A DNA stretch of 64,000 bases. Source: Gammaproteobacteria bacterium (GTDB lineage Bacteria > Pseudomonadota > Gammaproteobacteria > 21-64-14). A program made the position numbers and the translations under genes. Numbering within the stretch: the stretch's first letter is position 1; each line of letters begins with the position of its first letter. Location of the stretch: contig JALUXX010000011.1 of assembly GCA_027013145.1 (NCBI GenBank), positions 1 through 64,000 of the forward strand. Direction: 5' to 3'. Below, piece after piece: positions 1 through 64,000 of this stretch. The notes beneath the pieces are model-generated. The model did not search any database. It saw nothing but the letters and a program-made list of their open reading frames with translations, and had not been told where the DNA came from.

Positions 1-170
1 CGAATTTCATCGTGGCCAGAGAACCCCTCGCGGGTCCTCACCAACAGGCCGAATATACGGACGCAACCTGTCCCTGCCATCGACCCGCTCACGGCCTTGC
101 AAAATGGGAGGAGACCATATACGGGCTGCGGGTGCTACGGGTGTCGGGGGTTGGGGATTTCCGCAAGCCT

Positions 171-368
171 TCAGTGATCGCTCCCGCGCCGGCGCCGTTG
201 CTCTTCCTGCTCGTCCATGAGGGCGCCGCCGGCGGCGGAGATGAGCACGATCATGACGGTACCGAAGACCCAGGCGAGGTACCAAGCGCCCTTGTCGCCG
301 AGGACGATGGTCAGAAACAGCATGACGATGGCCACGGCGAAGTAGAAGAGAAACTGCAGCACTCCCAT
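171..368 (-). CDS. cydX: CydX-like small subunit of cytochrome bd oxidase, with an extra N-terminal membrane segment
   Basis: A 65-residue membrane protein directly after cydB. Its second half carries the CydX signature, W-Y-x-A-W-x-x-G-T followed by a hydrophobic stretch and an acidic tail (DEQEE). CydX stabilises the haem d/b site of bd oxidases. Ordinary CydX proteins are about 30-50 residues with one helix. This one has an additional hydrophobic segment (about residues 4-22) before the signature, so two helices are likely. I chose the ATG at 366-368 because a GGAGG box lies about 8 bases upstream; an in-frame TTG at 384-386 has no such support. The start lies 18 bases after the cydB stop, so it is probably co-transcribed with cydAB. 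Confidence 0.8.
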   Translation of the reverse strand: MGVLQFLFYFAVAIVMLFLTIVLGDKGAWYLAWVFGTVMIVLISAAGGALMDEQEEQRRRRGSDH

Positions 369-386
369 CGGGGGGATCCTCCGCAA

Positions 387-1520
387 TCAGTAGGCGTGCT
401 CGTCGGCCTCGACCTGCTCGGGGCGCACCTTCCCGCGCATGACCCAGAACGCCCAGCTCGTGTAGATGAGGATGATGGGCACGAACACCGCCGTCCAGCC
501 GAGCATCCAGATCAGTGTCAGCTCGCTGGAGGAGGCGTCCCAGACGGTCAGGCTCTGGGAGGGGTCGGAGCTGGAGGGCATCATGAACGGGAACATGGCC
601 GCGCCCACGGTGCCGATCGTGCAGGCCCAGCCCACGGCCCCGAGCCACCAGCCCAGGTGCGAGTGGCCCCGGCGCAGGGCCCAGACGCCGAGCAGCACGG
701 CGGCGAAGACCGCACCGGGCAGCAGCCACAGCAGGGGGTGGGCGTGGAAGTTGTCCATCCAGGCCCCGGTGAGCACCGCCACGCTCTTGTGCAGGGGGTT
801 GGCCGGCCCGTCGGGGGCGGCCCCGGCGCGGATGACGTAGCCGGGCAGATGCGGGAGCCAGAACCCGCCGATGAGAAACAGCACCAGGGCGGCGAGCCCC
901 GCGGCGCTGCCCAGGGCACGGGCGCGCTCGCGGATCTCCCCCTCCCCGCGGTTCATCACCATCGCCGCCCCCTGGTAGAGGGCCAGGGCCAGGGCCATGA
1001 GCCCGCAGAGGATAGCGAAGGGGTTGAACAGATCGATGAAACTGCCCGTGTAGTAGGACTGCAGATCCCAGGTGAAGTGAAACGGCACGCCTTCGAGCAT
1101 GTTGCCGATGGCCGCGCCGAAGACGATCATCGGCACCGCCCCGCTGACGAACAGCCCCCAGTCCCACAGCGCGCGCCAGCGCGCGGAGGGCAGCTTGCTG
1201 CGGTACTCGAAGCCCAGCGGACGGAGGATCATCGTCCACAGCAACAGCAGCATCACCACGTAGAGCCCGGAGAAGGCCGTGGCGTAGATCGTCGGCCAAG
1301 CCGCGAAGATCGCCCCGCCCCCGAGGATGAACCAGACCTGGTTGCCGTCCCAGTGCGGGCCGATCATGTTCAGCGCCGCGCGCCGCTGCGCGTCCGTGCG
1401 CCCCAGGTAGCGCAGCGCCGCGCCCACCCCCATGTCCATGCCCACCATCACCGCCAGCCCGACGAGCAGCACGCCGAGCAGCAGCCACCAGATCACCTTC
1501 AGCAGCGCGTACAGTTCCAT
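387..1520 (-). CDS. cydB: Cytochrome bd ubiquinol oxidase subunit II
   Basis: A 377-residue integral membrane protein, the usual CydB length. Near the N-terminus it has the conserved MDMGVG segment and the PHWDGNQVW motif, followed by about eight further hydrophobic helices. With CydA it forms the quinol oxidase that reduces O2 to water in the cytoplasmic membrane without pumping protons, typically at low oxygen or when haem-copper oxidases are inhibited. It starts 16 bases after the cydA stop and is followed by cydX, so the three form one operon. No cydDC assembly transporter genes are in the window. Confidence 0.97.
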   Translation of the reverse strand: MELYALLKVIWWLLLGVLLVGLAVMVGMDMGVGAALRYLGRTDAQRRAALNMIGPHWDGNQVWFILGGGAIFAAWPTIYATAFSGLYVVMLLLLWTMILRPLGFEYRSKLPSARWRALWDWGLFVSGAVPMIVFGAAIGNMLEGVPFHFTWDLQSYYTGSFIDLFNPFAILCGLMALALALYQGAAMVMNRGEGEIRERARALGSAAGLAALVLFLIGGFWLPHLPGYVIRAGAAPDGPANPLHKSVAVLTGAWMDNFHAHPLLWLLPGAVFAAVLLGVWALRRGHSHLGWWLGAVGWACTIGTVGAAMFPFMMPSSSDPSQSLTVWDASSSELTLIWMLGWTAVFVPIILIYTSWAFWVMRGKVRPEQVEADEHAY

Positions 1521-1536
1521 CGCCCGACCCCCTCGA

Positions 1537-3111
1537 TCAGACCGCCGCCGGCTCGGCCCGCCCCGCCGCGCGCGGCCCCGCCGCGTCCGGCGCCGGACCC
1601 GGCCCCAGACGGATGAACTTCACCATCAGGTACATCTCCACCACGATGAAGGCCGAGTAGAGCAGCACGAAACCGGTGAGCGAGAAGATCATATAGCCCA
1701 CGCTGTGCGTGGAGGCCGACATCCAGGTCGGCAGCACGTCATAGACCGTCCACGGCTGGCGCCCCAGCTCGGCCACCAGCCAGCCCACCTCGCAGGCGAT
1801 AAACGGCACCGGGATCATCCACGGGGCCAGGCGCAGCAGCCAGCGCTTGTCCAGGATCGTATCCTTGAGCGAATAGATCGTCGCCAGCACCAGATACGCC
1901 AGCATCGCAAAGCCCGCCGCCACCATGATCCGGAACGACCAGAAGATCACCGGCACATTGGGGATCACATCGCGCGCGGCGCGCTCGAAATCCGCCGGCG
2001 TGGCCTTCCTCAGATCCGGCGCGTAGCGCTGCAACAGCAGCGCGTAGCCCAGATCCTTCTCGTGGGCCCGAAACTGCGCCAGCGCCGCCGCATCGTTCGG
2101 ATCCGCGCTCAGACGCCGCAGCGCCAGCGCCGCCGGGATCCCATCGCGCATGCGCACCATCGCCTCGCGCTCGATCGCATCCGCCCCCGGGATGACCTCC
2201 GTCATCGTGTGCGTAACCAGCGGCGTAAGCACCTTCGGGATCTGCAGCTCGTAGAGATTGCGCTGCTCGGCCTGATCCGGAATGGCAATCAGGTTGAACC
2301 CCGCCGGCGGCTTCTCCGTCTTCCACAACGCCTCCATCGCCACCAGCTTCGCCGGCTGCGCGCTGCCCGAGACAAACCCCAGCGCATCGCCCAGACTGAT
2401 CACCCCGATGCTCGCAAACACCCCGAACAGCACCGCCATGCGAAACGAGCGCTTTGCCAGCTCCACGTGCCGGTTGCGCAACAGATAATACGCACTCACC
2501 CCCGCCACGAAGATCGCCGCGGTCACGTAGCCGGCGATACTCGTGTGCACGAACTTCGCCTGCGCATCCGCATTGAAGATCAGATCCGTGAAACTGGTCA
2601 ACTGCATCCGCATCGTGTGCGGATCGAACACCGCCCCGTGCGGCGACTGCATGAACCCGTTGGCGATCAGAATCCACAGCGCCGAGAGGTTCGAGCCCAA
2701 CGCCACCATGTAGGTCACCAGCAGGTGCTTGCCCCGGCTCATCCGCTCCCAGCCGAAGAGCATCAGCCCCACAAAGGTCGACTCCATGAAAAACGCCATC
2801 AGCCCCTCGATGGCCAACGGCGCCCCGAACACATCCCCCACGAAGCGCGAGTACATCGACCAGTTGGTCCCGAACTCGAACTCCATCGTCAGCCCCGTGG
2901 CCACCCCGAGGGCGAAGTTGATCGCAAACAACTTACCCCAGAATCGCGCCATCTCCCGGTAGATCTCACGCCCCGTCGTGAAATACACCGTCTCCATCGC
3001 CGCCAGGATGAAACTCAGCCCCAGCGTCAACGGCACGAACAAAAAGTGATACAGCGCCGTGGCCGCAAACTGCCACCGCGACAAATCCACCACCGTCTGC
3101 AAATCGTGCAC
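1537..3111 (-). CDS. cydA: Cytochrome bd ubiquinol oxidase subunit I
   Basis: A 524-residue haem-binding subunit. Visible landmarks are the early LYHFLF histidine (haem b595/d ligand region), the GRQPW motif and the VHTSIAGY histidine (haem b558 ligand). A long periplasmic Q-loop insert (roughly residues 245-375) resembles the E. coli bd-I type rather than short Q-loop CIO enzymes. The C-terminus ends in an Ala/Pro-rich cytoplasmic tail. It heads the cydABX operon and is divergent from slyD across about 185 bases, which must hold both promoters. A TATACT hexamer on the minus strand (about 3173-3178) could be a -10 box, but I see no convincing -35 partner. Confidence 0.97.
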   Translation of the reverse strand: MHDLQTVVDLSRWQFAATALYHFLFVPLTLGLSFILAAMETVYFTTGREIYREMARFWGKLFAINFALGVATGLTMEFEFGTNWSMYSRFVGDVFGAPLAIEGLMAFFMESTFVGLMLFGWERMSRGKHLLVTYMVALGSNLSALWILIANGFMQSPHGAVFDPHTMRMQLTSFTDLIFNADAQAKFVHTSIAGYVTAAIFVAGVSAYYLLRNRHVELAKRSFRMAVLFGVFASIGVISLGDALGFVSGSAQPAKLVAMEALWKTEKPPAGFNLIAIPDQAEQRNLYELQIPKVLTPLVTHTMTEVIPGADAIEREAMVRMRDGIPAALALRRLSADPNDAAALAQFRAHEKDLGYALLLQRYAPDLRKATPADFERAARDVIPNVPVIFWSFRIMVAAGFAMLAYLVLATIYSLKDTILDKRWLLRLAPWMIPVPFIACEVGWLVAELGRQPWTVYDVLPTWMSASTHSVGYMIFSLTGFVLLYSAFIVVEMYLMVKFIRLGPGPAPDAAGPRAAGRAEPAAV

Positions 3112-3297
3112 CTGCCAGACCCTCCGCGAAGCCGCCGCCCCGACGGCGAAACCCGGTACCCGCTGGGGCGCAAGTATAGTCGGGCCGACACGGCGTAGGG
3201 CTGACCGGCGTCAACGGCGGGGCGGCCCGGCCGCGGCGTGGAAACGGGCGGGGAACGGGTGTATGGTGACCGGATCCGAATTGCGCGGGGAAGCACC

Positions 3298-3780
3298 ATG
3301 CAGATTGCCAAAAACGCCGTCGTCACCATCGACTACACGCTCACGGACGAGGCCGGCGAGGTCGTCGACACCTCGCAGGGGCGTGAGCCGCTGTCCTATA
3401 TCCAGGGTACCGGGAGCATCATTCCGGGCCTGGAGTCCGCCCTGGAGGGCAAGGCCGCCGGAGACTCCCTGGAGGTCTCGATCCCTCCGGAGCAGGCCTA
3501 CGGGCCCCGGCAGGATGCGCTGGTCGTGCAGGTGCCGCGCGAGCGCTTCGAATCCGCCGACGAGGTCAAGCCCGGGATGCAGTTCCAGACGCAGACCGAA
3601 TCGGGGGTCCAGGTCATCACGGTGGTGGCGGTCGACGGCGAAAACGTCACCGTCGACGCCAACCATCCGCTTGCCGGGGCGACGCTGAACTTCGCCGTGT
3701 CGGTCGTCGGCGTACGCGACGCCACCGCCGAGGAACTCGAGCACGGCCACGTCCACGAGGCGGGCGCGCACGGGCATTGA
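3298..3780 (+). CDS. slyD: FKBP-type peptidyl-prolyl cis-trans isomerase, SlyD-like
   Basis: A 160-residue cytoplasmic prolyl isomerase/chaperone. The N-terminal half is the FKBP fold (VTIDYTL, PLSYIQG, IIPGLESAL), interrupted by the insert-in-flap chaperone domain (about residues 70-125: PEQAYGPR through NHPLAGATL). It closes with ELEHGHVHEAGAHGH, a short His-rich tail like the metal-binding tail of SlyD. I chose the ATG at 3298 because a GGGGAAG box precedes it and because the family begins MxIAKNxVVTIDYTL. A further upstream in-frame start would add 20 unconserved residues. It is a monocistronic gene followed directly by a repeat array. Confidence 0.93.
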   Translation: MQIAKNAVVTIDYTLTDEAGEVVDTSQGREPLSYIQGTGSIIPGLESALEGKAAGDSLEVSIPPEQAYGPRQDALVVQVPRERFESADEVKPGMQFQTQTESGVQVITVVAVDGENVTVDANHPLAGATLNFAVSVVGVRDATAEELEHGHVHEAGAHGH

Positions 3781-3784
3781 CGCG

Positions 3785-4255
3785 GGGACCGACGCCGTTG
3801 GCCGGGCAAGCCCCGCCCCACAGGCCGATGACATCGATCCGGCCGGCGTCGCTTGGATCCGACCTCGTCGGCGGGCCGAGGCCCGCCCTACCGGTGCCCG
3901 GATCGGCGTGGGAGATACGATAGGGCCGGGCTTGCCCGGCCGACATCGTGGACCGGACCGGCGTCGGTTGAAACGGGCGGCGCCGGCGGGCCCAGGCCCG
4001 CCCTACGGGCCGATGACATCGATCCGGCAAACGTCGTTTGGAGCCGATCTCGTCGGCGGGCCAAGGCCCGCCCTACCGGTGCCCGGATCGGCGTGGGAGA
4101 TGCGGTAGGGCCGGGCTTGCCCGGCCGACATCGTGGACCGGGCCGGCGTCGTTTGAAACGGGCGGCGCCGGCGGGCCGAGGCCCGCCCCACGGGCCGATG
4201 ACATCGATCCGGCCGGCGTCGTTTGGATCCGGCGGCGTCGATTGTGCGCCCGGCC
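3785..4255. repeat. REP/BIME-like palindromic array between slyD and thiC
   Basis: There is no gene in this stretch. It holds alternating palindromes of two kinds: GGGCGGGCC..GGCCCGCC units ending or starting in GTAG/CTAC, and GGCCGGGC..GCCCGGCC units. They are separated by short conserved linkers such as GATGACATCGATCCGG. The linker block starting GTGCCCGGATCGGCGTGGGA occurs twice, about 186 bases apart. The same two palindromes recur in at least six other intergenic regions of this window. A GTAG head at the foot of a stem-loop is the hallmark of REP sequences mobilised by RAYT proteins (established knowledge); membership of that class is inferred. Confidence 0.85.
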
Positions 4256-4264
4256 CTGCGAGGT

Positions 4265-6199
<1,935 letters not shown>

Positions 6200-6280
6200 T
6201 CAGCTTCCCTGCGCCGGTATTACCCGGATCAGGTTCCAAGGGTGATCTCTCAGCCCCCGCACCGCGGCGGCACCCCTAGC
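6200..6280 (-). promoter_or_regulatory. TPP riboswitch (THI element) of thiC
   Basis: Read on the minus strand, the leader contains CTAGGGGTGCC, a GC-rich P3 arm, GGGGGCTGAGA and then ACCCTTGGAACCTGATC followed by CCGGGTAATACCGGCGCAGGGAAG. These are the conserved cores of the thiamine pyrophosphate aptamer (CUGAGA and ACCUGAUC...GGGUAAUACC...GGGAA). It lies about 55 bases upstream of the thiC start codon, which suits control of translation initiation or early termination. Confidence 0.96.
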
Positions 6281-6551
6281 TGGATCGGGTCACGGTATCG
6301 GAAGGCCGGCGCCTTTGCAAGGCGGGGGCGGCGGGACCCGTGGCGGGCGGCGCACGTAGTTTCTTGACCGCAATCAGGAATCCGGACACCGGCACGCCGC
6401 CGGGCGCTTGCCCGCCGGGGGCAAAGCCCGTACCCTGTAGCCGCTTCCGCCCCCCGGGTCGCAGCCCGCAGGCGGCGGAACATACCCATGGACCAACCCC
6501 CAAGCGCGCCCGCCCCCTTCGGCCGGCCGCGGCGGGATCAGGTGGCGCCCT

Positions 6552-7214
6552 ATGCCCTCCTTCGACGTCGAGCAGGCCCGCTTCAACATGATCGAGCAGC
6601 AGATCCGTCCCTGGGACGTGCTCGACCCGCGCGTGCTCGAGCTGCTCGCCGACACCCCGCGCGAGGACTTCGTCCCGGCGGAGTACCGCGAACTCGCGTT
6701 CGCCGACCTCGCCATCCCGCTCGGCCACGGACAGGTGATGATGGCCCCGAAGGTGGAGGCGAGGATGCTGCAGGCGCTCGACGTGCAACCCTCCGATTTC
6801 GTGCTCGAGGTCGGCACCGGGAGCGGCTACGTCACCGCCTGCCTGGCGCGCCTCGGCGGGCGCGTGCTCAGCGTGGAGATCGTCCCGGAGCTGAAATACG
6901 CCGCGCAGGAGAAGCTCGCCGCGCACGGCATCGCCAACGCCACGCTGCGGGTCGGCGACGCGGCGCGCGGCTGGGAACCCGAGCGGCGCTACGACGTGAT
7001 CGCGGTGACCGGCTCCCTGCCGGTCTACGTCGACGCCTTCCAGAAGAGCCTCGCCATCGGCGGCCGGCTGTTCGCCGTGGTCGGCGAGCCGCCCGTGATG
7101 GAGGCGCTGCTGGTACGGCGCACGGCCCCGGACGGCTGGGTGCGTGAGGCGCTGTTCGAGACCGATCTGCCGCCGCTGGTCAACGCCCCGCGGCCGCCGC
7201 GCTTCGAGTTCTGA
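6552..7214 (+). CDS. pcm: Protein-L-isoaspartate O-methyltransferase family protein
   Basis: A 220-residue class I SAM methyltransferase of the PCMT family. SAM-binding motif I is LEVGTGSGYVTACLA (about residues 83-97), followed by an acidic loop (VEIVPEL). The N-terminal MIEQQIRPWDVLDPRVL and GHGQVMMAPKVEARML segments are typical of the Pcm subgroup found next to tolC in Gammaproteobacteria. Pcm repairs isoaspartyl residues in damaged proteins. This subgroup differs from enteric Pcm in its active-site loop, so its substrate is less certain. It is followed after 5 bases by a rhodanese-like gene, then tolC, so it probably heads an operon. Confidence 0.88.
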   Translation: MPSFDVEQARFNMIEQQIRPWDVLDPRVLELLADTPREDFVPAEYRELAFADLAIPLGHGQVMMAPKVEARMLQALDVQPSDFVLEVGTGSGYVTACLARLGGRVLSVEIVPELKYAAQEKLAAHGIANATLRVGDAARGWEPERRYDVIAVTGSLPVYVDAFQKSLAIGGRLFAVVGEPPVMEALLVRRTAPDGWVREALFETDLPPLVNAPRPPRFEF

Positions 7215-7219
7215 ACGCC

Positions 7220-7540
7220 GTGCGCGAGATCACGCCGCAGGAGCTGTGCGCACACCTGGAGCGGGCGGATCCCGCCCCGCTGCTGCTCGACGTGCGTGAG
7301 CCATGGGAATACGCGATCTGCCGCATCGAAGGCTCGCGGCTCGTGCCCATGCGCAGCGTACCCGCCGCCGCGACGGGGCTGGACCCGGACGCGGAAGTGG
7401 TCACCATCTGCCATCACGGGATCCGCAGCCTCATGGTCGCCCGCCACCTGTCGGGAATCGGATTCCGCCGCGTGATCAACCTGCGGGGCGGCATCAACGC
7501 CTGGGCGCGCGAGGTCGACCCGGCGATGCCCGTCTATTGA
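7220..7540 (+). CDS. Rhodanese-like domain protein
   Basis: A single 106-residue rhodanese domain. The expected active-site loop is present, with the catalytic cysteine at residue 64 in the sequence ICHHGIRS. The N-terminal ITPQELCAHLE and LLLDVREPWEYAICRI blocks match single-domain rhodaneses (GlpE-like). Such proteins carry persulfide sulfur or transfer it to acceptors such as cyanide or thioredoxin; the real acceptor cannot be deduced here. The start is a GTG 5 bases after pcm and tolC follows 52 bases later. This pcm-rhodanese-tolC order is common in Gammaproteobacteria. Confidence 0.9.
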   Translation: MREITPQELCAHLERADPAPLLLDVREPWEYAICRIEGSRLVPMRSVPAAATGLDPDAEVVTICHHGIRSLMVARHLSGIGFRRVINLRGGINAWAREVDPAMPVY

Positions 7541-7592
7541 TGCGTCGGGTCGGGCTCGAAACCGCCCGGAGCCGCAACCGAAGAGGTCCGAA

Positions 7593-8912
7593 TTGAACGC
7601 ACTGCTGCGGACCGCACTCGCCGTGTCCCTGGCGCTCGCACTCCCGTGCGCGCGCGCCTCCGACCTGCTCGACGTCTACCGCCTGGCCGTGCGCAACGAC
7701 GCGCAGTTGCAGGCCGCCGCGCAGGCGCGCCTGGCCGTGCTGCAGACGCGCCCCGAGAGCCGCGCCGGCCTGCTGCCCTCGCTGAACTTCAACCTGGACG
7801 TCAACCGGACCCAGTACGACAACAAGCTCAACAGCACCCTGGACTACGCCACCAACCAGTCCTACTCGTTGCAGTTGAGCCAGCCGCTGTTCGACTGGGG
7901 CGCGTGGCAGCGGCTGTCGCAGGCCGACAGCCGCGTCGCTCAGGCCGACGCCGAGTACGCCGCCGCACGCCAGGACCTGATGCTGCGCGTGGCGGTGCGC
8001 TACTTCGGCGTCCTCAAGGCGCGCTCGGCGCTCGAGTTCGTGCGCGCCGACCTCAAGGCCACCCGGCGCCAGCTCGAGCAGGCGCGCAAGCGTTTCCGCG
8101 TCGGCCTCGGGGCGATCACGGACGTGCGCGAGGCGCAGGCGCGTTACGACGCGGTGGCGGCGCGCGAGATCGTGGCCCGCAACGCCCTCGACAGCGCGCG
8201 CGAGGCCCTCGAGGAGACCACCGGCGTGCCGATCGGGCGGCTGGACGACCTCGCGGGCAAGCTCGCGCTGATCCGGCCGCGGCCGGCCGTCATGAAGGAC
8301 TGGGTCGACACCGCGCTGCAGCACAACCTCCTGGTGCTCGCGCGTCTGCGCGCGGTCGACGTGGCGCAGCGCGAGATCGGGGTCCAGCGCAGCGGCCACT
8401 ATCCCAAGGTGGACCTGGTCGCGGGGACGCAGTATCTGGATCAGACCGCGTTCGGCCTCTTTCCCCTGCGCCAGCAGCAGAGCAGCATCGGCGTCGAGAT
8501 GCGCCTGCCGCTCTTCCTCGGCGGCGCGGTCACGGCGCGCACCCGCCAGGCGGCGCACCTCTACTCCGAGGCGCAGGACCGGCTGCTCCAGGCGCAGCGC
8601 GCGACCGTGCGCGCCACGCGCGACGCCTACCGCGACGTCCTCGCCGGGATCGCCCGAGTCGAGGCCCTGCATCAGGCGGTGGTCTCTGCGCGCACCGCCC
8701 TGCAGGCCACCGAGGCCGGCTACAAGGTCGGTACGCGGACCATCGTCGACGTGCTCGACTTCCAGCGTAACCTCTACAGCGCCGAGAGCGACTACGCCGC
8801 GGCCCGCTACGACTACCTCGTGAGCACCCTGCGCCTCAAGCAGGCGGCCGGGACCCTGAGCGCCGACGACCTGGTCCGGCTCAACCGCGACCTGGGCGCG
8901 CCGGGGAACTGA
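7593..8912 (+). CDS. tolC: TolC family outer membrane channel protein
   Basis: A 439-residue outer membrane efflux protein. It opens with a signal peptide (MNALLRTALAVSLALALPCARA) followed by two OEP repeats with the typical heptad-rich helices (for example ADAEYAAARQDLMLRVAVRYF and the VQRSGHYPKVDLVAG block that starts the second repeat). TolC trimers form the outer membrane and periplasmic duct used by type I secretion and RND/MFS efflux systems. The start codon is TTG at 7593 with AAGAGG about 6 bases upstream. It lies between the rhodanese gene and an isochorismatase-like hydrolase; the inner-membrane partners are not in this window. Confidence 0.95.
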   Translation: MNALLRTALAVSLALALPCARASDLLDVYRLAVRNDAQLQAAAQARLAVLQTRPESRAGLLPSLNFNLDVNRTQYDNKLNSTLDYATNQSYSLQLSQPLFDWGAWQRLSQADSRVAQADAEYAAARQDLMLRVAVRYFGVLKARSALEFVRADLKATRRQLEQARKRFRVGLGAITDVREAQARYDAVAAREIVARNALDSAREALEETTGVPIGRLDDLAGKLALIRPRPAVMKDWVDTALQHNLLVLARLRAVDVAQREIGVQRSGHYPKVDLVAGTQYLDQTAFGLFPLRQQQSSIGVEMRLPLFLGGAVTARTRQAAHLYSEAQDRLLQAQRATVRATRDAYRDVLAGIARVEALHQAVVSARTALQATEAGYKVGTRTIVDVLDFQRNLYSAESDYAAARYDYLVSTLRLKQAAGTLSADDLVRLNRDLGAPGN

Positions 8913-8918
8913 GCGCAG

Positions 8919-9482
8919 GTGGCCACCTCCGCCCCGCTGTGCCGGGCCGAAGAGTCCCAGCTTCTGCTCGTGGACGTCCAGGAGCGGCTCGCCGCCGCCA
9001 TGCCGGAGGCCGCCCGCGCGCGCATGCTGCGCGCCGCGGGACTGCTGCTGGAGGCGGCCGCGCGGCTCGCCATCCCGGTCCACGCCACCGAGCAGTACCC
9101 GCAGGGGCTCGGTCCGACCGTCGCGGCGCTGGCCGCGAAACTGCCCGCTGCCCGGACGCTCGAAAAGACCGCCTTCTCCTGCTGCGCGGCCGAGGGCTTC
9201 GCGGATGCGATCGCGGCGACGGGACGCCGCCAGGTCGTGCTCGCCGGCATGGAGACCCACATCTGCGTCCTGCAGACCGCCCTCGAGCTGCACGCGCTCG
9301 GCTACCACGTCTTCGTGGTCGAAGACGCCGTCTGCTCGCGCATCGAGGCCCACGCCGCCAACGGCCTGCAGCGGCTGCGCGCCGCCGGCGTGACCGTCAC
9401 GAACAGCGAATCGGTGCTCTTCGAGTGGCTGCGCGACAGCCGCCACGAGCACTTCAAGGCGCTCTCCGCCCTGCTCAAGTGA
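8919..9482 (+). CDS. Isochorismatase-like cysteine hydrolase
   Basis: A 187-residue alpha/beta hydrolase of the isochorismatase/nicotinamidase superfamily. The catalytic triad is visible: Asp19 (LLLVDVQE), Lys83 (LEKTAFSC) and Cys116 (METHICVLQT), with the cis-peptide loop preceding the cysteine. This subgroup (YcaC-like) has no established physiological substrate in most bacteria. The start is GTG, 6 bases after the tolC stop, so it is probably translated from the tolC transcript. It is followed by a 162-base palindromic element and then the convergent waaA gene. Confidence 0.9.
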   Translation: MATSAPLCRAEESQLLLVDVQERLAAAMPEAARARMLRAAGLLLEAAARLAIPVHATEQYPQGLGPTVAALAAKLPAARTLEKTAFSCCAAEGFADAIAATGRRQVVLAGMETHICVLQTALELHALGYHVFVVEDAVCSRIEAHAANGLQRLRAAGVTVTNSESVLFEWLRDSRHEHFKALSALLK

Positions 9483-9506
9483 CCGCCGTACCGCCGCCCG
9501 GGCCTG

Positions 9507-9668
9507 GGAGCCTGTCGGACCTAGGCATGTTCTACTGCGGCGGTGGGAGATCGGCCCATTTTTCCGATCGTTCTCGTTAAACAGCAATCACTATTCGCCT
9601 CAAACGATCGGAAAACTGAACTCGATCTCCCGCCGCCTCGCTACGAACACCTAGGTCCGACAGGCTCC
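9507..9668. mobile_element. 162-bp MITE-like nested palindrome at the 3' end of waaA
   Basis: The element is bounded by a perfect 19-bp inverted repeat, GGAGCCTGTCGGACCTAGG at 9507-9525 and its complement at 9650-9668. Inside are further matching arms: GGCGGTGGGAGATCG against CGATCTCCCGCCGCC, and TTTTCCGATCGTT against AACGATCGGAAAA. The whole sequence can fold into one long interrupted hairpin. There is no open reading frame inside. The size and terminal symmetry resemble a non-autonomous transposable element (inference). The right arm overlaps the last codons of waaA and provides its stop codon. It could also act as a bidirectional terminator for the convergent genes. Confidence 0.75.
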
Positions 9669-10916
9669 TAGGTAGGGCCGGAGCGTGTCCAGCAGCCGCC
9701 GGACGCTGCCGCGGTTGCGCTCGACCAGGAGCCGGCCGCGCTCGCCCATGCCCGCGCGCCGGGACGGATCGGCGAGCAGCGCGCCGACTTCGCGCGCCAG
9801 CTCCGCCGGGTCGTGCACGAGGCGCAACGCGCCCGCCCGCTCCAGCATCCCGGCCACCTCGGCGAAGTTGCCCAGGTGCGGCCCGCTCAGGACCGGAACG
9901 CCGACCGCGGCGGGCTCGAGCAGGTTGTGGCCGCCGGCGTCCACCAGGCTGCCGCCGACGTAGGCGGCGTCGGCGGCGGCATAGAACGCCGGCAGCTCGC
10001 CCATGGTATCGCCCACGAACACCCCCGCCTCGGCGGGGCAGGGGACGCCCTCCGTACGGCGGACCGTGCGGTATCCGCGGTGGCGGCACAGCGCGCAGAC
10101 GCGGGCGAAACGCTGTGGGTGGCGCGGGACGATCACCAGCAGCGCGGCGGGGAGGCGTCCGCGCACGATGTCGTGCGCATCCAGGATCCGCTCCTCCTCG
10201 CCTTCGTGGGTGCTCGCCGCGATCCACACCGGCCGGTCGACCCCGAGCACCCGGCGCAGGGCCTGGGCCTGCTCCAGCAGGCTCGGGGGCAGTTCGACGT
10301 CGAACTTCAGGTTTCCGCTCGGAGTCATCCGCGCGGGATCCGCGCCGAGTTGGAGCAGACGCTCGGCGTCGACCCGGCTCTGCGGGACGACGGCCGAAAG
10401 GCAGTCGAGCGTCGCGCGCACCAGCCGGCGCGCGCGCCGGTAGCCGGCCTCGGAGCGCGCGGAGATGCGCGCATTCGCCAGCACCACGGGGATACCGGCG
10501 TGCCGGCATTCGTGGAACAGATTGGGCCAGAGTTCCGTCTCCATCACCACGAGCAGGCGCGGGCGCACGCGGCGCAGAAAGCGGCGCACCGCGCCGGGCA
10601 GGTCGTAGGGGATATAGGCGTGGCGCACCTCCTCGCCGAACAGCCGCCGGACCTGGCGCGAGCCGGTCGGCGTCGTGGTGGTCACGATCACCGGCGCGTG
10701 CAGGCGTAGGGAGCGGATCAGCGGAGCGGCGGCCTGCACCTCGCCCACCGACACCGCGTGCACCCACACCGCCCCCGCCTCCGGCTCCGGCGGCACGAAC
10801 CCGAAGCGCTCCGGCCAGCGCCGCCAATATCCGCGTTCCGAGAACCCGCGCCGCAGCAACCGCAGCAGGGCGAACGGGGTCAGCAGGTAGAGGACCGCGG
10901 TGTAGAGGATGCGCAC
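9651..10916 (-). CDS. waaA: 3-deoxy-D-manno-octulosonic acid (Kdo) transferase
   Basis: WaaA (KdtA) attaches Kdo to lipid IVA from CMP-Kdo at the inner face of the cytoplasmic membrane, the first core step. The 421-residue protein has the N-terminal hydrophobic helix (YTAVLYLLTPFALLRLL), the GT-B signature VWVHAVSVGEVQAA with the catalytic glutamate, METELWPN, and the C-terminal GGSLVDAGGHNLLEPAA nucleotide-sugar loop. The chosen start is the GTG at 10914-10916, giving the family's usual N-terminus; no strong ribosome site is seen. The final residues GACRT and the TAG stop are encoded by the right arm of the adjacent palindromic element. It is the last gene of hldE-hldD-waaA. Confidence 0.95.
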   Translation of the reverse strand: MRILYTAVLYLLTPFALLRLLRRGFSERGYWRRWPERFGFVPPEPEAGAVWVHAVSVGEVQAAAPLIRSLRLHAPVIVTTTTPTGSRQVRRLFGEEVRHAYIPYDLPGAVRRFLRRVRPRLLVVMETELWPNLFHECRHAGIPVVLANARISARSEAGYRRARRLVRATLDCLSAVVPQSRVDAERLLQLGADPARMTPSGNLKFDVELPPSLLEQAQALRRVLGVDRPVWIAASTHEGEEERILDAHDIVRGRLPAALLVIVPRHPQRFARVCALCRHRGYRTVRRTEGVPCPAEAGVFVGDTMGELPAFYAAADAAYVGGSLVDAGGHNLLEPAAVGVPVLSGPHLGNFAEVAGMLERAGALRLVHDPAELAREVGALLADPSRRAGMGERGRLLVERNRGSVRRLLDTLRPYLGACRT

Positions 10917-10941
10917 GGCGTGTCGGGTCCCGGCCGCGCGC

Positions 10942-11895
10942 TCAGGCCCCGTGCCCCCGCAGCCAGTCGAGGTAGGCGGCCACGCCCGGCCCGACGTCGC
11001 GGAACGGCACGTCGCACCCGGCCGCCCGCAGCGCCCCGACGTCGGCCTCGGTGAAGCTCTGGTAGCGCCCGCGCAGCCCATCGGGGAAGGCAACGTATTC
11101 GAGTTCGCCGCCGCCGTGCCACTCGATCACCGCGCGGGCGACGTCGTTGAAGCTGCGGCTGCGTCCGGTGCCGACGTTGAAGACGCCGCTGACCCGCGGA
11201 TGGTCGAGCAGCCAGAGGTTGACCGCCACCGCATCGTCCACATAGACGAAGTCGCGCCGCTGCTCGCCGTCGGCGTATCCGTCGCAGCCCTCGAACAGGC
11301 GCGCGCGCCCGCTCTCGAGAATCTGACGGTGGAAATGCAGCGCGACGCTGGCCATGGCGCCCTTGTGGAACTCGCGCGGCCCGTAGACATTGAAGTAGCG
11401 CAGACCCGCGATCTGGCTGCGCGCCTGCGGCAGGAGCCGGCGCACGTAGCGGTCGAACAGCAGCTTGGAGTAGCCGTAGACGTTGAGCGGCGCCTCGAAC
11501 TGCGGATCCTCGCGAAAGACCCGCCCGCCGCCGTAGACGGCCGCGGAAGAGGCGTAGAGGAAGGGGATACCGCGCTCGAGACAGTAGTGCAGCAGGATCT
11601 TCGAGTACTCGTAGTTGTTGCGCATCATGAAGCGCCCGTCCCACTCCGTGGTGACCGAACAGGCACCCTGATGAAACACCGCCGTCACCGCGTCCGGGAG
11701 GTCCCCGCCGCCGCGGATGCGATCGAGGAAATCATCGCGATCGAGATAATCGGAAAGTTCGCAGTCGACGAGATTGCGGAACTTGGTCCCGTCGGACAGA
11801 TCGTCGACGACGAGCACGTCCGCGTGCCCGCGCGCGTTGAGTGCGCGTACGAGGTTGCTGCCGATGAACCCGGCCCCGCCGGTGACGACGATCAC
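10942..11895 (-). CDS. hldD: ADP-L-glycero-D-manno-heptose 6-epimerase
   Basis: The 317-residue HldD (RfaD) epimerises ADP-D-glycero- to ADP-L-glycero-D-manno-heptose, the donor for the LPS inner core. It is an extended short-chain dehydrogenase: the NADP-binding GGAGFIGSN motif is at residues 6-14 and the catalytic YGYSK is present, with an SSAAVYGGG serine block before it. The [20 protein letters not shown] segment is specific to this epimerase. It follows hldE after 7 bases and precedes waaA by 25, forming an LPS core operon. Confidence 0.97.
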
Positions 11896-11902
11896 GATGC
11901 GT

Positions 11903-13339
11903 TTACTCCCCCGCGCCCGATCCGCCGCCGCGGATGCGCCCCACCAGCGAACTGGTGGAACAGCCGTCGCGATACGGAAGCACCACCACCCGGCCGCCGG
12001 CCGCCTCCACGGCGCCGGCCCCGGCGATCTCGTGCGCCCGGTAGTCCCCGCCCTTGACCAGCACGTCGGGTCCCACGCGCGCGATCAGCCGCTCCGGGGT
12101 ATCTTCCGAAAATGCGGTCACCCAGTCCACGCAGCGCAGCGCCGCGAGCACCTCCATGCGTTGCCCCGCCGGCACCAGCGGGCGCTCCGGCCCCTTGAGC
12201 CGGCGCACCGAATCATCGTCGTTGACCGCCACCACCAGCCGGTCCCCGAGCGCGCGCGCCTGCTCCAGGTAGGCGACGTGCCCGGCGTGCAGGAGATCGA
12301 AGCAGCCGTTGGTCATCACCACCGACTCGCCGTGGGCGCGCGCATCGGCCACCGCCTCCAGCAGCGCGTCCTCGGCGAGCACGCCGCGGTGCGAATTCTC
12401 CAGCTCGCGCAGCGCGCGCCGCAGCTCGGGGGCGCTCACCACGGCGGCCCCCAGCTTGCCGACGGCGATCCCGGCGGCGACGTTGGCCAGCGCCGCGCCG
12501 GCCGCGAGGTCCGCCCCGGCCGCCAGCGCAGCGGCGAGCACGGCGACCACAGTGTCGCCGGCGCCGGTGACGTCGAAGACCTCGCGCGCACGAGCGGGCA
12601 GGTGCACGGCCGGGGCACCGGTCGGCACGAGCAGCATCCCCTCTTCGCTCAGCGTCACCAGCAGCGCGTCGAGACCGTGGCGCGTGGCGAGCGCGCGGGC
12701 GCGCTCCTCCATCTGCGCGTGGTCCCCGCACACCCCGACCACCGTCTCGAACTCGCTGCGGTTGGGCGTGACCAACGCGGCGCCGCGGTAGCGCTCGAAG
12801 TCGCGACCCTTTGGATCCACCACCACCGGGCGGCCGGCACCGCGCGCGGCGGCGATCAGGTCGCGGGCGCCGCGCAGGGCACCCTTGCCGTAGTCGGAGA
12901 GCACCACGACCGCGGCCTCGTCGAGCGCGGCGCGAAAGGCGCCGAGCAGCGCCTCCGCGTCGCACCGCGGCTCCTCGTCCTCGAAGTCGAGCCGGATCAA
13001 CTGCTGGTGCCGGCTCAACACGCGCAGCTTGGTGACGGTGGCGTATCCGGGCAGCAGCGTCGCGCGCACATCCACACCGGCCTGGCCGAGCAGCTCGCGC
13101 AGGCGTTCGCCCGCGGCATCGGCGCCGCACAGTCCGACCACGGTCACGGCGCCGCCCAGGGCGCGGATTCCGAGCGCGACGTTGCCGGCCCCGCCCGGGC
13201 GCTCGCTCTCCGCGCCCACGCGCACCACCGGCACCGGCGCCTCCGGCGAGATGCGCGCCGCGGCGCCGTCCCAGTAGCGGTCGAGCATCAGGTCACCCGC
13301 CACCAGCACGCGGGCGCGGGTGAAATCCGGCGTGTGCAT
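11903..13339 (-). CDS. hldE: Bifunctional D-beta-heptose 7-phosphate kinase / heptose 1-phosphate adenylyltransferase
   Basis: A 478-residue fusion typical of Gammaproteobacteria. Residues 1 to about 320 are a PfkB/ribokinase-type kinase with the [10 protein letters not shown] anion hole and catalytic Asp. The C-terminal part (from about 345) is a cytidylyltransferase-fold nucleotidyltransferase with [16 protein letters not shown]. Together they make ADP-D-glycero-beta-D-manno-heptose, the substrate for HldD encoded directly downstream. It is the first gene of hldE-hldD-waaA and divergent from an LpxL-type acyltransferase gene; the 107 bases between them must hold both promoters. Confidence 0.97.
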
Positions 13340-13446
13340 CGAATCGGGCGGTCCGTTCGGGATTCGGGCGCATCATAGCACAGCCCGGAAAACCCGCTTT
13401 TGCCCGGTTTTGATAGAATCCGCACCTCCGCCGCCGTGCACCCGCA

Positions 13447-14376
13447 GTGAACCGAGCCCCCGCCATCGCCCCCGTCCCGCGCCGCCTGCACCCGCGCTAC
13501 TGGCCGACCTGGGCCGGGATCGGGATCATGCGCGCCCTCGCCCGCCTCCCGGTCGGCGCGCAACTGCGCCTGGGCCGCGCTCTCGGGCTCGCACTCGCCC
13601 CGTTCGCGCGCGAGCGCCGGCGCATCGCGCGCATCAATCTGCGCCTGTGCTTCCCCGAACTCGACCCCGCGGCCCGCCGGCGGCTGCTGCGCGCCCACTT
13701 CGCTTCTCTCGGGGCGGGGGCGTTCGAGATCGCCCTGAGCTGGTGGGCCCCGGCGCGGCGCCTGCGCGGGCGTGCCGAGATCGAGGGCCTCGAGCACCTG
13801 CAGGCGGCGCTCGCGCGCGGGCGCGGCGTGATCCTGCTCAGCGCGCACTTCACCTCGCTCGAAATCGGCGGGCGCCTGCTCGCATTGCACGCCCCCTTCC
13901 ACGTCCTCTATCGCGAACACAAGAATCCGGCCTTCGAGTCGGTGATGCGCCGCGCGCGCGCGCGCCACTTCGAGAAGGCGATCCCGCGCGAGGACATGCG
14001 GGGACTCCTGCGCAGTCTCAAGGAGAACCGCGCGGTATGGTACGCGCCCGACCAGAACTACGGCGGCGAACACAGTGTCTATGTGCCGTTCTTCGGCGTG
14101 CCCGCAGCAACGATCACCACGACCTCGCGCATCGCGCGCATCAGCGGCGCGGCGGTGGTGCCCTTCTTTCCACGCCGACTCGAGCGCGGGCGCGGCTACC
14201 GCCTGACGATATACCCGGCGCTCGAGGACTTCCCCGGGGAGGACCCCGCCGCCGACGCCGCGCGCATCAACCGCATCATCGAGGCCGAGATCCTCAAGGC
14301 CCCCGAGCAGTACCTGTGGGTCCACCGGCGCTTCAAGACCCACCCCGCCGGCAAGAACGTCCTCTATCGCCGGTGA
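13447..14376 (+). CDS. Lipid A biosynthesis acyltransferase, LpxL/HtrB family
   Basis: A 309-residue membrane-associated acyltransferase. The catalytic HX4E motif is present as His134/Glu139 in LSAHFTSLE, with the downstream YREHKNPAFE, WYAPDQNYG and FFGVPAAT blocks of the LpxL/LpxM family. These enzymes move lauroyl or myristoyl chains from acyl-ACP to Kdo2-lipid IVA, acting after WaaA. LpxL-like substrate use is the more likely choice but cannot be settled from sequence. The start is GTG at 13447. It is divergent from hldE and upstream of a heptosyltransferase gene on the same strand. Confidence 0.92.
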   Translation: MNRAPAIAPVPRRLHPRYWPTWAGIGIMRALARLPVGAQLRLGRALGLALAPFARERRRIARINLRLCFPELDPAARRRLLRAHFASLGAGAFEIALSWWAPARRLRGRAEIEGLEHLQAALARGRGVILLSAHFTSLEIGGRLLALHAPFHVLYREHKNPAFESVMRRARARHFEKAIPREDMRGLLRSLKENRAVWYAPDQNYGGEHSVYVPFFGVPAATITTTSRIARISGAAVVPFFPRRLERGRGYRLTIYPALEDFPGEDPAADAARINRIIEAEILKAPEQYLWVHRRFKTHPAGKNVLYRR

Positions 14377-14588
14377 CCCTCCGCAGGGCGGGGCGCGGAC
14401 AACGCGGTTGCACAGGACCCGGTGGTCGGAAACCGACACGGAACCCACGGACCGACACGAGTTCTTCCGTGCGTCCCGCGTGGGTCCGCGGCCTCTTCCC
14501 GCGACATCGGTCCGATCGACGCCGCAACCGCCCGTCGGGCCAAGTTGCAAGGATGGGCCTCGGCCCGCCGGCGTTATACTCCCCGGCC

Positions 14589-15665
14589 ATGGAACCCGCC
14601 ACCCACTACCCGGCGCCGCGCGACGATCTCCCGGCGCGCGAAGACATCCGGCGTATCCTGATCATCAAGTGGAGCGCCCTCGGGGACGTGGTGCTCGCCA
14701 CCGCGGTGATGGAGGACGTCGTCCGCGCCTTCCCCGCATCCACCATCGACCTCAACACCCTGCCGCAGTGGGCCGGACTGTTCCGTGGCGATCCGCGCTT
14801 TTCCGAGGTCAGCGCCTTCGACGTGCGCGGCGCGCGCCGCAACGCCGAGATGCGCCGCTGGGTGGCGCACATGGCGGCGCGGCGCTACGACCTGATCGTG
14901 GACCTGCAGTCCACCGACCGGTCGCGCATCCTCCTCGGTCTGCTCGCGCTGCGCGGGCGCCTGCCCCGCTGGCGTATCGGCAACCGCCGCGCCGCCCCCT
15001 ACAATCTCTACCCGAAGCCGCTGCCGCAGCCCGCCCATATTCACGAGCGCATGCGCTCGGCGCTGCAGGGCGCGGGCATCGTCACACGCAGCGAGCGTCC
15101 CGTGCTCCACGTCCCTGCCGACAGCCGTGCCCGCGTAGCGGCGTTGGCCGCGGCGCACGGACTCGCCGCGGGCGACTATGCGGTCTTCCTGCCCGGCTGT
15201 CAGGCCGCGGGCTTTCTCAAACGCTGGGGGGCGGAGCGCTACGCGCAACTTGCCCGCCGTCTGCAAGGAGCGGGCATCGGGCGGATCGTGTTGCTCGGAG
15301 GCCCCGACGAGGAGGAGGAATGCCGGCGCATCGCCGCCGGAGGCGGGCCCGGGGTGGTCAACCTGTGCGGGGAGACGCGGGTCCCGGACCTCGTACCGTT
15401 GTGCGAGGGCGCATGGGTGGTGATCGCCAACGACACCGGCACCGCCCACGTCGCCGCCGCCGCGGGGCGGCCGATGGTGGTGATCTGCGGGCCGACCGAC
15501 CCGCGGCGCGTGCGCCCGATCGGGCCGGGCGTAGTCACCGTGCAGGCGGACCTCCCGTGCGTCAACTGCTACCGCAAGACGTGCCCGCATCACGCCTGCA
15601 TGCACCTGATCACCCCCGAGCGGGTCCTCGCCGCCGTCGCCGAGGCGCAGAGCCGGGCGGGCTGA
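14589..15665 (+). CDS. Glycosyltransferase family 9 (heptosyltransferase-like)
   Basis: A 358-residue GT9 protein. N-terminal ILIIKWSALGDVVLATAVMEDV is the family's signature, and the C-terminal half has VIANDTGTAHVAAAAGRPMVVICGPTDP, the ADP-heptose/phosphate-binding loop. A cysteine-rich tail (CVNCYRKTCPHHAC) close to the C-terminus recalls WaaC/WaaF-type and WaaQ-type proteins. It probably transfers heptose to the LPS core; the exact step is not determinable. The ATG at 14589 is preceded by about 210 bases without a gene after the acyltransferase. It is followed by two palindromic repeat units. Confidence 0.9.
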   Translation: MEPATHYPAPRDDLPAREDIRRILIIKWSALGDVVLATAVMEDVVRAFPASTIDLNTLPQWAGLFRGDPRFSEVSAFDVRGARRNAEMRRWVAHMAARRYDLIVDLQSTDRSRILLGLLALRGRLPRWRIGNRRAAPYNLYPKPLPQPAHIHERMRSALQGAGIVTRSERPVLHVPADSRARVAALAAAHGLAAGDYAVFLPGCQAAGFLKRWGAERYAQLARRLQGAGIGRIVLLGGPDEEEECRRIAAGGGPGVVNLCGETRVPDLVPLCEGAWVVIANDTGTAHVAAAAGRPMVVICGPTDPRRVRPIGPGVVTVQADLPCVNCYRKTCPHHACMHLITPERVLAAVAEAQSRAG

Positions 15666-15689
15666 CGGGGGTCGACGTCCGGGCTGACA

Positions 15690-15762
15690 AGGGTCGGAGT
15701 CGGCGCGCGCAGGAGGAAACCGACATGCACCGCGCCGCACGATGCGGGCCGACTCCGAACCC
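15690..15762. repeat. 73-bp palindromic repeat (GGGGTCGGAGTC family)
   Basis: The unit begins AGGGTCGGAGTCGGCGCGCG and ends with GCCGACTCCGAACCC, so its ends form an imperfect inverted repeat. Its interior (GCGCAGGAGGAAAC) matches, in reverse orientation, the B-type units at 27776-27848 and 28127-28199. The length matches the other members exactly at 73 bp. It is non-coding and lies downstream of the heptosyltransferase gene. Confidence 0.8.
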
Positions 15763-15781
15763 GGACCGCCGCGGTGGGAAG

Positions 15782-15853
15782 GGGGTCAGAGTCAGCGCCC
15801 CCGGCAGCGGCGTAACCCCGCAACGACCGCCTCCGGGCGCCGACTCCGACCCC
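15782..15853. repeat. 72-bp palindromic repeat (GGGGTCGGAGTC family, diverged A type)
   Basis: The unit begins GGGGTCAGAGTCAGCGCCC and ends GCCGACTCCGACCCC. It has the same terminal inverted ends as the other family members, with a more diverged interior. It lies 19 bases after the previous unit, just before the convergent glycosyltransferase gene. Confidence 0.75.
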
Positions 15854-15907
15854 GCGGGACGGCGCGACCCCGGGAGACGGCCACGCCCCTCCGATCGCGC
15901 TCGTCCT

Positions 15908-16723
15908 TCAATACCGCTGCGTGCGCGCCGGGCGCGGGCTGGACGGCGCACCCGGCGGCATGAGGCGCGTCCCATACCGGCGGAACTGACGCTCCTCGTA
16001 GACCTTCGCGTACTTCAGGAATACATAGAACGCCGCACACACCGAGGTGATGAACCCCGCCCACCCATTGAGGAAGTTCCGCTTGAAGAGGTACGACCGC
16101 AGGAAATAGACCGGCGGATAGAACACCAGGATCCACGGACTGCGCCCGCGCCCGCGCGCGAGCTTCTCCGGCACCAGCCCCGTGGAGTAGTGGTTGATCT
16201 TGTCGATCTTGGTATGCAGGTCGGTCTCGCCGAAATGATAGAACGGGTGGCGCAGGCGCCGCACCCGCCCCTCGACCTTCGGGGCGGCGTGCACCGGCAG
16301 ATCGTCGATGCCGCCCTTGGTCTTGTCGAACAACCTGAGGAATGCATTCAGGCGCACGCGGGGGCTGCACATGCGCCAGAAGAGCTGCTCCTGGCGCGGG
16401 ATCTCGTAGCCGTCGGCGTCCGGCTCGCCCGCCAGCAGCGCGCGGATCTCCTCCTGCGACTGCGGCGACAGGGCCTCGTCGGCGTCGAGAAGCAACACCC
16501 AGCGGTTGCGGGTGTGTTCGAGGGCGAGCCGCTTCTGGCGCCCGTAGCCGAGGAACTCGTGGCGGAAGACGCGGCAGCCGTAGCGCTCGGCGATCGCGAC
16601 GGTCGCGTCCGTGCTGAACGAATCCAGCAGGACGATCTCGTCCGCCCAGCGCACGCTCTCCAGGCACGCCGCCAGCGTGCGCTCGTTGTTGAAGGTCGTC
16701 ACGAATACCGATAGATTCGCCAT
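15908..16723 (-). CDS. Glycosyltransferase family 2, LPS core WaaE/KdtX-like
   Basis: A 271-residue GT-A glycosyltransferase. N-terminal SVFVTTFNNERTLAACLESV is the nucleotide-sugar fold entry and LLLDADEAL holds the DxD-type metal site. GYGRQKRLALEHTRNRWVL is typical of the WaaE (beta-1,4-glucosyltransferase) group. The C-terminal region has amphipathic, partly hydrophobic helices (PWILVFYPPVYFLRSYLF) for membrane association. The start is the ATG at 16721-16723, with an AGGGA box about 8 bases upstream. It is divergent from a GT4 gene across about 105 bases. The donor sugar is not predictable. Confidence 0.9.
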   Translation of the reverse strand: MANLSVFVTTFNNERTLAACLESVRWADEIVLLDSFSTDATVAIAERYGCRVFRHEFLGYGRQKRLALEHTRNRWVLLLDADEALSPQSQEEIRALLAGEPDADGYEIPRQEQLFWRMCSPRVRLNAFLRLFDKTKGGIDDLPVHAAPKVEGRVRRLRHPFYHFGETDLHTKIDKINHYSTGLVPEKLARGRGRSPWILVFYPPVYFLRSYLFKRNFLNGWAGFITSVCAAFYVFLKYAKVYEERQFRRYGTRLMPPGAPSSPRPARTQRY

Positions 16724-16828
16724 GGTCGATCCCTGCAATGTCCCGCACACACGGGAACGGTTGGGGCGGCCCGCATCCGGGCACCGGGCCGGGCGGCCGT
16801 CCCGTGACCACCATACGGCCAGGAGCCC

Positions 16829-17926
16829 GTGACGATCCAGCACGATCCTTCGAAGGCCCGGCCGCACGACCCGTTGCGCGTCGCACAGGTCATGCTCTCG
16901 CCGGGATTCGGCGGGGCGGAGCGGCTGTTCGTGGACCTGTGCCACGCGCTGCCGGCCTACGACGTCGAGGTGCTGGCCGTCTGCCACCCCGACTTCGCCG
17001 GGCACCATCTCGCCGCGAATCTCCCGGGTGTGGAGGTCGCCGCGGTCGCCGCACGCGGGGTCTGGGACCTGCGCGCGCGATCACGCCTGCGCGCTGCGCT
17101 CGCACGCTTCCGCCCCGCGCTCGTGCACACCCACCTCGCCCGCGGCGCCCACCTCGGCGCCGCCGCCGCGGCCACCCTCGGCATCCCCGTCGCCGCCAAC
17201 CTGCACAACTATGTGAAACTCAAGCACTACCGCGGCGTCGAGCGTTTCGTACCCGGCTCTGAGGACCAGCGCCGCTACCTGCACGCCCGCGGCGTCCCCG
17301 ACGCCCGCATCGAGGTGATCCCGCACTTCTCGCGCCTGCCCGCGCGCGCGGCGCCCCCCGCCTTCGCCCCCGGACCGCCGTCGTTCGCGGCGCTCGGGCG
17401 CTTCGTGCACAAAAAGGGCTTCGACGTGCTGATCGAGGCCCTGCACCGCCTGCGCCGCGGCGGCCTCGCGGCGACCCTGCGCCTCGGGGGCGCCGGTCCC
17501 GAGGAGGCCCGGCTGCGCAGCCAGGTCCGGCACCTCGGGCTCGGAGAGGCCGTCGCCTTCGCCGGCTGGGTCGAGGACGTTCCGGCATTCCTCTCCCGCG
17601 GCGAGATTTTCGTCCTGCCCTCGCGCGACGAACCCTTCGGCATCGTCGTCCTCGAGGCGATGGCCTGCGGCGCGGCCATCGTCAGCACCCGCACCCAGGG
17701 ACCGCAGGAGATCCTCGACGAGTCCGTGGCGTGGTGGGCGCAGCCGGGGGATGCGGAATCGCTCGCGCGGGCCATGGCGGCGGCCGCGGATCCGCACGCG
17801 CGCCGCGAGCGCGCGGCCCGCGCCCTCGCACGCTATCGCGAACGCTACACGGCCGCGGCCGTCGTGCCGCGCTTCATCGACCTGTACCGGCGGCTCGCAG
17901 CGGGCGCGACGGCGATCCGCCCGTGA
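16829..17926 (+). CDS. Glycosyltransferase family 4
   Basis: A 365-residue GT-B retaining glycosyltransferase. The N-terminal domain starts RVAQVMLSPGFGGAERLFVDL. The C-terminal donor domain has ALGRFVHKKGFDVLIEAL and the E-x7-E motif in LPSRDEPFGIVVLEAMACG. It resembles LPS core/O-antigen transferases (WaaG/RfaB-like). The start is GTG at 16829 with AGGAG only 3 bases before it. The last 53 bases overlap, tail to tail, the end of the O-antigen ligase gene on the other strand. It lies among LPS genes and probably extends the outer core. Confidence 0.9.
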   Translation: MTIQHDPSKARPHDPLRVAQVMLSPGFGGAERLFVDLCHALPAYDVEVLAVCHPDFAGHHLAANLPGVEVAAVAARGVWDLRARSRLRAALARFRPALVHTHLARGAHLGAAAAATLGIPVAANLHNYVKLKHYRGVERFVPGSEDQRRYLHARGVPDARIEVIPHFSRLPARAAPPAFAPGPPSFAALGRFVHKKGFDVLIEALHRLRRGGLAATLRLGGAGPEEARLRSQVRHLGLGEAVAFAGWVEDVPAFLSRGEIFVLPSRDEPFGIVVLEAMACGAAIVSTRTQGPQEILDESVAWWAQPGDAESLARAMAAAADPHARRERAARALARYRERYTAAAVVPRFIDLYRRLAAGATAIRP

Positions 17927-19199
17927 CCGCCTCGCCCAGCAGGGCGATCCCGGGCAGGATCAACCACCAGGTCACCGTCGACCAGTAGCTCGCGTAGAAC
18001 GACATGTGCACGTTGAGCGGGTTCATCGCCACGACGACGCCCACCGCCCACGGCAACGACCGGCGCGCCGCCTGCGCCGGCGCCGCGCGCAGGCGCCGGT
18101 AGAGGATCCAGAAGAACAGCACCAGCCCCACGCCCCCGGGGAACCCCGTCCCGGCGAGGATCTCGAGCAGTTCCTGATGCGGATGGGTCGGCGTCTGCGG
18201 CGGATGCAGGTTGCGCCAGAAGTCGTGCGGCCCGGCGTAGTACTTGTAAACGTAGCGAAAACCCCGCGGCCCGATGCCGTTCACCCAGTGGTGTTCGATG
18301 ACGTTGAGGGCGGTGCGCCAGATCGACAGCCGATAGGAGGTGGCGCGGTCGATCCGCTCGTAGTTCCCGCTGAACAGCCCCAGGGTGGTGTCGATACGCG
18401 ACTCGAACCAGGGCTGCTTGACCACCAGCCCGCCGAGGACGAGCAGGATACCGATCACGGCCCCCAGGACCTTGTACCACGCGATCCCGCCGTGCATGCG
18501 GTAGACGAACCAGCCGTAACCGAGCGCCGCGACGCTGACCATCATCCACGAGGTCCGGTTGCCGCTGAGGAAGATGCAGGCGACGTAGGGGACGAGCAGC
18601 ACCCACAGCCAGCGCCGCCGGCGCCCGTAGCGGCGCAGACCCTCGAAGTAGAGCGGCGAGAGCGTCGCGATGACCAAGCCGAAACGCAGGTAGGGATAGA
18701 AGACCCCCGCGAGCTCCGTCCCGTTGTACGGATAGCCGAGCAGGTCGCGCCCGAAAAAGAACTGCACCAGGCCGTCGACCGCCCAGGCGCTCAACAATAC
18801 GAACACGCCCAGGAACAGGCGCTCGCGGTTGCGCCGCACGCGCAGCGTCTGGACGATGAAGATGCCGGCGAGCGGGAAGCGCAGGAAGTCGCGCGCCGTG
18901 CTGGCCGAACGCGACAGGTCCGCCGCCCCCGGCAGCGACCAGAGCATCGGCAGCCAGATGCACAGGAACAGGAGCACGATCAGGCGGATCTGCGGATCGG
19001 CGCGCACGCCGCGCGGGTCGCGGTAGAGGCGGACGAGCCCGATCAGCGCCATGAAGATGAACGGCGCGTTGAACAGAGTCTTGGTGGGCAGCAGCGCCGG
19101 TACCGCGAGGATCAGCAGCCAGGCGTAGTGCTCCAGCCACCACGCGCGCACGGTCGCGGTCCATGAGACGCCCACGCCGGGCGACGAGGGCGCGCTCAA
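17874..19199 (-). CDS. waaL: O-antigen ligase family protein (Wzy_C/WaaL type)
   Basis: An approximately 441-residue polytopic membrane protein with about ten hydrophobic helices and a periplasmic loop near the C-terminus. The loop reads NGIGPRGFRYVYK ... HPHQELLEILAGTGFPG, the Wzy_C signature with its conserved histidine. WaaL ligases move polymer from undecaprenyl diphosphate to lipid A-core on the periplasmic side; Wzy-type polymerases share this fold, so the ligase call rests partly on LPS context. The start is uncertain: a TTG at 19197-19199 overlaps the stop of the upstream gene (TTGA), and a GTG at 19173-19175 is the alternative. It is the last gene of a six-gene operon. Confidence 0.82.
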   Translation of the reverse strand: MSAPSSPGVGVSWTATVRAWWLEHYAWLLILAVPALLPTKTLFNAPFIFMALIGLVRLYRDPRGVRADPQIRLIVLLFLCIWLPMLWSLPGAADLSRSASTARDFLRFPLAGIFIVQTLRVRRNRERLFLGVFVLLSAWAVDGLVQFFFGRDLLGYPYNGTELAGVFYPYLRFGLVIATLSPLYFEGLRRYGRRRRWLWVLLVPYVACIFLSGNRTSWMMVSVAALGYGWFVYRMHGGIAWYKVLGAVIGILLVLGGLVVKQPWFESRIDTTLGLFSGNYERIDRATSYRLSIWRTALNVIEHHWVNGIGPRGFRYVYKYYAGPHDFWRNLHPPQTPTHPHQELLEILAGTGFPGGVGLVLFFWILYRRLRAAPAQAARRSLPWAVGVVVAMNPLNVHMSFYASYWSTVTWWLILPGIALLGEAVTGGSPSRPLRAAGTGR

Positions 19200-20197
19200 C
19201 GCACCGCCCCGCGCGGCCTGCCCGCCGCGGTCGCGGCGGTGTCGAGTGCCGGGACCAGTCCGGCGAGGGCATGCCGCACACGCCGGTGGTAGGTGTGCTC
19301 GGCGCACGCGCGCCGCGCCGCCCGCTGCGCCAGGGCCCGCGCGCGGCGCGGGTCGGCAAGCAGCGCGCGGGCGCGCTCCGCCCCCTCCGCCGGCTCCCGG
19401 TATATCTCCACCTCCACCCCCGGCTCGAACTGGCGCTCCAGGCCGGGGCGGTACTCGATCAACTGCGCGATGCCGCAGCCCGCGCACTCGAAGCTTCGCA
19501 TGTTGGTCCCCTCGCGCACGACGCGCGCATGGACGTTCAATGACACCGCGTGGCGGGCGTACACCGCGGCCAGTCGCGCGGGGGCCACGCGCGGGCGGAA
19601 ACGCCCGGGGCGGCGCAGCGCCAGAGGATGGCGGAGAAAGTAGTTGCCGTAAACCCACGGCCGCAGGCCGGCCGCGAAGAACGCCTGCAGATGCGCGTCG
19701 CGCTTGGGGTCGCGATTGGCGACCGTACACAGCCCGCGCGCCGGTCCCGACAGCGGGCGGTGGACCGCCGGATGCATCGCGAAGGCGAGCTCGCCCGCGT
19801 AGCGCTCCGGACCCGCCGCCGCGCGGACCGCCGCGGCGTAGCCCGGGTCGGAGACGAACACGCGCGCGTAGGGGCGCAGCGTGCCCGGCCCGGGTGCGGG
19901 GGCGTCGGTCAGCCACAGGACGTGGCGCTCGTCCGGATCGAGGACCTCGAACTCCGGACGGTGGTTGATGAACAGGGCCGCGCGGTAATTCAGTCCGGCC
20001 AGTTCCCGCACCCGCGCGCGCCGCCAGCCGGCGCGGTCGATGCGGTAGCCGAGCCACTGCGCCGCGCCGCGCGGGTAGCTCGTCAGCCACACCACCCGGC
20101 CCGGCAGCAGGTCGTCCAGCGCACGGAAGACGTAGTCGGCGAGTCCCCCGCGCCACGGCTTGGCGATCAGGACGACCTCCACCGCGCGAGTGCTCAT
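19196..20197 (-). CDS. Glycosyltransferase, CgeB-like (Glyco_trans_1_2)
   Basis: A 333-residue protein beginning MSTRAVEVVLIAKPWRGG. The C-terminal half carries the Glyco_trans_1_2 pattern (LNVHARVVREGTNMRSFECAG, then CGIAQLIEYRPG), which is the donor-site end of a GT-B fold related to CgeB. The ATG at 20195-20197 overlaps the stop of the methyltransferase gene (20194-20196), and GAGG lies a few bases upstream, indicating coupled translation. Family members decorate spore or surface glycans; donor and acceptor are unknown. It precedes waaL with another stop/start overlap. Confidence 0.8.
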   Translation of the reverse strand: MSTRAVEVVLIAKPWRGGLADYVFRALDDLLPGRVVWLTSYPRGAAQWLGYRIDRAGWRRARVRELAGLNYRAALFINHRPEFEVLDPDERHVLWLTDAPAPGPGTLRPYARVFVSDPGYAAAVRAAAGPERYAGELAFAMHPAVHRPLSGPARGLCTVANRDPKRDAHLQAFFAAGLRPWVYGNYFLRHPLALRRPGRFRPRVAPARLAAVYARHAVSLNVHARVVREGTNMRSFECAGCGIAQLIEYRPGLERQFEPGVEVEIYREPAEGAERARALLADPRRARALAQRAARRACAEHTYHRRVRHALAGLVPALDTAATAAGRPRGAVR

Positions 20198-21171
20198 GTC
20201 CGCCTCAGATAGAAGACGCCCTGATCCCCGCGCCCCAGGCGGTTGAGCTCCCGCGCCCGGCGGTCGAAGGCGCGCAGTTCCCGGGGACCGAACAGGGCGC
20301 GGACCGCGCCCGCCGTTTGCAGCGCGATCCCCCGCCGATAGAGTTCGCTCCCGACGAACTGCAGGCGCGTCGAGTCGCAGGTCACGCGCTCGACCGTCAG
20401 GCCCGCGTGCGCGGCCGCGGCCGCGAGGCTCGCGCGCGTATGGAGGTAGAGGTGGCGCGGCGCGTCCCACTGGACCCAGTGCTCGCGGTAGGTCTCGAAG
20501 GCCTCGGAGTCGGCGAGCGGCACGCGGACGAGGACGCACCCGTCCGGGCGCAGCAGACGCGCCGCGGCGGCGAGGGTGGCGCGGGGGTCCGGGAGGTGCT
20601 CGTAGGAATGATGGAACATCACCAGGTCGAAGCGCCGCCGTGCGGTCCGCGCGTAGTCGACCAGGTCCCGCTTGAGCACGCGTAGACCGTTCGGGTATCG
20701 GATGGACTCCGGAAGGAAGGGGTCGAGTCCCAGACACCGCTCGAATCCGCCCAGCCCGAGGCGTAGCAGCAGCTTCCCGGTACCGCACCCGACATCGAGG
20801 ATCGACGCCCCGGGGCCGACGCCCGCGAGGCGCAACCACGGGATGTAGTCGAGGGGCTTGGCGAAGCGGTCGATCCACCGCGCGGCCGTCCCGCCGCCCC
20901 ACAGATGCGAGGCCACACGCATCCGGTCGAACGCCGCCCGCACCGGCCGGCGCGCGAGGCCCGGGCGGGCGCGAAAGGCGAAGTAGCCGGCGGGATAATA
21001 GGCCGCCGGATCCTCCGGCACCTCCCGGATCTGCACGCAGCCGCAGTCGGCGCAGCGGAAGTAGTCGAATTCCTCGCCGCTGCCGAACATCATCTCGCGC
21101 ACGCGAAAGCGCTCCCGCACGCCGCCGCCGCATACCCGGCAGACACAACCCCGATCCGTCCCGGCATTCAT
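20194..21171 (-). CDS. Class I SAM-dependent methyltransferase with N-terminal zinc-ribbon cysteines
   Basis: A 325-residue protein. The N-terminus has paired cysteines (CVCRVCGGG ... CADCGC), probably a small zinc ribbon as in sugar C- and O-methyltransferases. The catalytic domain has motif I ILDVGCGTGKLLL, and FDLVMFHHSYEHLPDP is motif IV. It probably methylates a sugar on the surface glycan built by the adjacent glycosyltransferases, or caps its non-reducing end (inference). Its start overlaps the stop of the preceding GT4 gene (ATGA), and its stop overlaps the start of the next. Confidence 0.88.
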   Translation of the reverse strand: MNAGTDRGCVCRVCGGGVRERFRVREMMFGSGEEFDYFRCADCGCVQIREVPEDPAAYYPAGYFAFRARPGLARRPVRAAFDRMRVASHLWGGGTAARWIDRFAKPLDYIPWLRLAGVGPGASILDVGCGTGKLLLRLGLGGFERCLGLDPFLPESIRYPNGLRVLKRDLVDYARTARRRFDLVMFHHSYEHLPDPRATLAAAARLLRPDGCVLVRVPLADSEAFETYREHWVQWDAPRHLYLHTRASLAAAAAHAGLTVERVTCDSTRLQFVGSELYRRGIALQTAGAVRALFGPRELRAFDRRARELNRLGRGDQGVFYLRRT

Positions 21172-22295
21172 GCGTGCGCCCCTCCGGGGGCGCTCTGCAC
21201 GTACAGATCCAGCGTATCGGCGAGCATGCGCCCGAGCGTGTAGGGATGCTCGCGCGGCACCGGCGGCGGCGCGCGCAGCAGCGTGCCGACCGTCGCGGCG
21301 AGGGCGGCGAGATCGCCCGCGGGCACGCGGCCCGCCGGATAGACGCGCGCGAGGATCTCGCCCACGCCGCCGTGGTCGTAGCCCGCGACCGGGACGCCGA
21401 GGCTCAGCGCCTCGAGCACCGTGCGGCCGAAGGACTCGGGGCGGCGCGAGAGCGAGAGCACGAGGTCGGAGACCGCGTAGATCTCGCGCACGTCGGCCCG
21501 GTGTCCAAGGAAGGTGACGGCGCCGTCGAGACCGCGTGCGCGCGCGGCGCGCGCGAGGGCGGCGGCGTAGCGGGCGCGCCGTCCCTCGGTCCCGCCCACG
21601 ATCAGTCCGTGCACGGCGTGGCCCGCGTCCTGCAACCGGACGAGCAGATCCAGAAAGTCCTCGTGCCCCTTGAGGCGCGTGAGCCTGCCCGGCAGCGTGA
21701 GGACGCGCGCCCCCGCCGGCGGCGCCGGACCGGCGCGCCAGCGCGCGAGCCACTCCGGCGGCGGGCGGTAACCGTAGGGCCACTCGCCGCGGTCGACGCC
21801 GCGCGGGATCACGCGGATGCGCTCCGGCGCCACGCGGTAGCCCGCCACCAGGTAGTCGCGCGCAGCCTCCGAGACGGCGATCACGCGCTCGCCGCGGGTC
21901 ATCACGGCGCTGTAGGCGTTGACGCGGTAGAGCCCGTGGACGGTGGTGACGAGGCGCGGGCGCGTGCGCGGGTCCATGCCGCGCCAGGCGAGCCAGCCGA
22001 TCCACGCCGGCAGGCGCGAGCGCGCGTGCAGGATGTCCACGCCCTCGCGGTGCAGCAGGGCGCGCAGCGGCCGCACCCAGCGCAGTGCGGCGGGGGACTT
22101 GGCGCCGATCGGCCAGGCGATGTGCTCGGCGCCGGCGGCGCGCAGCGCCTCGGTGAGGCGCCCGCCGGCGCTGATCACCAGCGCCCGGTGCCCGCGGCGC
22201 ACCAGCTCGGCGGCGACCTCCAGGGTGCCGCGCTCGACCCCGCCGCCCTCGAGCGCGGGCAGGAGCTGCACGACGGTCAGCGCGCGCCCGGCCAT
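21168..22295 (-). CDS. Glycosyltransferase family 4
   Basis: A 375-residue GT-B enzyme. It begins TVVQLLPALEGGGVERGTLEVA, a classic GT4 acceptor-domain start. The donor domain has LTLPGRLTRLKGHEDFLDLL and the E-x7-E-like block LSRRPESFGRTVLEALSLGVPVAGYDHGGVGEIL. The sequence resembles LPS core and O-antigen transferases. The ATG at 22293-22295 lies 23 bases downstream of the unrecognised 644-residue gene. It is the third gene in the six-gene operon. Confidence 0.92.
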   Translation of the reverse strand: MAGRALTVVQLLPALEGGGVERGTLEVAAELVRRGHRALVISAGGRLTEALRAAGAEHIAWPIGAKSPAALRWVRPLRALLHREGVDILHARSRLPAWIGWLAWRGMDPRTRPRLVTTVHGLYRVNAYSAVMTRGERVIAVSEAARDYLVAGYRVAPERIRVIPRGVDRGEWPYGYRPPPEWLARWRAGPAPPAGARVLTLPGRLTRLKGHEDFLDLLVRLQDAGHAVHGLIVGGTEGRRARYAAALARAARARGLDGAVTFLGHRADVREIYAVSDLVLSLSRRPESFGRTVLEALSLGVPVAGYDHGGVGEILARVYPAGRVPAGDLAALAATVGTLLRAPPPVPREHPYTLGRMLADTLDLYVQSAPGGAHA

Positions 22296-22318
22296 GTCCG
22301 CCCGCCGCGCGCGGCGCC

Positions 22319-24253
22319 TCAGAAGCCGAACATGTGGTCGAGGGAGAAGACCCCGCCCGCGCCGAGCAGGCCGTGGTAGCCGAACAGGCGGCAGGTCGTG
22401 TCCCGCACCAGGACATAGGCGCCGACGCCGGCGCGCGCGCGCGCGGCCGCGTCGAACAACTCGTGGTAGCGCCACAGCCGCGAGCCGCCGGCGGGGATCT
22501 TCAGGTGCCGCTCGGCCACCTTCCCGCCGCGCGCGTCGTGCAACAGCAGCCGCGTGTCCGATTCCGCGTGCCAGACCCGCCGCTCCGTGCCGAAGGGGGG
22601 GATCGACAGCGGATAGATGAGCTGGCAGAGGGTGTCGGTCGCGCCGTCGCCGAGGCGCAGGAACAACCGCGTGCTCAGACCCGGCGGCGGGCCGGCATAG
22701 GACTGCGGTTCGTTGCGATAGGTCACCGGTACGTTGTAGACATGCGCACCGAAGCTGCTCTCGGCCGCATGCCCGTTGTCGCGGCGCCGGTAGCGGAACA
22801 GCGCGTGCAACCAGCCGTCGGCCGCGCCGCCCGCGCCGAAGTCGTAGAACAGCTCCAGGTGGCCGTAACCGGCGGGCGGCGTCGCGCCGGCCTCGGCGAG
22901 CAGGGCGTCGAGGTCCAGCTCCGGACAGCCCCCGCGCGGGAGCCGGCCGAGCGGGCGGCACAACACCTCGGCGCCGGAGGCGTCGCGCACGGCGATCGCC
23001 AGCGGCAGCTCCGCCTGCGCGGTCGACATCGGCGTCGGCAGCACGAGCGTCTGCCACTGCGCGAGCGGCAGGAGCGGCGCCGGGAGCAGGTAGCCGCGGC
23101 CGAGCCAGCGGCCCAGCTCCGGCAGGCGCGGATCCGGCTCGAGGTCGGTGCGCTCGACGTTGGCGTGCGCGATGCGCACCCGCGTGCGGTCGCGCACCTC
23201 GTAGCGCGGGCGCACGAAGTGGCGCCCCGCGTGGACCTCGAACTGCGCCGGCCAGCGCACCTGCGGAAACAGCTCGCCCACATCCAGCGCCGCGGTCGCG
23301 AAGGGCCCGAGGGCGCAGTCCAGCGTGCGCACCTCCTCCGACCCCATCACGGCGATCCCGACCGCCCCCGCGGGAATCGGCGCGGGATGGCTGTTCTGGA
23401 TCCAGAGCAGCACGGTCTCATCGGCGTCCGGTGCCGGCAACCCGGCGTAGCGGTCCGCGGGCCAAGCGTTGGCATCGTGCGTACAGGAGAACTCGGTACC
23501 GTCGTCGGACCAGGTGTCGAGCGCGTACTTGATCACGTCGTGCCCGGCGATGCCCGCCGCGTGGATGAACAGCGAGCCCGTGAACTCGCCGAGACCGAAG
23601 CGCCGGCGCACCGCGGCGCTGTCGATGACGAGCGTGCCCCCGGGCGCCGGCGGGGTCTCCTCCCAGTCGGCCAGCACCTCGCCCGCGGCGTCGAACAACC
23701 GGAACCATACCCGCGGGGCGGGCGCGCCGTAACCCGACCAGTAGTCGCACAGCGTCACCCGCGTGTGGCGGCCGCCGCCTTCGCGCAGCAGCGCGAAGTT
23801 GGTGGCGAAGTTGAGCGGGTCGAGATAACGGCGCGGGTTGGTGAGCATCCGCTCCGGAATTCGCGCGGCGTCGAGCGTGACGACCCGCGTCGCCTCCGGC
23901 ACGAGCGCGCGGACCTGACGCTCGTAGCGGGCGGCGTCGAAGGCGGCGATCAGCACGCGCTCGTCGCGCGCCGGCGTGCTCAGCTCGGTCAGGGGCCGCA
24001 CCGGGTGACCGAGCGGCGATCGGCCGAGGTCTTCGATGCGCTGCACGCACACGCCGCGCACGTCCAGGGCCGAGAGATCATAGAGTTCGGCGACCACCCC
24101 GAGCAGCCCCTCGGGGTCGAACACCGTGAGCGGGGCGTCTTCGAGGCCGGCGATCAACTCGGCGAGCGGCGCGCACGCCAGCGGGTGGCCGAGGGCCTTG
24201 AAGGCGGTGCTGCCGCCGCGCCGGTTATCGAAGGTCTCGAACCGCAGGGCCAT
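22319..24253 (-). CDS. Conserved-looking protein of unknown function, 644 residues
   Basis: I do not recognise this protein. It has no signal peptide, no long hydrophobic helix and no known catalytic motif that I can identify. Residues about 1-135 look alpha/beta (alternating VLIAAFDAARYERQVRAL, VVTLDAARIPE). From about 150 onward it is rich in short beta-strand-like segments with aromatic and acidic residues (TRVTLCDYWSGYG, TRVRIAHANVERTDL, RVWHAESDTRLLLHD), suggesting one or more beta-sandwich domains. Codon use and GC content match its neighbours, so the frame is credible. It lies between a 2-oxoglutarate oxygenase gene and a GT4 gene on the same strand (gaps 47 and 23 bases), pointing to glycan or nucleotide-sugar modification. 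Confidence 0.85.
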   Translation of the reverse strand: MALRFETFDNRRGGSTAFKALGHPLACAPLAELIAGLEDAPLTVFDPEGLLGVVAELYDLSALDVRGVCVQRIEDLGRSPLGHPVRPLTELSTPARDERVLIAAFDAARYERQVRALVPEATRVVTLDAARIPERMLTNPRRYLDPLNFATNFALLREGGGRHTRVTLCDYWSGYGAPAPRVWFRLFDAAGEVLADWEETPPAPGGTLVIDSAAVRRRFGLGEFTGSLFIHAAGIAGHDVIKYALDTWSDDGTEFSCTHDANAWPADRYAGLPAPDADETVLLWIQNSHPAPIPAGAVGIAVMGSEEVRTLDCALGPFATAALDVGELFPQVRWPAQFEVHAGRHFVRPRYEVRDRTRVRIAHANVERTDLEPDPRLPELGRWLGRGYLLPAPLLPLAQWQTLVLPTPMSTAQAELPLAIAVRDASGAEVLCRPLGRLPRGGCPELDLDALLAEAGATPPAGYGHLELFYDFGAGGAADGWLHALFRYRRRDNGHAAESSFGAHVYNVPVTYRNEPQSYAGPPPGLSTRLFLRLGDGATDTLCQLIYPLSIPPFGTERRVWHAESDTRLLLHDARGGKVAERHLKIPAGGSRLWRYHELFDAAARARAGVGAYVLVRDTTCRLFGYHGLLGAGGVFSLDHMFGF

Positions 24254-24300
24254 GAATCACTCGCCGGTGCGCGCCCCCGGACCGGGGAGGGGCGCGCCGG

Positions 24301-24921
24301 TCAATGGAACGGATTGAGCCGCTTGATCGCGGCCGAGAGGCGATGGCGCGCGAGTTCCTGTTCGACGACGCGCGGCTCGGTCACCCAGTTCATCTGCAGC
24401 GCGCGCCGACGCCCCTCGTAGGGCTCGTGGCCGTGGAACGAGCGCTCCGAACGGCGGAAGGCCAGCAGCGTACCGGCCGCGGGCGGGACCTCCGCGGCGT
24501 AGTCGTCGAGGCGCGGGCTGCGCAGCAGCCGCAGCCGGCCGCCCTGATCCTCCCAGTCCGGGTTCATATAGATCAGGACCGTGATGAGCTTGGTCTCGGT
24601 GTCGGTGTGGATGCGCCCGTCGCGCCGGCGGCACCAGCCGCGCACGGTGAACATCGTCGGGCGGCCCGAGAGGTCGATCGCGAACTTCTCCTCCACCGCC
24701 TCCATGAACCGCGGGCCGTCGAGTTCGTCGATGAAGTCGCGGAACGCGGGGCCGGGGGCCAGCCCCTGGAGCGGGAAGCTGCCGGGCCCGGCGACCTCCG
24801 GGAAGTCGCGCTGCAGGTCCGGGAGCGCCGCGGCGCGCACGAAGCCCGGGACGACCACGAATTCGAAGGGGTCGCGTTCGAGCGGTGTAGCACGGAAGGC
24901 ATCGAGATCGAGGAACGCCAT
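24301..24921 (-). CDS. 2-oxoglutarate/Fe(II)-dependent oxygenase
   Basis: A 206-residue double-stranded beta-helix oxygenase. The iron facial triad is visible: His105 and Asp107 in RIHTDTETK, and a distal His at 163 or 165 (SFHGHEPYEG). Arginines at about 171-173 are positioned to bind 2-oxoglutarate. GTLLAFRRSERSFHGHEPY is typical of prolyl-4-hydroxylase-like 2OG enzymes. Substrate unknown; relatives hydroxylate proteins, lipids or sugars. The ATG at 24919-24921 has GGAAGGA upstream. It is the first gene of the six-gene minus-strand operon ending in waaL. Confidence 0.9.
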   Translation of the reverse strand: MAFLDLDAFRATPLERDPFEFVVVPGFVRAAALPDLQRDFPEVAGPGSFPLQGLAPGPAFRDFIDELDGPRFMEAVEEKFAIDLSGRPTMFTVRGWCRRRDGRIHTDTETKLITVLIYMNPDWEDQGGRLRLLRSPRLDDYAAEVPPAAGTLLAFRRSERSFHGHEPYEGRRRALQMNWVTEPRVVEQELARHRLSAAIKRLNPFH

Positions 24922-25011
24922 GGTCCGTCCTTCCGATAGGTTCCGGCCGCGGGGCCCGCCGCGTGTCGAAACGCCGCTGTCGCGGCCGGGTCTCCCGACC
25001 GCCGCCGGCCC

Positions 25012-25372
25012 GTAGGGCGGGGCCTGCCCCGCCGGTGACGCCGGATTCGATCGACGCCGTCGGCCGGGCAAGCCCGGCCCTACCACGACATCCCACGCCG
25101 AGGCGGGCACCCGTAGGACGGGGCTTGCCCCGCCGACGGTGCTCGATACAAACGACATCGGCCCGATTCACGGCGTCGGCCGGGCAAGCCCGGCCCTACC
25201 ACGGCATCTCACGCCGAGGCGGGCACCCGTAGGGCGGGGCTTGCCCCGCCGACGGCGCTCGATACAAACGACGTCGGCCCAATCCACGGCCTCGGCCGGG
25301 CAAGCCCGGCCCTACAACGCCGGCGACGCCTGATCCAATCCATATCGCGGCGCCGGCCGGGCACGCCCAGCC
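25012..25372. repeat. REP/BIME-like palindromic array, partly 116-bp periodic
   Basis: There is no gene here. GTAGG-headed palindromes (GTAGGGCGGGG..CCCCGCC) start at 25012, 25113 and 25229, the last two exactly 116 bases apart. Each is followed by an oppositely oriented GGCCGGGCAAGCCCGGCCCTAC-type unit. The linker between paired units (for example CGACGGCGCTCGATACAAAC) is also repeated. It is the same family as the arrays at 3785, 31360, 36674, 37742, 44745 and 46910. Confidence 0.85.
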
Positions 25373-26350
25373 CTATGATGATCCGCGCGATTGTAAGCGG
25401 CGCATCACCTCGGCGGCAACCGACGCGGTATCGTCGGGCGGGGTGTAGGTCCAGGTATCGAGCCGCCCGCGGAACGGGCGCGTGATGCCGGCCTGCTCCA
25501 GGCCGCGATGGAAGGCGCGGAACTTGCGCCCGCCGCCGCGCAACGCGAGGACGTGGACGGGGCGTCCGGTGGCCGCCGCCTCCGAGACCATCGACACCGA
25601 GTCGCTGGTCACCACGATGTGGTCGGCGAGGCCGAGGTAGGCGAAATAGGGGTTCTCCCCCGATCCGTCCCAGACCACGGCGGCGCCCGCGGGAAGCCGC
25701 GCGGCCAGCGCCCGCAACGCCGCCGGATCCGTGCGCCGCGACGGCGTGACCGCCACGCCGACGCCCTCGGCCCGGTGCAGCGCGGCGAGTTGATCGCCCA
25801 GACGGGCGGCCTCGCCCGGCCCGAACCGATAGTAGCGATTGGCCCCCCCGAGCAGCACCGCCACCAGCGGGCGCGGCAGGGCGGCCAGCTCGGGCGCGCG
25901 GCGCGCGGCCTCGGCGTCCAGCCGCGCGCGCGTGACGCGGTGCAATGCCCCGCGCGTGACGACCACGTTCGGGCCGCGGCAACGGTCGTGCCCGGGGACC
26001 ACGACCAGGTCGAAGCGGGCCGCATCCACGCGCGGGTCCTGAATCTGGACGGTGAAGGTGCGGCCGCCGGAGGCGCGCCGCACCGCAATCGACAGCGCCA
26101 CCGTCGCGCGCCCGGTCGCGATCAGCAGATCCGGCCACGGCGGCGCGAGGGGATCGCTCCCGGGACCGAGGGCCGCGAACGGGCGCCACCACAACTGCGG
26201 CGGCAGGCGGCTCCAGGGCGCGCGCGGGCGCACCGTCCTGCACTCCGGCCTCACGCCCAGCGCCTCGGCGAGCCCGAGGCACTGATTGAACATGCCGGCC
26301 TTGTCTTCGCTCAGCACCCAGCAGCGCAAACCGGCGGCGGGACCGCTCAC
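25373..26350 (-). CDS. ELM1/GtrOC1-like protein (mitochondrial fission ELM1 family)
   Basis: A 325-residue protein of the bacterial ELM1-like family (DUF1022). Typical segments are CWVLSEDKAGMFNQCLGLAEALG at the start, PDLLIATGRATVALSIAVRR, VVPGHDRCRGPNVVVTRGALHRV, and HIVVTSDSVSMVSEAAATGRPV near the end. The fold is predicted to be GT-B-like and these genes lie near LPS core loci, so a sugar-transfer role is suspected, but no activity is established. The start is a GTG whose bases overlap the stop of the upstream zinc-finger gene (GTGA), so the two are coupled. Confidence 0.88.
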   Translation of the reverse strand: MSGPAAGLRCWVLSEDKAGMFNQCLGLAEALGVRPECRTVRPRAPWSRLPPQLWWRPFAALGPGSDPLAPPWPDLLIATGRATVALSIAVRRASGGRTFTVQIQDPRVDAARFDLVVVPGHDRCRGPNVVVTRGALHRVTRARLDAEAARRAPELAALPRPLVAVLLGGANRYYRFGPGEAARLGDQLAALHRAEGVGVAVTPSRRTDPAALRALAARLPAGAAVVWDGSGENPYFAYLGLADHIVVTSDSVSMVSEAAATGRPVHVLALRGGGRKFRAFHRGLEQAGITRPFRGRLDTWTYTPPDDTASVAAEVMRRLQSRGSS

Positions 26351-26565
26351 TCCTTGAGGATATAGTCGGCGCCGCAGTAGGGGCACTTGGCGCGGCCGGT
26401 CTCCTCGATCGGCAGGTACACCCGCGGGTGCGAGTTCCACAGGCTCATGCCGTCCATCGGGCAGTGCAGCGGCAGGTCCGCTCGCGTGACCTCGTAGCAG
26501 TTCTCGGCGTTGGGCTCGCGGTACTTGTGTTCAAGCGCCGCGGCGGCGGTGTTCGGATTGGTCAT
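26347..26565 (-). CDS. Small zinc-finger protein (zf-CHCC)
   Basis: A 72-residue protein with a compact zinc site: LHCPMDGMSLWNSHPRVYLP followed by AKCPYCGADYIL, supplying the cysteine/histidine ligands of the zf-CHCC domain also found in the complex I subunit NDUFS6. Its function in bacteria is not established. I chose the ATG at 26563-26565 rather than an earlier in-frame start because the family begins close to this point and an AGGT box precedes it. It follows ilvE by 53 bases and overlaps the start of the ELM1-like gene, an arrangement widely seen in Beta- and Gammaproteobacteria. Confidence 0.9.
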   Translation of the reverse strand: MTNPNTAAAALEHKYREPNAENCYEVTRADLPLHCPMDGMSLWNSHPRVYLPIEETGRAKCPYCGADYILKE

Positions 26566-26618
26566 GGGCAATGCACCTGGTTGCGCGGTCGGCTGCGGGC
26601 TTCGCGATGATCCCGCGA

Positions 26619-27539
26619 TTATACCGGCGTCTGCCACTCCGGGTGGGCCTCGCGGCGCCCGTGCACCTGATCGAAGTAGAGGGCCTGCAGGCGCTCGGTG
26701 AGCGGCCCGCAGCGGCCGGCTCCGATGACGCGCCCGTCGACCTCGCGCACCGGCGTCACTTCCGCCGCGGTTCCGGTGAGAAAGACCTCGTCGGCGACGT
26801 AGACCTCGTCACGGGTGATGCGCTTCTCCACGACCTCCACGCCGATCTCGGCGGCCAGCCGGATCACGGTGTCGCGGGTGATGCCGTCGAGCGCGGAGGT
26901 CAGCTCCGGCGTGAGCAGCCGCCCGTCGCGCACCAGGAAGATGTTCTCTCCGCTGCCCTCGGCGACGTAGCCCTCGACGTCGAGCAGCATGGCCTCGTCG
27001 TAACCGCAGGCGAGGGCCTCGTTGAGCGCCAGCATCGAGTTCATGTAGTTGCCGTTCGCCTTGGCCTTGCACATGGCGATGTTGACGTGGTGGCGCGTGT
27101 AGGAGGAGGTCTTGACGCGGATACCGCTGCGGATCTTCTCCTCCCCCATGTAGCGACCCCAGGACCAGGCCGCCACCATCACGTGGACCTGGAGGTTGTC
27201 TGCGCGCAGGCCCATGCCTTCCGAACCGAAGAAGCACATCGGACGGATGTAGCCGGACTTCAGCCCGTTCTCCCGCACCGCCGCGCGGTTGGCCGCGTTG
27301 ATCTCGTCCTTGGTGAAGGGGATCTTCATGCCGAGGATGTGCGCCGAGCGGAACAGCCGGTCGGTGTGGTCGGCGAGACGGAAGATCGCCGCCCCGGCAC
27401 CGTTTTCGTAGGCGCGTACGCCCTCGAAGACCCCCATGCCGTAGTGAAGGGTGTGCGTGAGCACGTGCACACGCGCCTCGCGCCAGGGCACCATCTCCCC
27501 GTCGAGCCAGATGAAGCCGTCACGATCGGCCATGGTCAT
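26619..27539 (-). CDS. ilvE: Branched-chain amino acid aminotransferase
   Basis: IlvE performs the last transamination to leucine, isoleucine and valine with PLP and glutamate. The 306-residue protein is fold-type IV: HTLHYGMGVFEGVRAY near the N-terminus, the PLP-lysine region CKAKANGNYMNSMLAL, and EGYVAEGSGENIFLV and LTGTAAEVTPV in the C-terminal half. The start chosen is the ATG at 27537-27539, with a GAGGAG box about 9 bases upstream; a second ATG follows at 27533. It probably leads an operon with the zinc-finger and ELM1-like genes. A large repeat cluster lies upstream. Confidence 0.97.
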   Translation of the reverse strand: MTMADRDGFIWLDGEMVPWREARVHVLTHTLHYGMGVFEGVRAYENGAGAAIFRLADHTDRLFRSAHILGMKIPFTKDEINAANRAAVRENGLKSGYIRPMCFFGSEGMGLRADNLQVHVMVAAWSWGRYMGEEKIRSGIRVKTSSYTRHHVNIAMCKAKANGNYMNSMLALNEALACGYDEAMLLDVEGYVAEGSGENIFLVRDGRLLTPELTSALDGITRDTVIRLAAEIGVEVVEKRITRDEVYVADEVFLTGTAAEVTPVREVDGRVIGAGRCGPLTERLQALYFDQVHGRREAHPEWQTPV

Positions 27540-27676
27540 GTTGCGGTTCTCCTCGATGCCGTAGGTCGAAACGGCACATGAACGCCTATTCTCCCACATG
27601 TGGGGCAAAAATGGCCGCGCGGAGGCGCCGCGTCCGCGCCGCAGGAGAGGGGCCGGGGTCAGCGCCCGGCAGGACA

Positions 27677-28346
27677 GGGGTCGGAGTCAACGCCCGGTGG
27701 AAAACCCCGCAAGGCCCCGCCGGGGCCGCAGGGCGGTGACTCCGACCCCGGCGCCCACCGCCGCCTCCGCGCCCGGGGGTCAGAGTCGGCACGCCTCCCG
27801 CCCCGCGGCGCCCCGCCGCTTCCTCCTGCGCGCGCCGACTCCGACCCCGACTCGGCCGCGCGCCGGCTCCGGCTTCGGGGGCGGACGCAGCACCGCAGGA
27901 CAGGGGTCGGAGTCAACGCCCGGCGGAAAACCCCGCAAGGCCCCGCCGGGGCCGCAGGGCGGTGACTCCGGCCCCGGCCCCCACCGCCGCCTCCGCGCCC
28001 GGGGGTCGGAGTCAGCGCCGCAGGAGAGGGGTCGGAGTCAACGCCCGGTGGAAATCCCCGCAAAGCCCCGCCGGGGCCGCGGGGCGGTGACTCCGACCCC
28101 GGCTCCCGCCGCCGCCTCCGTGCCCAGGGGTCAGAGTCGGCACGCCTCCCGCCCCGCAGCGCCCCGCCGCTTCCTCCTAGGCGCGCCGACTCCGACCCCG
28201 ATTTCGCCACTCCGACCCCGACTCGGCCGCGCGCCGGCTCCGGCTTCGGGGGCGGACGCAGCACCGCAGGACAGGGGTCGGAGTCAACGCCCGGTGGAAA
28301 CCGTCGCCAGGCCCCGCCGCGGCTGCGGGGCGGTGACTCCGACCCC
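27677..28346. repeat. Cluster of six 73-bp palindromic repeats between ilvE and glnE
   Basis: This 0.7-kb stretch holds no gene. Six units, each exactly 73 bp, begin GGGGTC(G/A)GAGTC and end GACTCCG(A/G)CCCC. A type (interior ACGCCCGG(T/C)GGAAA ... GGGCGGT): 27677-27749, 27903-27975, 28028-28100, 28274-28346. B type (interior GGCACGCCTCCCGCCCCGC ... TTCCTCCT): 27776-27848, 28127-28199. The order A-B-spacer-A occurs twice, with the same spacer (CTCGGCCGCGCGCCGGCTCC...), so a roughly 300-320-bp block was duplicated. Long open frames across this region are by-products of GC bias. The cluster stops 4 bases short of the glnE stop codon. Confidence 0.92.
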
Positions 28347-28350
28347 CACT

Positions 28351-31266
28351 TCACCCCCCCTCCTCGTCCTCGAGCAGGCGCCGCCAGATCCGGGTCACCC
28401 CCTCGCGCTCGGCGGCGAACGCATTCGCCTCGACCACGGCGGGCCGCTCCTGCAGCGTCAGGCGATGCACGGCGGCGCGATAGGCGCGGTAGGCGTCGGC
28501 CAGAAACGATGCGTCTTCCGGCGGCAGTGCCCCGACCTGCGCCAGGGTCTGCAGCAGCCGCACGTTGTCCGTCCAGGCGAGCAGCTCCGGCGCCCGCGCC
28601 GCCCATGCGAGGACCCCGTATTGCACGATGAACTCGATGTCGGCGATCCCGCCGGGATCCTGCTTGAGGTCGAACCTCCCCGGGTCGCGGGAGCCGAGTT
28701 CGCGGCGCATGCGCGCGCGCATCTCGGCGACGTCGCGCCGCAGCGCCCGCAGGTCGCGCGGGCGGGAGAGCACCTCGCGGCGGATCTCGAGAAACCGCCG
28801 GGCGGGCCCGGGGTCACCCGCGACCGGGCGTGCGCGCACCAGGGCCTGATGTTCCCAGGTCCACGCCGCCTCGCGCTGGTAGTCGGCGAACGCGTCCAGC
28901 GCGGTGACCAGCAGGCCCGAGGCGCCGCTGGGGCGCAACCGGGTGTCGACCTCGTAGAGCGTCCCGGCCGGGGTGTGCGCGGTCAACAGATGGATGATGC
29001 GCTGTGCGAGGCGGGCGAAGAACACGGCGTTGTCGACCGGCAGGCGGCCGTCGGTATGCTGGTCCTCGCCGCGGCTGTCGTGGACGAACACCAGGTCCAG
29101 ATCGGAGCCGTGGCTGAGCTCGATCCCGCCGAGCTTGCCGTAGGCGATGATGGCGAACCCGGCGGCGCGACGCGGCCCGGCGCCGATGCGGTAACCCGGG
29201 GCGCCGTGGCGCGCCGTGAGCCGGTCCCAGGCCAGCTCCAGGGCCGCGCCGAGGACGACCTCCGCGAGTTCGGTGAGCCGGTCGCTGACCACCATGAGAG
29301 GCACCGCTCCGGTCACTTCGGTGGCCGCCACCTGCAGCGCGTGGGCGTGCTTGAAGTGGCGCAGGACCTCCATCTGCTGCTCGAGGTCGTCGGGCGCCAC
29401 CTGCGCCAGCCGTTCGCGCAAGTCCCGCTCCAGCGCGGTCCGCTCGGGCGGGTCGTAGAGCACCCGCGGATCCAGGAGTTCGTCGAGCAGCAGCGGATAG
29501 CGCGCGAGGTAGGCGGCGATCCAGGGACTCGCCGCGCACAGGCGCACGAACTGCGACAACGCCACCGGGTGCTCGACCAGCAGCGCGAGGTAGGCGCTGC
29601 GCCGCGCGACCGCCTCGACGACCGCAAGCGCCCGGCGCAGGGTCTCCTCGGGGTCGGCGCTGCGCCCGGCGGCGGCCAGCAGCAGCGGCATCAGGTGCTG
29701 CAGGCGCGCCGCCCCCTGGGTGTCGAGGTGGCGCGCCGGGCCCTCGCGCAGGCGTTCGACCGTCGCCCGCACCTCCGCGGGCCGCCGATAACCGGCGCGG
29801 GCGAGCGCGGCGTCGGCCTCCCCGGCGCCCAAGGCACCCGCCCAGAGCGCCTCGAGCCCTTCGGCGCCGGCCCCGGCGTCGCGTTGCGGGGCGGCGAACA
29901 CCTGCGCGAACTGCTCCCGCACGCGCGCCCGATGACGTTCCAGATCCCTTTGGAACGGATCCCAATCCGGGTAGCCCATCGACCACGCCAGCCGCAGGCG
30001 CCCGACGTCGTCGGGCGGCAGCACGTGGGTCTGGAGATCCTCGTACTCCTGCAGGCGGTTCTCGACCCGGCGCAGGAAACGGTAGGCGTCGCCGAGCGCC
30101 GTCACGGCGTACGCGGGCAGACAGCGCCTGGCCTCCAGGCGCGCGAGCACCGGCAGGATCGCGCGCGCCCGCAGGTCCGCCTCGCGCCCCCCGCGGATGA
30201 GCTGAAACGCCTGACCGATGAACTCGACCTCGCGGATCCCGCCCGGTCCCAGCTTGACGTTGTCGGCCAGCCCGCGCCGCTCGACCTGGCGGTCGATCAT
30301 CGCCTTCATCTCCCGCAACGACTCGAAGGCGCCGTAGTCGAGGTAGCGGCGATAGACGAACGGGCGCAGCCGCCGCAGCAGCCGCGCGCCGGCGTCACGG
30401 TCGCCCGCCACGGGGCGCGCCTTGATGAGCGCGTAGCGTTCCCATTCGCGCCCCTGCAGTTGGTAGTACTCCTCGATCCGGTCGAAGGCCATTGCCGCCG
30501 GGCCGCTGGCCCCGTAGGGGCGCAGGCGCGTGTCGACCCGGAACACGAAGCCCTCCTCGGTCGTCGCCGCCAGCAGGGCCGTGACCTCGCGCACGAGCTG
30601 CCCGAAGAACTCTTCGTTGCTCAGCCCGCCGCGGCGGCGCGTGGCGCCCTCCTCCGGGTAGGCGAAGATCAGGTCGATGTCGGAGGAGAAGTTCAGTTCC
30701 CCGCCGCCGAGCTTGCCCATGCCGAGCACCACCGGGCGTTGGACCTCGCCCGCGGCCGAACGCGGCGTGCCCAGGCGCCGGCAGAGCCCGCGGTAGGCTT
30801 CGGCGACGGCCGCATCCAGGCAGACCTCGGCGAGCGCGGTGAGATCGGCCAGCGTCTCGGCCAGCGGCGCCCACCCCGCCAGGTCGCGCCAGGCGATGCG
30901 CACCATGTGACGGCGGCGGAAGCGGCGCAGCCGCACCGGCAGCGGCGTGCGCGGCTCGAAGACAGCGAACAGTCGTGCGTAGTCTCCGACGGCAAAATCA
31001 CCCAACAGCTCGCCGGAGTCGAGCAGCGCCGCCGGCAGCGCGGGGTCACGTTCACACGCGCGGGCGACGAAGCCGCTGCACGCCCAGACCCCCTGCAGCG
31101 TCCGTACGAAGTGCGGATCCCCCGGAATCCGCACCCGCTGCGCCCGCGCCGCCGCGCGGTAATCGTCCCAGGCGCGTAGGGCGTCATCGCGCAGCGGGGC
31201 AGGCAGGTCCACCGCGGAGGGAGGCGGCGCATGCGCCGCCCTGCGATCGTCTACCGCCCGAATCAC
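28351..31266 (-). CDS. glnE: Bifunctional glutamine synthetase adenylyltransferase/adenylyl-removing enzyme
   Basis: GlnE adenylylates and deadenylylates glutamine synthetase in response to PII state and glutamine. The 971-residue protein has two nucleotidyltransferase domains: the N-terminal (removing) one with GMGKLGGGELNFSSDIDLIF at about 182-201, and the C-terminal (adding) one with YGKLGGIELSHGSDLDLVF at about 705-723. Each is followed by a helical regulatory domain. The start is ambiguous: I chose the GTG at 31264-31266, with GGGGAA about 10 bases upstream, because upstream codons run into repeat-derived sequence. It is monocistronic and flanked on both sides by repeat arrays. Confidence 0.95.
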   Translation of the reverse strand: MIRAVDDRRAAHAPPPSAVDLPAPLRDDALRAWDDYRAAARAQRVRIPGDPHFVRTLQGVWACSGFVARACERDPALPAALLDSGELLGDFAVGDYARLFAVFEPRTPLPVRLRRFRRRHMVRIAWRDLAGWAPLAETLADLTALAEVCLDAAVAEAYRGLCRRLGTPRSAAGEVQRPVVLGMGKLGGGELNFSSDIDLIFAYPEEGATRRRGGLSNEEFFGQLVREVTALLAATTEEGFVFRVDTRLRPYGASGPAAMAFDRIEEYYQLQGREWERYALIKARPVAGDRDAGARLLRRLRPFVYRRYLDYGAFESLREMKAMIDRQVERRGLADNVKLGPGGIREVEFIGQAFQLIRGGREADLRARAILPVLARLEARRCLPAYAVTALGDAYRFLRRVENRLQEYEDLQTHVLPPDDVGRLRLAWSMGYPDWDPFQRDLERHRARVREQFAQVFAAPQRDAGAGAEGLEALWAGALGAGEADAALARAGYRRPAEVRATVERLREGPARHLDTQGAARLQHLMPLLLAAAGRSADPEETLRRALAVVEAVARRSAYLALLVEHPVALSQFVRLCAASPWIAAYLARYPLLLDELLDPRVLYDPPERTALERDLRERLAQVAPDDLEQQMEVLRHFKHAHALQVAATEVTGAVPLMVVSDRLTELAEVVLGAALELAWDRLTARHGAPGYRIGAGPRRAAGFAIIAYGKLGGIELSHGSDLDLVFVHDSRGEDQHTDGRLPVDNAVFFARLAQRIIHLLTAHTPAGTLYEVDTRLRPSGASGLLVTALDAFADYQREAAWTWEHQALVRARPVAGDPGPARRFLEIRREVLSRPRDLRALRRDVAEMRARMRRELGSRDPGRFDLKQDPGGIADIEFIVQYGVLAWAARAPELLAWTDNVRLLQTLAQVGALPPEDASFLADAYRAYRAAVHRLTLQERPAVVEANAFAAEREGVTRIWRRLLEDEEGG

Positions 31267-31359
31267 GGCCTGTGAGTTCCCCGCCGCCCCATGGGAATTC
31301 AGGGTACCCCAAACGAGGATCCCGGGCGCGACCGCAAACCCGATCGGCGCGCCGGATCG

Positions 31360-31600
31360 ACGGCCTCGGCCGGGCAAGCCCGGCCCTACAATGCCGACGA
31401 CGCGGGATCCAAACGGCGTTGCCCTGGTCGACGACCTCGGCCGGGCAAGCCCGGCCCTACCCTGCATCCCACGCCGACCCGGGCACCCGTAGGGCGGGCC
31501 TCGGCCCGCCGACGACGTTCGATCCGAACAGCGTCGGACCAAGCAGCGGCCTCGGCCGGGCAAGCACGGCCCTACAACGGCGACCACGCCGGATTCAAAC
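31360..31600. repeat. REP/BIME-like palindromic array between glnE and groEL
   Basis: There is no gene here. It contains GGCCGGGCAAGCCCGGCCCTAC units (about 31370, 31440, 31555, the last with one mismatch) and one GTAGGGCGGGCCTCGGCCCGCC unit (about 31490). The linkers are ones seen in the other arrays. It lies between the groEL terminator and the glnE start. Confidence 0.82.
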
Positions 31601-31609
31601 CATGCGGCG

Positions 31610-31636
31610 AAAAAAAGCCCCGCCTTGCGGCGGGGC
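31610..31636 (-). terminator. Rho-independent terminator of groSL
   Basis: On the minus strand, GCCCCGCCGCAAGGCGGGGC forms a stem with a short loop and is followed by a run of seven T residues. It lies 27 bases after the groEL stop, so it should end the groS-groEL transcript. Confidence 0.93.
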
Positions 31637-31662
31637 CCGGTGGTCGCATCCCGCGACCGGTG

Positions 31663-33345
<1,683 letters not shown>

Positions 33346-33636
33346 TCACTTCTCGACGACGCCCATGATGTCCTCTTCGCGCATCACGAGCAGTTCCTGG
33401 CCGTTGAGCTTCACCTCGGTCCCGGAGTACTTCCCGAACAGGACCCGGTCGCCCGCCTTGACGTCCAGCGGACGGATGTCGCCGCTCTCGAGCAGCTTGC
33501 CCTTGCCCACGGCGACCACCTCGCCCTGAATGGGCTTCTCAGCGGCCGTGTCGGGGATCACGATCCCGCCCGGACTGGTCCGCTCCTCCTCCATGCGCTT
33601 GACGATTACGCGATCGTGTAAGGGACGAATATTCAT
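33346..33636 (-). CDS. groS: Co-chaperonin GroES (Hsp10)
   Basis: The 96-residue lid protein for Gro[31 protein letters not shown] contains the mobile loop that docks on GroEL, and [27 protein letters not shown] ends the beta-barrel. The ATG at 33634-33636 has a perfect AAGGAG box 9 bases upstream. It is first in the groS-groL operon and is preceded by a CIRCE element and a sigma-70-type promoter. Confidence 0.99.
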
Positions 33637-33697
33637 CACTTTGATCTCCTTGAAAAACCGCAGCTTATACAGCCTTGGGTGGTACGGGCGGCGCCTG

Positions 33698-33724
33698 TTA
33701 GCACTCATCCCGGATGAGTGCTAA
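33698..33724. promoter_or_regulatory. CIRCE operator (HrcA-binding site) of groSL
   Basis: An exact TTAGCACTC-N9-GAGTGCTAA inverted repeat, the consensus CIRCE element. It lies just upstream of groS and overlaps the end of the -10 box, so bound HrcA would block transcription until heat or misfolded protein titrates GroEL. The hrcA gene itself is not in the window. Confidence 0.97.
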
Positions 33725-33751
33725 TCATAGTCGCGATTCTGTGGGAGTCAA
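33724..33751 (-). promoter_or_regulatory. Sigma-70-type promoter of groSL
   Basis: On the minus strand, TTGACT (33746-33751) and TATGAT (33724-33729) are separated by 16 bases. The -10 hexamer abuts and shares one base with the CIRCE operator. No sigma-32-type heat-shock promoter is evident at this position. Confidence 0.75.
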
Positions 33752-33764
33752 GACGGGGAGGGCG

Positions 33765-34235
33765 TCACCGAGGCCCGGGACCGCAGTCGTCGTCCTCGCG
33801 CCGGAACTCGCCCTCGATGACGCGCGGCCCCCTGCCCTCCCCCGGGGGGCCGCCGCCCGGCCCCCGGCGGACGACGACGCCGCCCCGGGCCAGGAACCAG
33901 CGCACCGCGGCGCGGCGCACCGGCGGGATCAGGGCGAGGAAGCCGATCGTGTCGGTAATGAACCCCGGGGTCAGCAGGAGCGCGCCGCCGACCAGCACCA
34001 CCGCTCCCTCGAGCAACTCCTCCGCGGGCATCTCGCCACGGGCAAGACTCGCCTGGAGACGGCGCATCGTCGACAGCCCCTGGCTGCGCATGAGCATGGC
34101 GCCCAGCACCGCCGTGAATACGCAGAGCGAGATCGTGGGAATGGCGCCGATGAGGCTGCCCACCCGGATCAGGACGTAGATCTCCGCCAGCGGGAACAGC
34201 AGGAACAGTGCGAGAAGCCAGGGCAACGGGTTCAT
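33765..34235 (-). CDS. fxsA: FxsA family membrane protein
   Basis: A 156-residue inner membrane protein. Hydrophobic segments cover most of the first 120 residues (WLLALFLLFPLAEIYVLIRVG, LCVFTAVLGAMLM, GAVVLVGGALLLTPGFITDTIGFLALIP). LLTPGFITDTIGFLLL-like sequence is the family signature. A Gly/Pro/Arg-rich cytoplasmic tail follows. In E. coli FxsA relieves exclusion of phage T7 by F plasmids, but its native function is unknown. It is upstream of groS on the same strand, as in E. coli. Confidence 0.92.
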   Translation of the reverse strand: MNPLPWLLALFLLFPLAEIYVLIRVGSLIGAIPTISLCVFTAVLGAMLMRSQGLSTMRRLQASLARGEMPAEELLEGAVVLVGGALLLTPGFITDTIGFLALIPPVRRAAVRWFLARGGVVVRRGPGGGPPGEGRGPRVIEGEFRREDDDCGPGPR

Positions 34236-34342
34236 CGGCGGGGCCGGACGCGGATACGGCCGTGGCGGCCGATGACAGGGTGAGAGGGGCAGGATACGCT
34301 CTCCGGGGCCAACGCGCCAACCGGCGCGATCGGGAGCGGAAT

Positions 34343-34669
34343 ATGTCGCAAGGCTATCTCGTCGTATTGTGCACGTGCCCGGATCGCGAGAGCGCGATGC
34401 GCATCGCCGATGCGCTGCTCGACCGCCGCCAGGCCGCCTGCGTGAACGTCCTGCCGGGCGTCGTCTCCGTCTACGAATGGGAGGGTGCGCGCCAACACGA
34501 CGAGGAAGTCCTCGCCGTCATCAAGACGCGCGCCGATGCGTTTTCGGCGGTGGAGGAGACCGTCCGTACCTTACACCCTTATGAACTGCCGGAAATCGTG
34601 GCGGTCTCAATCACCAAGGGGTTTGCGCCCTATCTGAACTGGATCGACCGTAGCGTGCCACCGACATGA
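34343..34669 (+). CDS. cutA: Divalent cation tolerance protein CutA
   Basis: The 108-residue CutA1 trimer-forming protein. Sequence blocks are VVLCTCPDRESAMRIADALLDRRQAACVNVLPGV, YEWEGARQHDEEVLAVIKTR and HPYELPEIVAVSITKGFAPYLNWI. CutA is linked to copper tolerance in E. coli, with a PII-like fold and unclear molecular action. The ATG at 34343 is preceded by GGGAGCGGA. Its TGA stop overlaps the dsbD start (ATGA), as is common for cutA-dsbD pairs. Confidence 0.95.
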   Translation: MSQGYLVVLCTCPDRESAMRIADALLDRRQAACVNVLPGVVSVYEWEGARQHDEEVLAVIKTRADAFSAVEETVRTLHPYELPEIVAVSITKGFAPYLNWIDRSVPPT

Positions 34670-36621
34670 ACCGACTGTGCCGTTCCGCCGCCCTGCTGAT
34701 CGCCTTGCTGCTCGCGCTGCCCGCGGCCGCCGTTGCCGACACGCCGGCGTCCAACCTCGGCCAGAGCCTCGGCCTAAGCACCGAGAACCGCTTTTTGCCC
34801 GCGGACCAGGCCTTCCACCTCAGCGCCCGGGTCGTCGGCGCGGACACCATCGCCGCGCACTGGAAGATCGCCGACGGCTATTACATGTACCGCCACCGGT
34901 TCCACTTCCGCGTGCTCCAGGGCTCGGGCGTGCGCATCGGCAAGGTCGAACTGCCGCGCGGCAAGATGAAGGACGACGGCACCTTCGGCCGGGTGGAGGT
35001 CTTCTATCACGAGGTCACCGCGCGCGTCCCGATCGTGCGCAGCGGGACCGCCGCCTCCGCCCCGGAGAAGGTGACGCTGCAGTTCGTCTACCAGGGTTGC
35101 GCCGAGCAGGGCATCTGCTACCCGCCGATCACCCGCGAGCGCACGTTCGTCCTGCCGGTGGCGACCGCCGCGTCCGGCGCGTCACCGACCGCGTCGCCTA
35201 CCGCGGCACCGGGCGCGGCAGCGGGCGCGGCGGGGGCGATACCCGCGGGCACGGCTGCGCCGGCACCGGCCGTCGCACCGGCACCGGCCGCGCCCGTCTC
35301 CGAGCAGGACCGCCTCGCGCACCTCCTGGTCACCGGGCACCTGTGGATCACGCTGCCCACGTTCTTCGGACTCGGCCTGCTCCTCGCCTTCACCCCGTGC
35401 GTCTTCCCGATGATTCCGATTCTGTCGGGGATCCTGGTGGGGCAGGGGAAGGAACTGCGGGCGGGGCGCGGCTTCTCGCTCTCGCTGGTCTACGTGCTGG
35501 CGATGGCGGCGACCTACACCGCGGCGGGCGTCGTCGCCGCGCTGTTCGGTCAGAACCTGCAGGCGACGCTGCAGAACCCGTGGGTCCTGTGGGCCTTCGC
35601 GCTCGTGTTCGTGTTTCTCGCGCTGTGCATGTTCGGCTGCTACGACCTGCAGGTGCCCTCGTTCCTGCAGAGCCGAATCACCGCAGTCAGCAACCGCCAG
35701 AAGGGCGGCACCTTCGCCGGGGTCGCGGTCATGGGCGTGCTCTCGGCGCTGATCGTCGGTCCCTGCGTCGCCGCGCCGCTGGCGGGCGCGCTGATCGTCA
35801 TCGGCCAGACCGGCGACCCGGTCCTCGGAGGGCTCGCGTTGTTCAGCCTCAGCCTCGGGATGGGCGCCCCGCTGCTGCTCGTCGGCGCCTCCGCGGGCAC
35901 GCTGCTGCCCAAGGCCGGCCCGTGGATGGACGTGATCAAGGGCGTGTTCGGGGTGATGCTCCTGGCCGTCGCGATCTACATCCTCGAACGGATCCTGCCG
36001 GCCCCGGTCATCCTCGCCCTGTGGGCCGTGCTGTTGATCACTTCGGCCATCTATATGGGGGCGCTGGACTCCCTCGCACCGGGCGTATCGGGGTGGCGCC
36101 GCCTGTGGAAGGGGCTCGGGCTGGTGATGCTGCTCTACGGCGCGCTGCTGATGGTCGGCGCGGCCACCGGCGGCAGCGATCCGCTGCGCCCGTTGCAGGC
36201 GTTTTCGGTCACGGCGGGCGTACACGGAGGCGGCGCGGAATCGGCGCGAATGCAGTTCCGCCGCGTCTCCGGAGTCGACGGGCTCGACCGCGCCCTGGCC
36301 GCGGCCCGCGCCCAGGGCAGGCCGGTGATGCTCGACTTCTATGCCGACTGGTGCATCTCCTGCAAGGAACTGGAGAAGTACACTTTCTCCGACCCCAAGG
36401 TCCGGCAGGCGCTGGCGGGCGTGGAGCTGCTGCAGGCCGACGTCACGCCCTGGAACGCGCAGGACCAGGCGCTGGCACACAAATTCGGCCTCCTCGGCCC
36501 GCCGGCGATCCTGTTCTTCACACCGGACGGGCGCGAGCTGCGCAACTACCGGGTGATCGGCTTCATGGATCCGCAGAAGTTCCGCGCGCACCTCGAAGAG
36601 GCCCTGCGCGCCGCGTCGTAA
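34666..36621 (+). CDS. dsbD: Thiol:disulfide interchange protein DsbD
   Basis: A 651-residue electron relay carrying reducing power from cytoplasmic thioredoxin to the periplasm. A signal peptide (MNRLCRSAALLIALLLALPAAAVA) is followed by the alpha domain with a redox cysteine pair in QGCAEQGICYPP. An unusually Ala/Pro/Gly-rich linker (about residues 165-215) leads into eight membrane helices with cysteines in FTPCVFPM and GPCVAAPL. The C-terminal thioredoxin-like gamma domain has DWCISCKELEKY. Likely clients are DsbC and cytochrome c maturation proteins. It is translationally coupled to cutA. Confidence 0.97.
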   Translation: MNRLCRSAALLIALLLALPAAAVADTPASNLGQSLGLSTENRFLPADQAFHLSARVVGADTIAAHWKIADGYYMYRHRFHFRVLQGSGVRIGKVELPRGKMKDDGTFGRVEVFYHEVTARVPIVRSGTAASAPEKVTLQFVYQGCAEQGICYPPITRERTFVLPVATAASGASPTASPTAAPGAAAGAAGAIPAGTAAPAPAVAPAPAAPVSEQDRLAHLLVTGHLWITLPTFFGLGLLLAFTPCVFPMIPILSGILVGQGKELRAGRGFSLSLVYVLAMAATYTAAGVVAALFGQNLQATLQNPWVLWAFALVFVFLALCMFGCYDLQVPSFLQSRITAVSNRQKGGTFAGVAVMGVLSALIVGPCVAAPLAGALIVIGQTGDPVLGGLALFSLSLGMGAPLLLVGASAGTLLPKAGPWMDVIKGVFGVMLLAVAIYILERILPAPVILALWAVLLITSAIYMGALDSLAPGVSGWRRLWKGLGLVMLLYGALLMVGAATGGSDPLRPLQAFSVTAGVHGGGAESARMQFRRVSGVDGLDRALAAARAQGRPVMLDFYADWCISCKELEKYTFSDPKVRQALAGVELLQADVTPWNAQDQALAHKFGLLGPPAILFFTPDGRELRNYRVIGFMDPQKFRAHLEEALRAAS

Positions 36622-36673
36622 GCTCCGCGCCACGCGCGCCCGGGGGTCCGGAATCCGCGCCCGGCGGGGCACC

Positions 36674-36890
36674 GTAGGGCGGGCCTTGGTCCGCCGGCGA
36701 CGCCTCGCCGAAACCCCGTCGGCCCGATCCAGGGCGCCGGCCGGGCAAGCCCGGCCCTACCCCATGATTCACACGCCGATGGGGCATCCGTAGGGCGGGC
36801 CTTGGCCCGCCGGCGACGTCTCGCCGAGACCCCATCGGTCCGATCCAGGGCGCCGGCCGGGTAAGCCCGGCCCTACCCTCGGAGGCCGTC
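36674..36890. repeat. REP/BIME-like array, two units of 116-bp period
   Basis: GTAGGGCGGGCCTTGG heads start at 36674 and 36790, exactly 116 bases apart. Each is followed by the linker CGCCTCGCCGAAACCCC (second copy CGTCTCGCCGAGACCCC) and an inverted GGCCGGG..CCCGGCCCTAC unit. The block is nearly identical to the array at 37742-38118, on the other side of the toxin-antitoxin genes. Confidence 0.88.
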
Positions 36891-36915
36891 GCCCGTCGCG
36901 TGCCGGATACCGCGC

Positions 36916-37302
36916 TCACGACAGGGCGTCGACGGTCTTGACGCCGTACTGTCCCAGCATCCGGTCGCCGGTCACGAGGTCGAGTCCTTCGGCCTGGGCC
37001 TGCGCGATCAGCATCCGATCGAACGGATCGCGGTGCAGGGGCGGAAGCTCCCCCGCCCGCTCACCGTGGAAGAACGAGATGGCGAGCTTCTCGAACCCCT
37101 CCTCCTCCACCACCCCATCCAGGTCATCCGGCGCTTCGAGCCGACCGAGTGCCTTTTTGATGGAGATCTCCCATGCGCTCGCGCTGCTCACGATGACCGC
37201 GTTGTGCGGGTCGGCGATGAGCGCGCGGGCCCCCGGGCCGAGCTGCGGGCTGTCGGCGAGCCACCACAGCAGTACGTGCGTATCGAGCAGCAACCGCCTC
37301 AT
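36916..37302 (-). CDS. vapC: VapC-family PIN-domain toxin
   Basis: A 128-residue PIN-domain ribonuclease toxin. The acidic Mg2+ site is visible: Asp7 (LLLDTHVLLWWL), the Glu in SASAWEISIKK and the Asp in RDPFDRMLIAQAQAE. It resembles the Sll0205-type VapC group that pairs with Phd/YefM-like antitoxins. The start overlaps the end of the antitoxin gene (37299-37302), indicating coupled synthesis. When free of antitoxin, such toxins cut specific RNAs and stop growth. REP arrays flank the module on both sides. Confidence 0.9.
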   Translation of the reverse strand: MRRLLLDTHVLLWWLADSPQLGPGARALIADPHNAVIVSSASAWEISIKKALGRLEAPDDLDGVVEEEGFEKLAISFFHGERAGELPPLHRDPFDRMLIAQAQAEGLDLVTGDRMLGQYGVKTVDALS

Positions 37303-37541
37303 CGCCCGCCTTCAAAGTCCGCGATCACATCGGGCGGCGTGGCATCGAAATCGGGCGCAATCTTGATCCTGCCCTTGAAGCGACCTGGTTTGCGTTTGCG
37401 TCGCAGCTCCCGGTGCGGCAGGAGATCGAGGTAGGGTTTACCGGCCTTGGCGATCACCACCTGCTCCCCTTTCCACACCAGTTCTCCCAGTTCCGAGAGG
37501 CGGGATTTGGCTTCGTGCATGTTGACCTGTTTCTTGCTCAT
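37299..37541 (-). CDS. Phd/YefM-type antitoxin
   Basis: An 80-residue antitoxin with the N-terminal Phd DNA-binding fold (VNMHEAKSRLSELGELVWKGEQVVIAKAGKPYLDLLP) and a basic then acidic C-terminal tail (RKRKPGRFKGRIKIAPDFDATPPDVIADFEGG) expected to wrap the toxin. The ATG at 37539-37541 is preceded by a weak GGCG box. It lies upstream of the PIN toxin gene with a 4-base overlap. Two palindromes directly upstream are good candidates for its autorepression sites. Confidence 0.9.
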   Translation of the reverse strand: MSKKQVNMHEAKSRLSELGELVWKGEQVVIAKAGKPYLDLLPHRELRRKRKPGRFKGRIKIAPDFDATPPDVIADFEGGR

Positions 37542-37571
37542 CGCCGGATCTGCCCATACGAGTGTTGAGCT

Positions 37572-37604
37572 TAGCTAAGTTTAGCTATATGCGTTCCGGA
37601 ACGC
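37572..37604. promoter_or_regulatory. Probable operator of the Phd/VapC module: two adjacent palindromes
   Basis: TAGCTAA-GT-TTAGCTA (37572-37587) is a perfect 7-bp inverted repeat with a 2-base spacer, and GCGTTCCGGAACGC (37591-37604) is a perfect 14-bp palindrome. Both lie 30-65 bases upstream of the antitoxin ATG in an AT-richer patch. This is where toxin-antitoxin complexes usually bind. Binding is inferred, not shown. Confidence 0.6.
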
Positions 37605-37635
37605 AATCGCCTCCGGGGACCGCCGCCGCATGAGA

Positions 37636-37708
37636 GGGGTCGGAGTCAGCGCCCGGGGGAAAACGCCGCGGGGCCCTGCCGCGGCTGAGGGGCGGTGACT
37701 CCGACCCC
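37636..37708. repeat. 73-bp palindromic repeat (GGGGTCGGAGTC family, A type)
   Basis: It begins GGGGTCGGAGTCAGCGCCCG, ends GGTGACTCCGACCCC and is exactly 73 bp. The interior GGGGGAAAACGCCGCGGGGC matches the A units of the cluster at 27677-28346. Confidence 0.88.
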
Positions 37709-37741
37709 GGCGTGTGCCGCCGCTTCGGTGCAGGGGGGGTC

Positions 37742-38118
37742 GTAGGGCGGGCCTTGGCCCGCCGACGACGCCTCGCCGAAACCCCGTCGGCCCGATCCAG
37801 GGCGCCGGCCGGGCAAGCCCGGCCCTACCCCATGATTCACACGCCGATGGGGCATCCGTAGGGTGGGCCTTGGCCCGCCGGCGACGCCTCGCCGAAACCC
37901 CATCGGTCCGATCCAGGGCGCCGGCCGGGCAAACCCGGCCCTACCCCATGATTCACACGCCGATGGGGCATCCGTAGGGCGGGCCTCGGCCCGCCGGCGA
38001 CGCCTCGCCGAAACCCCATCGGCCCGATCCAGGGCGTCGGCCGGGCAAGCCCGGCCCTACCCCATGATCGACACGCCCCAGCGGCATCCGTAGGGCGGGG
38101 CTCGCCCCGCCGGCGCGA
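37742..38118. repeat. REP/BIME-like array with exact 116-bp period
   Basis: GTAGG heads start at 37742, 37858, 37974 and 38090, each exactly 116 bases after the last. Each full unit contains a GGCGGGCC..GGCCCGCC palindrome, a linker with CGCCTCGCCGAAACCCC, an inverted GGCCGGGCAAGCCCGGCCCTAC palindrome and a second linker CCCATGATTCACACGCCGAT. The array ends at the prsR stop codon. It contains no gene. Confidence 0.92.
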
Positions 38119-39480
38119 TCAGAGCTTGAGGCGGAACTTGCGGATCAGGTCGTAGAGGGTGGGGCGGCTCACGCCGAGCAGTTCGGCGGCGTCGGAGACC
38201 TTGCCGCCGACGTGGCCGAGGGCACGCAGCACGGCCTGGCGTTCGGCCTGCTCGCGCACCTCCCGGAGCCGGAAGGACGGCGCCTCTTCGGCCGGAGCGC
38301 CGAGTTCGAGATCCTGCACACCGACGTGGCCGCCTTCGGCCATGATCACCGCGCGCTTGATGCGGTTCTTCAGCTCGCGCACGTTGCCGGGCCAGCCGTA
38401 GCGCTCCATCGCCGCGAGCGCCTCCTGCGTGAAACCGCTCAGGGTCCGGTTCTCATGCCGCGCATCGGCATCGAGGAAGTGGCGCGCGAGCAGGAGGATA
38501 TCGCCTTCGCGCTCGCGCAGCGGCGGGATGCGGATGGTGATCTCGCTGATGCGATAGAACAGGTCCTCGCGAAACGCCTGCGCCGCGATCTGCGCCTGAA
38601 GGTCGCGGTGCGTGGCGCACACGACCCGTACGTCGACGGGTATCTCGCTGCGCCCGCCCAGGTGCTCGACCACGCGCTCCTGCAGGAAGCGCAGCAGCTT
38701 GGCCTGCAACGCCATGGGCAGGTCGCCGACCTCGTCGAGAAACAGCGTGCCGGCGTTGGCGCGCTCGATCTTTCCGGGCGTCTGCTTGGCGGCGCCGGTG
38801 AAGGCCCCCTTCTCGTAGCCGAACAGCTCACTCTCGAGGAGCGTCTCGGGGATGGCCGCACAGTTGATGGCGACGAACGGCCCGCCGTGGCGCGTACTGA
38901 GGTCGTGCAGCGCACGCGCGATCAGCTCCTTCCCGGTCCCGGACTCGCCCAGCAGCAACACGGTCGCATCCGCCGGCGCGACCTTCTCCACGGTCCGGCA
39001 GACGCCGAGCATGCCCGGGCTGCAGGCGATCACGCCGTCGAGGGAGGTGATGTGTTCGTCGCTTAGCCGGCGGTTCTCCGCCTCCAACTCGTGCACGCGG
39101 TAGGCGCGGTTGACGATGAGCCCGAGGATCTCGGCGTCGATCGGCTTGTGATAGAAGTCGAACGCGCCCATCCCGACGGCGCGCACCGCGTTCTCGCGGT
39201 CGTTGTTGCCCGTGACGACGATGACCTTGGCGTCCGGGCGCACCTCGTGGATCGAGCGCAGGGTCGCCAGGCCCTCGCTGGTGCCGTCGGCGTCGGGCGG
39301 CAGCCCGAGATCGAGGGTGACCACGGGCGGATGATGGCGGTCGAGGAGTTCGAGCGCCGCGGTCCGGTCCCCCGCGACCAGCACCTCGAAGCCGTCGAAA
39401 CACCACCGCAACTGCTTCTGGAGCCCGGGGTCGTCCTCCACGACCAACAGGCGCCGCGCCCCCTCATCCGTCCGTTCCAT
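38119..39480 (-). CDS. prsR: PEP-CTERM-box response regulator PrsR (sigma-54 activator)
   Basis: A 453-residue NtrC-family regulator. The receiver domain has phospho-acceptor Asp57 (VVTLDLGLPPDADG). The AAA+ domain has Walker A GESGTGKE (178-185) and GAFTGA (225-230), the loop that contacts sigma-54. The C-terminal Fis-type helix-turn-helix includes GKVSDAAELLGVSRPTLYDLIRKF. The spacing and sequence match the PrsR group that accompanies PrsK in exosortase/EPS loci, where it activates RpoN-dependent EPS and PEP-CTERM protein genes. It starts 6 bases after the prsK stop, so kinase and regulator are co-expressed. Confidence 0.94.
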   Translation of the reverse strand: MERTDEGARRLLVVEDDPGLQKQLRWCFDGFEVLVAGDRTAALELLDRHHPPVVTLDLGLPPDADGTSEGLATLRSIHEVRPDAKVIVVTGNNDRENAVRAVGMGAFDFYHKPIDAEILGLIVNRAYRVHELEAENRRLSDEHITSLDGVIACSPGMLGVCRTVEKVAPADATVLLLGESGTGKELIARALHDLSTRHGGPFVAINCAAIPETLLESELFGYEKGAFTGAAKQTPGKIERANAGTLFLDEVGDLPMALQAKLLRFLQERVVEHLGGRSEIPVDVRVVCATHRDLQAQIAAQAFREDLFYRISEITIRIPPLREREGDILLLARHFLDADARHENRTLSGFTQEALAAMERYGWPGNVRELKNRIKRAVIMAEGGHVGVQDLELGAPAEEAPSFRLREVREQAERQAVLRALGHVGGKVSDAAELLGVSRPTLYDLIRKFRLKL

Positions 39481-39486
39481 CGCGCC

Positions 39487-41583
39487 CTATCCGTTCACCT
39501 GACGACGCTCCACGCCGCTGCTCGGCTGTCCGTCGGCGGCGGGCAGCCGGACGCGAAACACGGTCCCGGCCCCCCGCGCGCTCTCGACTTCCACCTCGCC
39601 GCCCACGGAACGCACGTACTCCTGCGCCTCGTAGGCGCCGATCCCCATGCCCGCCTCGCCCTTCGTGGTATAGAAGGGCTGGAACAGACACTCGCGCACA
39701 AACGTCTCGTCCATCCCGCCGCCGGTGTCCCGTACCTCGATCACCGCGGTGTCGTCGCTCCGGAACAGGCGCAGCACCACCTCCCCGTCCTCGGGCGTGG
39801 CGTCCTGCGCGTTCTGGACGATGTGGCCGATGACTGCGACCAGGCGGTCGCGGTCGGCGTGCACGGCGAGGCCGTGGTGCCCGACCTCCACGCGCGGCAC
39901 CGGTCGGCGCCCGGCCTTGGTCATGGCCACCTCCGACAGCAGCCGTTCGAGGTCGACGCGATCGCCCTCGCGCTGCTCGATCCCGCCGCTGCGCACCTGA
40001 GCGAGCAGCCGCTGCATCATCGCCACGGAGTTCTCCACGGTGTGGAGCACGTCCTCCATGAATGCGGGATTGCCGCGGTGGCGGGCGGCATTCGACAGCA
40101 CCAGCGAGAGCTGGGCGATGAGGTTCTTGAGGTCATGGACCACGTAGGCCGAACAGCGATTGAAGGCCTCGAACTGACGCGCCACCGCGAGGGCCTGCGA
40201 GGCCTCGAGCTGGGCGAGGTGGCTCGCGGCCTGGCGCCCGGCGGTCTTGAGCAGGTCGTAGTCCTCCCAGTTGTAGCGCCGGCGCGTGCTCGGGCGCGCC
40301 AGGACCACGAAGCCGAGCAGCCGCTCGTGGAACATCAGCGGGACGATCAGGGCCGCCGACGAGATCCGCAACAGCCAATCCGGCAGGCGCAGCCCCCGAT
40401 AGCGCTCCGGATCACGCCCGAATTCGTCGATGTCGATGAACCACTCCTGCTCTTCGAGAAAGCGCGCCAGGGGATCGTCCGGCGCGACGGGCGGCAGGGT
40501 CGGCTGCGCCATGTTCCAGTGCGAGACCGCCTCGTAGACGCCGCCCTCACGGCGCATCCACAGCACCCCGCCCGGGCTGTCCACGATGCGCGCCATCGCG
40601 AGCACGACGCGCTCGCGGATCTGGGTCGGTTCGCCCGAGGCGAGCGTGCGGATGAACCGCAGCCACTCGTCGCGGTAGTCGTACTTGTAATGGAAGAAGT
40701 TCTTGTTGATCAAGACCCGCAGGCGGGCGCGCAACTGCTCCGAGAACAGCAGGATCAGCAGCACGATGCCGGCGCCGAAGAAGAACAGGGTCTGGGCGAC
40801 CACGCCCCAGCTCCCGCCGAAATGGCGCACGTAGTAGCCGCCGGCTGCCATCGCCAATAGATAGAGCCCGGTGCCGAGGAGCGCGGCGGTATGGAAGACC
40901 ATGCGCCGCGATACGGTGATGTCCACCGACCAGCGCGGATCGCGCGCGACCGCGATCCCGATCACCGGGACCACCAGGGCGTTGGCGAAGCCGCGCGCCT
41001 CCCACAACACGAAGTCGATGCGCTGGAACAGCAGGGCGTTCGAATACAGATAGAAATCGTAGGCGAACAGCGCGCCCACGCCGAGACAGAGGTACTTGAT
41101 CGAGCGGCGAAGCTGCTGCGGGGTGTTGCGGAAGAGTTGCTCGACCAGCACCAGCCCCACGATCGCGTAGGAAAGATAGCCCGCAATGGGCCAGTCGATC
41201 CCGAAGGAGACCAGGGACGCGCCGGTGATCTGCCGATAGTAGAGCAGCAGCGCCACAGTGGCGGTGAAGGCAAACAGGGCTGCGACCGAGGTGCGGAAGC
41301 GGCGCGAGGAGCGTGGCAGGCTGCCGTGCGTGTAGACGAGGACATAGAGGAGGAAGACCGACCAGGACAGGTCGCGGAACAGCTCCAGCACCAGGATCAG
41401 CGCGCCGAAATACCGGTCGGCCGTGTCGTAGGCCGCCGTGGCCATCCAGACCGCATTCAGGAACGCCGCCCAGGCCAGGAGCCGCTTCTGCAGCCGTGCC
41501 CGCCGGCCGGTGAGCAGCGCAAGCGCCAGCCCCGCAAAGGCGGCCGCACCGACGGCGTAGCTTGTCACGGCGATATCGAGCAT
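39487..41583 (-). CDS. prsK: PEP-CTERM system sensor histidine kinase PrsK
   Basis: A 698-residue sensor kinase. The N-terminal 290 or so residues hold about eight to ten membrane helices. They are followed by a GAF-like sensory domain (LARFLEEQEWFIDIDEF ... LVLARPSTRRRYNWEDYDLLKTAGRQAASHL). The phosphorylation site lies in AYVVHDLKNLIAQLSLVL, and the ATP-binding domain has IVQNAQDATPEDG and DTGGGMDE. This architecture is that of PrsK (XrtA-system kinase). It probably senses an envelope or quinone/redox signal (unknown) and phosphorylates PrsR encoded next to it. The start is the ATG at 41581-41583 with GCGGAG just upstream. Confidence 0.93.
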   Translation of the reverse strand: MLDIAVTSYAVGAAAFAGLALALLTGRRARLQKRLLAWAAFLNAVWMATAAYDTADRYFGALILVLELFRDLSWSVFLLYVLVYTHGSLPRSSRRFRTSVAALFAFTATVALLLYYRQITGASLVSFGIDWPIAGYLSYAIVGLVLVEQLFRNTPQQLRRSIKYLCLGVGALFAYDFYLYSNALLFQRIDFVLWEARGFANALVVPVIGIAVARDPRWSVDITVSRRMVFHTAALLGTGLYLLAMAAGGYYVRHFGGSWGVVAQTLFFFGAGIVLLILLFSEQLRARLRVLINKNFFHYKYDYRDEWLRFIRTLASGEPTQIRERVVLAMARIVDSPGGVLWMRREGGVYEAVSHWNMAQPTLPPVAPDDPLARFLEEQEWFIDIDEFGRDPERYRGLRLPDWLLRISSAALIVPLMFHERLLGFVVLARPSTRRRYNWEDYDLLKTAGRQAASHLAQLEASQALAVARQFEAFNRCSAYVVHDLKNLIAQLSLVLSNAARHRGNPAFMEDVLHTVENSVAMMQRLLAQVRSGGIEQREGDRVDLERLLSEVAMTKAGRRPVPRVEVGHHGLAVHADRDRLVAVIGHIVQNAQDATPEDGEVVLRLFRSDDTAVIEVRDTGGGMDETFVRECLFQPFYTTKGEAGMGIGAYEAQEYVRSVGGEVEVESARGAGTVFRVRLPAADGQPSSGVERRQVNG

Positions 41584-41842
41584 GCTCCGCTACGCTTCCC
41601 GTCTCACGTCCCGCGCCGTTTCCCCCATCCGTCCCGTGCGCCGACCGCTCCTGGCGTCCACGGCACGCGATCCCCGGCGCCGACCGAGGCACCGCGGGCG
41701 TACCCGATTCCTTCGGGAGATCCGCATCCGGCGCGCATGCGGTGGGTGCGGCGCATGTCAGGGGGACGCGGCCCACATTACCGCATCCACACGGCCGCAG
41801 CCGGTAAAACCGTTGTCGGCGGAACGGGTTGGTTCTTTACCC

Positions 41843-41879
41843 CCGCTCCGGCGCGGCGGGCGGCGTCGCCCGGCGCGCC
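41843..41879 (-). terminator. Strong GC hairpin after prsT, possible terminator
   Basis: On the minus strand GGCGCGCCGGGCG pairs with CGCCCGCCGCGCC (one mismatch) right after the prsT stop. There is no T-run, so this may be a processing or pausing structure rather than a classic terminator. The remaining bases to 41583 contain no gene that I can see and should hold the prsK promoter. Confidence 0.4.
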
Positions 41880-44485
41880 TACTTCAGACTCGCCAGTACC
41901 TTTCGTGCCTCGTCGAGGCCGGGGTATTCCGCGCCCTTCACCACGGCCCGCTCGAGGTGCGTCTTCGCCGCGGCGGTCTTGCCAGCCTTGTACAGCGCCA
42001 TCCCAAGGTGGTACTGGAAGATCGGCACCTTCGGCGCCGCCTTCGCCACCGGCTCCAGCACCGACACGGCCTTCGCCGCATCGCCGCTCTGGTAATAGAC
42101 CCAGCCGACCGTATCCTGCACCGCCGCGTTGCGCACCCCCTCCAGGGCCTTGGCCAGTGCCACCGCCTCCTTCATGGCCTTGGGGTCGCCCTTGCGGGTA
42201 GCGAGCAGCATCGCCAGGTTGTTGCTGGCGAGCACGTTCTTCGGGCTGATCTCGAGCACCTTGCGGTAGGTCGCGACCGCCGCGTCGGCATCACCGGATT
42301 CCTGCTCCAGCGCCGCCTTGGCGAACAGCAGCGGCAGCGATTTCGACTGCTGCTTGAGCCCCGCCTGCACGTCCGCGAGCGCCGCGGCCGGCTGCTTCTG
42401 CGCCAGATGCACTTTCGACAGGTCGAGGTAAGGGGTCGGCCACGCGGGCTTCAGCGCCGAGGCCTTGCGCAGCGCGGTCTGCGCCTGCGCATAGTCCTTC
42501 TGCCCCGCGTACAGATTCCCGAGCAGGACGTAGGCGGCGGCGTTGTCCGGCTGTTCCTTCAGGAAGGCGCGCACGCTCGCGATGGCCCGCGACGGCTGCT
42601 TCTCGGCGAGATCGGTCTGGACGATCGCCTCGAGCGGCTTGATCGCGTCCTTCCCCGCCCGGGTCAGCGCCAGCTCGAACTGCGCGCGCGCCTTCGGATA
42701 GTCCTTCCGCGCAAAGTACAGCTCGCCCAACCGGAAGTAGCCCAGCGGACTCTTCGGATAGTCGGCGATGAGCTGCGCCAGCACGGCCGCCGCCCGATCG
42801 AACTTCTTCTGGCGTGCCAGCACGGCCGCCTTCTGCTGCAGCAGGGCGGGGTTCTTCGGCGCCACCTTCAACGCCCGGTCGTATTCCCTCACCGCGGCAT
42901 CGAGGTGCCCCTGCGCGGCATACAAGCCGGCGAGCCCCTGATAGCCCAGCGGATTGCCCGGGTACTCCGCGACGATGGTGTCGAGCGCGGCCTTCGCCCC
43001 CGCAGCGTCCCCGCCGCGCGCCAGCAGCCCGGCCTTGAGGGCCAGCAGCTCGAGATTCTTCGGCGCGACCTTCAATCCCTTGTCGACCTCGTCGAGCGCA
43101 CGCTTGGGCTCGCCCGACTGAATGAAGAAGCGCGCCAGCCGGACGCGCGCCCCCGGATCCTTGGGGTGGAGCTGTGCGGCGCGCTGCAGGTTCTCCCGCG
43201 CCAGGTCCGGCTGGTGATTCTGCAGGTGCGCCATCGCCAGCAGCGTAAGGACCTCGACGGAATCGGGCTGGTCCTTGAGCAGCGACCGGAAGGCGGACAC
43301 TGCGGTGAGCGGGTGGCCCTCATGCAGGGCGATCTTGCCCTTGAGCAGCAGCGCGCCGTTGTCGCCCGGGTTGTTCTTCAGGACCTCGTCGACCAGTCCC
43401 TGCGCCCGATCGAACTTGCCCTCGCTCGCGTAGAGCGCGGCCAGCGCGTCGCGCGCGCGCAGGCCGACTGGATTGGCCGGATCCTGGCCCTTGTCGGCGA
43501 TGAGCTTCTCGTAGACCGCTTTGGCCTTCTCGGTGTTCTTCGCCTGCGCGTACAACTGCGCCAGGGCAAAACGCAGATCATAGAGGTCGGGGTGCGCCGC
43601 GCTCGCCGTTTGCAGCTCGTGCTCGGCCTCCGCGAGGCTCTTGCGCCTGGCGAGAAAATCGGCCAGCACGAGGTAGGGCTTGGCGTCGTCGGGATTGATG
43701 CGGGTGGCGTCGCGCAGCGTCTTCTCGGCCTCGCCGAGCCGGCCGGTCTGGGCATAGAACGCCGCCAGCGCGGTGCGGTAGTTCAGATTGTCCGGCGCGA
43801 GTTTGATCACCTCGCGGTAGACCCGCTCGGCCTGGTCGGGCTGCTTTTCGACGGCATAGAAGCGGGCCAGCCACAGCCGCAGCGGGATGTTCTCCGGATT
43901 GGCCCGGATCGCCGCCTCCAGCGTCTCGCCCGCCTTGGCCTTGGGGCCAACGTCGGCGTAGAGGTTCGCGAGCAGGATCGCCGCGTCGGCGTTCTTCGGA
44001 TCCTTGGCGAACAGGGCCTGTGCCTGCGCGAGGGCCTCCTTCTTTTTGCCCTCGGTCGCGAGGATTGCGGCCCGCACGGTGAGGGCCCCTGGATCCTGCG
44101 GCTTGAGCGCCAGGATCTCCTTGACCTCGGCGCGCGCCTTCTCAGGTTGCCGGACGGCGAGATAGATCCGCGCGAGCTTCTCGCGCGGGGCGACGTACTT
44201 GGCATCCAGATCCGCGGCCGCCTTGTACTGCCCGTAGGCCCCGCGCAGGTCTCCGTTGTGCTCGAGCACGGTGCCGAGCAGATAGTGGGCCTTCGCGTTC
44301 TTGGGCTCGATCTGCAGCGCGTTGCGCAGCTCGACGCCGGCCTTGGCGAACTGGTCCTTCGCGAGGAAGCTCTCCCCCCGCTTGACGTAGGCCTGCATCC
44401 GCTCCTCGCGGCTGCCGCAGCCCGCCAGCGACAACGCCACGACGAGGATGACCAGCCCGCGGCCGGCGCGACTCGAGATACTCAT
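41879..44485 (-). CDS. prsT: PEP-CTERM system TPR-repeat lipoprotein PrsT
   Basis: An 868-residue lipoprotein. The signal peptide ends in lipobox LSLAGC with the lipidated Cys at residue 23. The rest is an almost continuous array of tetratricopeptide repeats, roughly 20 or more, with units such as AKAHYLLGTVLEHNGDLRGA and PLGYFRLGELYFARKDYPKA. This matches PrsT, found with PrsK/PrsR in exosortase EPS loci, where it probably sits in the periplasm as a scaffold for EPS export or protein sorting. The ATG at 44483-44485 has a GGAGG box upstream. It is separated from prsK by about 295 bases, so it is probably its own unit. Confidence 0.93.
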   Translation of the reverse strand: MSISSRAGRGLVILVVALSLAGCGSREERMQAYVKRGESFLAKDQFAKAGVELRNALQIEPKNAKAHYLLGTVLEHNGDLRGAYGQYKAAADLDAKYVAPREKLARIYLAVRQPEKARAEVKEILALKPQDPGALTVRAAILATEGKKKEALAQAQALFAKDPKNADAAILLANLYADVGPKAKAGETLEAAIRANPENIPLRLWLARFYAVEKQPDQAERVYREVIKLAPDNLNYRTALAAFYAQTGRLGEAEKTLRDATRINPDDAKPYLVLADFLARRKSLAEAEHELQTASAAHPDLYDLRFALAQLYAQAKNTEKAKAVYEKLIADKGQDPANPVGLRARDALAALYASEGKFDRAQGLVDEVLKNNPGDNGALLLKGKIALHEGHPLTAVSAFRSLLKDQPDSVEVLTLLAMAHLQNHQPDLARENLQRAAQLHPKDPGARVRLARFFIQSGEPKRALDEVDKGLKVAPKNLELLALKAGLLARGGDAAGAKAALDTIVAEYPGNPLGYQGLAGLYAAQGHLDAAVREYDRALKVAPKNPALLQQKAAVLARQKKFDRAAAVLAQLIADYPKSPLGYFRLGELYFARKDYPKARAQFELALTRAGKDAIKPLEAIVQTDLAEKQPSRAIASVRAFLKEQPDNAAAYVLLGNLYAGQKDYAQAQTALRKASALKPAWPTPYLDLSKVHLAQKQPAAALADVQAGLKQQSKSLPLLFAKAALEQESGDADAAVATYRKVLEISPKNVLASNNLAMLLATRKGDPKAMKEAVALAKALEGVRNAAVQDTVGWVYYQSGDAAKAVSVLEPVAKAAPKVPIFQYHLGMALYKAGKTAAAKTHLERAVVKGAEYPGLDEARKVLASLK

Positions 44486-44744
44486 TCCGCTCCTCCAAGG
44501 TTGGCGTATCGGGGGCCCGCCTTACGCGACGAAAACACCGCCCCACCGTCGCTCCCGCACGACAGCGATCCCCTCCAAACGCTTGGGCATCATAACAGAA
44601 TTCGGTTTCGGAACCGCGACCGCGTCGGGTGTCGGGAACGCAGGGACAGGCGGCCGCGCGGCAGAATTTAGACCCGATCCAATTCATCCAGCGGACCGAG
44701 GCCCGGCCACCCCGTCACCGACCCCACACGCCCCGTACACGGGC

Positions 44745-44890
44745 CGGGCTTGCACGGCCGGCCGACGCCGTGGATCGATCCGACGGCGTTTGGACCGAAC
44801 GTCGCCGGCGGGGCAAACCCCGCCCTACGAGCGCCCGCGTCGGCATGAGCGGGTGGGGTAGGGCGGGGCTTGCCCGGCCGACGCCCCCTC
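44745..44890. repeat. REP/BIME-like units
   Basis: GGGCCGGGCTTGCACGGCC (about 44743), GGCGGGGCAAACCCCGCCCTAC (about 44808) and GTAGGGCGGGGCTTGCCC (about 44857) follow one another, with the linker CGACGCCGTGGATCGATCCG and ACGGCGTTTGGACCGAACGTC. The same arrangement recurs almost base for base at 46910-47060. There is no gene here. Confidence 0.82.
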
Positions 44891-44932
44891 GCCCCACACC
44901 ACCGCCACGGATTGATCCGCCGCCCCCATCCA

Positions 44933-45026
44933 TGTACCCGGGATGCAGGCCGAAGGCCGGAATCCGGGAATCAGGGCGCGTGAAGAAGCGCCGTCCCGGA
45001 TTCCGCTGCGCTCCATCCGGGCTACA
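44933..45026. repeat. 94-bp TGTAGCCCGG-family palindromic repeat
   Basis: The element starts TGTACCCGGGATGCAGGCCG and ends CTGCGCTCCATCCGGGCTACA, so its ends are inverted copies. The internal AAGGCCGGAATCCGGGAATC matches its partners at 45055 and 46805. It is non-coding. Confidence 0.82.
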
Positions 45027-45054
45027 TCAATGACCCGCCCCGAGCCCAATCCAA

Positions 45055-45125
45055 TGTAGCCCGGATGCAGGCCGAAGGCCGGAATCCGGGAATCGAGATG
45101 CGCGAGAGAAGCCCTGTCCCCGAAT
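45055..45125. repeat. Partial TGTAGCCCGG-family repeat
   Basis: It starts TGTAGCCCGGATGCAGGCCG and continues through AAGGCCGGAATCCGGGAATC, but loses similarity near CCCCGAATTCCGCC, before the usual closing inverted end. It abuts the 3' end of higA. Confidence 0.75.
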
Positions 45126-45133
45126 TCCGCCGA

Positions 45134-45424
45134 CTAACCGACGTTCCTCAGCGGCGGCACCCTGCGGTGAGAGTTCGCGGCGTGCCAGAGATCCCAGTCG
45201 CGCTGCAGATTGAGCCAGAACTCCGGTCCCGTCCTGAGCGCCTCGCCCAAAGCCAGGGCCGAATCCGCGCTGACATTGCGACGGCCGTTGACGATTTCGT
45301 TCAGTCGCGCATAGGTCCAGCCCAAGTGATCGGCAAACGCCTTCTGGGCCACGCCGAGCGGTTCCAGGAACTCTTTCAGCAGCATCTCGCCGGGGTGGGT
45401 CGGCGGGCGTTTCTTCGGCAGCAT
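45134..45424 (-). CDS. higA: HigA-type antitoxin (XRE helix-turn-helix)
   Basis: A 96-residue antitoxin. THPGEMLLKEFLEPLGVAQKAFADHLG, then WTYARLNEIVNGRRNVSADSALALGEAL, is the HigA/VapA-type helix-turn-helix, and GPEFWLNLQRDWDLWHA is the family's C-terminal block. It neutralises the HigB toxin and represses the operon. It starts 6 bases after the higB stop, the toxin-first order typical of higBA. Confidence 0.93.
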   Translation of the reverse strand: MLPKKRPPTHPGEMLLKEFLEPLGVAQKAFADHLGWTYARLNEIVNGRRNVSADSALALGEALRTGPEFWLNLQRDWDLWHAANSHRRVPPLRNVG

Positions 45425-45430
45425 TTCATC

Positions 45431-45724
45431 TCACCTGTGGTAATCCGTAATCTCGACATCCAGCGCATCATTTCCTTCCCAACGGAAGATGAGGCGCCAC
45501 TGTTCATTGATACGAAGACTCCAGTAGCCGTCCAGGTCGCCGCGCAGCTTTTCCAGCCGATTGCTGGGTGGGACACGCAGGAAACCCAATGACGGTGCCG
45601 CGTTGATCTGGTCGAGCAGGCGTCTGGCCTTGCCATGCAACTCACGAGGCAGTTTCCGAGCATATCGGCTGTTGACCCCGTCGTAGATATCCTGGGTCGC
45701 CTTGTCCGCTATACTCCGCAGCAT
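45431..45724 (-). CDS. higB: HigB-type toxin (RelE superfamily mRNA interferase)
   Basis: A 97-residue RelE-fold toxin. It begins MLRSIADKATQDIYDGVNS and has KARRLLDQINAAPSLGFLRVPPSNRLEKLRGDLDGYWSLRINEQWRLIFRW followed by the C-terminal VEITDYHR. The conserved arginine, tyrosine and histidine residues are those used by HigB to cut translated mRNA on the ribosome. I see no ribosome-binding site before its ATG, and the likely -10 box ends only 6 bases upstream, so its mRNA may be leaderless. It is first in higBA. Confidence 0.92.
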   Translation of the reverse strand: MLRSIADKATQDIYDGVNSRYARKLPRELHGKARRLLDQINAAPSLGFLRVPPSNRLEKLRGDLDGYWSLRINEQWRLIFRWEGNDALDVEITDYHR

Positions 45725-45730
45725 TGATGG

Positions 45731-45759
45731 AATATATCGTATATCGATATAAGTGGCAA
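45731..45759 (-). promoter_or_regulatory. higBA promoter with embedded palindromic operator
   Basis: On the minus strand, TTGCCA (45754-45759) and TATATT (45731-45736) are separated by 17 bases. The spacer contains the palindrome TATATCGATATA (45740-45751), a plausible HigA binding site. The -10 box is 6 bases from the higB ATG. Confidence 0.65.
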
Positions 45760-45801
45760 GACGCAGGCCGAGATCGCCCCCCGCCGCCACAAGGCCGCCC
45801 T

Positions 45802-45834
45802 CCCGGATTGCGCTGCGCTCCAGCCGGGCTACAT
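45802..45834. repeat. Half copy of the TGTAGCCCGG-family repeat
   Basis: CCGGATTGCGCTGCGCTCC followed by AGCCGGGCTACA is the right half of the element seen complete at 46805-46898. The rest of the 380-base gap between higB and parD shows no gene. Confidence 0.7.
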
Positions 45835-46065
45835 CGGCTGCATCGGCCGGGCCCGGCAGCCGCGGATCCCCCGCCACGGAAATCGCAATCTCCGCCCCCC
45901 GATGGGCCAAGGCCCGCACACCAGACGCCGACCCCGACCACCCATGGGGCCCAGGCCTTCTGCAGGGTGTTGCGGCCGAACTGCCGGTAATCCATTTTTC
46001 TATCTAGCTCTTCTATTCCACGGTCACTTCCTGCCCGCGAAATCTTCCCATGTGGCGGTAACGCG

Positions 46066-46084
46066 AGTAGGGTTAAATCCTACT
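46066..46084. promoter_or_regulatory. Inverted repeat upstream of parD, possible operator
   Basis: AGTAGG-N7-CCTACT lies about 22-40 bases upstream of the parD ATG, where a ParD-type repressor would be expected to bind. Confidence 0.4.
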
Positions 46085-46106
46085 GATTGCAGACTGGGTG
46101 CATACG

Positions 46107-46376
46107 ATGCGAAGGACACAGCAACTGAGCATCACACTCCCGACCGAAATGGCGGAAGCAGTGAAAGCCAAGGTGAGAGGCGGCGAGTACGCCAGCGAAA
46201 GCGAAGTCATCCGGGAGGGACTGCGTGCCCTGCTCGCGCGGGATCGCGCGATCGAAAGCTGGCTGCGCGACCAAGTCGGTCCAGCCTACGATGCACTGAA
46301 AACCGATCCTTCGCGCGCCATCACAGCCGACCAGGTACGGGCACGGCTTACCGATGAATACACCAAGACGCGATGA
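46107..46376 (+). CDS. parD: ParD-type antitoxin
   Basis: An approximately 89-residue antitoxin of the ribbon-helix-helix class. MRRTQQLSITLPTEMAEAVKAKVRGGEYASESEVIREGLRALLARD is the DNA-binding half, and the C-terminal ITADQVRARLTDEYTK segment wraps the toxin. I prefer the ATG at 46107 over an in-frame GTG 9 bases earlier because the family begins near here. The stop overlaps the parE start (ATGA). The antitoxin frame is intact although its toxin gene is broken. Confidence 0.9.
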   Translation: MRRTQQLSITLPTEMAEAVKAKVRGGEYASESEVIREGLRALLARDRAIESWLRDQVGPAYDALKTDPSRAITADQVRARLTDEYTKTR

Positions 46377-46691
46377 GTTGCGGAATCGTCTTTACGCCCG
46401 AAGCCGCAGATCAGCTTGGTGGCGCTCTACGACTACATCGCGGCGGCGGCATCCCCCGGCATTGCAGCCCGCTACACCGAGGCCATCATCGACTACTGCG
46501 AAAGTCTGCAGGATTTCCCCTATCGAGGCATTCAGCGTGACGACGTACGGCCAGGTCTGCGGATCACCAACTACCGCAAACGAACCGTAATCGCTTTCGA
46601 TGTGAGCGCGGACCTGGTTTCCATCCTCGGCGTCTTCTACGGAGGACGGGACTACGAGAAAACCCTGTCGGACAACTCCGACACGGAATAG
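46373..46691 (+). pseudogene. parE: Frameshifted ParE-type toxin gene
   Basis: The ATG at 46373 starts MSCGIVFTPEAADQL, the usual ParE N-terminus. One extra base in CAGCTTGGTGG (46412-46422) then throws the frame. The remaining toxin, VALYDYIAAAASPGIAARYTEAI to GVFYGGRDYEKTL, continues in the next frame from 46416 to the stop at 46691. Removing one base would restore an ordinary ParE of about 105 residues. Left as is, frame zero ends within about 55 residues. It could be a real inactivating mutation, a sequencing error, or a slippage-dependent gene. Confidence 0.85.
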
Positions 46692-46804
46692 CCCAACCCA
46701 TCGTCTCGTCACCGAAAGACCGCCTTCTGCCGGTAGAAACACCGCTCCAGTCCGACGAGGCTCCACCCCACGCCGGTCCCCACCGAATGAACCGACCCCA
46801 TCCA

Positions 46805-46898
46805 TGTAGCCCGGATGCAGGCCGAAGGCCGGAACCCGGGAATCACAGCGCCAGAAGAAACCACCCCCCGGATTCCGCTGCGCTCCAGCCGGGCTACA
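46805..46898. repeat. 94-bp TGTAGCCCGG-family palindromic repeat
   Basis: A complete unit from TGTAGCCCGGATGCAGGCCG to GCGCTCCAGCCGGGCTACA with inverted ends. It is the same length as the copy at 44933-45026. It is non-coding. Confidence 0.85.
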
Positions 46899-46909
46899 TC
46901 GACTTGCCC

Positions 46910-47060
46910 GGCCTGCCGGCCGACGCCGTGGATCGATCCGACGGCGTTTGGACCGAACGTCGCCGGCGGGGCAAACCCCGCCCTACGAGCGCCCGCGCCG
47001 GCTTGAGGGGGTGGGGTAGGGCCGGGCTTGCCCGGCCGACGCCGCCGATCCGCCCGCCTC
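46910..47060. repeat. REP/BIME-like units downstream of the WecA-like gene
   Basis: CGACGCCGTGGATCGATCCG, GGCGGGGCAAACCCCGCCCTAC and GTAGGGCCGGGCTTGCCCGGCC follow in the same order and spacing as at 44745-44890, indicating a duplicated block. There is no gene here. Confidence 0.83.
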
Positions 47061-47078
47061 CCACCCCCGCAAACCGCG

Positions 47079-48677
47079 TCACACCAACCCCCATGCCAGC
47101 GCCGCCAGCACCGCGAGCGTCCCCACCGTCAGGCAATTCCACCGCCCCCGCATGCGGCGCATACCGATCTCCCCGCAATAGAACAACAACACCAGCTCCA
47201 CCACCATCGGCGCCAATCCCGCGTCGATCACCCCCTCCTCGTAGAGGATGCCGATGCCCACCGCCACCGCGATCACCAGCAGATCGGTGGGTGTCGTGCG
47301 GAAGGTCGTGTCCTGCGTGTACCGGATCGAGAAATACATCGCCAATCCGATCAGGGTCAGGACCCCGAGCTGCACGCCGTGCGCGGTTCCCGACGAGAAC
47401 ACCCCACCGACGTGAATGACGTAGACGGCAAAGGCGATCGTCGGAAAGACCAGCAGCCGTAACGGCACAAACCGCATCCGCTCCCCGGCAAGGAGACGGA
47501 TCGCGAGCACGACGAACACGGCCGCGGCACTGGTCTCGATGTCGCGCGGCACCGCCGCGGCCGTCGTCACCCCGGCCAGCAGATACAAGGGCATGCCGCA
47601 GGTGATGACGAGGTCCGGGATCCGCCGCGACCACGGACTGCGGTCCACGGCCCCCACCCAACCGGTCAGCCGGGTCTTCGGCAGGCCGTGCAACATCCGC
47701 CCTGACGCGAACACCACCAGCACGAAACCGGTGGCCAGCGCCAGATATGTACCCACGACGACACCGTCCGGGTAATAACGGAGCAGCAGCGCAGCCGAGA
47801 CGAACGCGATCTGCGCCAGGTAGATCACCGCGACCGCCTCATAGTGCGCCATTCCGCCAGCAAGGAGGCGATGGTGCACATGGCCGCGGTCGGGACTGAA
47901 GGGCGAGCGACCCGCACGCAGGCGCCGCAGCATCACGTAGACGGTATCGACGATCGGGATGCCCACGAGCAGCAGCGGCAGGGCCGGATTGATCGCCGTG
48001 TTCGTGTGCTGGGTCAACCGAATCGCCAGCACGGCGATCGCGAACCCGAGGAACTGGCTCCCCGTATCCCCCATGAACACCTTGGCCGGATAGGTGTTGA
48101 AGCGCAGGAATCCGAAGATCGCCCCACCCACCGCCGCGCACGTCACGACCAAGTCCGTCCCGCCCGAGGCGTAGGCGAGCAGCGCGATTCCGGCCAGCGA
48201 GAGCAGCGAGATCCCCGCGGCAAGACCGTCCAGCCCGTCCGAGAGGTTGACCGCATTGGTCACCGCGACGAGCACGACGATGGTGACGGGGATCGTCACC
48301 GCATCCGGCAGGGGCGTCAGCCCCAGAAACGGATAGACGGCGATCTTCACCCCACCGAACACCACGACGATCGCGGCCGCCGCGAACTGCCCGGCGAACT
48401 TGAGCCGGTAGCCCAGCTCGCGCAGGTCGTCCCAGACCCCGAACAACAACAGCACGGCCAAGCCCGGCAGCAGACCGCGCAGCGCCCAGTGCAGCGGTCC
48501 CCAGATCGCCAGCGCGATCACCGCGCCCAGCACCATGGCGACCCCACCCACCCGGGGGACCGGCAACGCGTGCACCTTGCGTTCCCCCGGCAGGTCCACC
48601 ATCGCGTAACGGCGGCCCAGCGCGGCCAACGGCGGGATCAGCGCCATCGTCACGGCCAGCGCGATGATGAACGTCAT
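47079..48677 (-). CDS. WecA/MraY-family sugar-phosphate transferase with a long membrane extension
   Basis: An approximately 532-residue polytopic membrane protein. The N-terminal 330 residues are a polyprenyl-phosphate sugar-1-phosphate transferase: VDLPGERKVHALPVPRVGG, FGVWDDLRELGYRLKFAGQ, NAVNLSDGLDGLAAG with catalytic aspartates, FLRFNTYPAKVFMGDTGSQFLG, and the C-terminal HVHHRLL histidine motif. About 190 further residues with five or more membrane helices follow, which enteric WecA lacks. It should start EPS repeat units on undecaprenyl phosphate. The start is uncertain: the ATG at 48675-48677 or a GTG at 48687-48689, just after the xrtD stop. Confidence 0.88.
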   Translation of the reverse strand: MTFIIALAVTMALIPPLAALGRRYAMVDLPGERKVHALPVPRVGGVAMVLGAVIALAIWGPLHWALRGLLPGLAVLLLFGVWDDLRELGYRLKFAGQFAAAAIVVVFGGVKIAVYPFLGLTPLPDAVTIPVTIVVLVAVTNAVNLSDGLDGLAAGISLLSLAGIALLAYASGGTDLVVTCAAVGGAIFGFLRFNTYPAKVFMGDTGSQFLGFAIAVLAIRLTQHTNTAINPALPLLLVGIPIVDTVYVMLRRLRAGRSPFSPDRGHVHHRLLAGGMAHYEAVAVIYLAQIAFVSAALLLRYYPDGVVVGTYLALATGFVLVVFASGRMLHGLPKTRLTGWVGAVDRSPWSRRIPDLVITCGMPLYLLAGVTTAAAVPRDIETSAAAVFVVLAIRLLAGERMRFVPLRLLVFPTIAFAVYVIHVGGVFSSGTAHGVQLGVLTLIGLAMYFSIRYTQDTTFRTTPTDLLVIAVAVGIGILYEEGVIDAGLAPMVVELVLLFYCGEIGMRRMRGRWNCLTVGTLAVLAALAWGLV

Positions 48678-48694
48678 GAACAGCAACACGGCAC

Positions 48695-50278
48695 TCAGTC
48701 GGGCACGTATTGCGGCAGGATCGGCGCCAGACGGCGCGCGAACGCCGTCAAGCGCTTGTCCGCGCGTTTCACGTCGCCGTTCGGGCCGACCATGGTCATC
48801 AGCCTCACGAGGGCACCGTCCGTGCGATGCCGCGTGATGGAATCCACCAGGAGATACCACTTGGCGGCGTACTCGTTCGTAATAACCCGGCCGCGCTCCT
48901 GGAACCAGTAATAGACGAGCTGTGTGTACCCCTCTCGCGAGATCACTACCCGCTGCACCTTCAGCAGCACCCCGCTGATTGACACCCCCGGGACCCGGTA
49001 GACGCGAATGCTCGTCATCAGCCAGCCGCCGCCGGGCAGACAGGCCTTCGGCGAGTGCGGGACCTTGTTCGCGCGCTGCACATCGTAGTACCCGATATAC
49101 AGGTTGACCGGCGCGTCACTCCCCTGCTCATGGTAGTCGGCCATGATGTAGTCGTCGACATTGAGCGAGCGCAGATACATCTGCCCGAGCGCGTCCGGGA
49201 CCCCCGACCACGGACCCAGGCGCAGCGGGAACTCGGCGAAGCTCACGCGCTTCGGGATGACGTCCTTGACGTTGGGCAACGCCGCCGATACCGCCGCCGT
49301 CGCCGCGACCAAGACGCAGGCCACCCAGAAGGCACCCGGGATGCGACGCACGGTCGCCCTCGCCCGCTCGCACGCCGGCGCCGGCAGATCGAGCGAGAAG
49401 ACCTCCCGTAGCGGCGCCCGATCGCGCCCGATCCGGGCGAGCGCCCACATCTCCCCCACGAGCAGGAGGATGCAGGCCATGAAGATCACCCAACCCTCGA
49501 ACCAATGCAGAAAGCCCTCGGCCTGGCTGATCCCCCAGTACCCGACCAGCGCCCCGATGACCCCGATGCGGAAACTGTTCATGAACACGGTGATCGGCAG
49601 CGCCGAAACGAACACCAACGCCCGTTTCCAAAACGACGCCTTAAAGAGATAGGCCGCCACGAACGCCAGCGTCGCGAGCGGGAAGAGGTAGCGGAGCCCG
49701 CTGCATGCTTCCACGACCTGAAGCTTGTACACGCCCAGATCGATCACGTTGCCTTCCAGGTAGACCGGGACGTTGAACAACCGGATCAGATCGACACCGA
49801 GGCGCGAGGAGATCAACTGCAAATGGTTCGAGAGGGACTGGTAAAAAAACCCGGGCAGCGGGATGGTAAACCCCAGGAGCAGAAGGGGTACGAGTACCAC
49901 CCGGAACGCGCGCGTCCCGTAGTACGCCCAGAACAGGCCCAACAGGGCGATGAACACGCCGTACTGAATCGCTGTGTGCACGGCCCCCAGGCGGCCACCG
50001 AAGGCGACCAGCAGCCCGAGCACCGCCAGTGCCACCCCTGCTCCCGACCCCTCGAAGGGAATCGACTCAAGGCGGTCGCGCCGCTGCCAGATCAGGAACG
50101 CCGTGATGAACGGAATAACGTAGGCGTAGCCGTACTCGGGCTGCTCCCAGCTCTGGAGCAGAAAGACCACGCTGCCGCGGAACACCCAAAGGAGCAGCGC
50201 CACCACGGCGCCGAAAAGCAGCCATGCCGCGGGTGACGTGCGCCACACACCCTCGCCCCGATGCGTCGTCGCAACCAC
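48695..50278 (-). CDS. xrtD: Exosortase D (VPLPA-CTERM type) fused to an EpsI domain
   Basis: A 527-residue fusion. Residues 1 to about 290 form the exosortase membrane protein with the catalytic triad Cys192 (VEACSGLRYLFP), Arg237 (MNSFRIGVIG) and His258 (AEGFLHWFEGW). Residues about 310-527 are an EpsI/DUF3485 domain (FPLRLGPWSGVPDALGQMYL ... NLYIGYYDVQRANKVPHSPKACLPGGGW). The fused layout and the LEGNVIDLGVYKLQVVEACSG wording match exosortase D. These membrane proteases cut and re-anchor surface proteins at C-terminal tripartite tags. The start is GTG at 50276-50278 with GAGG upstream. No tagged substrate gene is in the window. Confidence 0.9.
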   Translation of the reverse strand: MVATTHRGEGVWRTSPAAWLLFGAVVALLLWVFRGSVVFLLQSWEQPEYGYAYVIPFITAFLIWQRRDRLESIPFEGSGAGVALAVLGLLVAFGGRLGAVHTAIQYGVFIALLGLFWAYYGTRAFRVVLVPLLLLGFTIPLPGFFYQSLSNHLQLISSRLGVDLIRLFNVPVYLEGNVIDLGVYKLQVVEACSGLRYLFPLATLAFVAAYLFKASFWKRALVFVSALPITVFMNSFRIGVIGALVGYWGISQAEGFLHWFEGWVIFMACILLLVGEMWALARIGRDRAPLREVFSLDLPAPACERARATVRRIPGAFWVACVLVAATAAVSAALPNVKDVIPKRVSFAEFPLRLGPWSGVPDALGQMYLRSLNVDDYIMADYHEQGSDAPVNLYIGYYDVQRANKVPHSPKACLPGGGWLMTSIRVYRVPGVSISGVLLKVQRVVISREGYTQLVYYWFQERGRVITNEYAAKWYLLVDSITRHRTDGALVRLMTMVGPNGDVKRADKRLTAFARRLAPILPQYVPD

Positions 50279-50653
50279 TCCCGCACCTCCTCCAGGTCAA
50301 CGCCCGTTTTCGCATCCGCCGGCCCCCAGCGAGGGGCGCCGCGCCGGTCTCTCCGGAACTCATCGGCCATGAGGGTCATGCCCCGCCCCTGCGGCCGCCT
50401 GCCGCCTGCACTCAACGCACTGGCCGCGCGGAGGACCGACGCGATCTATCCTATTCGCAGGCGGGCCCTTTTGCCACCGCCCAGCCCAACCGCCGGCACA
50501 GACCTGCTCGGCACAGAGCTGCCATGAGGACCCCTACCACTGGCCGCAGACCCCATGGTTTTGCGCGTAGTTTCCCTACATACTGGAGCGAAGCACCGGC
50601 ACCCGTAGCCGCGCGCGGGATTGGGCAGCACCTGCAGGGATGGAGGACCACGG
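50279..50653. other. Divergent intergenic region between xrtD and the beta-helix gene
   Basis: About 375 bases with no convincing gene. Short open frames here lack conserved sequence. It should contain the promoters for xrtD (minus) and the beta-helix gene (plus). I looked for GG-N10-GC sigma-54 boxes with a TTGC -12 element in both directions and saw none that fits. Confidence 0.5.
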
Positions 50654-53005
50654 ATGAAGCACAGTCTACCGGACGCGGTTCGCAGGCGCCTCCTGCTGGA
50701 TGCAGCAAAGCTGGGGCGCGCGCTCGCAGCCTCCTCCGCGTTGACCTACGTCGCATTACGTACCAGCCGTCGCGCACTCGCGTCTCCGGCGCCGCCGACG
50801 AATCCGCGGCTCAACGGCAAACCGGCCGCCGCCCCCACCGCCCCCGACATCCCGTCAATCTCCTGGGTTCCCCGCTCCGACTGGATCAACGTTCGAACAG
50901 ATATCGATCCGCCTGCCTCCGGCGATGGCAGCAGCGACGATACGCGGGCGCTACAAATGGCCCTCGACCGCATCGGCCCACACCCGGGAGACCCCAAAGT
51001 CGTCTACCTCCCACCCGGGATCTATCGGCTCACCCGAACGCTGGTGCTACGGCGCCGCAGTGGTGGCCTGCTTGTGGGCCACGGTCGCGACACCATACTG
51101 GTATGGAGCGGACCACGCGCTGGACGCATGTTCTGGAGTGACGGCGCCACCTACCAGTCGTATCTTGGGGTCGTGTGGGACGGGGCCGGCAAGGCCGCGG
51201 TAGGCATAGATCACGACTCAAAAACTTTATACGAAACCCGCGTGCTGCACGAATACATGGAGTTCCGCAATTTTCGCGACGCCGGCATCCGCGTAGGTCA
51301 TGACCAGAAAGTGGCGTCCGCGGAAATGCTGTTCTCCAATGTCGTTTTCCGGAACAATCGGAACGGGGCGTCCTTCCTTTCCTGGAACGACTATAACAAT
51401 ATCTTCGACGGCTGCGAATTCTCTAAGAACCATTGCGCGATACGCTGCGAGAAGGGCAATGTAGTGGTCCGCAACACGCGCTTCGAATTTAGCAGCGATT
51501 GCGATGTCCTGTTGTCGACACACAGCCACTCCGTCCGAAGGTCGGTTTCCGTGGGTTCCAACACCTTCATCCGGACCGTGCGCGGACCACTTGCCAACGG
51601 CTTGGTGCGCGTCGAAGACTGTCGTATAGATGGATGGAAAGATCGCCGGGGCGCGATCGTCGCGGGACTCCGGGGCCCGATCCTGGTTTTCGACACCGCG
51701 TTCACCACACCGCCCGGACCTGAGCCCCCGATACGTCTAGACAATCCACGATATATGAATCAGATCGCGATCCTGTCGAACGTCACTAGCGCGAACACCA
51801 AGGGAGTTATCGACCGCGGCCCCAACGGTATTGTGAACTGGATACCGCAAGGCGGGCGACGCCCACCATTGGTATCTCTGGGGCAGCACTTCGTCCGTTC
51901 ATCGCTGCCCACTGCCACCCGGGTCCTCGATGTCAAGCGCGATTTCGGCGCCCGAGGGGACGGCTCCACCAACGACACACTCGCGCTTCAGCGAGCATTG
52001 GACACCGCGCACAAAGCTGGCCCCGGGACAGCGGTGTATTTCCCATCGGGAACATATCGGATATCCAAAACGATTCAGGTGCATCCCGGCGCCGCGTACT
52101 CGATTGAGGGTACCGGATGGCATTCCCGTCTCGTTCTGACCGCGCCTAGGGAAAAGACGACTCTTCTAATCGATTCTCCGAACGGACTAAAGATTCTACG
52201 GCTCGCAGTCGGTGGACCAAGCGGCACCACGAGCATTCTGCACACCGCCAGGGCGGCATCCCGAGCCGACTATCACAACGTATACGGATATCACTTGTCC
52301 GAGAAACAAAACACCCTTATCGTATTCGACGCTTTGGCCGCGGGGGCCGCAGTAACCGCCGGGCACATGGACGGGCGCGTGGTGATCAGAAACAGCGCTC
52401 GGGCAACGATTCTGTTCGGGTTTCTCGGCTCCGTCCAGACGACTGTAGAAGGAACTAGCCCACAGAGCGGCTTTCTCGGAGTGCTGAGCCGGGTTTCAGC
52501 TTTCGAGCCATTCCCGCTCAAAGTGCGTGACAATCAGAGTCTAGTCATGACAGACTGGTACAATGAGCAGTCGCGGCACCTCTCCCTTATCGAGGGAGGG
52601 GCGGGAGGTTCGGGCCATGTGGTCCTCGACCACACTCAGGCTGAAAGCACCGCCCCCGTGTTTATGGAAATACGGGGATATCGCGGCCTCGTCGCGGAGT
52701 TTGGCGCAATGTTCGGGGTGGTCTACGGAAACCGCCCCCACATCGTTACCGTCCGCAATGGAAGCAACTTGGACCTGCTCTTCGCGAGCAACATGTTTTG
52801 GCACAATGACCCGAAGATCGACGGCCCCACGGCACGCACAGTACTGCTAGGGAACTCCATCGGTGGGAAGTTTTTCCAACGGCATGCCGTGGTGCCTAAC
52901 CGGTGGCACAGCCGCGATGCGATATTATGCGAAAGCGCGCTGAAGTCGTTTCAGGACATGGGCACGCGAGACTTGCTACTGAATTATGGCTATACACCCG
53001 CCTGA
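50654..53005 (+). CDS. Tandem right-handed beta-helix protein (two pectate-lyase-3-like domains), probably exported
   Basis: A 783-residue protein with two Pectate_lyase_3-type starts: INVRTDIDPPASGDGSSDDTRALQMAL (about 90) and LDVKRDFGARGDGSTNDTLALQRAL (about 425). Each is followed by VYxPxGxYRxxxT and beta-helix coils (VVFRNNRN, HVVLDHTQAES). The N-terminus (AVRRRLLLDAAKLGRALAASSALTYVAL) looks like a twin-arginine or Sec signal. Such proteins in EPS loci act as polysaccharide lyases or epimerases, or bind the polymer; I see no decisive catalytic set. The ATG at 50654 has GGAGG upstream. Its base composition is noticeably less GC-rich than the genes before it. Confidence 0.85.
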   Translation: MKHSLPDAVRRRLLLDAAKLGRALAASSALTYVALRTSRRALASPAPPTNPRLNGKPAAAPTAPDIPSISWVPRSDWINVRTDIDPPASGDGSSDDTRALQMALDRIGPHPGDPKVVYLPPGIYRLTRTLVLRRRSGGLLVGHGRDTILVWSGPRAGRMFWSDGATYQSYLGVVWDGAGKAAVGIDHDSKTLYETRVLHEYMEFRNFRDAGIRVGHDQKVASAEMLFSNVVFRNNRNGASFLSWNDYNNIFDGCEFSKNHCAIRCEKGNVVVRNTRFEFSSDCDVLLSTHSHSVRRSVSVGSNTFIRTVRGPLANGLVRVEDCRIDGWKDRRGAIVAGLRGPILVFDTAFTTPPGPEPPIRLDNPRYMNQIAILSNVTSANTKGVIDRGPNGIVNWIPQGGRRPPLVSLGQHFVRSSLPTATRVLDVKRDFGARGDGSTNDTLALQRALDTAHKAGPGTAVYFPSGTYRISKTIQVHPGAAYSIEGTGWHSRLVLTAPREKTTLLIDSPNGLKILRLAVGGPSGTTSILHTARAASRADYHNVYGYHLSEKQNTLIVFDALAAGAAVTAGHMDGRVVIRNSARATILFGFLGSVQTTVEGTSPQSGFLGVLSRVSAFEPFPLKVRDNQSLVMTDWYNEQSRHLSLIEGGAGGSGHVVLDHTQAESTAPVFMEIRGYRGLVAEFGAMFGVVYGNRPHIVTVRNGSNLDLLFASNMFWHNDPKIDGPTARTVLLGNSIGGKFFQRHAVVPNRWHSRDAILCESALKSFQDMGTRDLLLNYGYTPA

Positions 53006-53297
53006 ACTCCAAACACCCAGTTCTCTTTTAATGCCAACGGCCCGAACTACTCAACAACCCTGCTCACTCTGCCTCATCGGCCCGAGGGGATACGACGCCA
53101 CGGCGGGCTCGTGATCGCAACACGTAATTCCCCGATGGGCCGCGTGATCGCGCCCACGCCGGGCCTCCGTTGGGCGCCGCCCCCAACCCATGTTCCACCG
53201 AAACACATTTCCTTGCGCGCGGGGACGTCACCTCGTCCTGCGATGCAGCCCAAGACTACTGGCCGGTGCGCCGCAGGCCATTCCGCCGGCACGCGAA

Positions 53298-55163
53298 TCA
53301 GTCCACCTGATTGCGTTGGAGCCAATGTTCAAGCGCAACCAGCATCCAAAGTCGCGACCACGAGATGGTGGGTCTCCCGGCCATGAAATCGGCCCAATAT
53401 TGCAGGACCACCTCCCTCCTAAACACCGGCCGTTCAGCGATGCGATGCAAACGCGATTCGCAAAACTCGCGTAACTCGCACCTCATCCATCGCTCGTATG
53501 GCAGGGTAAATCCCATCTTTGGACGGTTCGCGATCTCGTCCGGGATCAAGCGGCCAAGTGATTCCACCAAAAGGCGTTTGGGTGTTGCGCAATTTTTGAC
53601 ATCGTCCGGAATCGCGAGTACCAATTCGACCAGTTCGTGGTCCAGGAATGGAACTCGCACCTCCAACGCATGCGCCATGCTCATCTGGTCGGTATCACGA
53701 AGCAGCACGTTCTGCATATAGCTCGACATCTCCAGGATCGACACCTGACTGAGGAGGGGCAGCGCCCCAAAACCCGGTTGATCCAAGTAGGCTCGCGCAA
53801 GCGCAGCGACCCGGTTAGTTGGCAAGTCGTTGTCACGCAACACTCCCCGAATCTGGCGATCCAGGAACACCTGCCGATAAAACGGATACGCGGTGGCAAG
53901 CGAGATACGTTCCTCGGCGAGAATGCCGCTGACCTTAGCGGTAGCGATGCCCGGCCTGAATACTTCCGCCGCTCTCCCCGCAGCGCTGCGCATCCAACGA
54001 GGAACTGCATTAAGCCCCTTAATCCTAGATAGGCGATGGCACTGCCGAAACACCGGATACCCCGCAAACACTTCATCCCCGCCCAGTCCAGAGAGTGCCA
54101 TCGTAATGCCAGCGTGCTTCGTTGCTCTGGATACCACATAGGTATTCGGTCCGTCCCCGCTGGGGTGATCCATTTTGTCAAGAGCTTCCGGTAGTAGAGT
54201 CAGGAAATCTTCCGGCGTTAGTCTAATTTCATGGTGATCGGTCCCGAACTTTTTCGCGATAATGCGCGCGTAACGGGCCTCGCTATACTCATCCTCGGAA
54301 AATGATACCGAGAAGGTGCTCACTTGGTCGCGGAGCTGTTTCATGAGTGCAACGATGGCGCTGGAGTCGATCCCCCCGGACAGAAAGGCACCAAAGGGAA
54401 CGTCGGAAACCAAGCGTCGCTCCACTGCCCCCAACAGCGCGGCACGGATTCTTTCCCGCGCCGTCGCAGCCGGGAGCGGCTGTTGGCGTATTGTCGGAAT
54501 GGGCGACCAATAACGTTCCGCTGTTAGGTCGCGCCCGCATATGACGGCGTGGGTGGCTGGCTCGAGCATGCGCACCCCATCGACGATGGTTTCCGGCTGG
54601 TGCACACATTGGTAACGCAGATAGTCGACGAGCCCGTCGTGGTCAAGTCGTGGCGGAACCAATCCACTAGCCAGAATAGAGCGGATTTCAGACGCGAGCA
54701 GTAAAAAGTCTCCGCCCTTGTAGTAGTAGAGGGGCTTTATGCCGAGCCGATCTCGCACCAAATGTAGGCAGCTCTCACGACGGTCCCACACCGCGAATGC
54801 GTACATTCCAACCAGTTCGGCCAAGCACTTCGGTCCCCACCGCTGCCAAGCCGCGAGAAGAACTTCGCTGTCGGTATGGGATCGGAACGGGTAATCGAGC
54901 CGCCGGCGAATCTCGCGATAGTTGTAGATCTCCCCGTTATATACGAGAACAAATCTCCCGTCTGGGGAAACCATCGGCTGGCGCCCGGACGGTGACAGAT
55001 CCAGAACCGACAAACGTCGGTGCCCAAGGGCCACGGCTTGCTCGATAAATACCCCGCTGTCATCCGGTCCCCGGTGGCTAAGCTTGGCACTCATTCGTTG
55101 GATGACACTTTTTCCGTCAACGGCGCGGCCACCTAGAGACAAAAAACCTACTATCCCGCACAT
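53298..55163 (-). CDS. asnB: Asparagine synthase (glutamine-hydrolysing)
   Basis: A 621-residue amidotransferase. Cys2 at the start (MCGIVGF) is the glutaminase nucleophile, and YNGEIYNYREI and SHTDSEVLL are in the N-terminal Ntn domain. The synthetase domain has FGAFLSGGIDSSAIVALM (PPi loop) and MALSGLGGDEVFAGYP. Homologues in EPS loci may amidate sugars (for example uronic acids) rather than aspartate; the substrate cannot be told from sequence. The start is the ATG at 55161-55163, set by Cys2. It is less GC-rich than the left half of the window. It lies between the beta-helix gene and an IS5 remnant. Confidence 0.93.
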   Translation of the reverse strand: MCGIVGFLSLGGRAVDGKSVIQRMSAKLSHRGPDDSGVFIEQAVALGHRRLSVLDLSPSGRQPMVSPDGRFVLVYNGEIYNYREIRRRLDYPFRSHTDSEVLLAAWQRWGPKCLAELVGMYAFAVWDRRESCLHLVRDRLGIKPLYYYKGGDFLLLASEIRSILASGLVPPRLDHDGLVDYLRYQCVHQPETIVDGVRMLEPATHAVICGRDLTAERYWSPIPTIRQQPLPAATARERIRAALLGAVERRLVSDVPFGAFLSGGIDSSAIVALMKQLRDQVSTFSVSFSEDEYSEARYARIIAKKFGTDHHEIRLTPEDFLTLLPEALDKMDHPSGDGPNTYVVSRATKHAGITMALSGLGGDEVFAGYPVFRQCHRLSRIKGLNAVPRWMRSAAGRAAEVFRPGIATAKVSGILAEERISLATAYPFYRQVFLDRQIRGVLRDNDLPTNRVAALARAYLDQPGFGALPLLSQVSILEMSSYMQNVLLRDTDQMSMAHALEVRVPFLDHELVELVLAIPDDVKNCATPKRLLVESLGRLIPDEIANRPKMGFTLPYERWMRCELREFCESRLHRIAERPVFRREVVLQYWADFMAGRPTISWSRLWMLVALEHWLQRNQVD

Positions 55164-55214
55164 ATAGTCCACCACCGAGCGCTCTTCTCTAGGCCCTGCG
55201 GGCCGGACCCTTCC

Positions 55215-55229
55215 GCAACGCAGAACCCA
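55215..55229 (-). promoter_or_regulatory. Weak candidate sigma-54 (-24/-12) promoter of asnB
   Basis: On the minus strand TGGGTTCTGCGTTGC has the GG-N10-GC spacing and a good TTGC -12 element, but a poor -24 box (TGGGTTC against TGGCACG). It lies about 52 bases upstream of asnB. PrsR, encoded at 38.1 kb, is a sigma-54 activator, which makes the candidate worth listing. Chance matches are common in such DNA. Confidence 0.25.
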
Positions 55230-55285
55230 CGCGAAAACACAACCATGGTAAGAGGTGGATTTGCAACAAGACGCATTTAGGCCTC

Positions 55286-56092
55286 CTATTGTCGTGCTTT
55301 CCTACACGCCCAAAGCCTATATAAAAGTTTCTTGCGGGGGGTTCCGATGGTCGCCAGCTGCACGAAGCCTAGAAACTTTTCGGCATAGTATTCCGAGCGA
55401 ACCAGGAGGCGGCGTTGCCACTGCATCCAGGTGAAGAAGCCCTTGAGCGACCAGCGGCGTTCGTACCGGCGCAGGCGACGGCCATCCTGCGTCTTAAGGC
55501 TTTTTCGATTCTTTCTCTGAGGCGAATTTATCTCGATCCCTTTCTCTCGCAACGCTCCGTTCAGCTTGTCGCTGTCAGAGGCCGGATCGCCGATTAGGTT
55601 CTCCGGCTTAGCTTCGCTCCTGTAGAAGTTAAAGCTTCGCTGTACCAGCGTCACTTCATGATGGTTCGCCGCGTGGGTGCTGACGGCGGGCGGAGACCAT
55701 GGCGATCGCCAGCTGCCATCTTTTTGATGCCCTTGCGGCGTAGGGTCGGACTAGCCTGGTCACCACTACCCTTGGCCACGCAAGCGTGGCGTCGACAAGG
55801 CATCCCGATTCGTCGAGCGCTCCCCCGTCGTGCCGCGTGTTGGCAAGATCAGGCATTATGGTGCACAACGCTCCGTTGCGACATCACTGCCAGAGCCAGC
55901 GGCGAACCATGTTGTCAGTCGGATAGCTCTGCGGCAGCATTTCCACTGGGCGCCCGTATCGAGGAGCCAGGCCTCGACTTCAAGAACTTGTCGGGCGGGA
56001 ATCGGTTCGCCACCGGCTCGATCGGCGGGAATGTGCTCCTCCGGAAAGTGTTCCCGGATGCGATCCCATTGTTCTTCGGTTAACCGGAGCAT
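55286..56092 (-). pseudogene. Decayed IS5-family transposase
   Basis: The start MLRLTEEQWDRIREHFPEEHI and the end (LIGDPASDSDKLN ... TQDGRRLRRYERRW ... YYAEKFLGFVQL) are clear IS5-family transposase segments. The overall span, 807 bp, fits one gene, but the reading frame is broken by at least two shifts: near 55965 (after GAQWK) and in the middle (LANTRHDGGALDESGCLVDATLA is in another frame). The catalytic glutamate block, usually KVERLFAW, reads SLKGFFTW, so the DDE site is lost. I could not identify terminal inverted repeats. Its presence beside asnB marks past rearrangement in the EPS locus. Confidence 0.88.
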
Positions 56093-56511
56093 GGCCCAAT
56101 TATACGATTTCCAAGCCACAAAGTGATTTTGAGATGGATTCGGAGGAATCCACGTTGCGGGCATCATGCCAATCCACCGTCTCGTGGGGCATGCACGGCC
56201 ACAGCACCGCCCCGTTTCGCGCTTCGACGCAAGTCGCGAGCACATAGAAAACAGCTGATCTAAAACCCCTGGATTTCCCCAAATAGGGCAGTTATCCTTT
56301 GCCTGGCCCGACTCAAGTTTGATCGCCCTGTATGATCCGGCGCGGCGCCACTCGCCTCGAGGCCTGCTGTCGAAAAGGTCTTGCGCCCCTAAGTTTCGCG
56401 CTTGGGTTGAGCGTCGCGTAGCAGTGTGCTTGTTGAGTTCCGGTCTTAATTTTGGAGCCGCTGGTGCTTGGGGGGAAGGGAAATTGACGTTCCGCCGGTA
56501 ATGCGATCGAG
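56093..56511. other. Gene-free region between the IS5 remnant and a GT4 gene
   Basis: About 420 bases with no credible gene. The composition is more AT-rich than the left side of the window. TGGAGCCGCTGGTGC (56453-56467), 44 bases upstream of the next start, has GG-N10-GC spacing and could be a weak sigma-54 site for the downstream gene. Nothing else stands out. Confidence 0.4.
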
Positions 56512-57657
56512 ATGCCTAGTCGAATCGTAATTGTACAGAACCGCCCTACGCAGTTCGATGTGCCCTTGTATGCTCAGGTGCATCAAAGCCGGGTATTCGA
56601 ACTGACAGTCTTTTATACTGAAGTCGATCCTTCAGATTCCGGCGCAGTTGATGAGGAAACGGCGATTATGCCCCAATGGGATCACCTGAGGGGCTTGCAC
56701 TATTCAACACAGTTCGAAAAATCGGCTTTATCGCTGCGAAGGAAGATCGTTGCTTTGCAGCCGGATCATGTGGTGATCTGCGGCTGGTACCCCAGGTCGC
56801 ATGCGCTACTCGCGGTCTTGCTGCGTCTTAGCGGCGTGCGGATCGGGGTACGCAGCGATAACACTTTAGTGCATACCGATCTTTCCGGATTCAAAGGCTG
56901 GGTGAAACGCTGGGTGATGTCGGGCTGGCTGGGCGTGTACCATGTTTGGCATCCGGTGGGGACGCTGGCACGAGCCTATGTCGAAGCGTTGTCACTGTCG
57001 CGGCGTCCAGTATTTTATTTTCCCTATGCGGTGGATGTGGAGTGGTTCGCGCAGCGTGCCGCTCAACACCGTGGGAGGTATTCTGAACTCCGCGAGAAAT
57101 TTGGCCTGGCTGTCGATGACTATATCGTCCTAGGCGTTATGAAATGGGCGGAGCGCGAGGATCCATTGACATTGGTAGACGCTGTTCTGAAGGCTGCTGC
57201 CACGATTCCAAACCTGAAATTGTTGCTGGTGGGCGACGGGCCGCTGAAGGCTGATGTTTTGGCCCGTTTGGCAGAGGCACCGGAACGTCTCGTTGCGCCA
57301 GGTTATGCCAAGTATTCTGAGTTGCCGCTCTATTACGCAATTTCGGATTTGTTCGTACATCCCGCACACTCGGAGCCATACGGTGTATCGGTGCAAGAAG
57401 CGATGGCCTGCGGACTGCCGGTCGTAGTTTCCGACATGGTCGGCGCAGCTGCGGATTTTCTTCAACCGGGCATCAACGGGGACGTGTTCCCATTAGGTGA
57501 CTCCGACCAATTGGCAAAACTCCTAGCCGCGTATGCGGAGCGCCGTCACGATGTATCCATGGGCATGGCAGCTATGCGTAAAGCAGGCGAATGGTCCTAT
57601 AGCAGGACGATCGCTGAGTGGCGTCGATGCCTGGACGCCTACCGGGACGCACGTTAG
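56512..57657 (+). CDS. Glycosyltransferase family 4
   Basis: A 381-residue GT-B enzyme. It begins SRIVIVQNRPTQFDVPLYAQV, has VVICGWYPRSHALLAVLL in the acceptor domain, and LGVMKWAEREDPLTLVDAVL, LLLVGDGPLKADVLARL and HPAHSEPYGVSVQEAMACGLPVVVSD (E-x7-E) in the donor domain. It probably adds a sugar during EPS unit assembly. Codon choice (more A/T third positions) differs from the LPS genes at 10-24 kb, suggesting separate ancestry. It stands alone on the plus strand, convergent with the flippase gene. Confidence 0.92.
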   Translation: MPSRIVIVQNRPTQFDVPLYAQVHQSRVFELTVFYTEVDPSDSGAVDEETAIMPQWDHLRGLHYSTQFEKSALSLRRKIVALQPDHVVICGWYPRSHALLAVLLRLSGVRIGVRSDNTLVHTDLSGFKGWVKRWVMSGWLGVYHVWHPVGTLARAYVEALSLSRRPVFYFPYAVDVEWFAQRAAQHRGRYSELREKFGLAVDDYIVLGVMKWAEREDPLTLVDAVLKAAATIPNLKLLLVGDGPLKADVLARLAEAPERLVAPGYAKYSELPLYYAISDLFVHPAHSEPYGVSVQEAMACGLPVVVSDMVGAAADFLQPGINGDVFPLGDSDQLAKLLAAYAERRHDVSMGMAAMRKAGEWSYSRTIAEWRRCLDAYRDAR

Positions 57658-57806
57658 GCATCGCTATGGCAAGCATTCCGCGGTTTCCGTGATACCTGCG
57701 GGACATTGATATTCAACAGGGAAGTAGGGTAGGGCTGGCGAAGGAAATGGCCTACGGGGCTCCTGCAGTAACTCGGATAGCCGATCGCGCTCGAACCGCG
57801 GGGGTA

Positions 57807-59141
57807 TCAGCCCAGGACGGTGGTACGGATCCCGATCCGGCGCCACGCTACAACGGCGAGCCCCCCGTTGGCCACTGCTATAGCCAGCGCGGTACTGACA
57901 GCCGCGCCATACATTCCAAAGCGCGGGATCAGCAGCCAGCATCCGAGTGCGTTACCGAGCGCCGTGCCCGCGATGGTCCAAGCGACTGCCCTTTGGCCGC
58001 CGGTCATCGCCAGCAGGGTGACCACCGGTCCCGAGCCGACATCGAAAAGACGCGCGCCCGCCAGGATCAGTAGCACCTCCCAGGATCGCACGTAGGTGCC
58101 ACCGAAGAACAGAGTCAGCAACTCACGCCCCGCCACGACGAACAAGGCGAAAACCGCGAGCGAGGGCCAAAATACCATGCGCGTGGTTCGGGTAACCATG
58201 TGCTGCAGACGCGAGCGGTCGGCTTCCGCGTGTACTTGGGCAAACCACGGGGCCAGTACCCAATTGGACGCCGTGAGGAATACCAGGAGCAGGCCCGCCG
58301 TGCGGACCGCTACCTGATACAGGCCGACTTCTGCCAAGGGGCGGAATGCCCCGAGCATGATGATGTCCACTGTGCTGTAGATGATACCCACGCTGTCGGC
58401 CACCAACATCGGCAGCGCGGTCTCGCGCCACTGCCGGCTGTTGTACCGGGGCGCGGCGTTGCGGAGCGGCGGTGGGGAGAAGCGCCGCAGCAGGAACGCA
58501 CCTGCGAGAAACGCGACCGCGCTCGCGGTCAACCACACGGCCATCAGGGTCTGGGGTAGCCGAGCGAGCCCGGGTCCCGACAGCCACAACGCCCCTCCTA
58601 GAAGCAAAAAGGCCGTATACTTGATCGCCTGTTCCGGCAACTGGGCCGCCACCGGGTGATGGAGCCCCTGCAGTGCCCTTTGCCGAAGGTTCGTCCACAC
58701 CAGCAGCGGTATCAAGGGCGCCGCGAGCCAATAGGTAAACAAGGATCCATTTCGGCCCGCGGTGGTCGCGACGGCGACCATCGCTACCGCGAGTCCGACT
58801 CCAAGGCCTCCGGCCAACAGGTTGGATTGCCTGATCAGTCCTCGGGCGAGATCCCACTGGCCCGCGTCCCGGTATACTGCCAGGAAACGCACCAGCGCCG
58901 TGGGGAAGCCAAGTGCCGCGGGGATGGAGGCGAATGCCGCGATTGCCAGGGCATAAGCGTATTCTCCCAACCCAGCCGGGCCGAGCAAACGGGCCGCCAG
59001 GACGCCAGATCCGAATGCCAACAACAGGCCCAGACCTTGCAGCCCGATACCCATGCCGGCCCCGTGAATCAGGCGACGGCGCAACGACCCAGGCGACCCC
59101 AAAAGAGCGCTGACCCGGGGCCCGGACTCGGCACTTCTCAC
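57807..59141 (-). CDS. Oligosaccharide flippase family protein (Wzx-like)
   Basis: A 444-residue MATE/MOP-superfamily membrane protein with about 12-14 hydrophobic helices. Typical are the N-terminal GMGIGLQGLGLLLAFGSGVLAARLLGPAGLGEYAYALAI and TALPMLVADSVGIIYSTVDIIMLGAF at mid-protein. It should flip undecaprenyl-linked EPS repeat units to the periplasm for the Wzy-like polymerase encoded at 61.5 kb. The start is the GTG at 59139-59141, overlapping the sulfotransferase stop (GTGA), so translation is coupled. It is clearly GC-rich, unlike the neighbouring sulfotransferase gene. Confidence 0.88.
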   Translation of the reverse strand: MRSAESGPRVSALLGSPGSLRRRLIHGAGMGIGLQGLGLLLAFGSGVLAARLLGPAGLGEYAYALAIAAFASIPAALGFPTALVRFLAVYRDAGQWDLARGLIRQSNLLAGGLGVGLAVAMVAVATTAGRNGSLFTYWLAAPLIPLLVWTNLRQRALQGLHHPVAAQLPEQAIKYTAFLLLGGALWLSGPGLARLPQTLMAVWLTASAVAFLAGAFLLRRFSPPPLRNAAPRYNSRQWRETALPMLVADSVGIIYSTVDIIMLGAFRPLAEVGLYQVAVRTAGLLLVFLTASNWVLAPWFAQVHAEADRSRLQHMVTRTTRMVFWPSLAVFALFVVAGRELLTLFFGGTYVRSWEVLLILAGARLFDVGSGPVVTLLAMTGGQRAVAWTIAGTALGNALGCWLLIPRFGMYGAAVSTALAIAVANGGLAVVAWRRIGIRTTVLG

Positions 59142-60091
59142 AGGAGCGTCTCGATTTCCTGCTCCGTGAATCCGGCGATGCGGGCGGCTTCGTGCCAACG
59201 ACGATCGCCCTCGCGGAACGGAGGCTTTGGGGGATGCACTTCCGAGTAATCCACTTTTTCTGGCGGCGGGAAGTCTATCCAGTCATACAACCGCCGCATT
59301 GTCCCAGCGGGGTCAGCTGCGAAATCTTCATAGCGAACACTGGTAAAGCGTGCACCGAAATACCGCGGCCCTTCGCGTTCGAGGTAATGGTAGTGATAGT
59401 GCCAATAAGCCAGTAGACGGACAACCGTTGGCGCGGCCATGATGGCCTTGGCGTCATAGCCCGCCCCAGACAGCATCAGCCCGAATTTCGAATCCGGGTG
59501 GCATCCAATAACAGCGTCGCGCCGCAGTCCGGGAAGGAAGTCGTGCCGCGTCCAGAACACTCGCTTGTTGTATGCAGAGCGAAGACGCCGAACTATGCGC
59601 CGCGGCCACGTGGTTTCCCGTGACCAACTAGGCATGAGATGGGAGGTGGCGAATGCACTTGCCCGACGACTGAGATGAAGAACGTGGGATTTTGGTGCGA
59701 TTTCCCGTAATGATCCCAAATGCAAATGAAGGTGCGTTTCATCAATGACCACACGGTGCGCTTGGTTCAATAGGAACCGAATATACACTTTTTGCTGCTC
59801 GCTAAACGAAGAATCAAGCTCTTCCAAGATATGCAGCGGAGCATAGGTTCCCCAAAATTTCTTGGGATCCCTTTTGAAAATATGGACAAACTCGCCGTAG
59901 GAAGAACGGCTATTCTGGCCTGGTAGCACATCAAGCCCGGACATCGGTTCATCGAAGCAAAGGAACCTCGTATCTTTTCTAAATGCGCGCCAAAGAATTG
60001 TAGTTCCGGAGTGCATTAGACCTAATATCCACACAGGTTCTGGCTCGTTGCTGGTCATCCTACTCGGTCCAAGGTTCGCTCGTTTTGGCAT
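59138..60091 (-). CDS. Sulfotransferase family protein
   Basis: A 317-residue sulfotransferase. The PAPS 5'-phosphosulfate loop is LGLMHSGTTILWRAF (residues 24-37), and the second PAPS region is around HVLHLSRRASAFATSH (arginine and serine). FTSVRYEDFAADPAGTMRRLYDWI is the conserved C-terminal region. It probably transfers sulfate to the EPS. Either the ATG at 60089-60091 or another 33 bases on could be the start. It is coupled to the flippase gene downstream, and a glycosyltransferase gene lies 43 bases upstream. Confidence 0.85.
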   Translation of the reverse strand: MPKRANLGPSRMTSNEPEPVWILGLMHSGTTILWRAFRKDTRFLCFDEPMSGLDVLPGQNSRSSYGEFVHIFKRDPKKFWGTYAPLHILEELDSSFSEQQKVYIRFLLNQAHRVVIDETHLHLHLGSLREIAPKSHVLHLSRRASAFATSHLMPSWSRETTWPRRIVRRLRSAYNKRVFWTRHDFLPGLRRDAVIGCHPDSKFGLMLSGAGYDAKAIMAAPTVVRLLAYWHYHYHYLEREGPRYFGARFTSVRYEDFAADPAGTMRRLYDWIDFPPPEKVDYSEVHPPKPPFREGDRRWHEAARIAGFTEQEIETLL

Positions 60092-60134
60092 GCTCGTCGG
60101 CAGTCCACTCCATAGCTGGTTACTGGCTTTGAGT

Positions 60135-61154
60135 TCACTCTAACGCTACATCTAATATGCCCGCCAATATCGGCTCGTTAAACAGATTGTTTTCAATCGC
60201 CCGGGCATGGCCGCGGCGCGCCATCGCGACCCGACGCGGCTCGTCAGCCAGCAATTCTCGGCAGAGGGCAGCACATTCCGACACGTCGTCCCAGAACACG
60301 GCTTCTTCGCGATCCTTATACATCATCATGTGCTCGCTGGTCCGCTCCGCGCAGAGTACCGTTCCGAGCGCGGGGATCTGGATGCTGCGGTCGGTGTGCA
60401 GGTTCCCGCTGGTCTTGTTGACCAGCCCCAAGCAGATCTTTGCCGACTGTATGATTGCCGCATATCCATCGTCGTCGTACACTCCAGGCCCGCGCCAGCA
60501 GGGTCGGATCAGGGGCCATTCCGGTGCCTTGTGCCACAGGTTGCCCCAGACGGAAACGGGTACCCCGCGACGTATCAATTCCACCACCAGCGGGCCGCGC
60601 TGAACGGGCATCCAGGTACCCACGAAGGCGACTTCGGAAGCGTAGCGCGCCTTCTGCGCGGCACCCAGAACCCTCGGGCGATGGGCGACCTCATCGGCCG
60701 AAATGAATTTCCTGATGACCCGTCTGGCACCCGCCTCCTCGGCACGTTTCACGATATCAGAAAATACCACTACCACCAGATCGTAGTATGGAAGGGCTGC
60801 GCGATAGTGCGAGAAACGCCTCCAGTTTTCGGTGCTGAAGGGATTGTCGTTGGCGTAGTTCACCAATGGCGCCCCTAATGTTCTCAAGCGACGAATGACG
60901 CGGGGGCCGAGAAATTCACCCTGATTTACCCAAATCAAGTCGGGTGCGACAGAAGATACTTTAGTGAAGACGCGGTCGTCGATGAACAGGCCCACCCCCG
61001 GGTACCCTGAATGGAAGAGCACGCGAGCCATCCATTGCGGCCTCGACACCCAGGCCCAAGGGTCGACAATGGTGACCTCATGCCCGAGACGCCCGAGCGC
61101 CCGGGCGCGGTGCAAGGAGGTGCCGGACGCCGTGCCAATATATGCGATGCGCAT
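60135..61154 (-). CDS. Glycosyltransferase, CgeB-like
   Basis: A 339-residue protein. It starts MRIAYIGTASGTSLHRARALGRLGHEVTIVDP, and the C-terminal half has GLVNKTSGNLHTDRSIQIPALGTVLCAERTSEHMMMYKDREEAVFWDD, the Glyco_trans_1_2 pattern with the aspartate/arginine and glutamate residues of the donor site. It resembles the CgeB-like protein at 19.2 kb in family but not closely in sequence. It probably works in EPS assembly. It heads a three-gene minus-strand unit with the sulfotransferase and flippase genes. Confidence 0.85.
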   Translation of the reverse strand: MRIAYIGTASGTSLHRARALGRLGHEVTIVDPWAWVSRPQWMARVLFHSGYPGVGLFIDDRVFTKVSSVAPDLIWVNQGEFLGPRVIRRLRTLGAPLVNYANDNPFSTENWRRFSHYRAALPYYDLVVVVFSDIVKRAEEAGARRVIRKFISADEVAHRPRVLGAAQKARYASEVAFVGTWMPVQRGPLVVELIRRGVPVSVWGNLWHKAPEWPLIRPCWRGPGVYDDDGYAAIIQSAKICLGLVNKTSGNLHTDRSIQIPALGTVLCAERTSEHMMMYKDREEAVFWDDVSECAALCRELLADEPRRVAMARRGHARAIENNLFNEPILAGILDVALE

Positions 61155-61464
61155 TCTCGATCAGCCCCAGTAATCCAAAAGTTTACGAAAGATTTCTCCG
61201 GCGGCCGCGTCCGTAATCGCCGAGCGTGGGGCACACGAACACAGTCCCGTCGGTTGGGATCCTCGCCGGATAACCCCCCCTGAAGAGCGCAGTCAAGCGC
61301 GCCCCGAACGCCCAAATTCCGAGGTTGTTCACATCGTCCGGCAGCCTCGGCAGCGACAAGCCGCTAGGCACACCAAAAAGCCTATGCAATAATTAAAAAT
61401 CACGTTCGTCAACGTGACGACACTGTGCGGGCGGGGCGGGCGCCCCGATGCAAGGCGAGGTCTC
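61155..61464. other. Divergent intergenic region, AT-rich near the polymerase gene
   Basis: About 310 bases with no credible gene. The stretch GCCTATGCAATAATTAAAAATCACG (61381-61405) is the most AT-rich part and a likely promoter site for the plus-strand polymerase gene. ACGTTCGTCAACGT (61402-61415) is a near-palindrome beside it. No clear -35/-10 pair was found. Confidence 0.4.
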
Positions 61465-62982
61465 ATGGCGACATCCGCCGACCATTTAGCGCAAAAAGGT
61501 GTCCGGCCGGTCCGCCGGCGGCTCCGCTTGAAGCGCAAGGACCGCATCTTCCTGGCCGTAAACGGGGTCATTTGGAGTTGCATCGGCGTCGCGGTGCTCA
61601 GCAACCCGCAGGCCAGTTTCGAGACTGCCGGCTATGTTGCCTTGCTCTCGCTCATTTGCACCTCCCCTCTGCTGTTCGCGACCAGCTACCGCGGGCGGGC
61701 CTCACTGTTGATCGTTTTCATGGCCTACTACTTCGCAACCTTCGGCCTCGGGGATTTGGTGAACCTGTTCTCGCCGTCGCTTTACACATCGCCGCCTGGG
61801 ATTCCGCCGACGTGGGGCGGTGCCACCGCTATCGTGCTCGGCGCGGTCTCTTTCCTGTTCGGCTATAGCGTGACAACCGCGCTCCCGCTCTACCGGGCCT
61901 CCGGTTGGTCGGCCCGGCAGTGGGCGCCAGGCGCCACGGCGGCACTCGGCATTTTCTTTTGGGCGACCGGCTGGAGCACAACCGCTTTCGCACAGTTCGG
62001 AGGTACCGATCCCAACTCCGGGGCGCATATCAGCTCCATGATCGGTGGCTACCTGACCTTGGCCCGGGCGCTGCAGCCGGTTGGAGCGCTGATGTTGATC
62101 TATCTTTTCCTGGATCGCCGTACACGCAGCGGGAAGATCCTGGCTGCCTTGCTCGCGATCATGGTGTTGGATATCGCACTTGGTTTTTTCGGTGGCGGTG
62201 CCAAGCATATCGCGCTGGAAGTGCCGATACTGTTCCTGCTCAGCTTCACGCTTCTGCGGGAACGGATTCCCGTAGTCGCATTGTCCGTTTTTGTCATAGG
62301 CGCTGCCGTCCTGTTCAACGTATTCGGAAACTACCGGGCTTCGCTCGCCCTCCATGCCGAAAGCCGCTCCGCCGCCTTTTCGCGGATCGCGAGCGGAAAA
62401 GCCAGCCTACTGCAGAAACATGTCCCGCTGGGCGAACGGGTCTCGGACGGACTGGAGTATTTTATCTCGAGAATATCACAGCGGTGGGTGATCGATCTGG
62501 TTGTCGCCCGCACCGGAAGAGATGGAACTCGATTCCAGGACGGTTCCACACTGGCGCCACTCTTCTATATTTTCGTCCCGCGCTGGGTGGCACCGGACAA
62601 GCCCAACAATGTAACCGGACAATTGTTCAACCGCACCTTCTCGATTACTACGGCCAACACGTTCATCGCCGTCACCAACCTTGGTGATCTTTACTGGAAT
62701 TTCGGGTGGCCGGGCGTACTTTTCGGCATGACCATTATTGGCGCATTTCTTGCTTGGGCCGCAACCAAATTTCGCTTGGACCGGAATCCAACGCTACCGA
62801 AGTTTCTGTTCCTCATGGTGACGATTCTTCTTCTCGTCTTGAAATTTGAAGGCGGCATTGCGCTGATCTATACCATGTGGGCTCGTGTTGCTGTGTTCCT
62901 GCTGCTGCTCCATGCTGCTATGCCGAAGGCTCGCCGTAGCAGGACGGTAGGACCTCCAGCAGCGGATGCCGGCAGCGAATGA
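61465..62982 (+). CDS. Wzy-like oligosaccharide repeat-unit polymerase
   Basis: A 505-residue membrane protein with about 11-12 hydrophobic segments and a large loop (about residues 310-410: SRISQRWVIDLVVARTGRDGTRFQDGSTLAP, FVPRWVAPDKPNNVTGQLFN). The layout is that of O-antigen/EPS polymerases, whose sequences are poorly conserved, so the call rests on topology and on the flippase, transferase and exosortase genes nearby. The ATG at 61465 is preceded by GCGAGG about 6 bases away. Alternative: another EPS membrane component of unknown role. Confidence 0.72.
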   Translation: MATSADHLAQKGVRPVRRRLRLKRKDRIFLAVNGVIWSCIGVAVLSNPQASFETAGYVALLSLICTSPLLFATSYRGRASLLIVFMAYYFATFGLGDLVNLFSPSLYTSPPGIPPTWGGATAIVLGAVSFLFGYSVTTALPLYRASGWSARQWAPGATAALGIFFWATGWSTTAFAQFGGTDPNSGAHISSMIGGYLTLARALQPVGALMLIYLFLDRRTRSGKILAALLAIMVLDIALGFFGGGAKHIALEVPILFLLSFTLLRERIPVVALSVFVIGAAVLFNVFGNYRASLALHAESRSAAFSRIASGKASLLQKHVPLGERVSDGLEYFISRISQRWVIDLVVARTGRDGTRFQDGSTLAPLFYIFVPRWVAPDKPNNVTGQLFNRTFSITTANTFIAVTNLGDLYWNFGWPGVLFGMTIIGAFLAWAATKFRLDRNPTLPKFLFLMVTILLLVLKFEGGIALIYTMWARVAVFLLLLHAAMPKARRSRTVGPPAADAGSE

Positions 62983-63134
62983 TCCGGGATCGACGCGCAG
63001 ATAGCCCGCTTTACCGGGCATAGTGTTTGCGGACTGATCTCGCCGCTTTCTACCGTCACCCTGGTCACGCGTAGACACGGCATGGCTGCAGCCGTACCAC
63101 ATTTCCACGTCACGGAGTAGGTTGGAGGTAGCTT

Positions 63135-63803
63135 CTAACAGGTCGGGGGCGAATCACCCGGCTTTTCCGCCTCAACATAGACACTTTCCGAACTCCTCTC
63201 GCTAAGGTTAAGTGGCTCGTGAGCCCGGATTCGCGTTTGCCCGGCCGGCATTGCCTGGACTTCCACGAACCCGATCTTCAGCAATAGGCGGGACAGGGAC
63301 CTGCCATCGTACATCCATTGGTGATTCCGTGCGCCGACGAGCATGCGCTGCAGGCGCTGTGCCACCGATCTGGGTCGCGGCACGCAGAGAAGGGTGGACT
63401 CTATGAACGCGTCAGCGTCGCCCGATTCTTTATACCGTTCAACATGGATCCTGATATCGGGCACGACCACCCTGAAGATTCCGCCCGGCCGCAGTACGCG
63501 GAACACCTCTCGGAGGAAGTTTTCTGCATCGCGCCGGTCGAGGTGCTCCAACATATGGGAGCTGTAGAGGACATCGACGGCCCCATCTCCTACCGGGATA
63601 CGCCTAGTGGCATCCGCATGATCTATTTTATGTTTTCTCGCGAAACAAATGAACTCATACTGTGCGGCACCAATTATTCCTAAAGCGTGCAGAAGCTGCG
63701 GCAGCGCGGGAATCTTCGAAAGTCTAAGGCTTGGGGAATTGTCAAGATTCATCCAGCCGGGAGTCGGACTTTGCCCGCAACCAACATTGATCCGTATCGC
63801 CAT
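63135..63803 (-). CDS. Class I SAM-dependent methyltransferase
   Basis: A 222-residue enzyme. RINVGCGQSPTPGWMNLDNS is motif I and its acidic follow-up. DATRRIPVGDGAVDVLYSSHMLEHLDRRDAENFLREVFRVLRPGGIFRVVVPDIR is the motif IV-V region with the HMLEHL signature of the methyltransf_11 type used in glycan and small-molecule methylation. It could modify the EPS. It is the last recognisable gene of the window; about 150 bases separate it, convergent, from the polymerase gene, and the ~200 bases to its left edge upstream (63804-64000) show no gene I recognise. Confidence 0.88.
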   Translation of the reverse strand: MAIRINVGCGQSPTPGWMNLDNSPSLRLSKIPALPQLLHALGIIGAAQYEFICFARKHKIDHADATRRIPVGDGAVDVLYSSHMLEHLDRRDAENFLREVFRVLRPGGIFRVVVPDIRIHVERYKESGDADAFIESTLLCVPRPRSVAQRLQRMLVGARNHQWMYDGRSLSRLLLKIGFVEVQAMPAGQTRIRAHEPLNLSERSSESVYVEAEKPGDSPPTC

Positions 63804-64000
63804 GATCTAGTCGCCCCCAAAAACCAGCGTTTGGAACCTATCCCAAGGTCACTTTGCACCCGGGAAATCATACAATTGCGACTAAGCGATGGACAGTATA
63901 GCCGCATCGGGGACCACATTCCGGAGGAACGCCTTCGCCCCGATCCCGCGAGCCGCACGTTGACGACCCGTCCCAAGATTCTCGAGTCCGTTGTCCGCAT

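Follow-up and report, generated by a model that had tools for sequence, protein, structure and literature searches.

The DNA window analysed here, a stretch of 64,000 nucleotides, carries six adjacent open reading frames on its minus strand (17874-24921), among them genes for a 2OG-Fe(II) oxygenase, an O-antigen ligase and a 644-residue protein, here termed U644. The initial annotation, made from the letters of the sequence, described U644 as an unrecognised but conserved partner of the oxygenase and proposed that the six genes form a dedicated pathway in which a surface glycan is hydroxylated and methylated before ligation. The locus therefore raises the question of what kind of protein U644 is, and with which of its neighbours it belongs.

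The six genes are part of an LPS-core locus

The six reading frames were found where the initial annotation had placed them, and their order, spacing and families were confirmed by coordinates and domain matches (Table 1). The oxygenase and U644 genes lie 47 bases apart and the U644 and GT4 genes 23, and each of the three junctions that follow is a 4-base overlap. The complete LPS-core locus to which the six genes contribute the minus-strand half comprises hldE, hldD, waaA, an acyltransferase, glycosyltransferases and the ligase, and also contains GT2 and GT4 genes; the proposed surface-glycan setting was therefore correct. A 451-base spacer separates the oxygenase gene from a co-directional upstream gene for an ELM1 protein, beyond which lie ilvE and glnE. 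The ELM1 protein matched PF06258 with 362 bits (curated Pfam cut-off 27) over model positions 1-304 of 304.

Table 1 Features of the LPS-core locus in the 64-kb window
Feature	Position	Strand	Remarks
waaA-containing ORF	9651..11093	-	PF04413 match 10296-10820; true start inside ORF; product a canonical Kdo transferase
HldD-type epimerase (ADP-heptose epimerase)	10942..11895	-	putative name, from sequence and position
HldE-type PfkB kinase + cytidylyltransferase-like fusion	11903..13339	-	putative name
Lipid A acyltransferase	13447..14376	+	PF03279
Heptosyltransferase-type GT9	14589..15665	+	PF01075
O-antigen ligase	17874..19199	-	PF04932 Wzy_C
CgeB-like glycosyltransferase	19196..20197	-	PF13524
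Class I methyltransferase	20194..21171	-	PF13489, lineage-specific
GT4 glycosyltransferase	21168..22295	-	GT4 domains
U644	22319..24253	-	644 aa, new family, predicted cytoplasmic
2OG-Fe(II) oxygenase	24301..24921	-	206 aa, PF13640
ELM1 GT-B-type glycosyltransferase, KdoT-like	25373..26440	-	PF06258, E 2.6e-108
ilvE aminotransferase	26619..27542	-	flanks ELM1; start codon not fixed

The spacer between ELM1 and the oxygenase (24922-25372) contains tandem palindrome-like repeats, GTAGGGCGGGGCTTGCCCCGCCG and CGGCCGGGCAAGCCCGGCCCTAC, with a 116-base unit repeated at 93%. The ilvE/glnE interval (27632-28454) contains G+C-rich direct repeats of the CAGGACAGGGGTCGGAGTCAACGCCCGG family in 4-5 copies, which are open in several frames and inflate the ORF calls in this interval. 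An Rfam search of 13-29 kb of the window gave no match.

U644 is the founder of a conserved protein family

U644 is the founder of a widespread, strongly conserved and previously undescribed bacterial family. In agreement with its description as unrecognised, U644 remained without a match when searched against Pfam, NCBIfam and PHROGs (E ≤ 1), PADLOC (E ≤ 0.01) and PDB sequences (E ≤ 10), and a profile built from 79 U644-family sequences also gave no match in the PDB at E ≤ 10. A scan of GTDB identified at least 567 stretches that encode a relative. The best-scoring 80 of these (at least 567) were kept as loci, a sample in which relatives are over-represented and loci are not independent; it includes Azospirillum, other Rhodospirillales, Sulfuriferula, Methylophilaceae and two Omnitrophota-labelled genomes. 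From these 80 best-scoring loci, 78 full-length relatives were aligned; they are 48-61% identical to U644, with colinear reading frames, as expected of the conserved protein that had been predicted. Among 368 other genomes surveyed in the class, 4 also encode a full-length homologue, as do three further genomes of the phylum; none were found in the plasmid records searched. Weak partial matches in two genomes of the class survey (G129 and G327) were attributed to chance after re-scoring with the 79-sequence profile.

Across the 79 family sequences 88 alignment columns are invariant, and invariant motifs of U644 include THDxN (258-262), RPRYE (348-352), DGWxH (479-483), EPQSY (515-519) and CRLFG (621-625). 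Residues identical in 79/79 sequences include H23, H259, D260, R348, E352, H363, H465, D479, H483, H495, H504, E515, C621, D639 and H640, among others. The C-terminal end reads DHMFG[FY] in 80/80 GTDB relatives (best 80 of at least 567), and the tail of U644 itself ends in DHMFGF. The full-length colinear homologues, the invariant columns and the common C-terminal residues indicate that U644 is a real gene.

No transmembrane segment was predicted in U644 from hydropathy and its N-terminus is not hydrophobic, so the protein is likely cytoplasmic; a predicted membrane span is likewise absent from ELM1 and the oxygenase. Structure prediction, which the initial annotation had suggested, produced a confident AlphaFold2 model with 79 sequences (pLDDT 93.1, pTM 0.92; an earlier model with 5 sequences, pLDDT 63, was replaced), and for full-length U644 the Foldseek matches listed had TM-scores ≤ 0.17, with no solved structure among them that covers the whole protein. 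In the model, a Rossmann-like domain is predicted at approximately residues 39-131 and beta-sandwiches at approximately 143-264, 273-368, 375-492 and 526-634. Structural matches of single domains had Z ≤ 8.4, the best resemblance of the N-terminal domain being to NADH-binding Rex repressor domains (Z 8.4 over about 90 residues), which is near chance level. Foldseek matches to complement C3 and viral proteins (TM about 0.1) were rejected as generic beta-sandwiches.

These data bear on a tentative alternative, in which U644 would be an enzyme in its own right, from a new class that modifies sugars or carriers, and ELM1 would transfer the product of U644 instead of plain Kdo. The Rossmann-like domain of U644 would then bind a nucleotide or cofactor, and conserved His, Asp and Cys residues would form a site between the beta-sandwiches. 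Polar residues invariant in 79/79 sequences occur at a density that fits an enzyme better than a scaffold, and the resemblance to NADH-binding Rex domains (Z about 8) is consistent with such a role; however, a Z of this size is common by chance for a match of that length, conservation within U644 is lowest in the Rossmann-like domain, with one invariant position of 93 (D46), and a glycine-rich dinucleotide motif was not obvious by eye.

ELM1 is the constant partner of U644

The limits of the six-gene unit drawn in the initial annotation omitted the co-directional ELM1 gene, which is the most constant partner of U644. Among the best 80 of at least 567 loci ELM1 adjoins U644 in 66, in 65 of them co-directionally. 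The gene orders in these 80 best-scoring loci, with U for U644 and 2OG for the oxygenase, are ELM1-U (33), ELM1-2OG-U (24), 2OG-ELM1-U (9), 2OG-U (2) and U alone (12), and the median distance from U644 to the preceding partner gene is 54 bases in other U644 loci. In the first eight U644 genomes, the window included, ELM1 was adjacent in 8/8 and the oxygenase in 4/8. An adjacent ELM1 is missing from fourteen of the best 80 loci: in six the contig breaks off, and each of the eight with a visible neighbourhood has ELM1 elsewhere in the genome. ELM1 adjoins the oxygenase in 6/8 of the genomes where it is distant from U644. Thus U644 and ELM1 co-occur, adjacent or apart, in every genome checked. 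The class survey (369 genomes) is a fairer sample than the GTDB loci, which are the best 80 of at least 567, and there ELM1 was present in 5/5 U644 genomes against 80/369 overall (hypergeometric P 4.3e-4). U644 is absent from 75 of the 80 ELM1-bearing genomes of the class, and is therefore not needed for ELM1 function generally.

The oxygenase is linked to U644 in 35 of the best 80 of at least 567 loci. When 19 genomes that have ELM1-U and lack a linked oxygenase gene were searched, an orthologue was found elsewhere in 7 and none at E ≤ 1e-10 in 12. On these adjacency counts and genome-wide checks, ELM1 is the constant partner of U644 and the oxygenase an optional second partner. The earlier description of U644 as a conserved oxygenase partner thus holds as an association but does not define the family, and the strict pairing that it implied fails. 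A broader functional link survives: in Azospirillum genomes whose U644 gene lies elsewhere, ELM1 and the oxygenase have stayed together. Overall, ELM1 and U644 with an optional oxygenase form the better-supported unit, whereas the oxygenase-centred pathway is only partly supported.

In an ELM1 tree of 114 sequences the U644-linked members are concentrated in one part (7 label changes vs 28.8 in shuffles), and a separate branch of 11 sequences is entirely U644-free. A mirror-tree comparison gave a partial r of 0.56 after controlling for a housekeeping gene, and little weight was placed on it because the signal is modest once that gene is controlled. The association does not reflect inheritance of a single block, because gene order varies and the surroundings differ. 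In one lineage U644 is preceded by carB, greA and a gene for an Lrp-type regulator and followed by trxB and a LysR gene; in others it is surrounded by grpE/dnaK/dnaJ or has waaA directly upstream (gene names assigned by eye from sequence, waaA alone checked). The alphaproteobacterial module usually lies among housekeeping genes, not LPS genes. A genome of the same genus as the window (G001) retains the order GT4-ELM1-ilvE-glnE (ELM1 78%, GT4 61%); U644 is absent from it genome-wide, and the oxygenase, methyltransferase and CgeB are absent at the locus. The module has therefore been gained or lost within one genus.

The methyltransferase, CgeB and ligase genes are rare or absent near U644 relatives

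The proposal of hydroxylation and methylation before ligation by a dedicated six-gene pathway, with the oxygenase and U644 as a pair, was also assessed against these loci. It draws on the tight gene spacing in the window and on the frequent linkage of the oxygenase, but a methyltransferase homologue was found near U644 in 0/80 related loci and CgeB and the ligase recur in 1/80 (L025; best 80 of at least 567 in each case), so the arrangement is not conserved. With the oxygenase also missing from 12 of the 19 genomes checked, and ELM1 and GT4 kept in G001, where U644, the oxygenase, the methyltransferase and CgeB are missing at the locus, we regard a dedicated six-gene pathway as highly improbable. 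In L025 the order is ELM1-U-GT4-[membrane protein]-CgeB-ligase-GT2, as in the window, and the membrane protein, acyltransferase-like by eye, occupies the methyltransferase slot of the window. A GT4 homologue directly follows U644 in three related loci (L025, L029 and L099, from the best 80 of at least 567) and lies beside or near ELM1 in several U644-less genomes.

The iron-binding residues of the oxygenase are conserved

The HxD...H iron triad and distal arginine of an Fe(II)/2OG enzyme are present in the window oxygenase, H105, D107, H163 and R172 being invariant in 14 orthologues. Its chemistry class is that of KdoO, the Fe(II)/2OG-dependent Kdo 3-hydroxylase (PF11004), and an inner-core Kdo target is proposed for it here. 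The PF11004 model has 275 positions, whereas the window protein is shorter (Table 1) and at E ≤ 1 matched PF13640 and PF13661 only, not PF11004. A genome search for PF11004 gave no match, and neither did its control. The PADLOC match of the oxygenase, named '2OG', is to a generic oxygenase model and was rejected as evidence of defence.

A candidate module for inner-core assembly

KdoT of A. baumannii belongs to the ELM1 family and uses CMP-Kdo to add the third Kdo to Kdo2-lipid IVA; core synthesis in the mutant is restored by a Rickettsia ELM1 homologue, and the conserved SRRT motif matters for KdoT activity (PMC12856342). The role of bacterial ELM1 was unknown before this assay in 2025, the tested members come from Acinetobacter and Rickettsia only, and KdoT is the sole characterised bacterial ELM1 found in our literature search. 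SRRT occupies residues 234-237 of the window ELM1 and is present in 80 of 81 U644-linked ELM1s, and also in nearly all ELM1s without U644. As the motif is general to the ELM1 family, it argues for a glycosyltransferase role without specifying the sugar.

The window resembles the KdoT/GnaT inner-core pathway of A. baumannii in its PF06258 protein, SRRT motif, ilvE neighbour and position in an LPS/LOS core locus (PMC12856342, PMC10936431). The GT4 partner, GnaT/LpsB, is at a separate locus in A. baumannii, whereas a GT4 gene lies within the operon of the window; U644 and a 2OG oxygenase are not described with KdoT in the consulted parts of these two reports. A. baumannii outer-core loci are ilvE-bounded and have a PF06258 protein in every locus type, and the GtrOC1 locus shares both features with the window; unlike in the window, a U644-like gene is not described there in the consulted portion of that source (PMC10327509). 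The ilvE-ELM1 order of the window matches the Acinetobacter core locus (PMC10327509, PMC10936431).

U644 probably helps to build or tailor the LPS inner core. With moderate confidence, we propose that U644, ELM1 and, where present, the 2OG oxygenase form a module for inner-core LPS assembly at the cytoplasmic face of the inner membrane. By analogy with its family, ELM1 would extend the Kdo-lipid A stem by an octulosonic-acid (Kdo-type) residue, and the oxygenase may hydroxylate this residue or its neighbour. Through the stack of beta-sandwiches and the invariant tail at its C-terminus, U644 could dock on the acceptor glycan or on ELM1, and may either position the substrate or introduce an additional change into that sugar. 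The core would later be extended or decorated, ahead of ligation, by GT4, CgeB and the lineage-specific methyltransferase. This is the most likely picture because of the constant pairing of U644 with ELM1, the activity of KdoT, the ELM1/ilvE context and the intact iron site of the oxygenase, and the window's LPS-core locus carries its own waaA. Several findings count against it: no structural match points to a catalytic activity for U644, the alphaproteobacterial copies are mostly outside LPS genes, most ELM1-bearing genomes of the class lack U644, and SRRT, being shared with ELM1s that have no U644 partner, does not tell Kdo from another donor.

The same alphaproteobacterial copies could indicate that the module targets a glycoprotein (flagellin or another surface protein) or capsule and that its position in an LPS locus is due to chance, as could L098, where an ArnT/PMT-type glycosyltransferase is directly upstream and the ORFs adjoining it look flagellar by eye. 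We consider such a target unlikely, given the Kdo-transfer activity known for ELM1 proteins (PMC12856342), the orders waaA-ELM1-U on one strand (L035, L036 and L037) and waaA-U (L027), the core-like cluster in L025 and the PAP2/ArnT-type neighbours. A PAP2 phosphatase gene is near U644 in ten loci without a linked oxygenase (from the best 80 of at least 567), and in 5/10 of these an ArnT/PMT-type glycosyltransferase gene is beside it.

A more speculative possibility, which we hold with considerable doubt, is that U644 founds a class of enzymes that alter octulosonic acid or produce an unusual form of it, within a new inner-core LPS pathway of alpha-, beta- and gammaproteobacteria in which ELM1 and the oxygenase together would build a hydroxylated Kdo-type sugar. 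The U644 family, present in hundreds of genomes, tracks ELM1 despite rearrangement and offers a direct handle on the role of ELM1 elsewhere; it suggests that many environmental proteobacteria, the plant-associated Azospirillum among them, carry out inner-core chemistry that has yet to be described.

Further arrangements in related loci

ELM1 domains were observed within ORFs of 819-944 aa (L135, 5195-8029; L136, 2115-4574), which are possible fusions whose other half could indicate ELM1 function. In L139 (6227-8787) a tandem pair of ELM1 genes lies beside a 2OG oxygenase, a ligase and GT4, with no U644. A second, divergent 2OG-like gene is located between ELM1 and the oxygenase in Azospirillum (L042, 5399-6094; similarly L044, L064 and L065), and its homologue adjoins ELM1 in L137, which has no U644. 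In L040 (5207-6835), from Azospirillum halopraeferens, the visible flank is without ELM1 and U644 is immediately preceded by a gene for a phage head-to-tail connector (PF12236, E 2.7e-144), an arrangement that is probably a prophage insertion.
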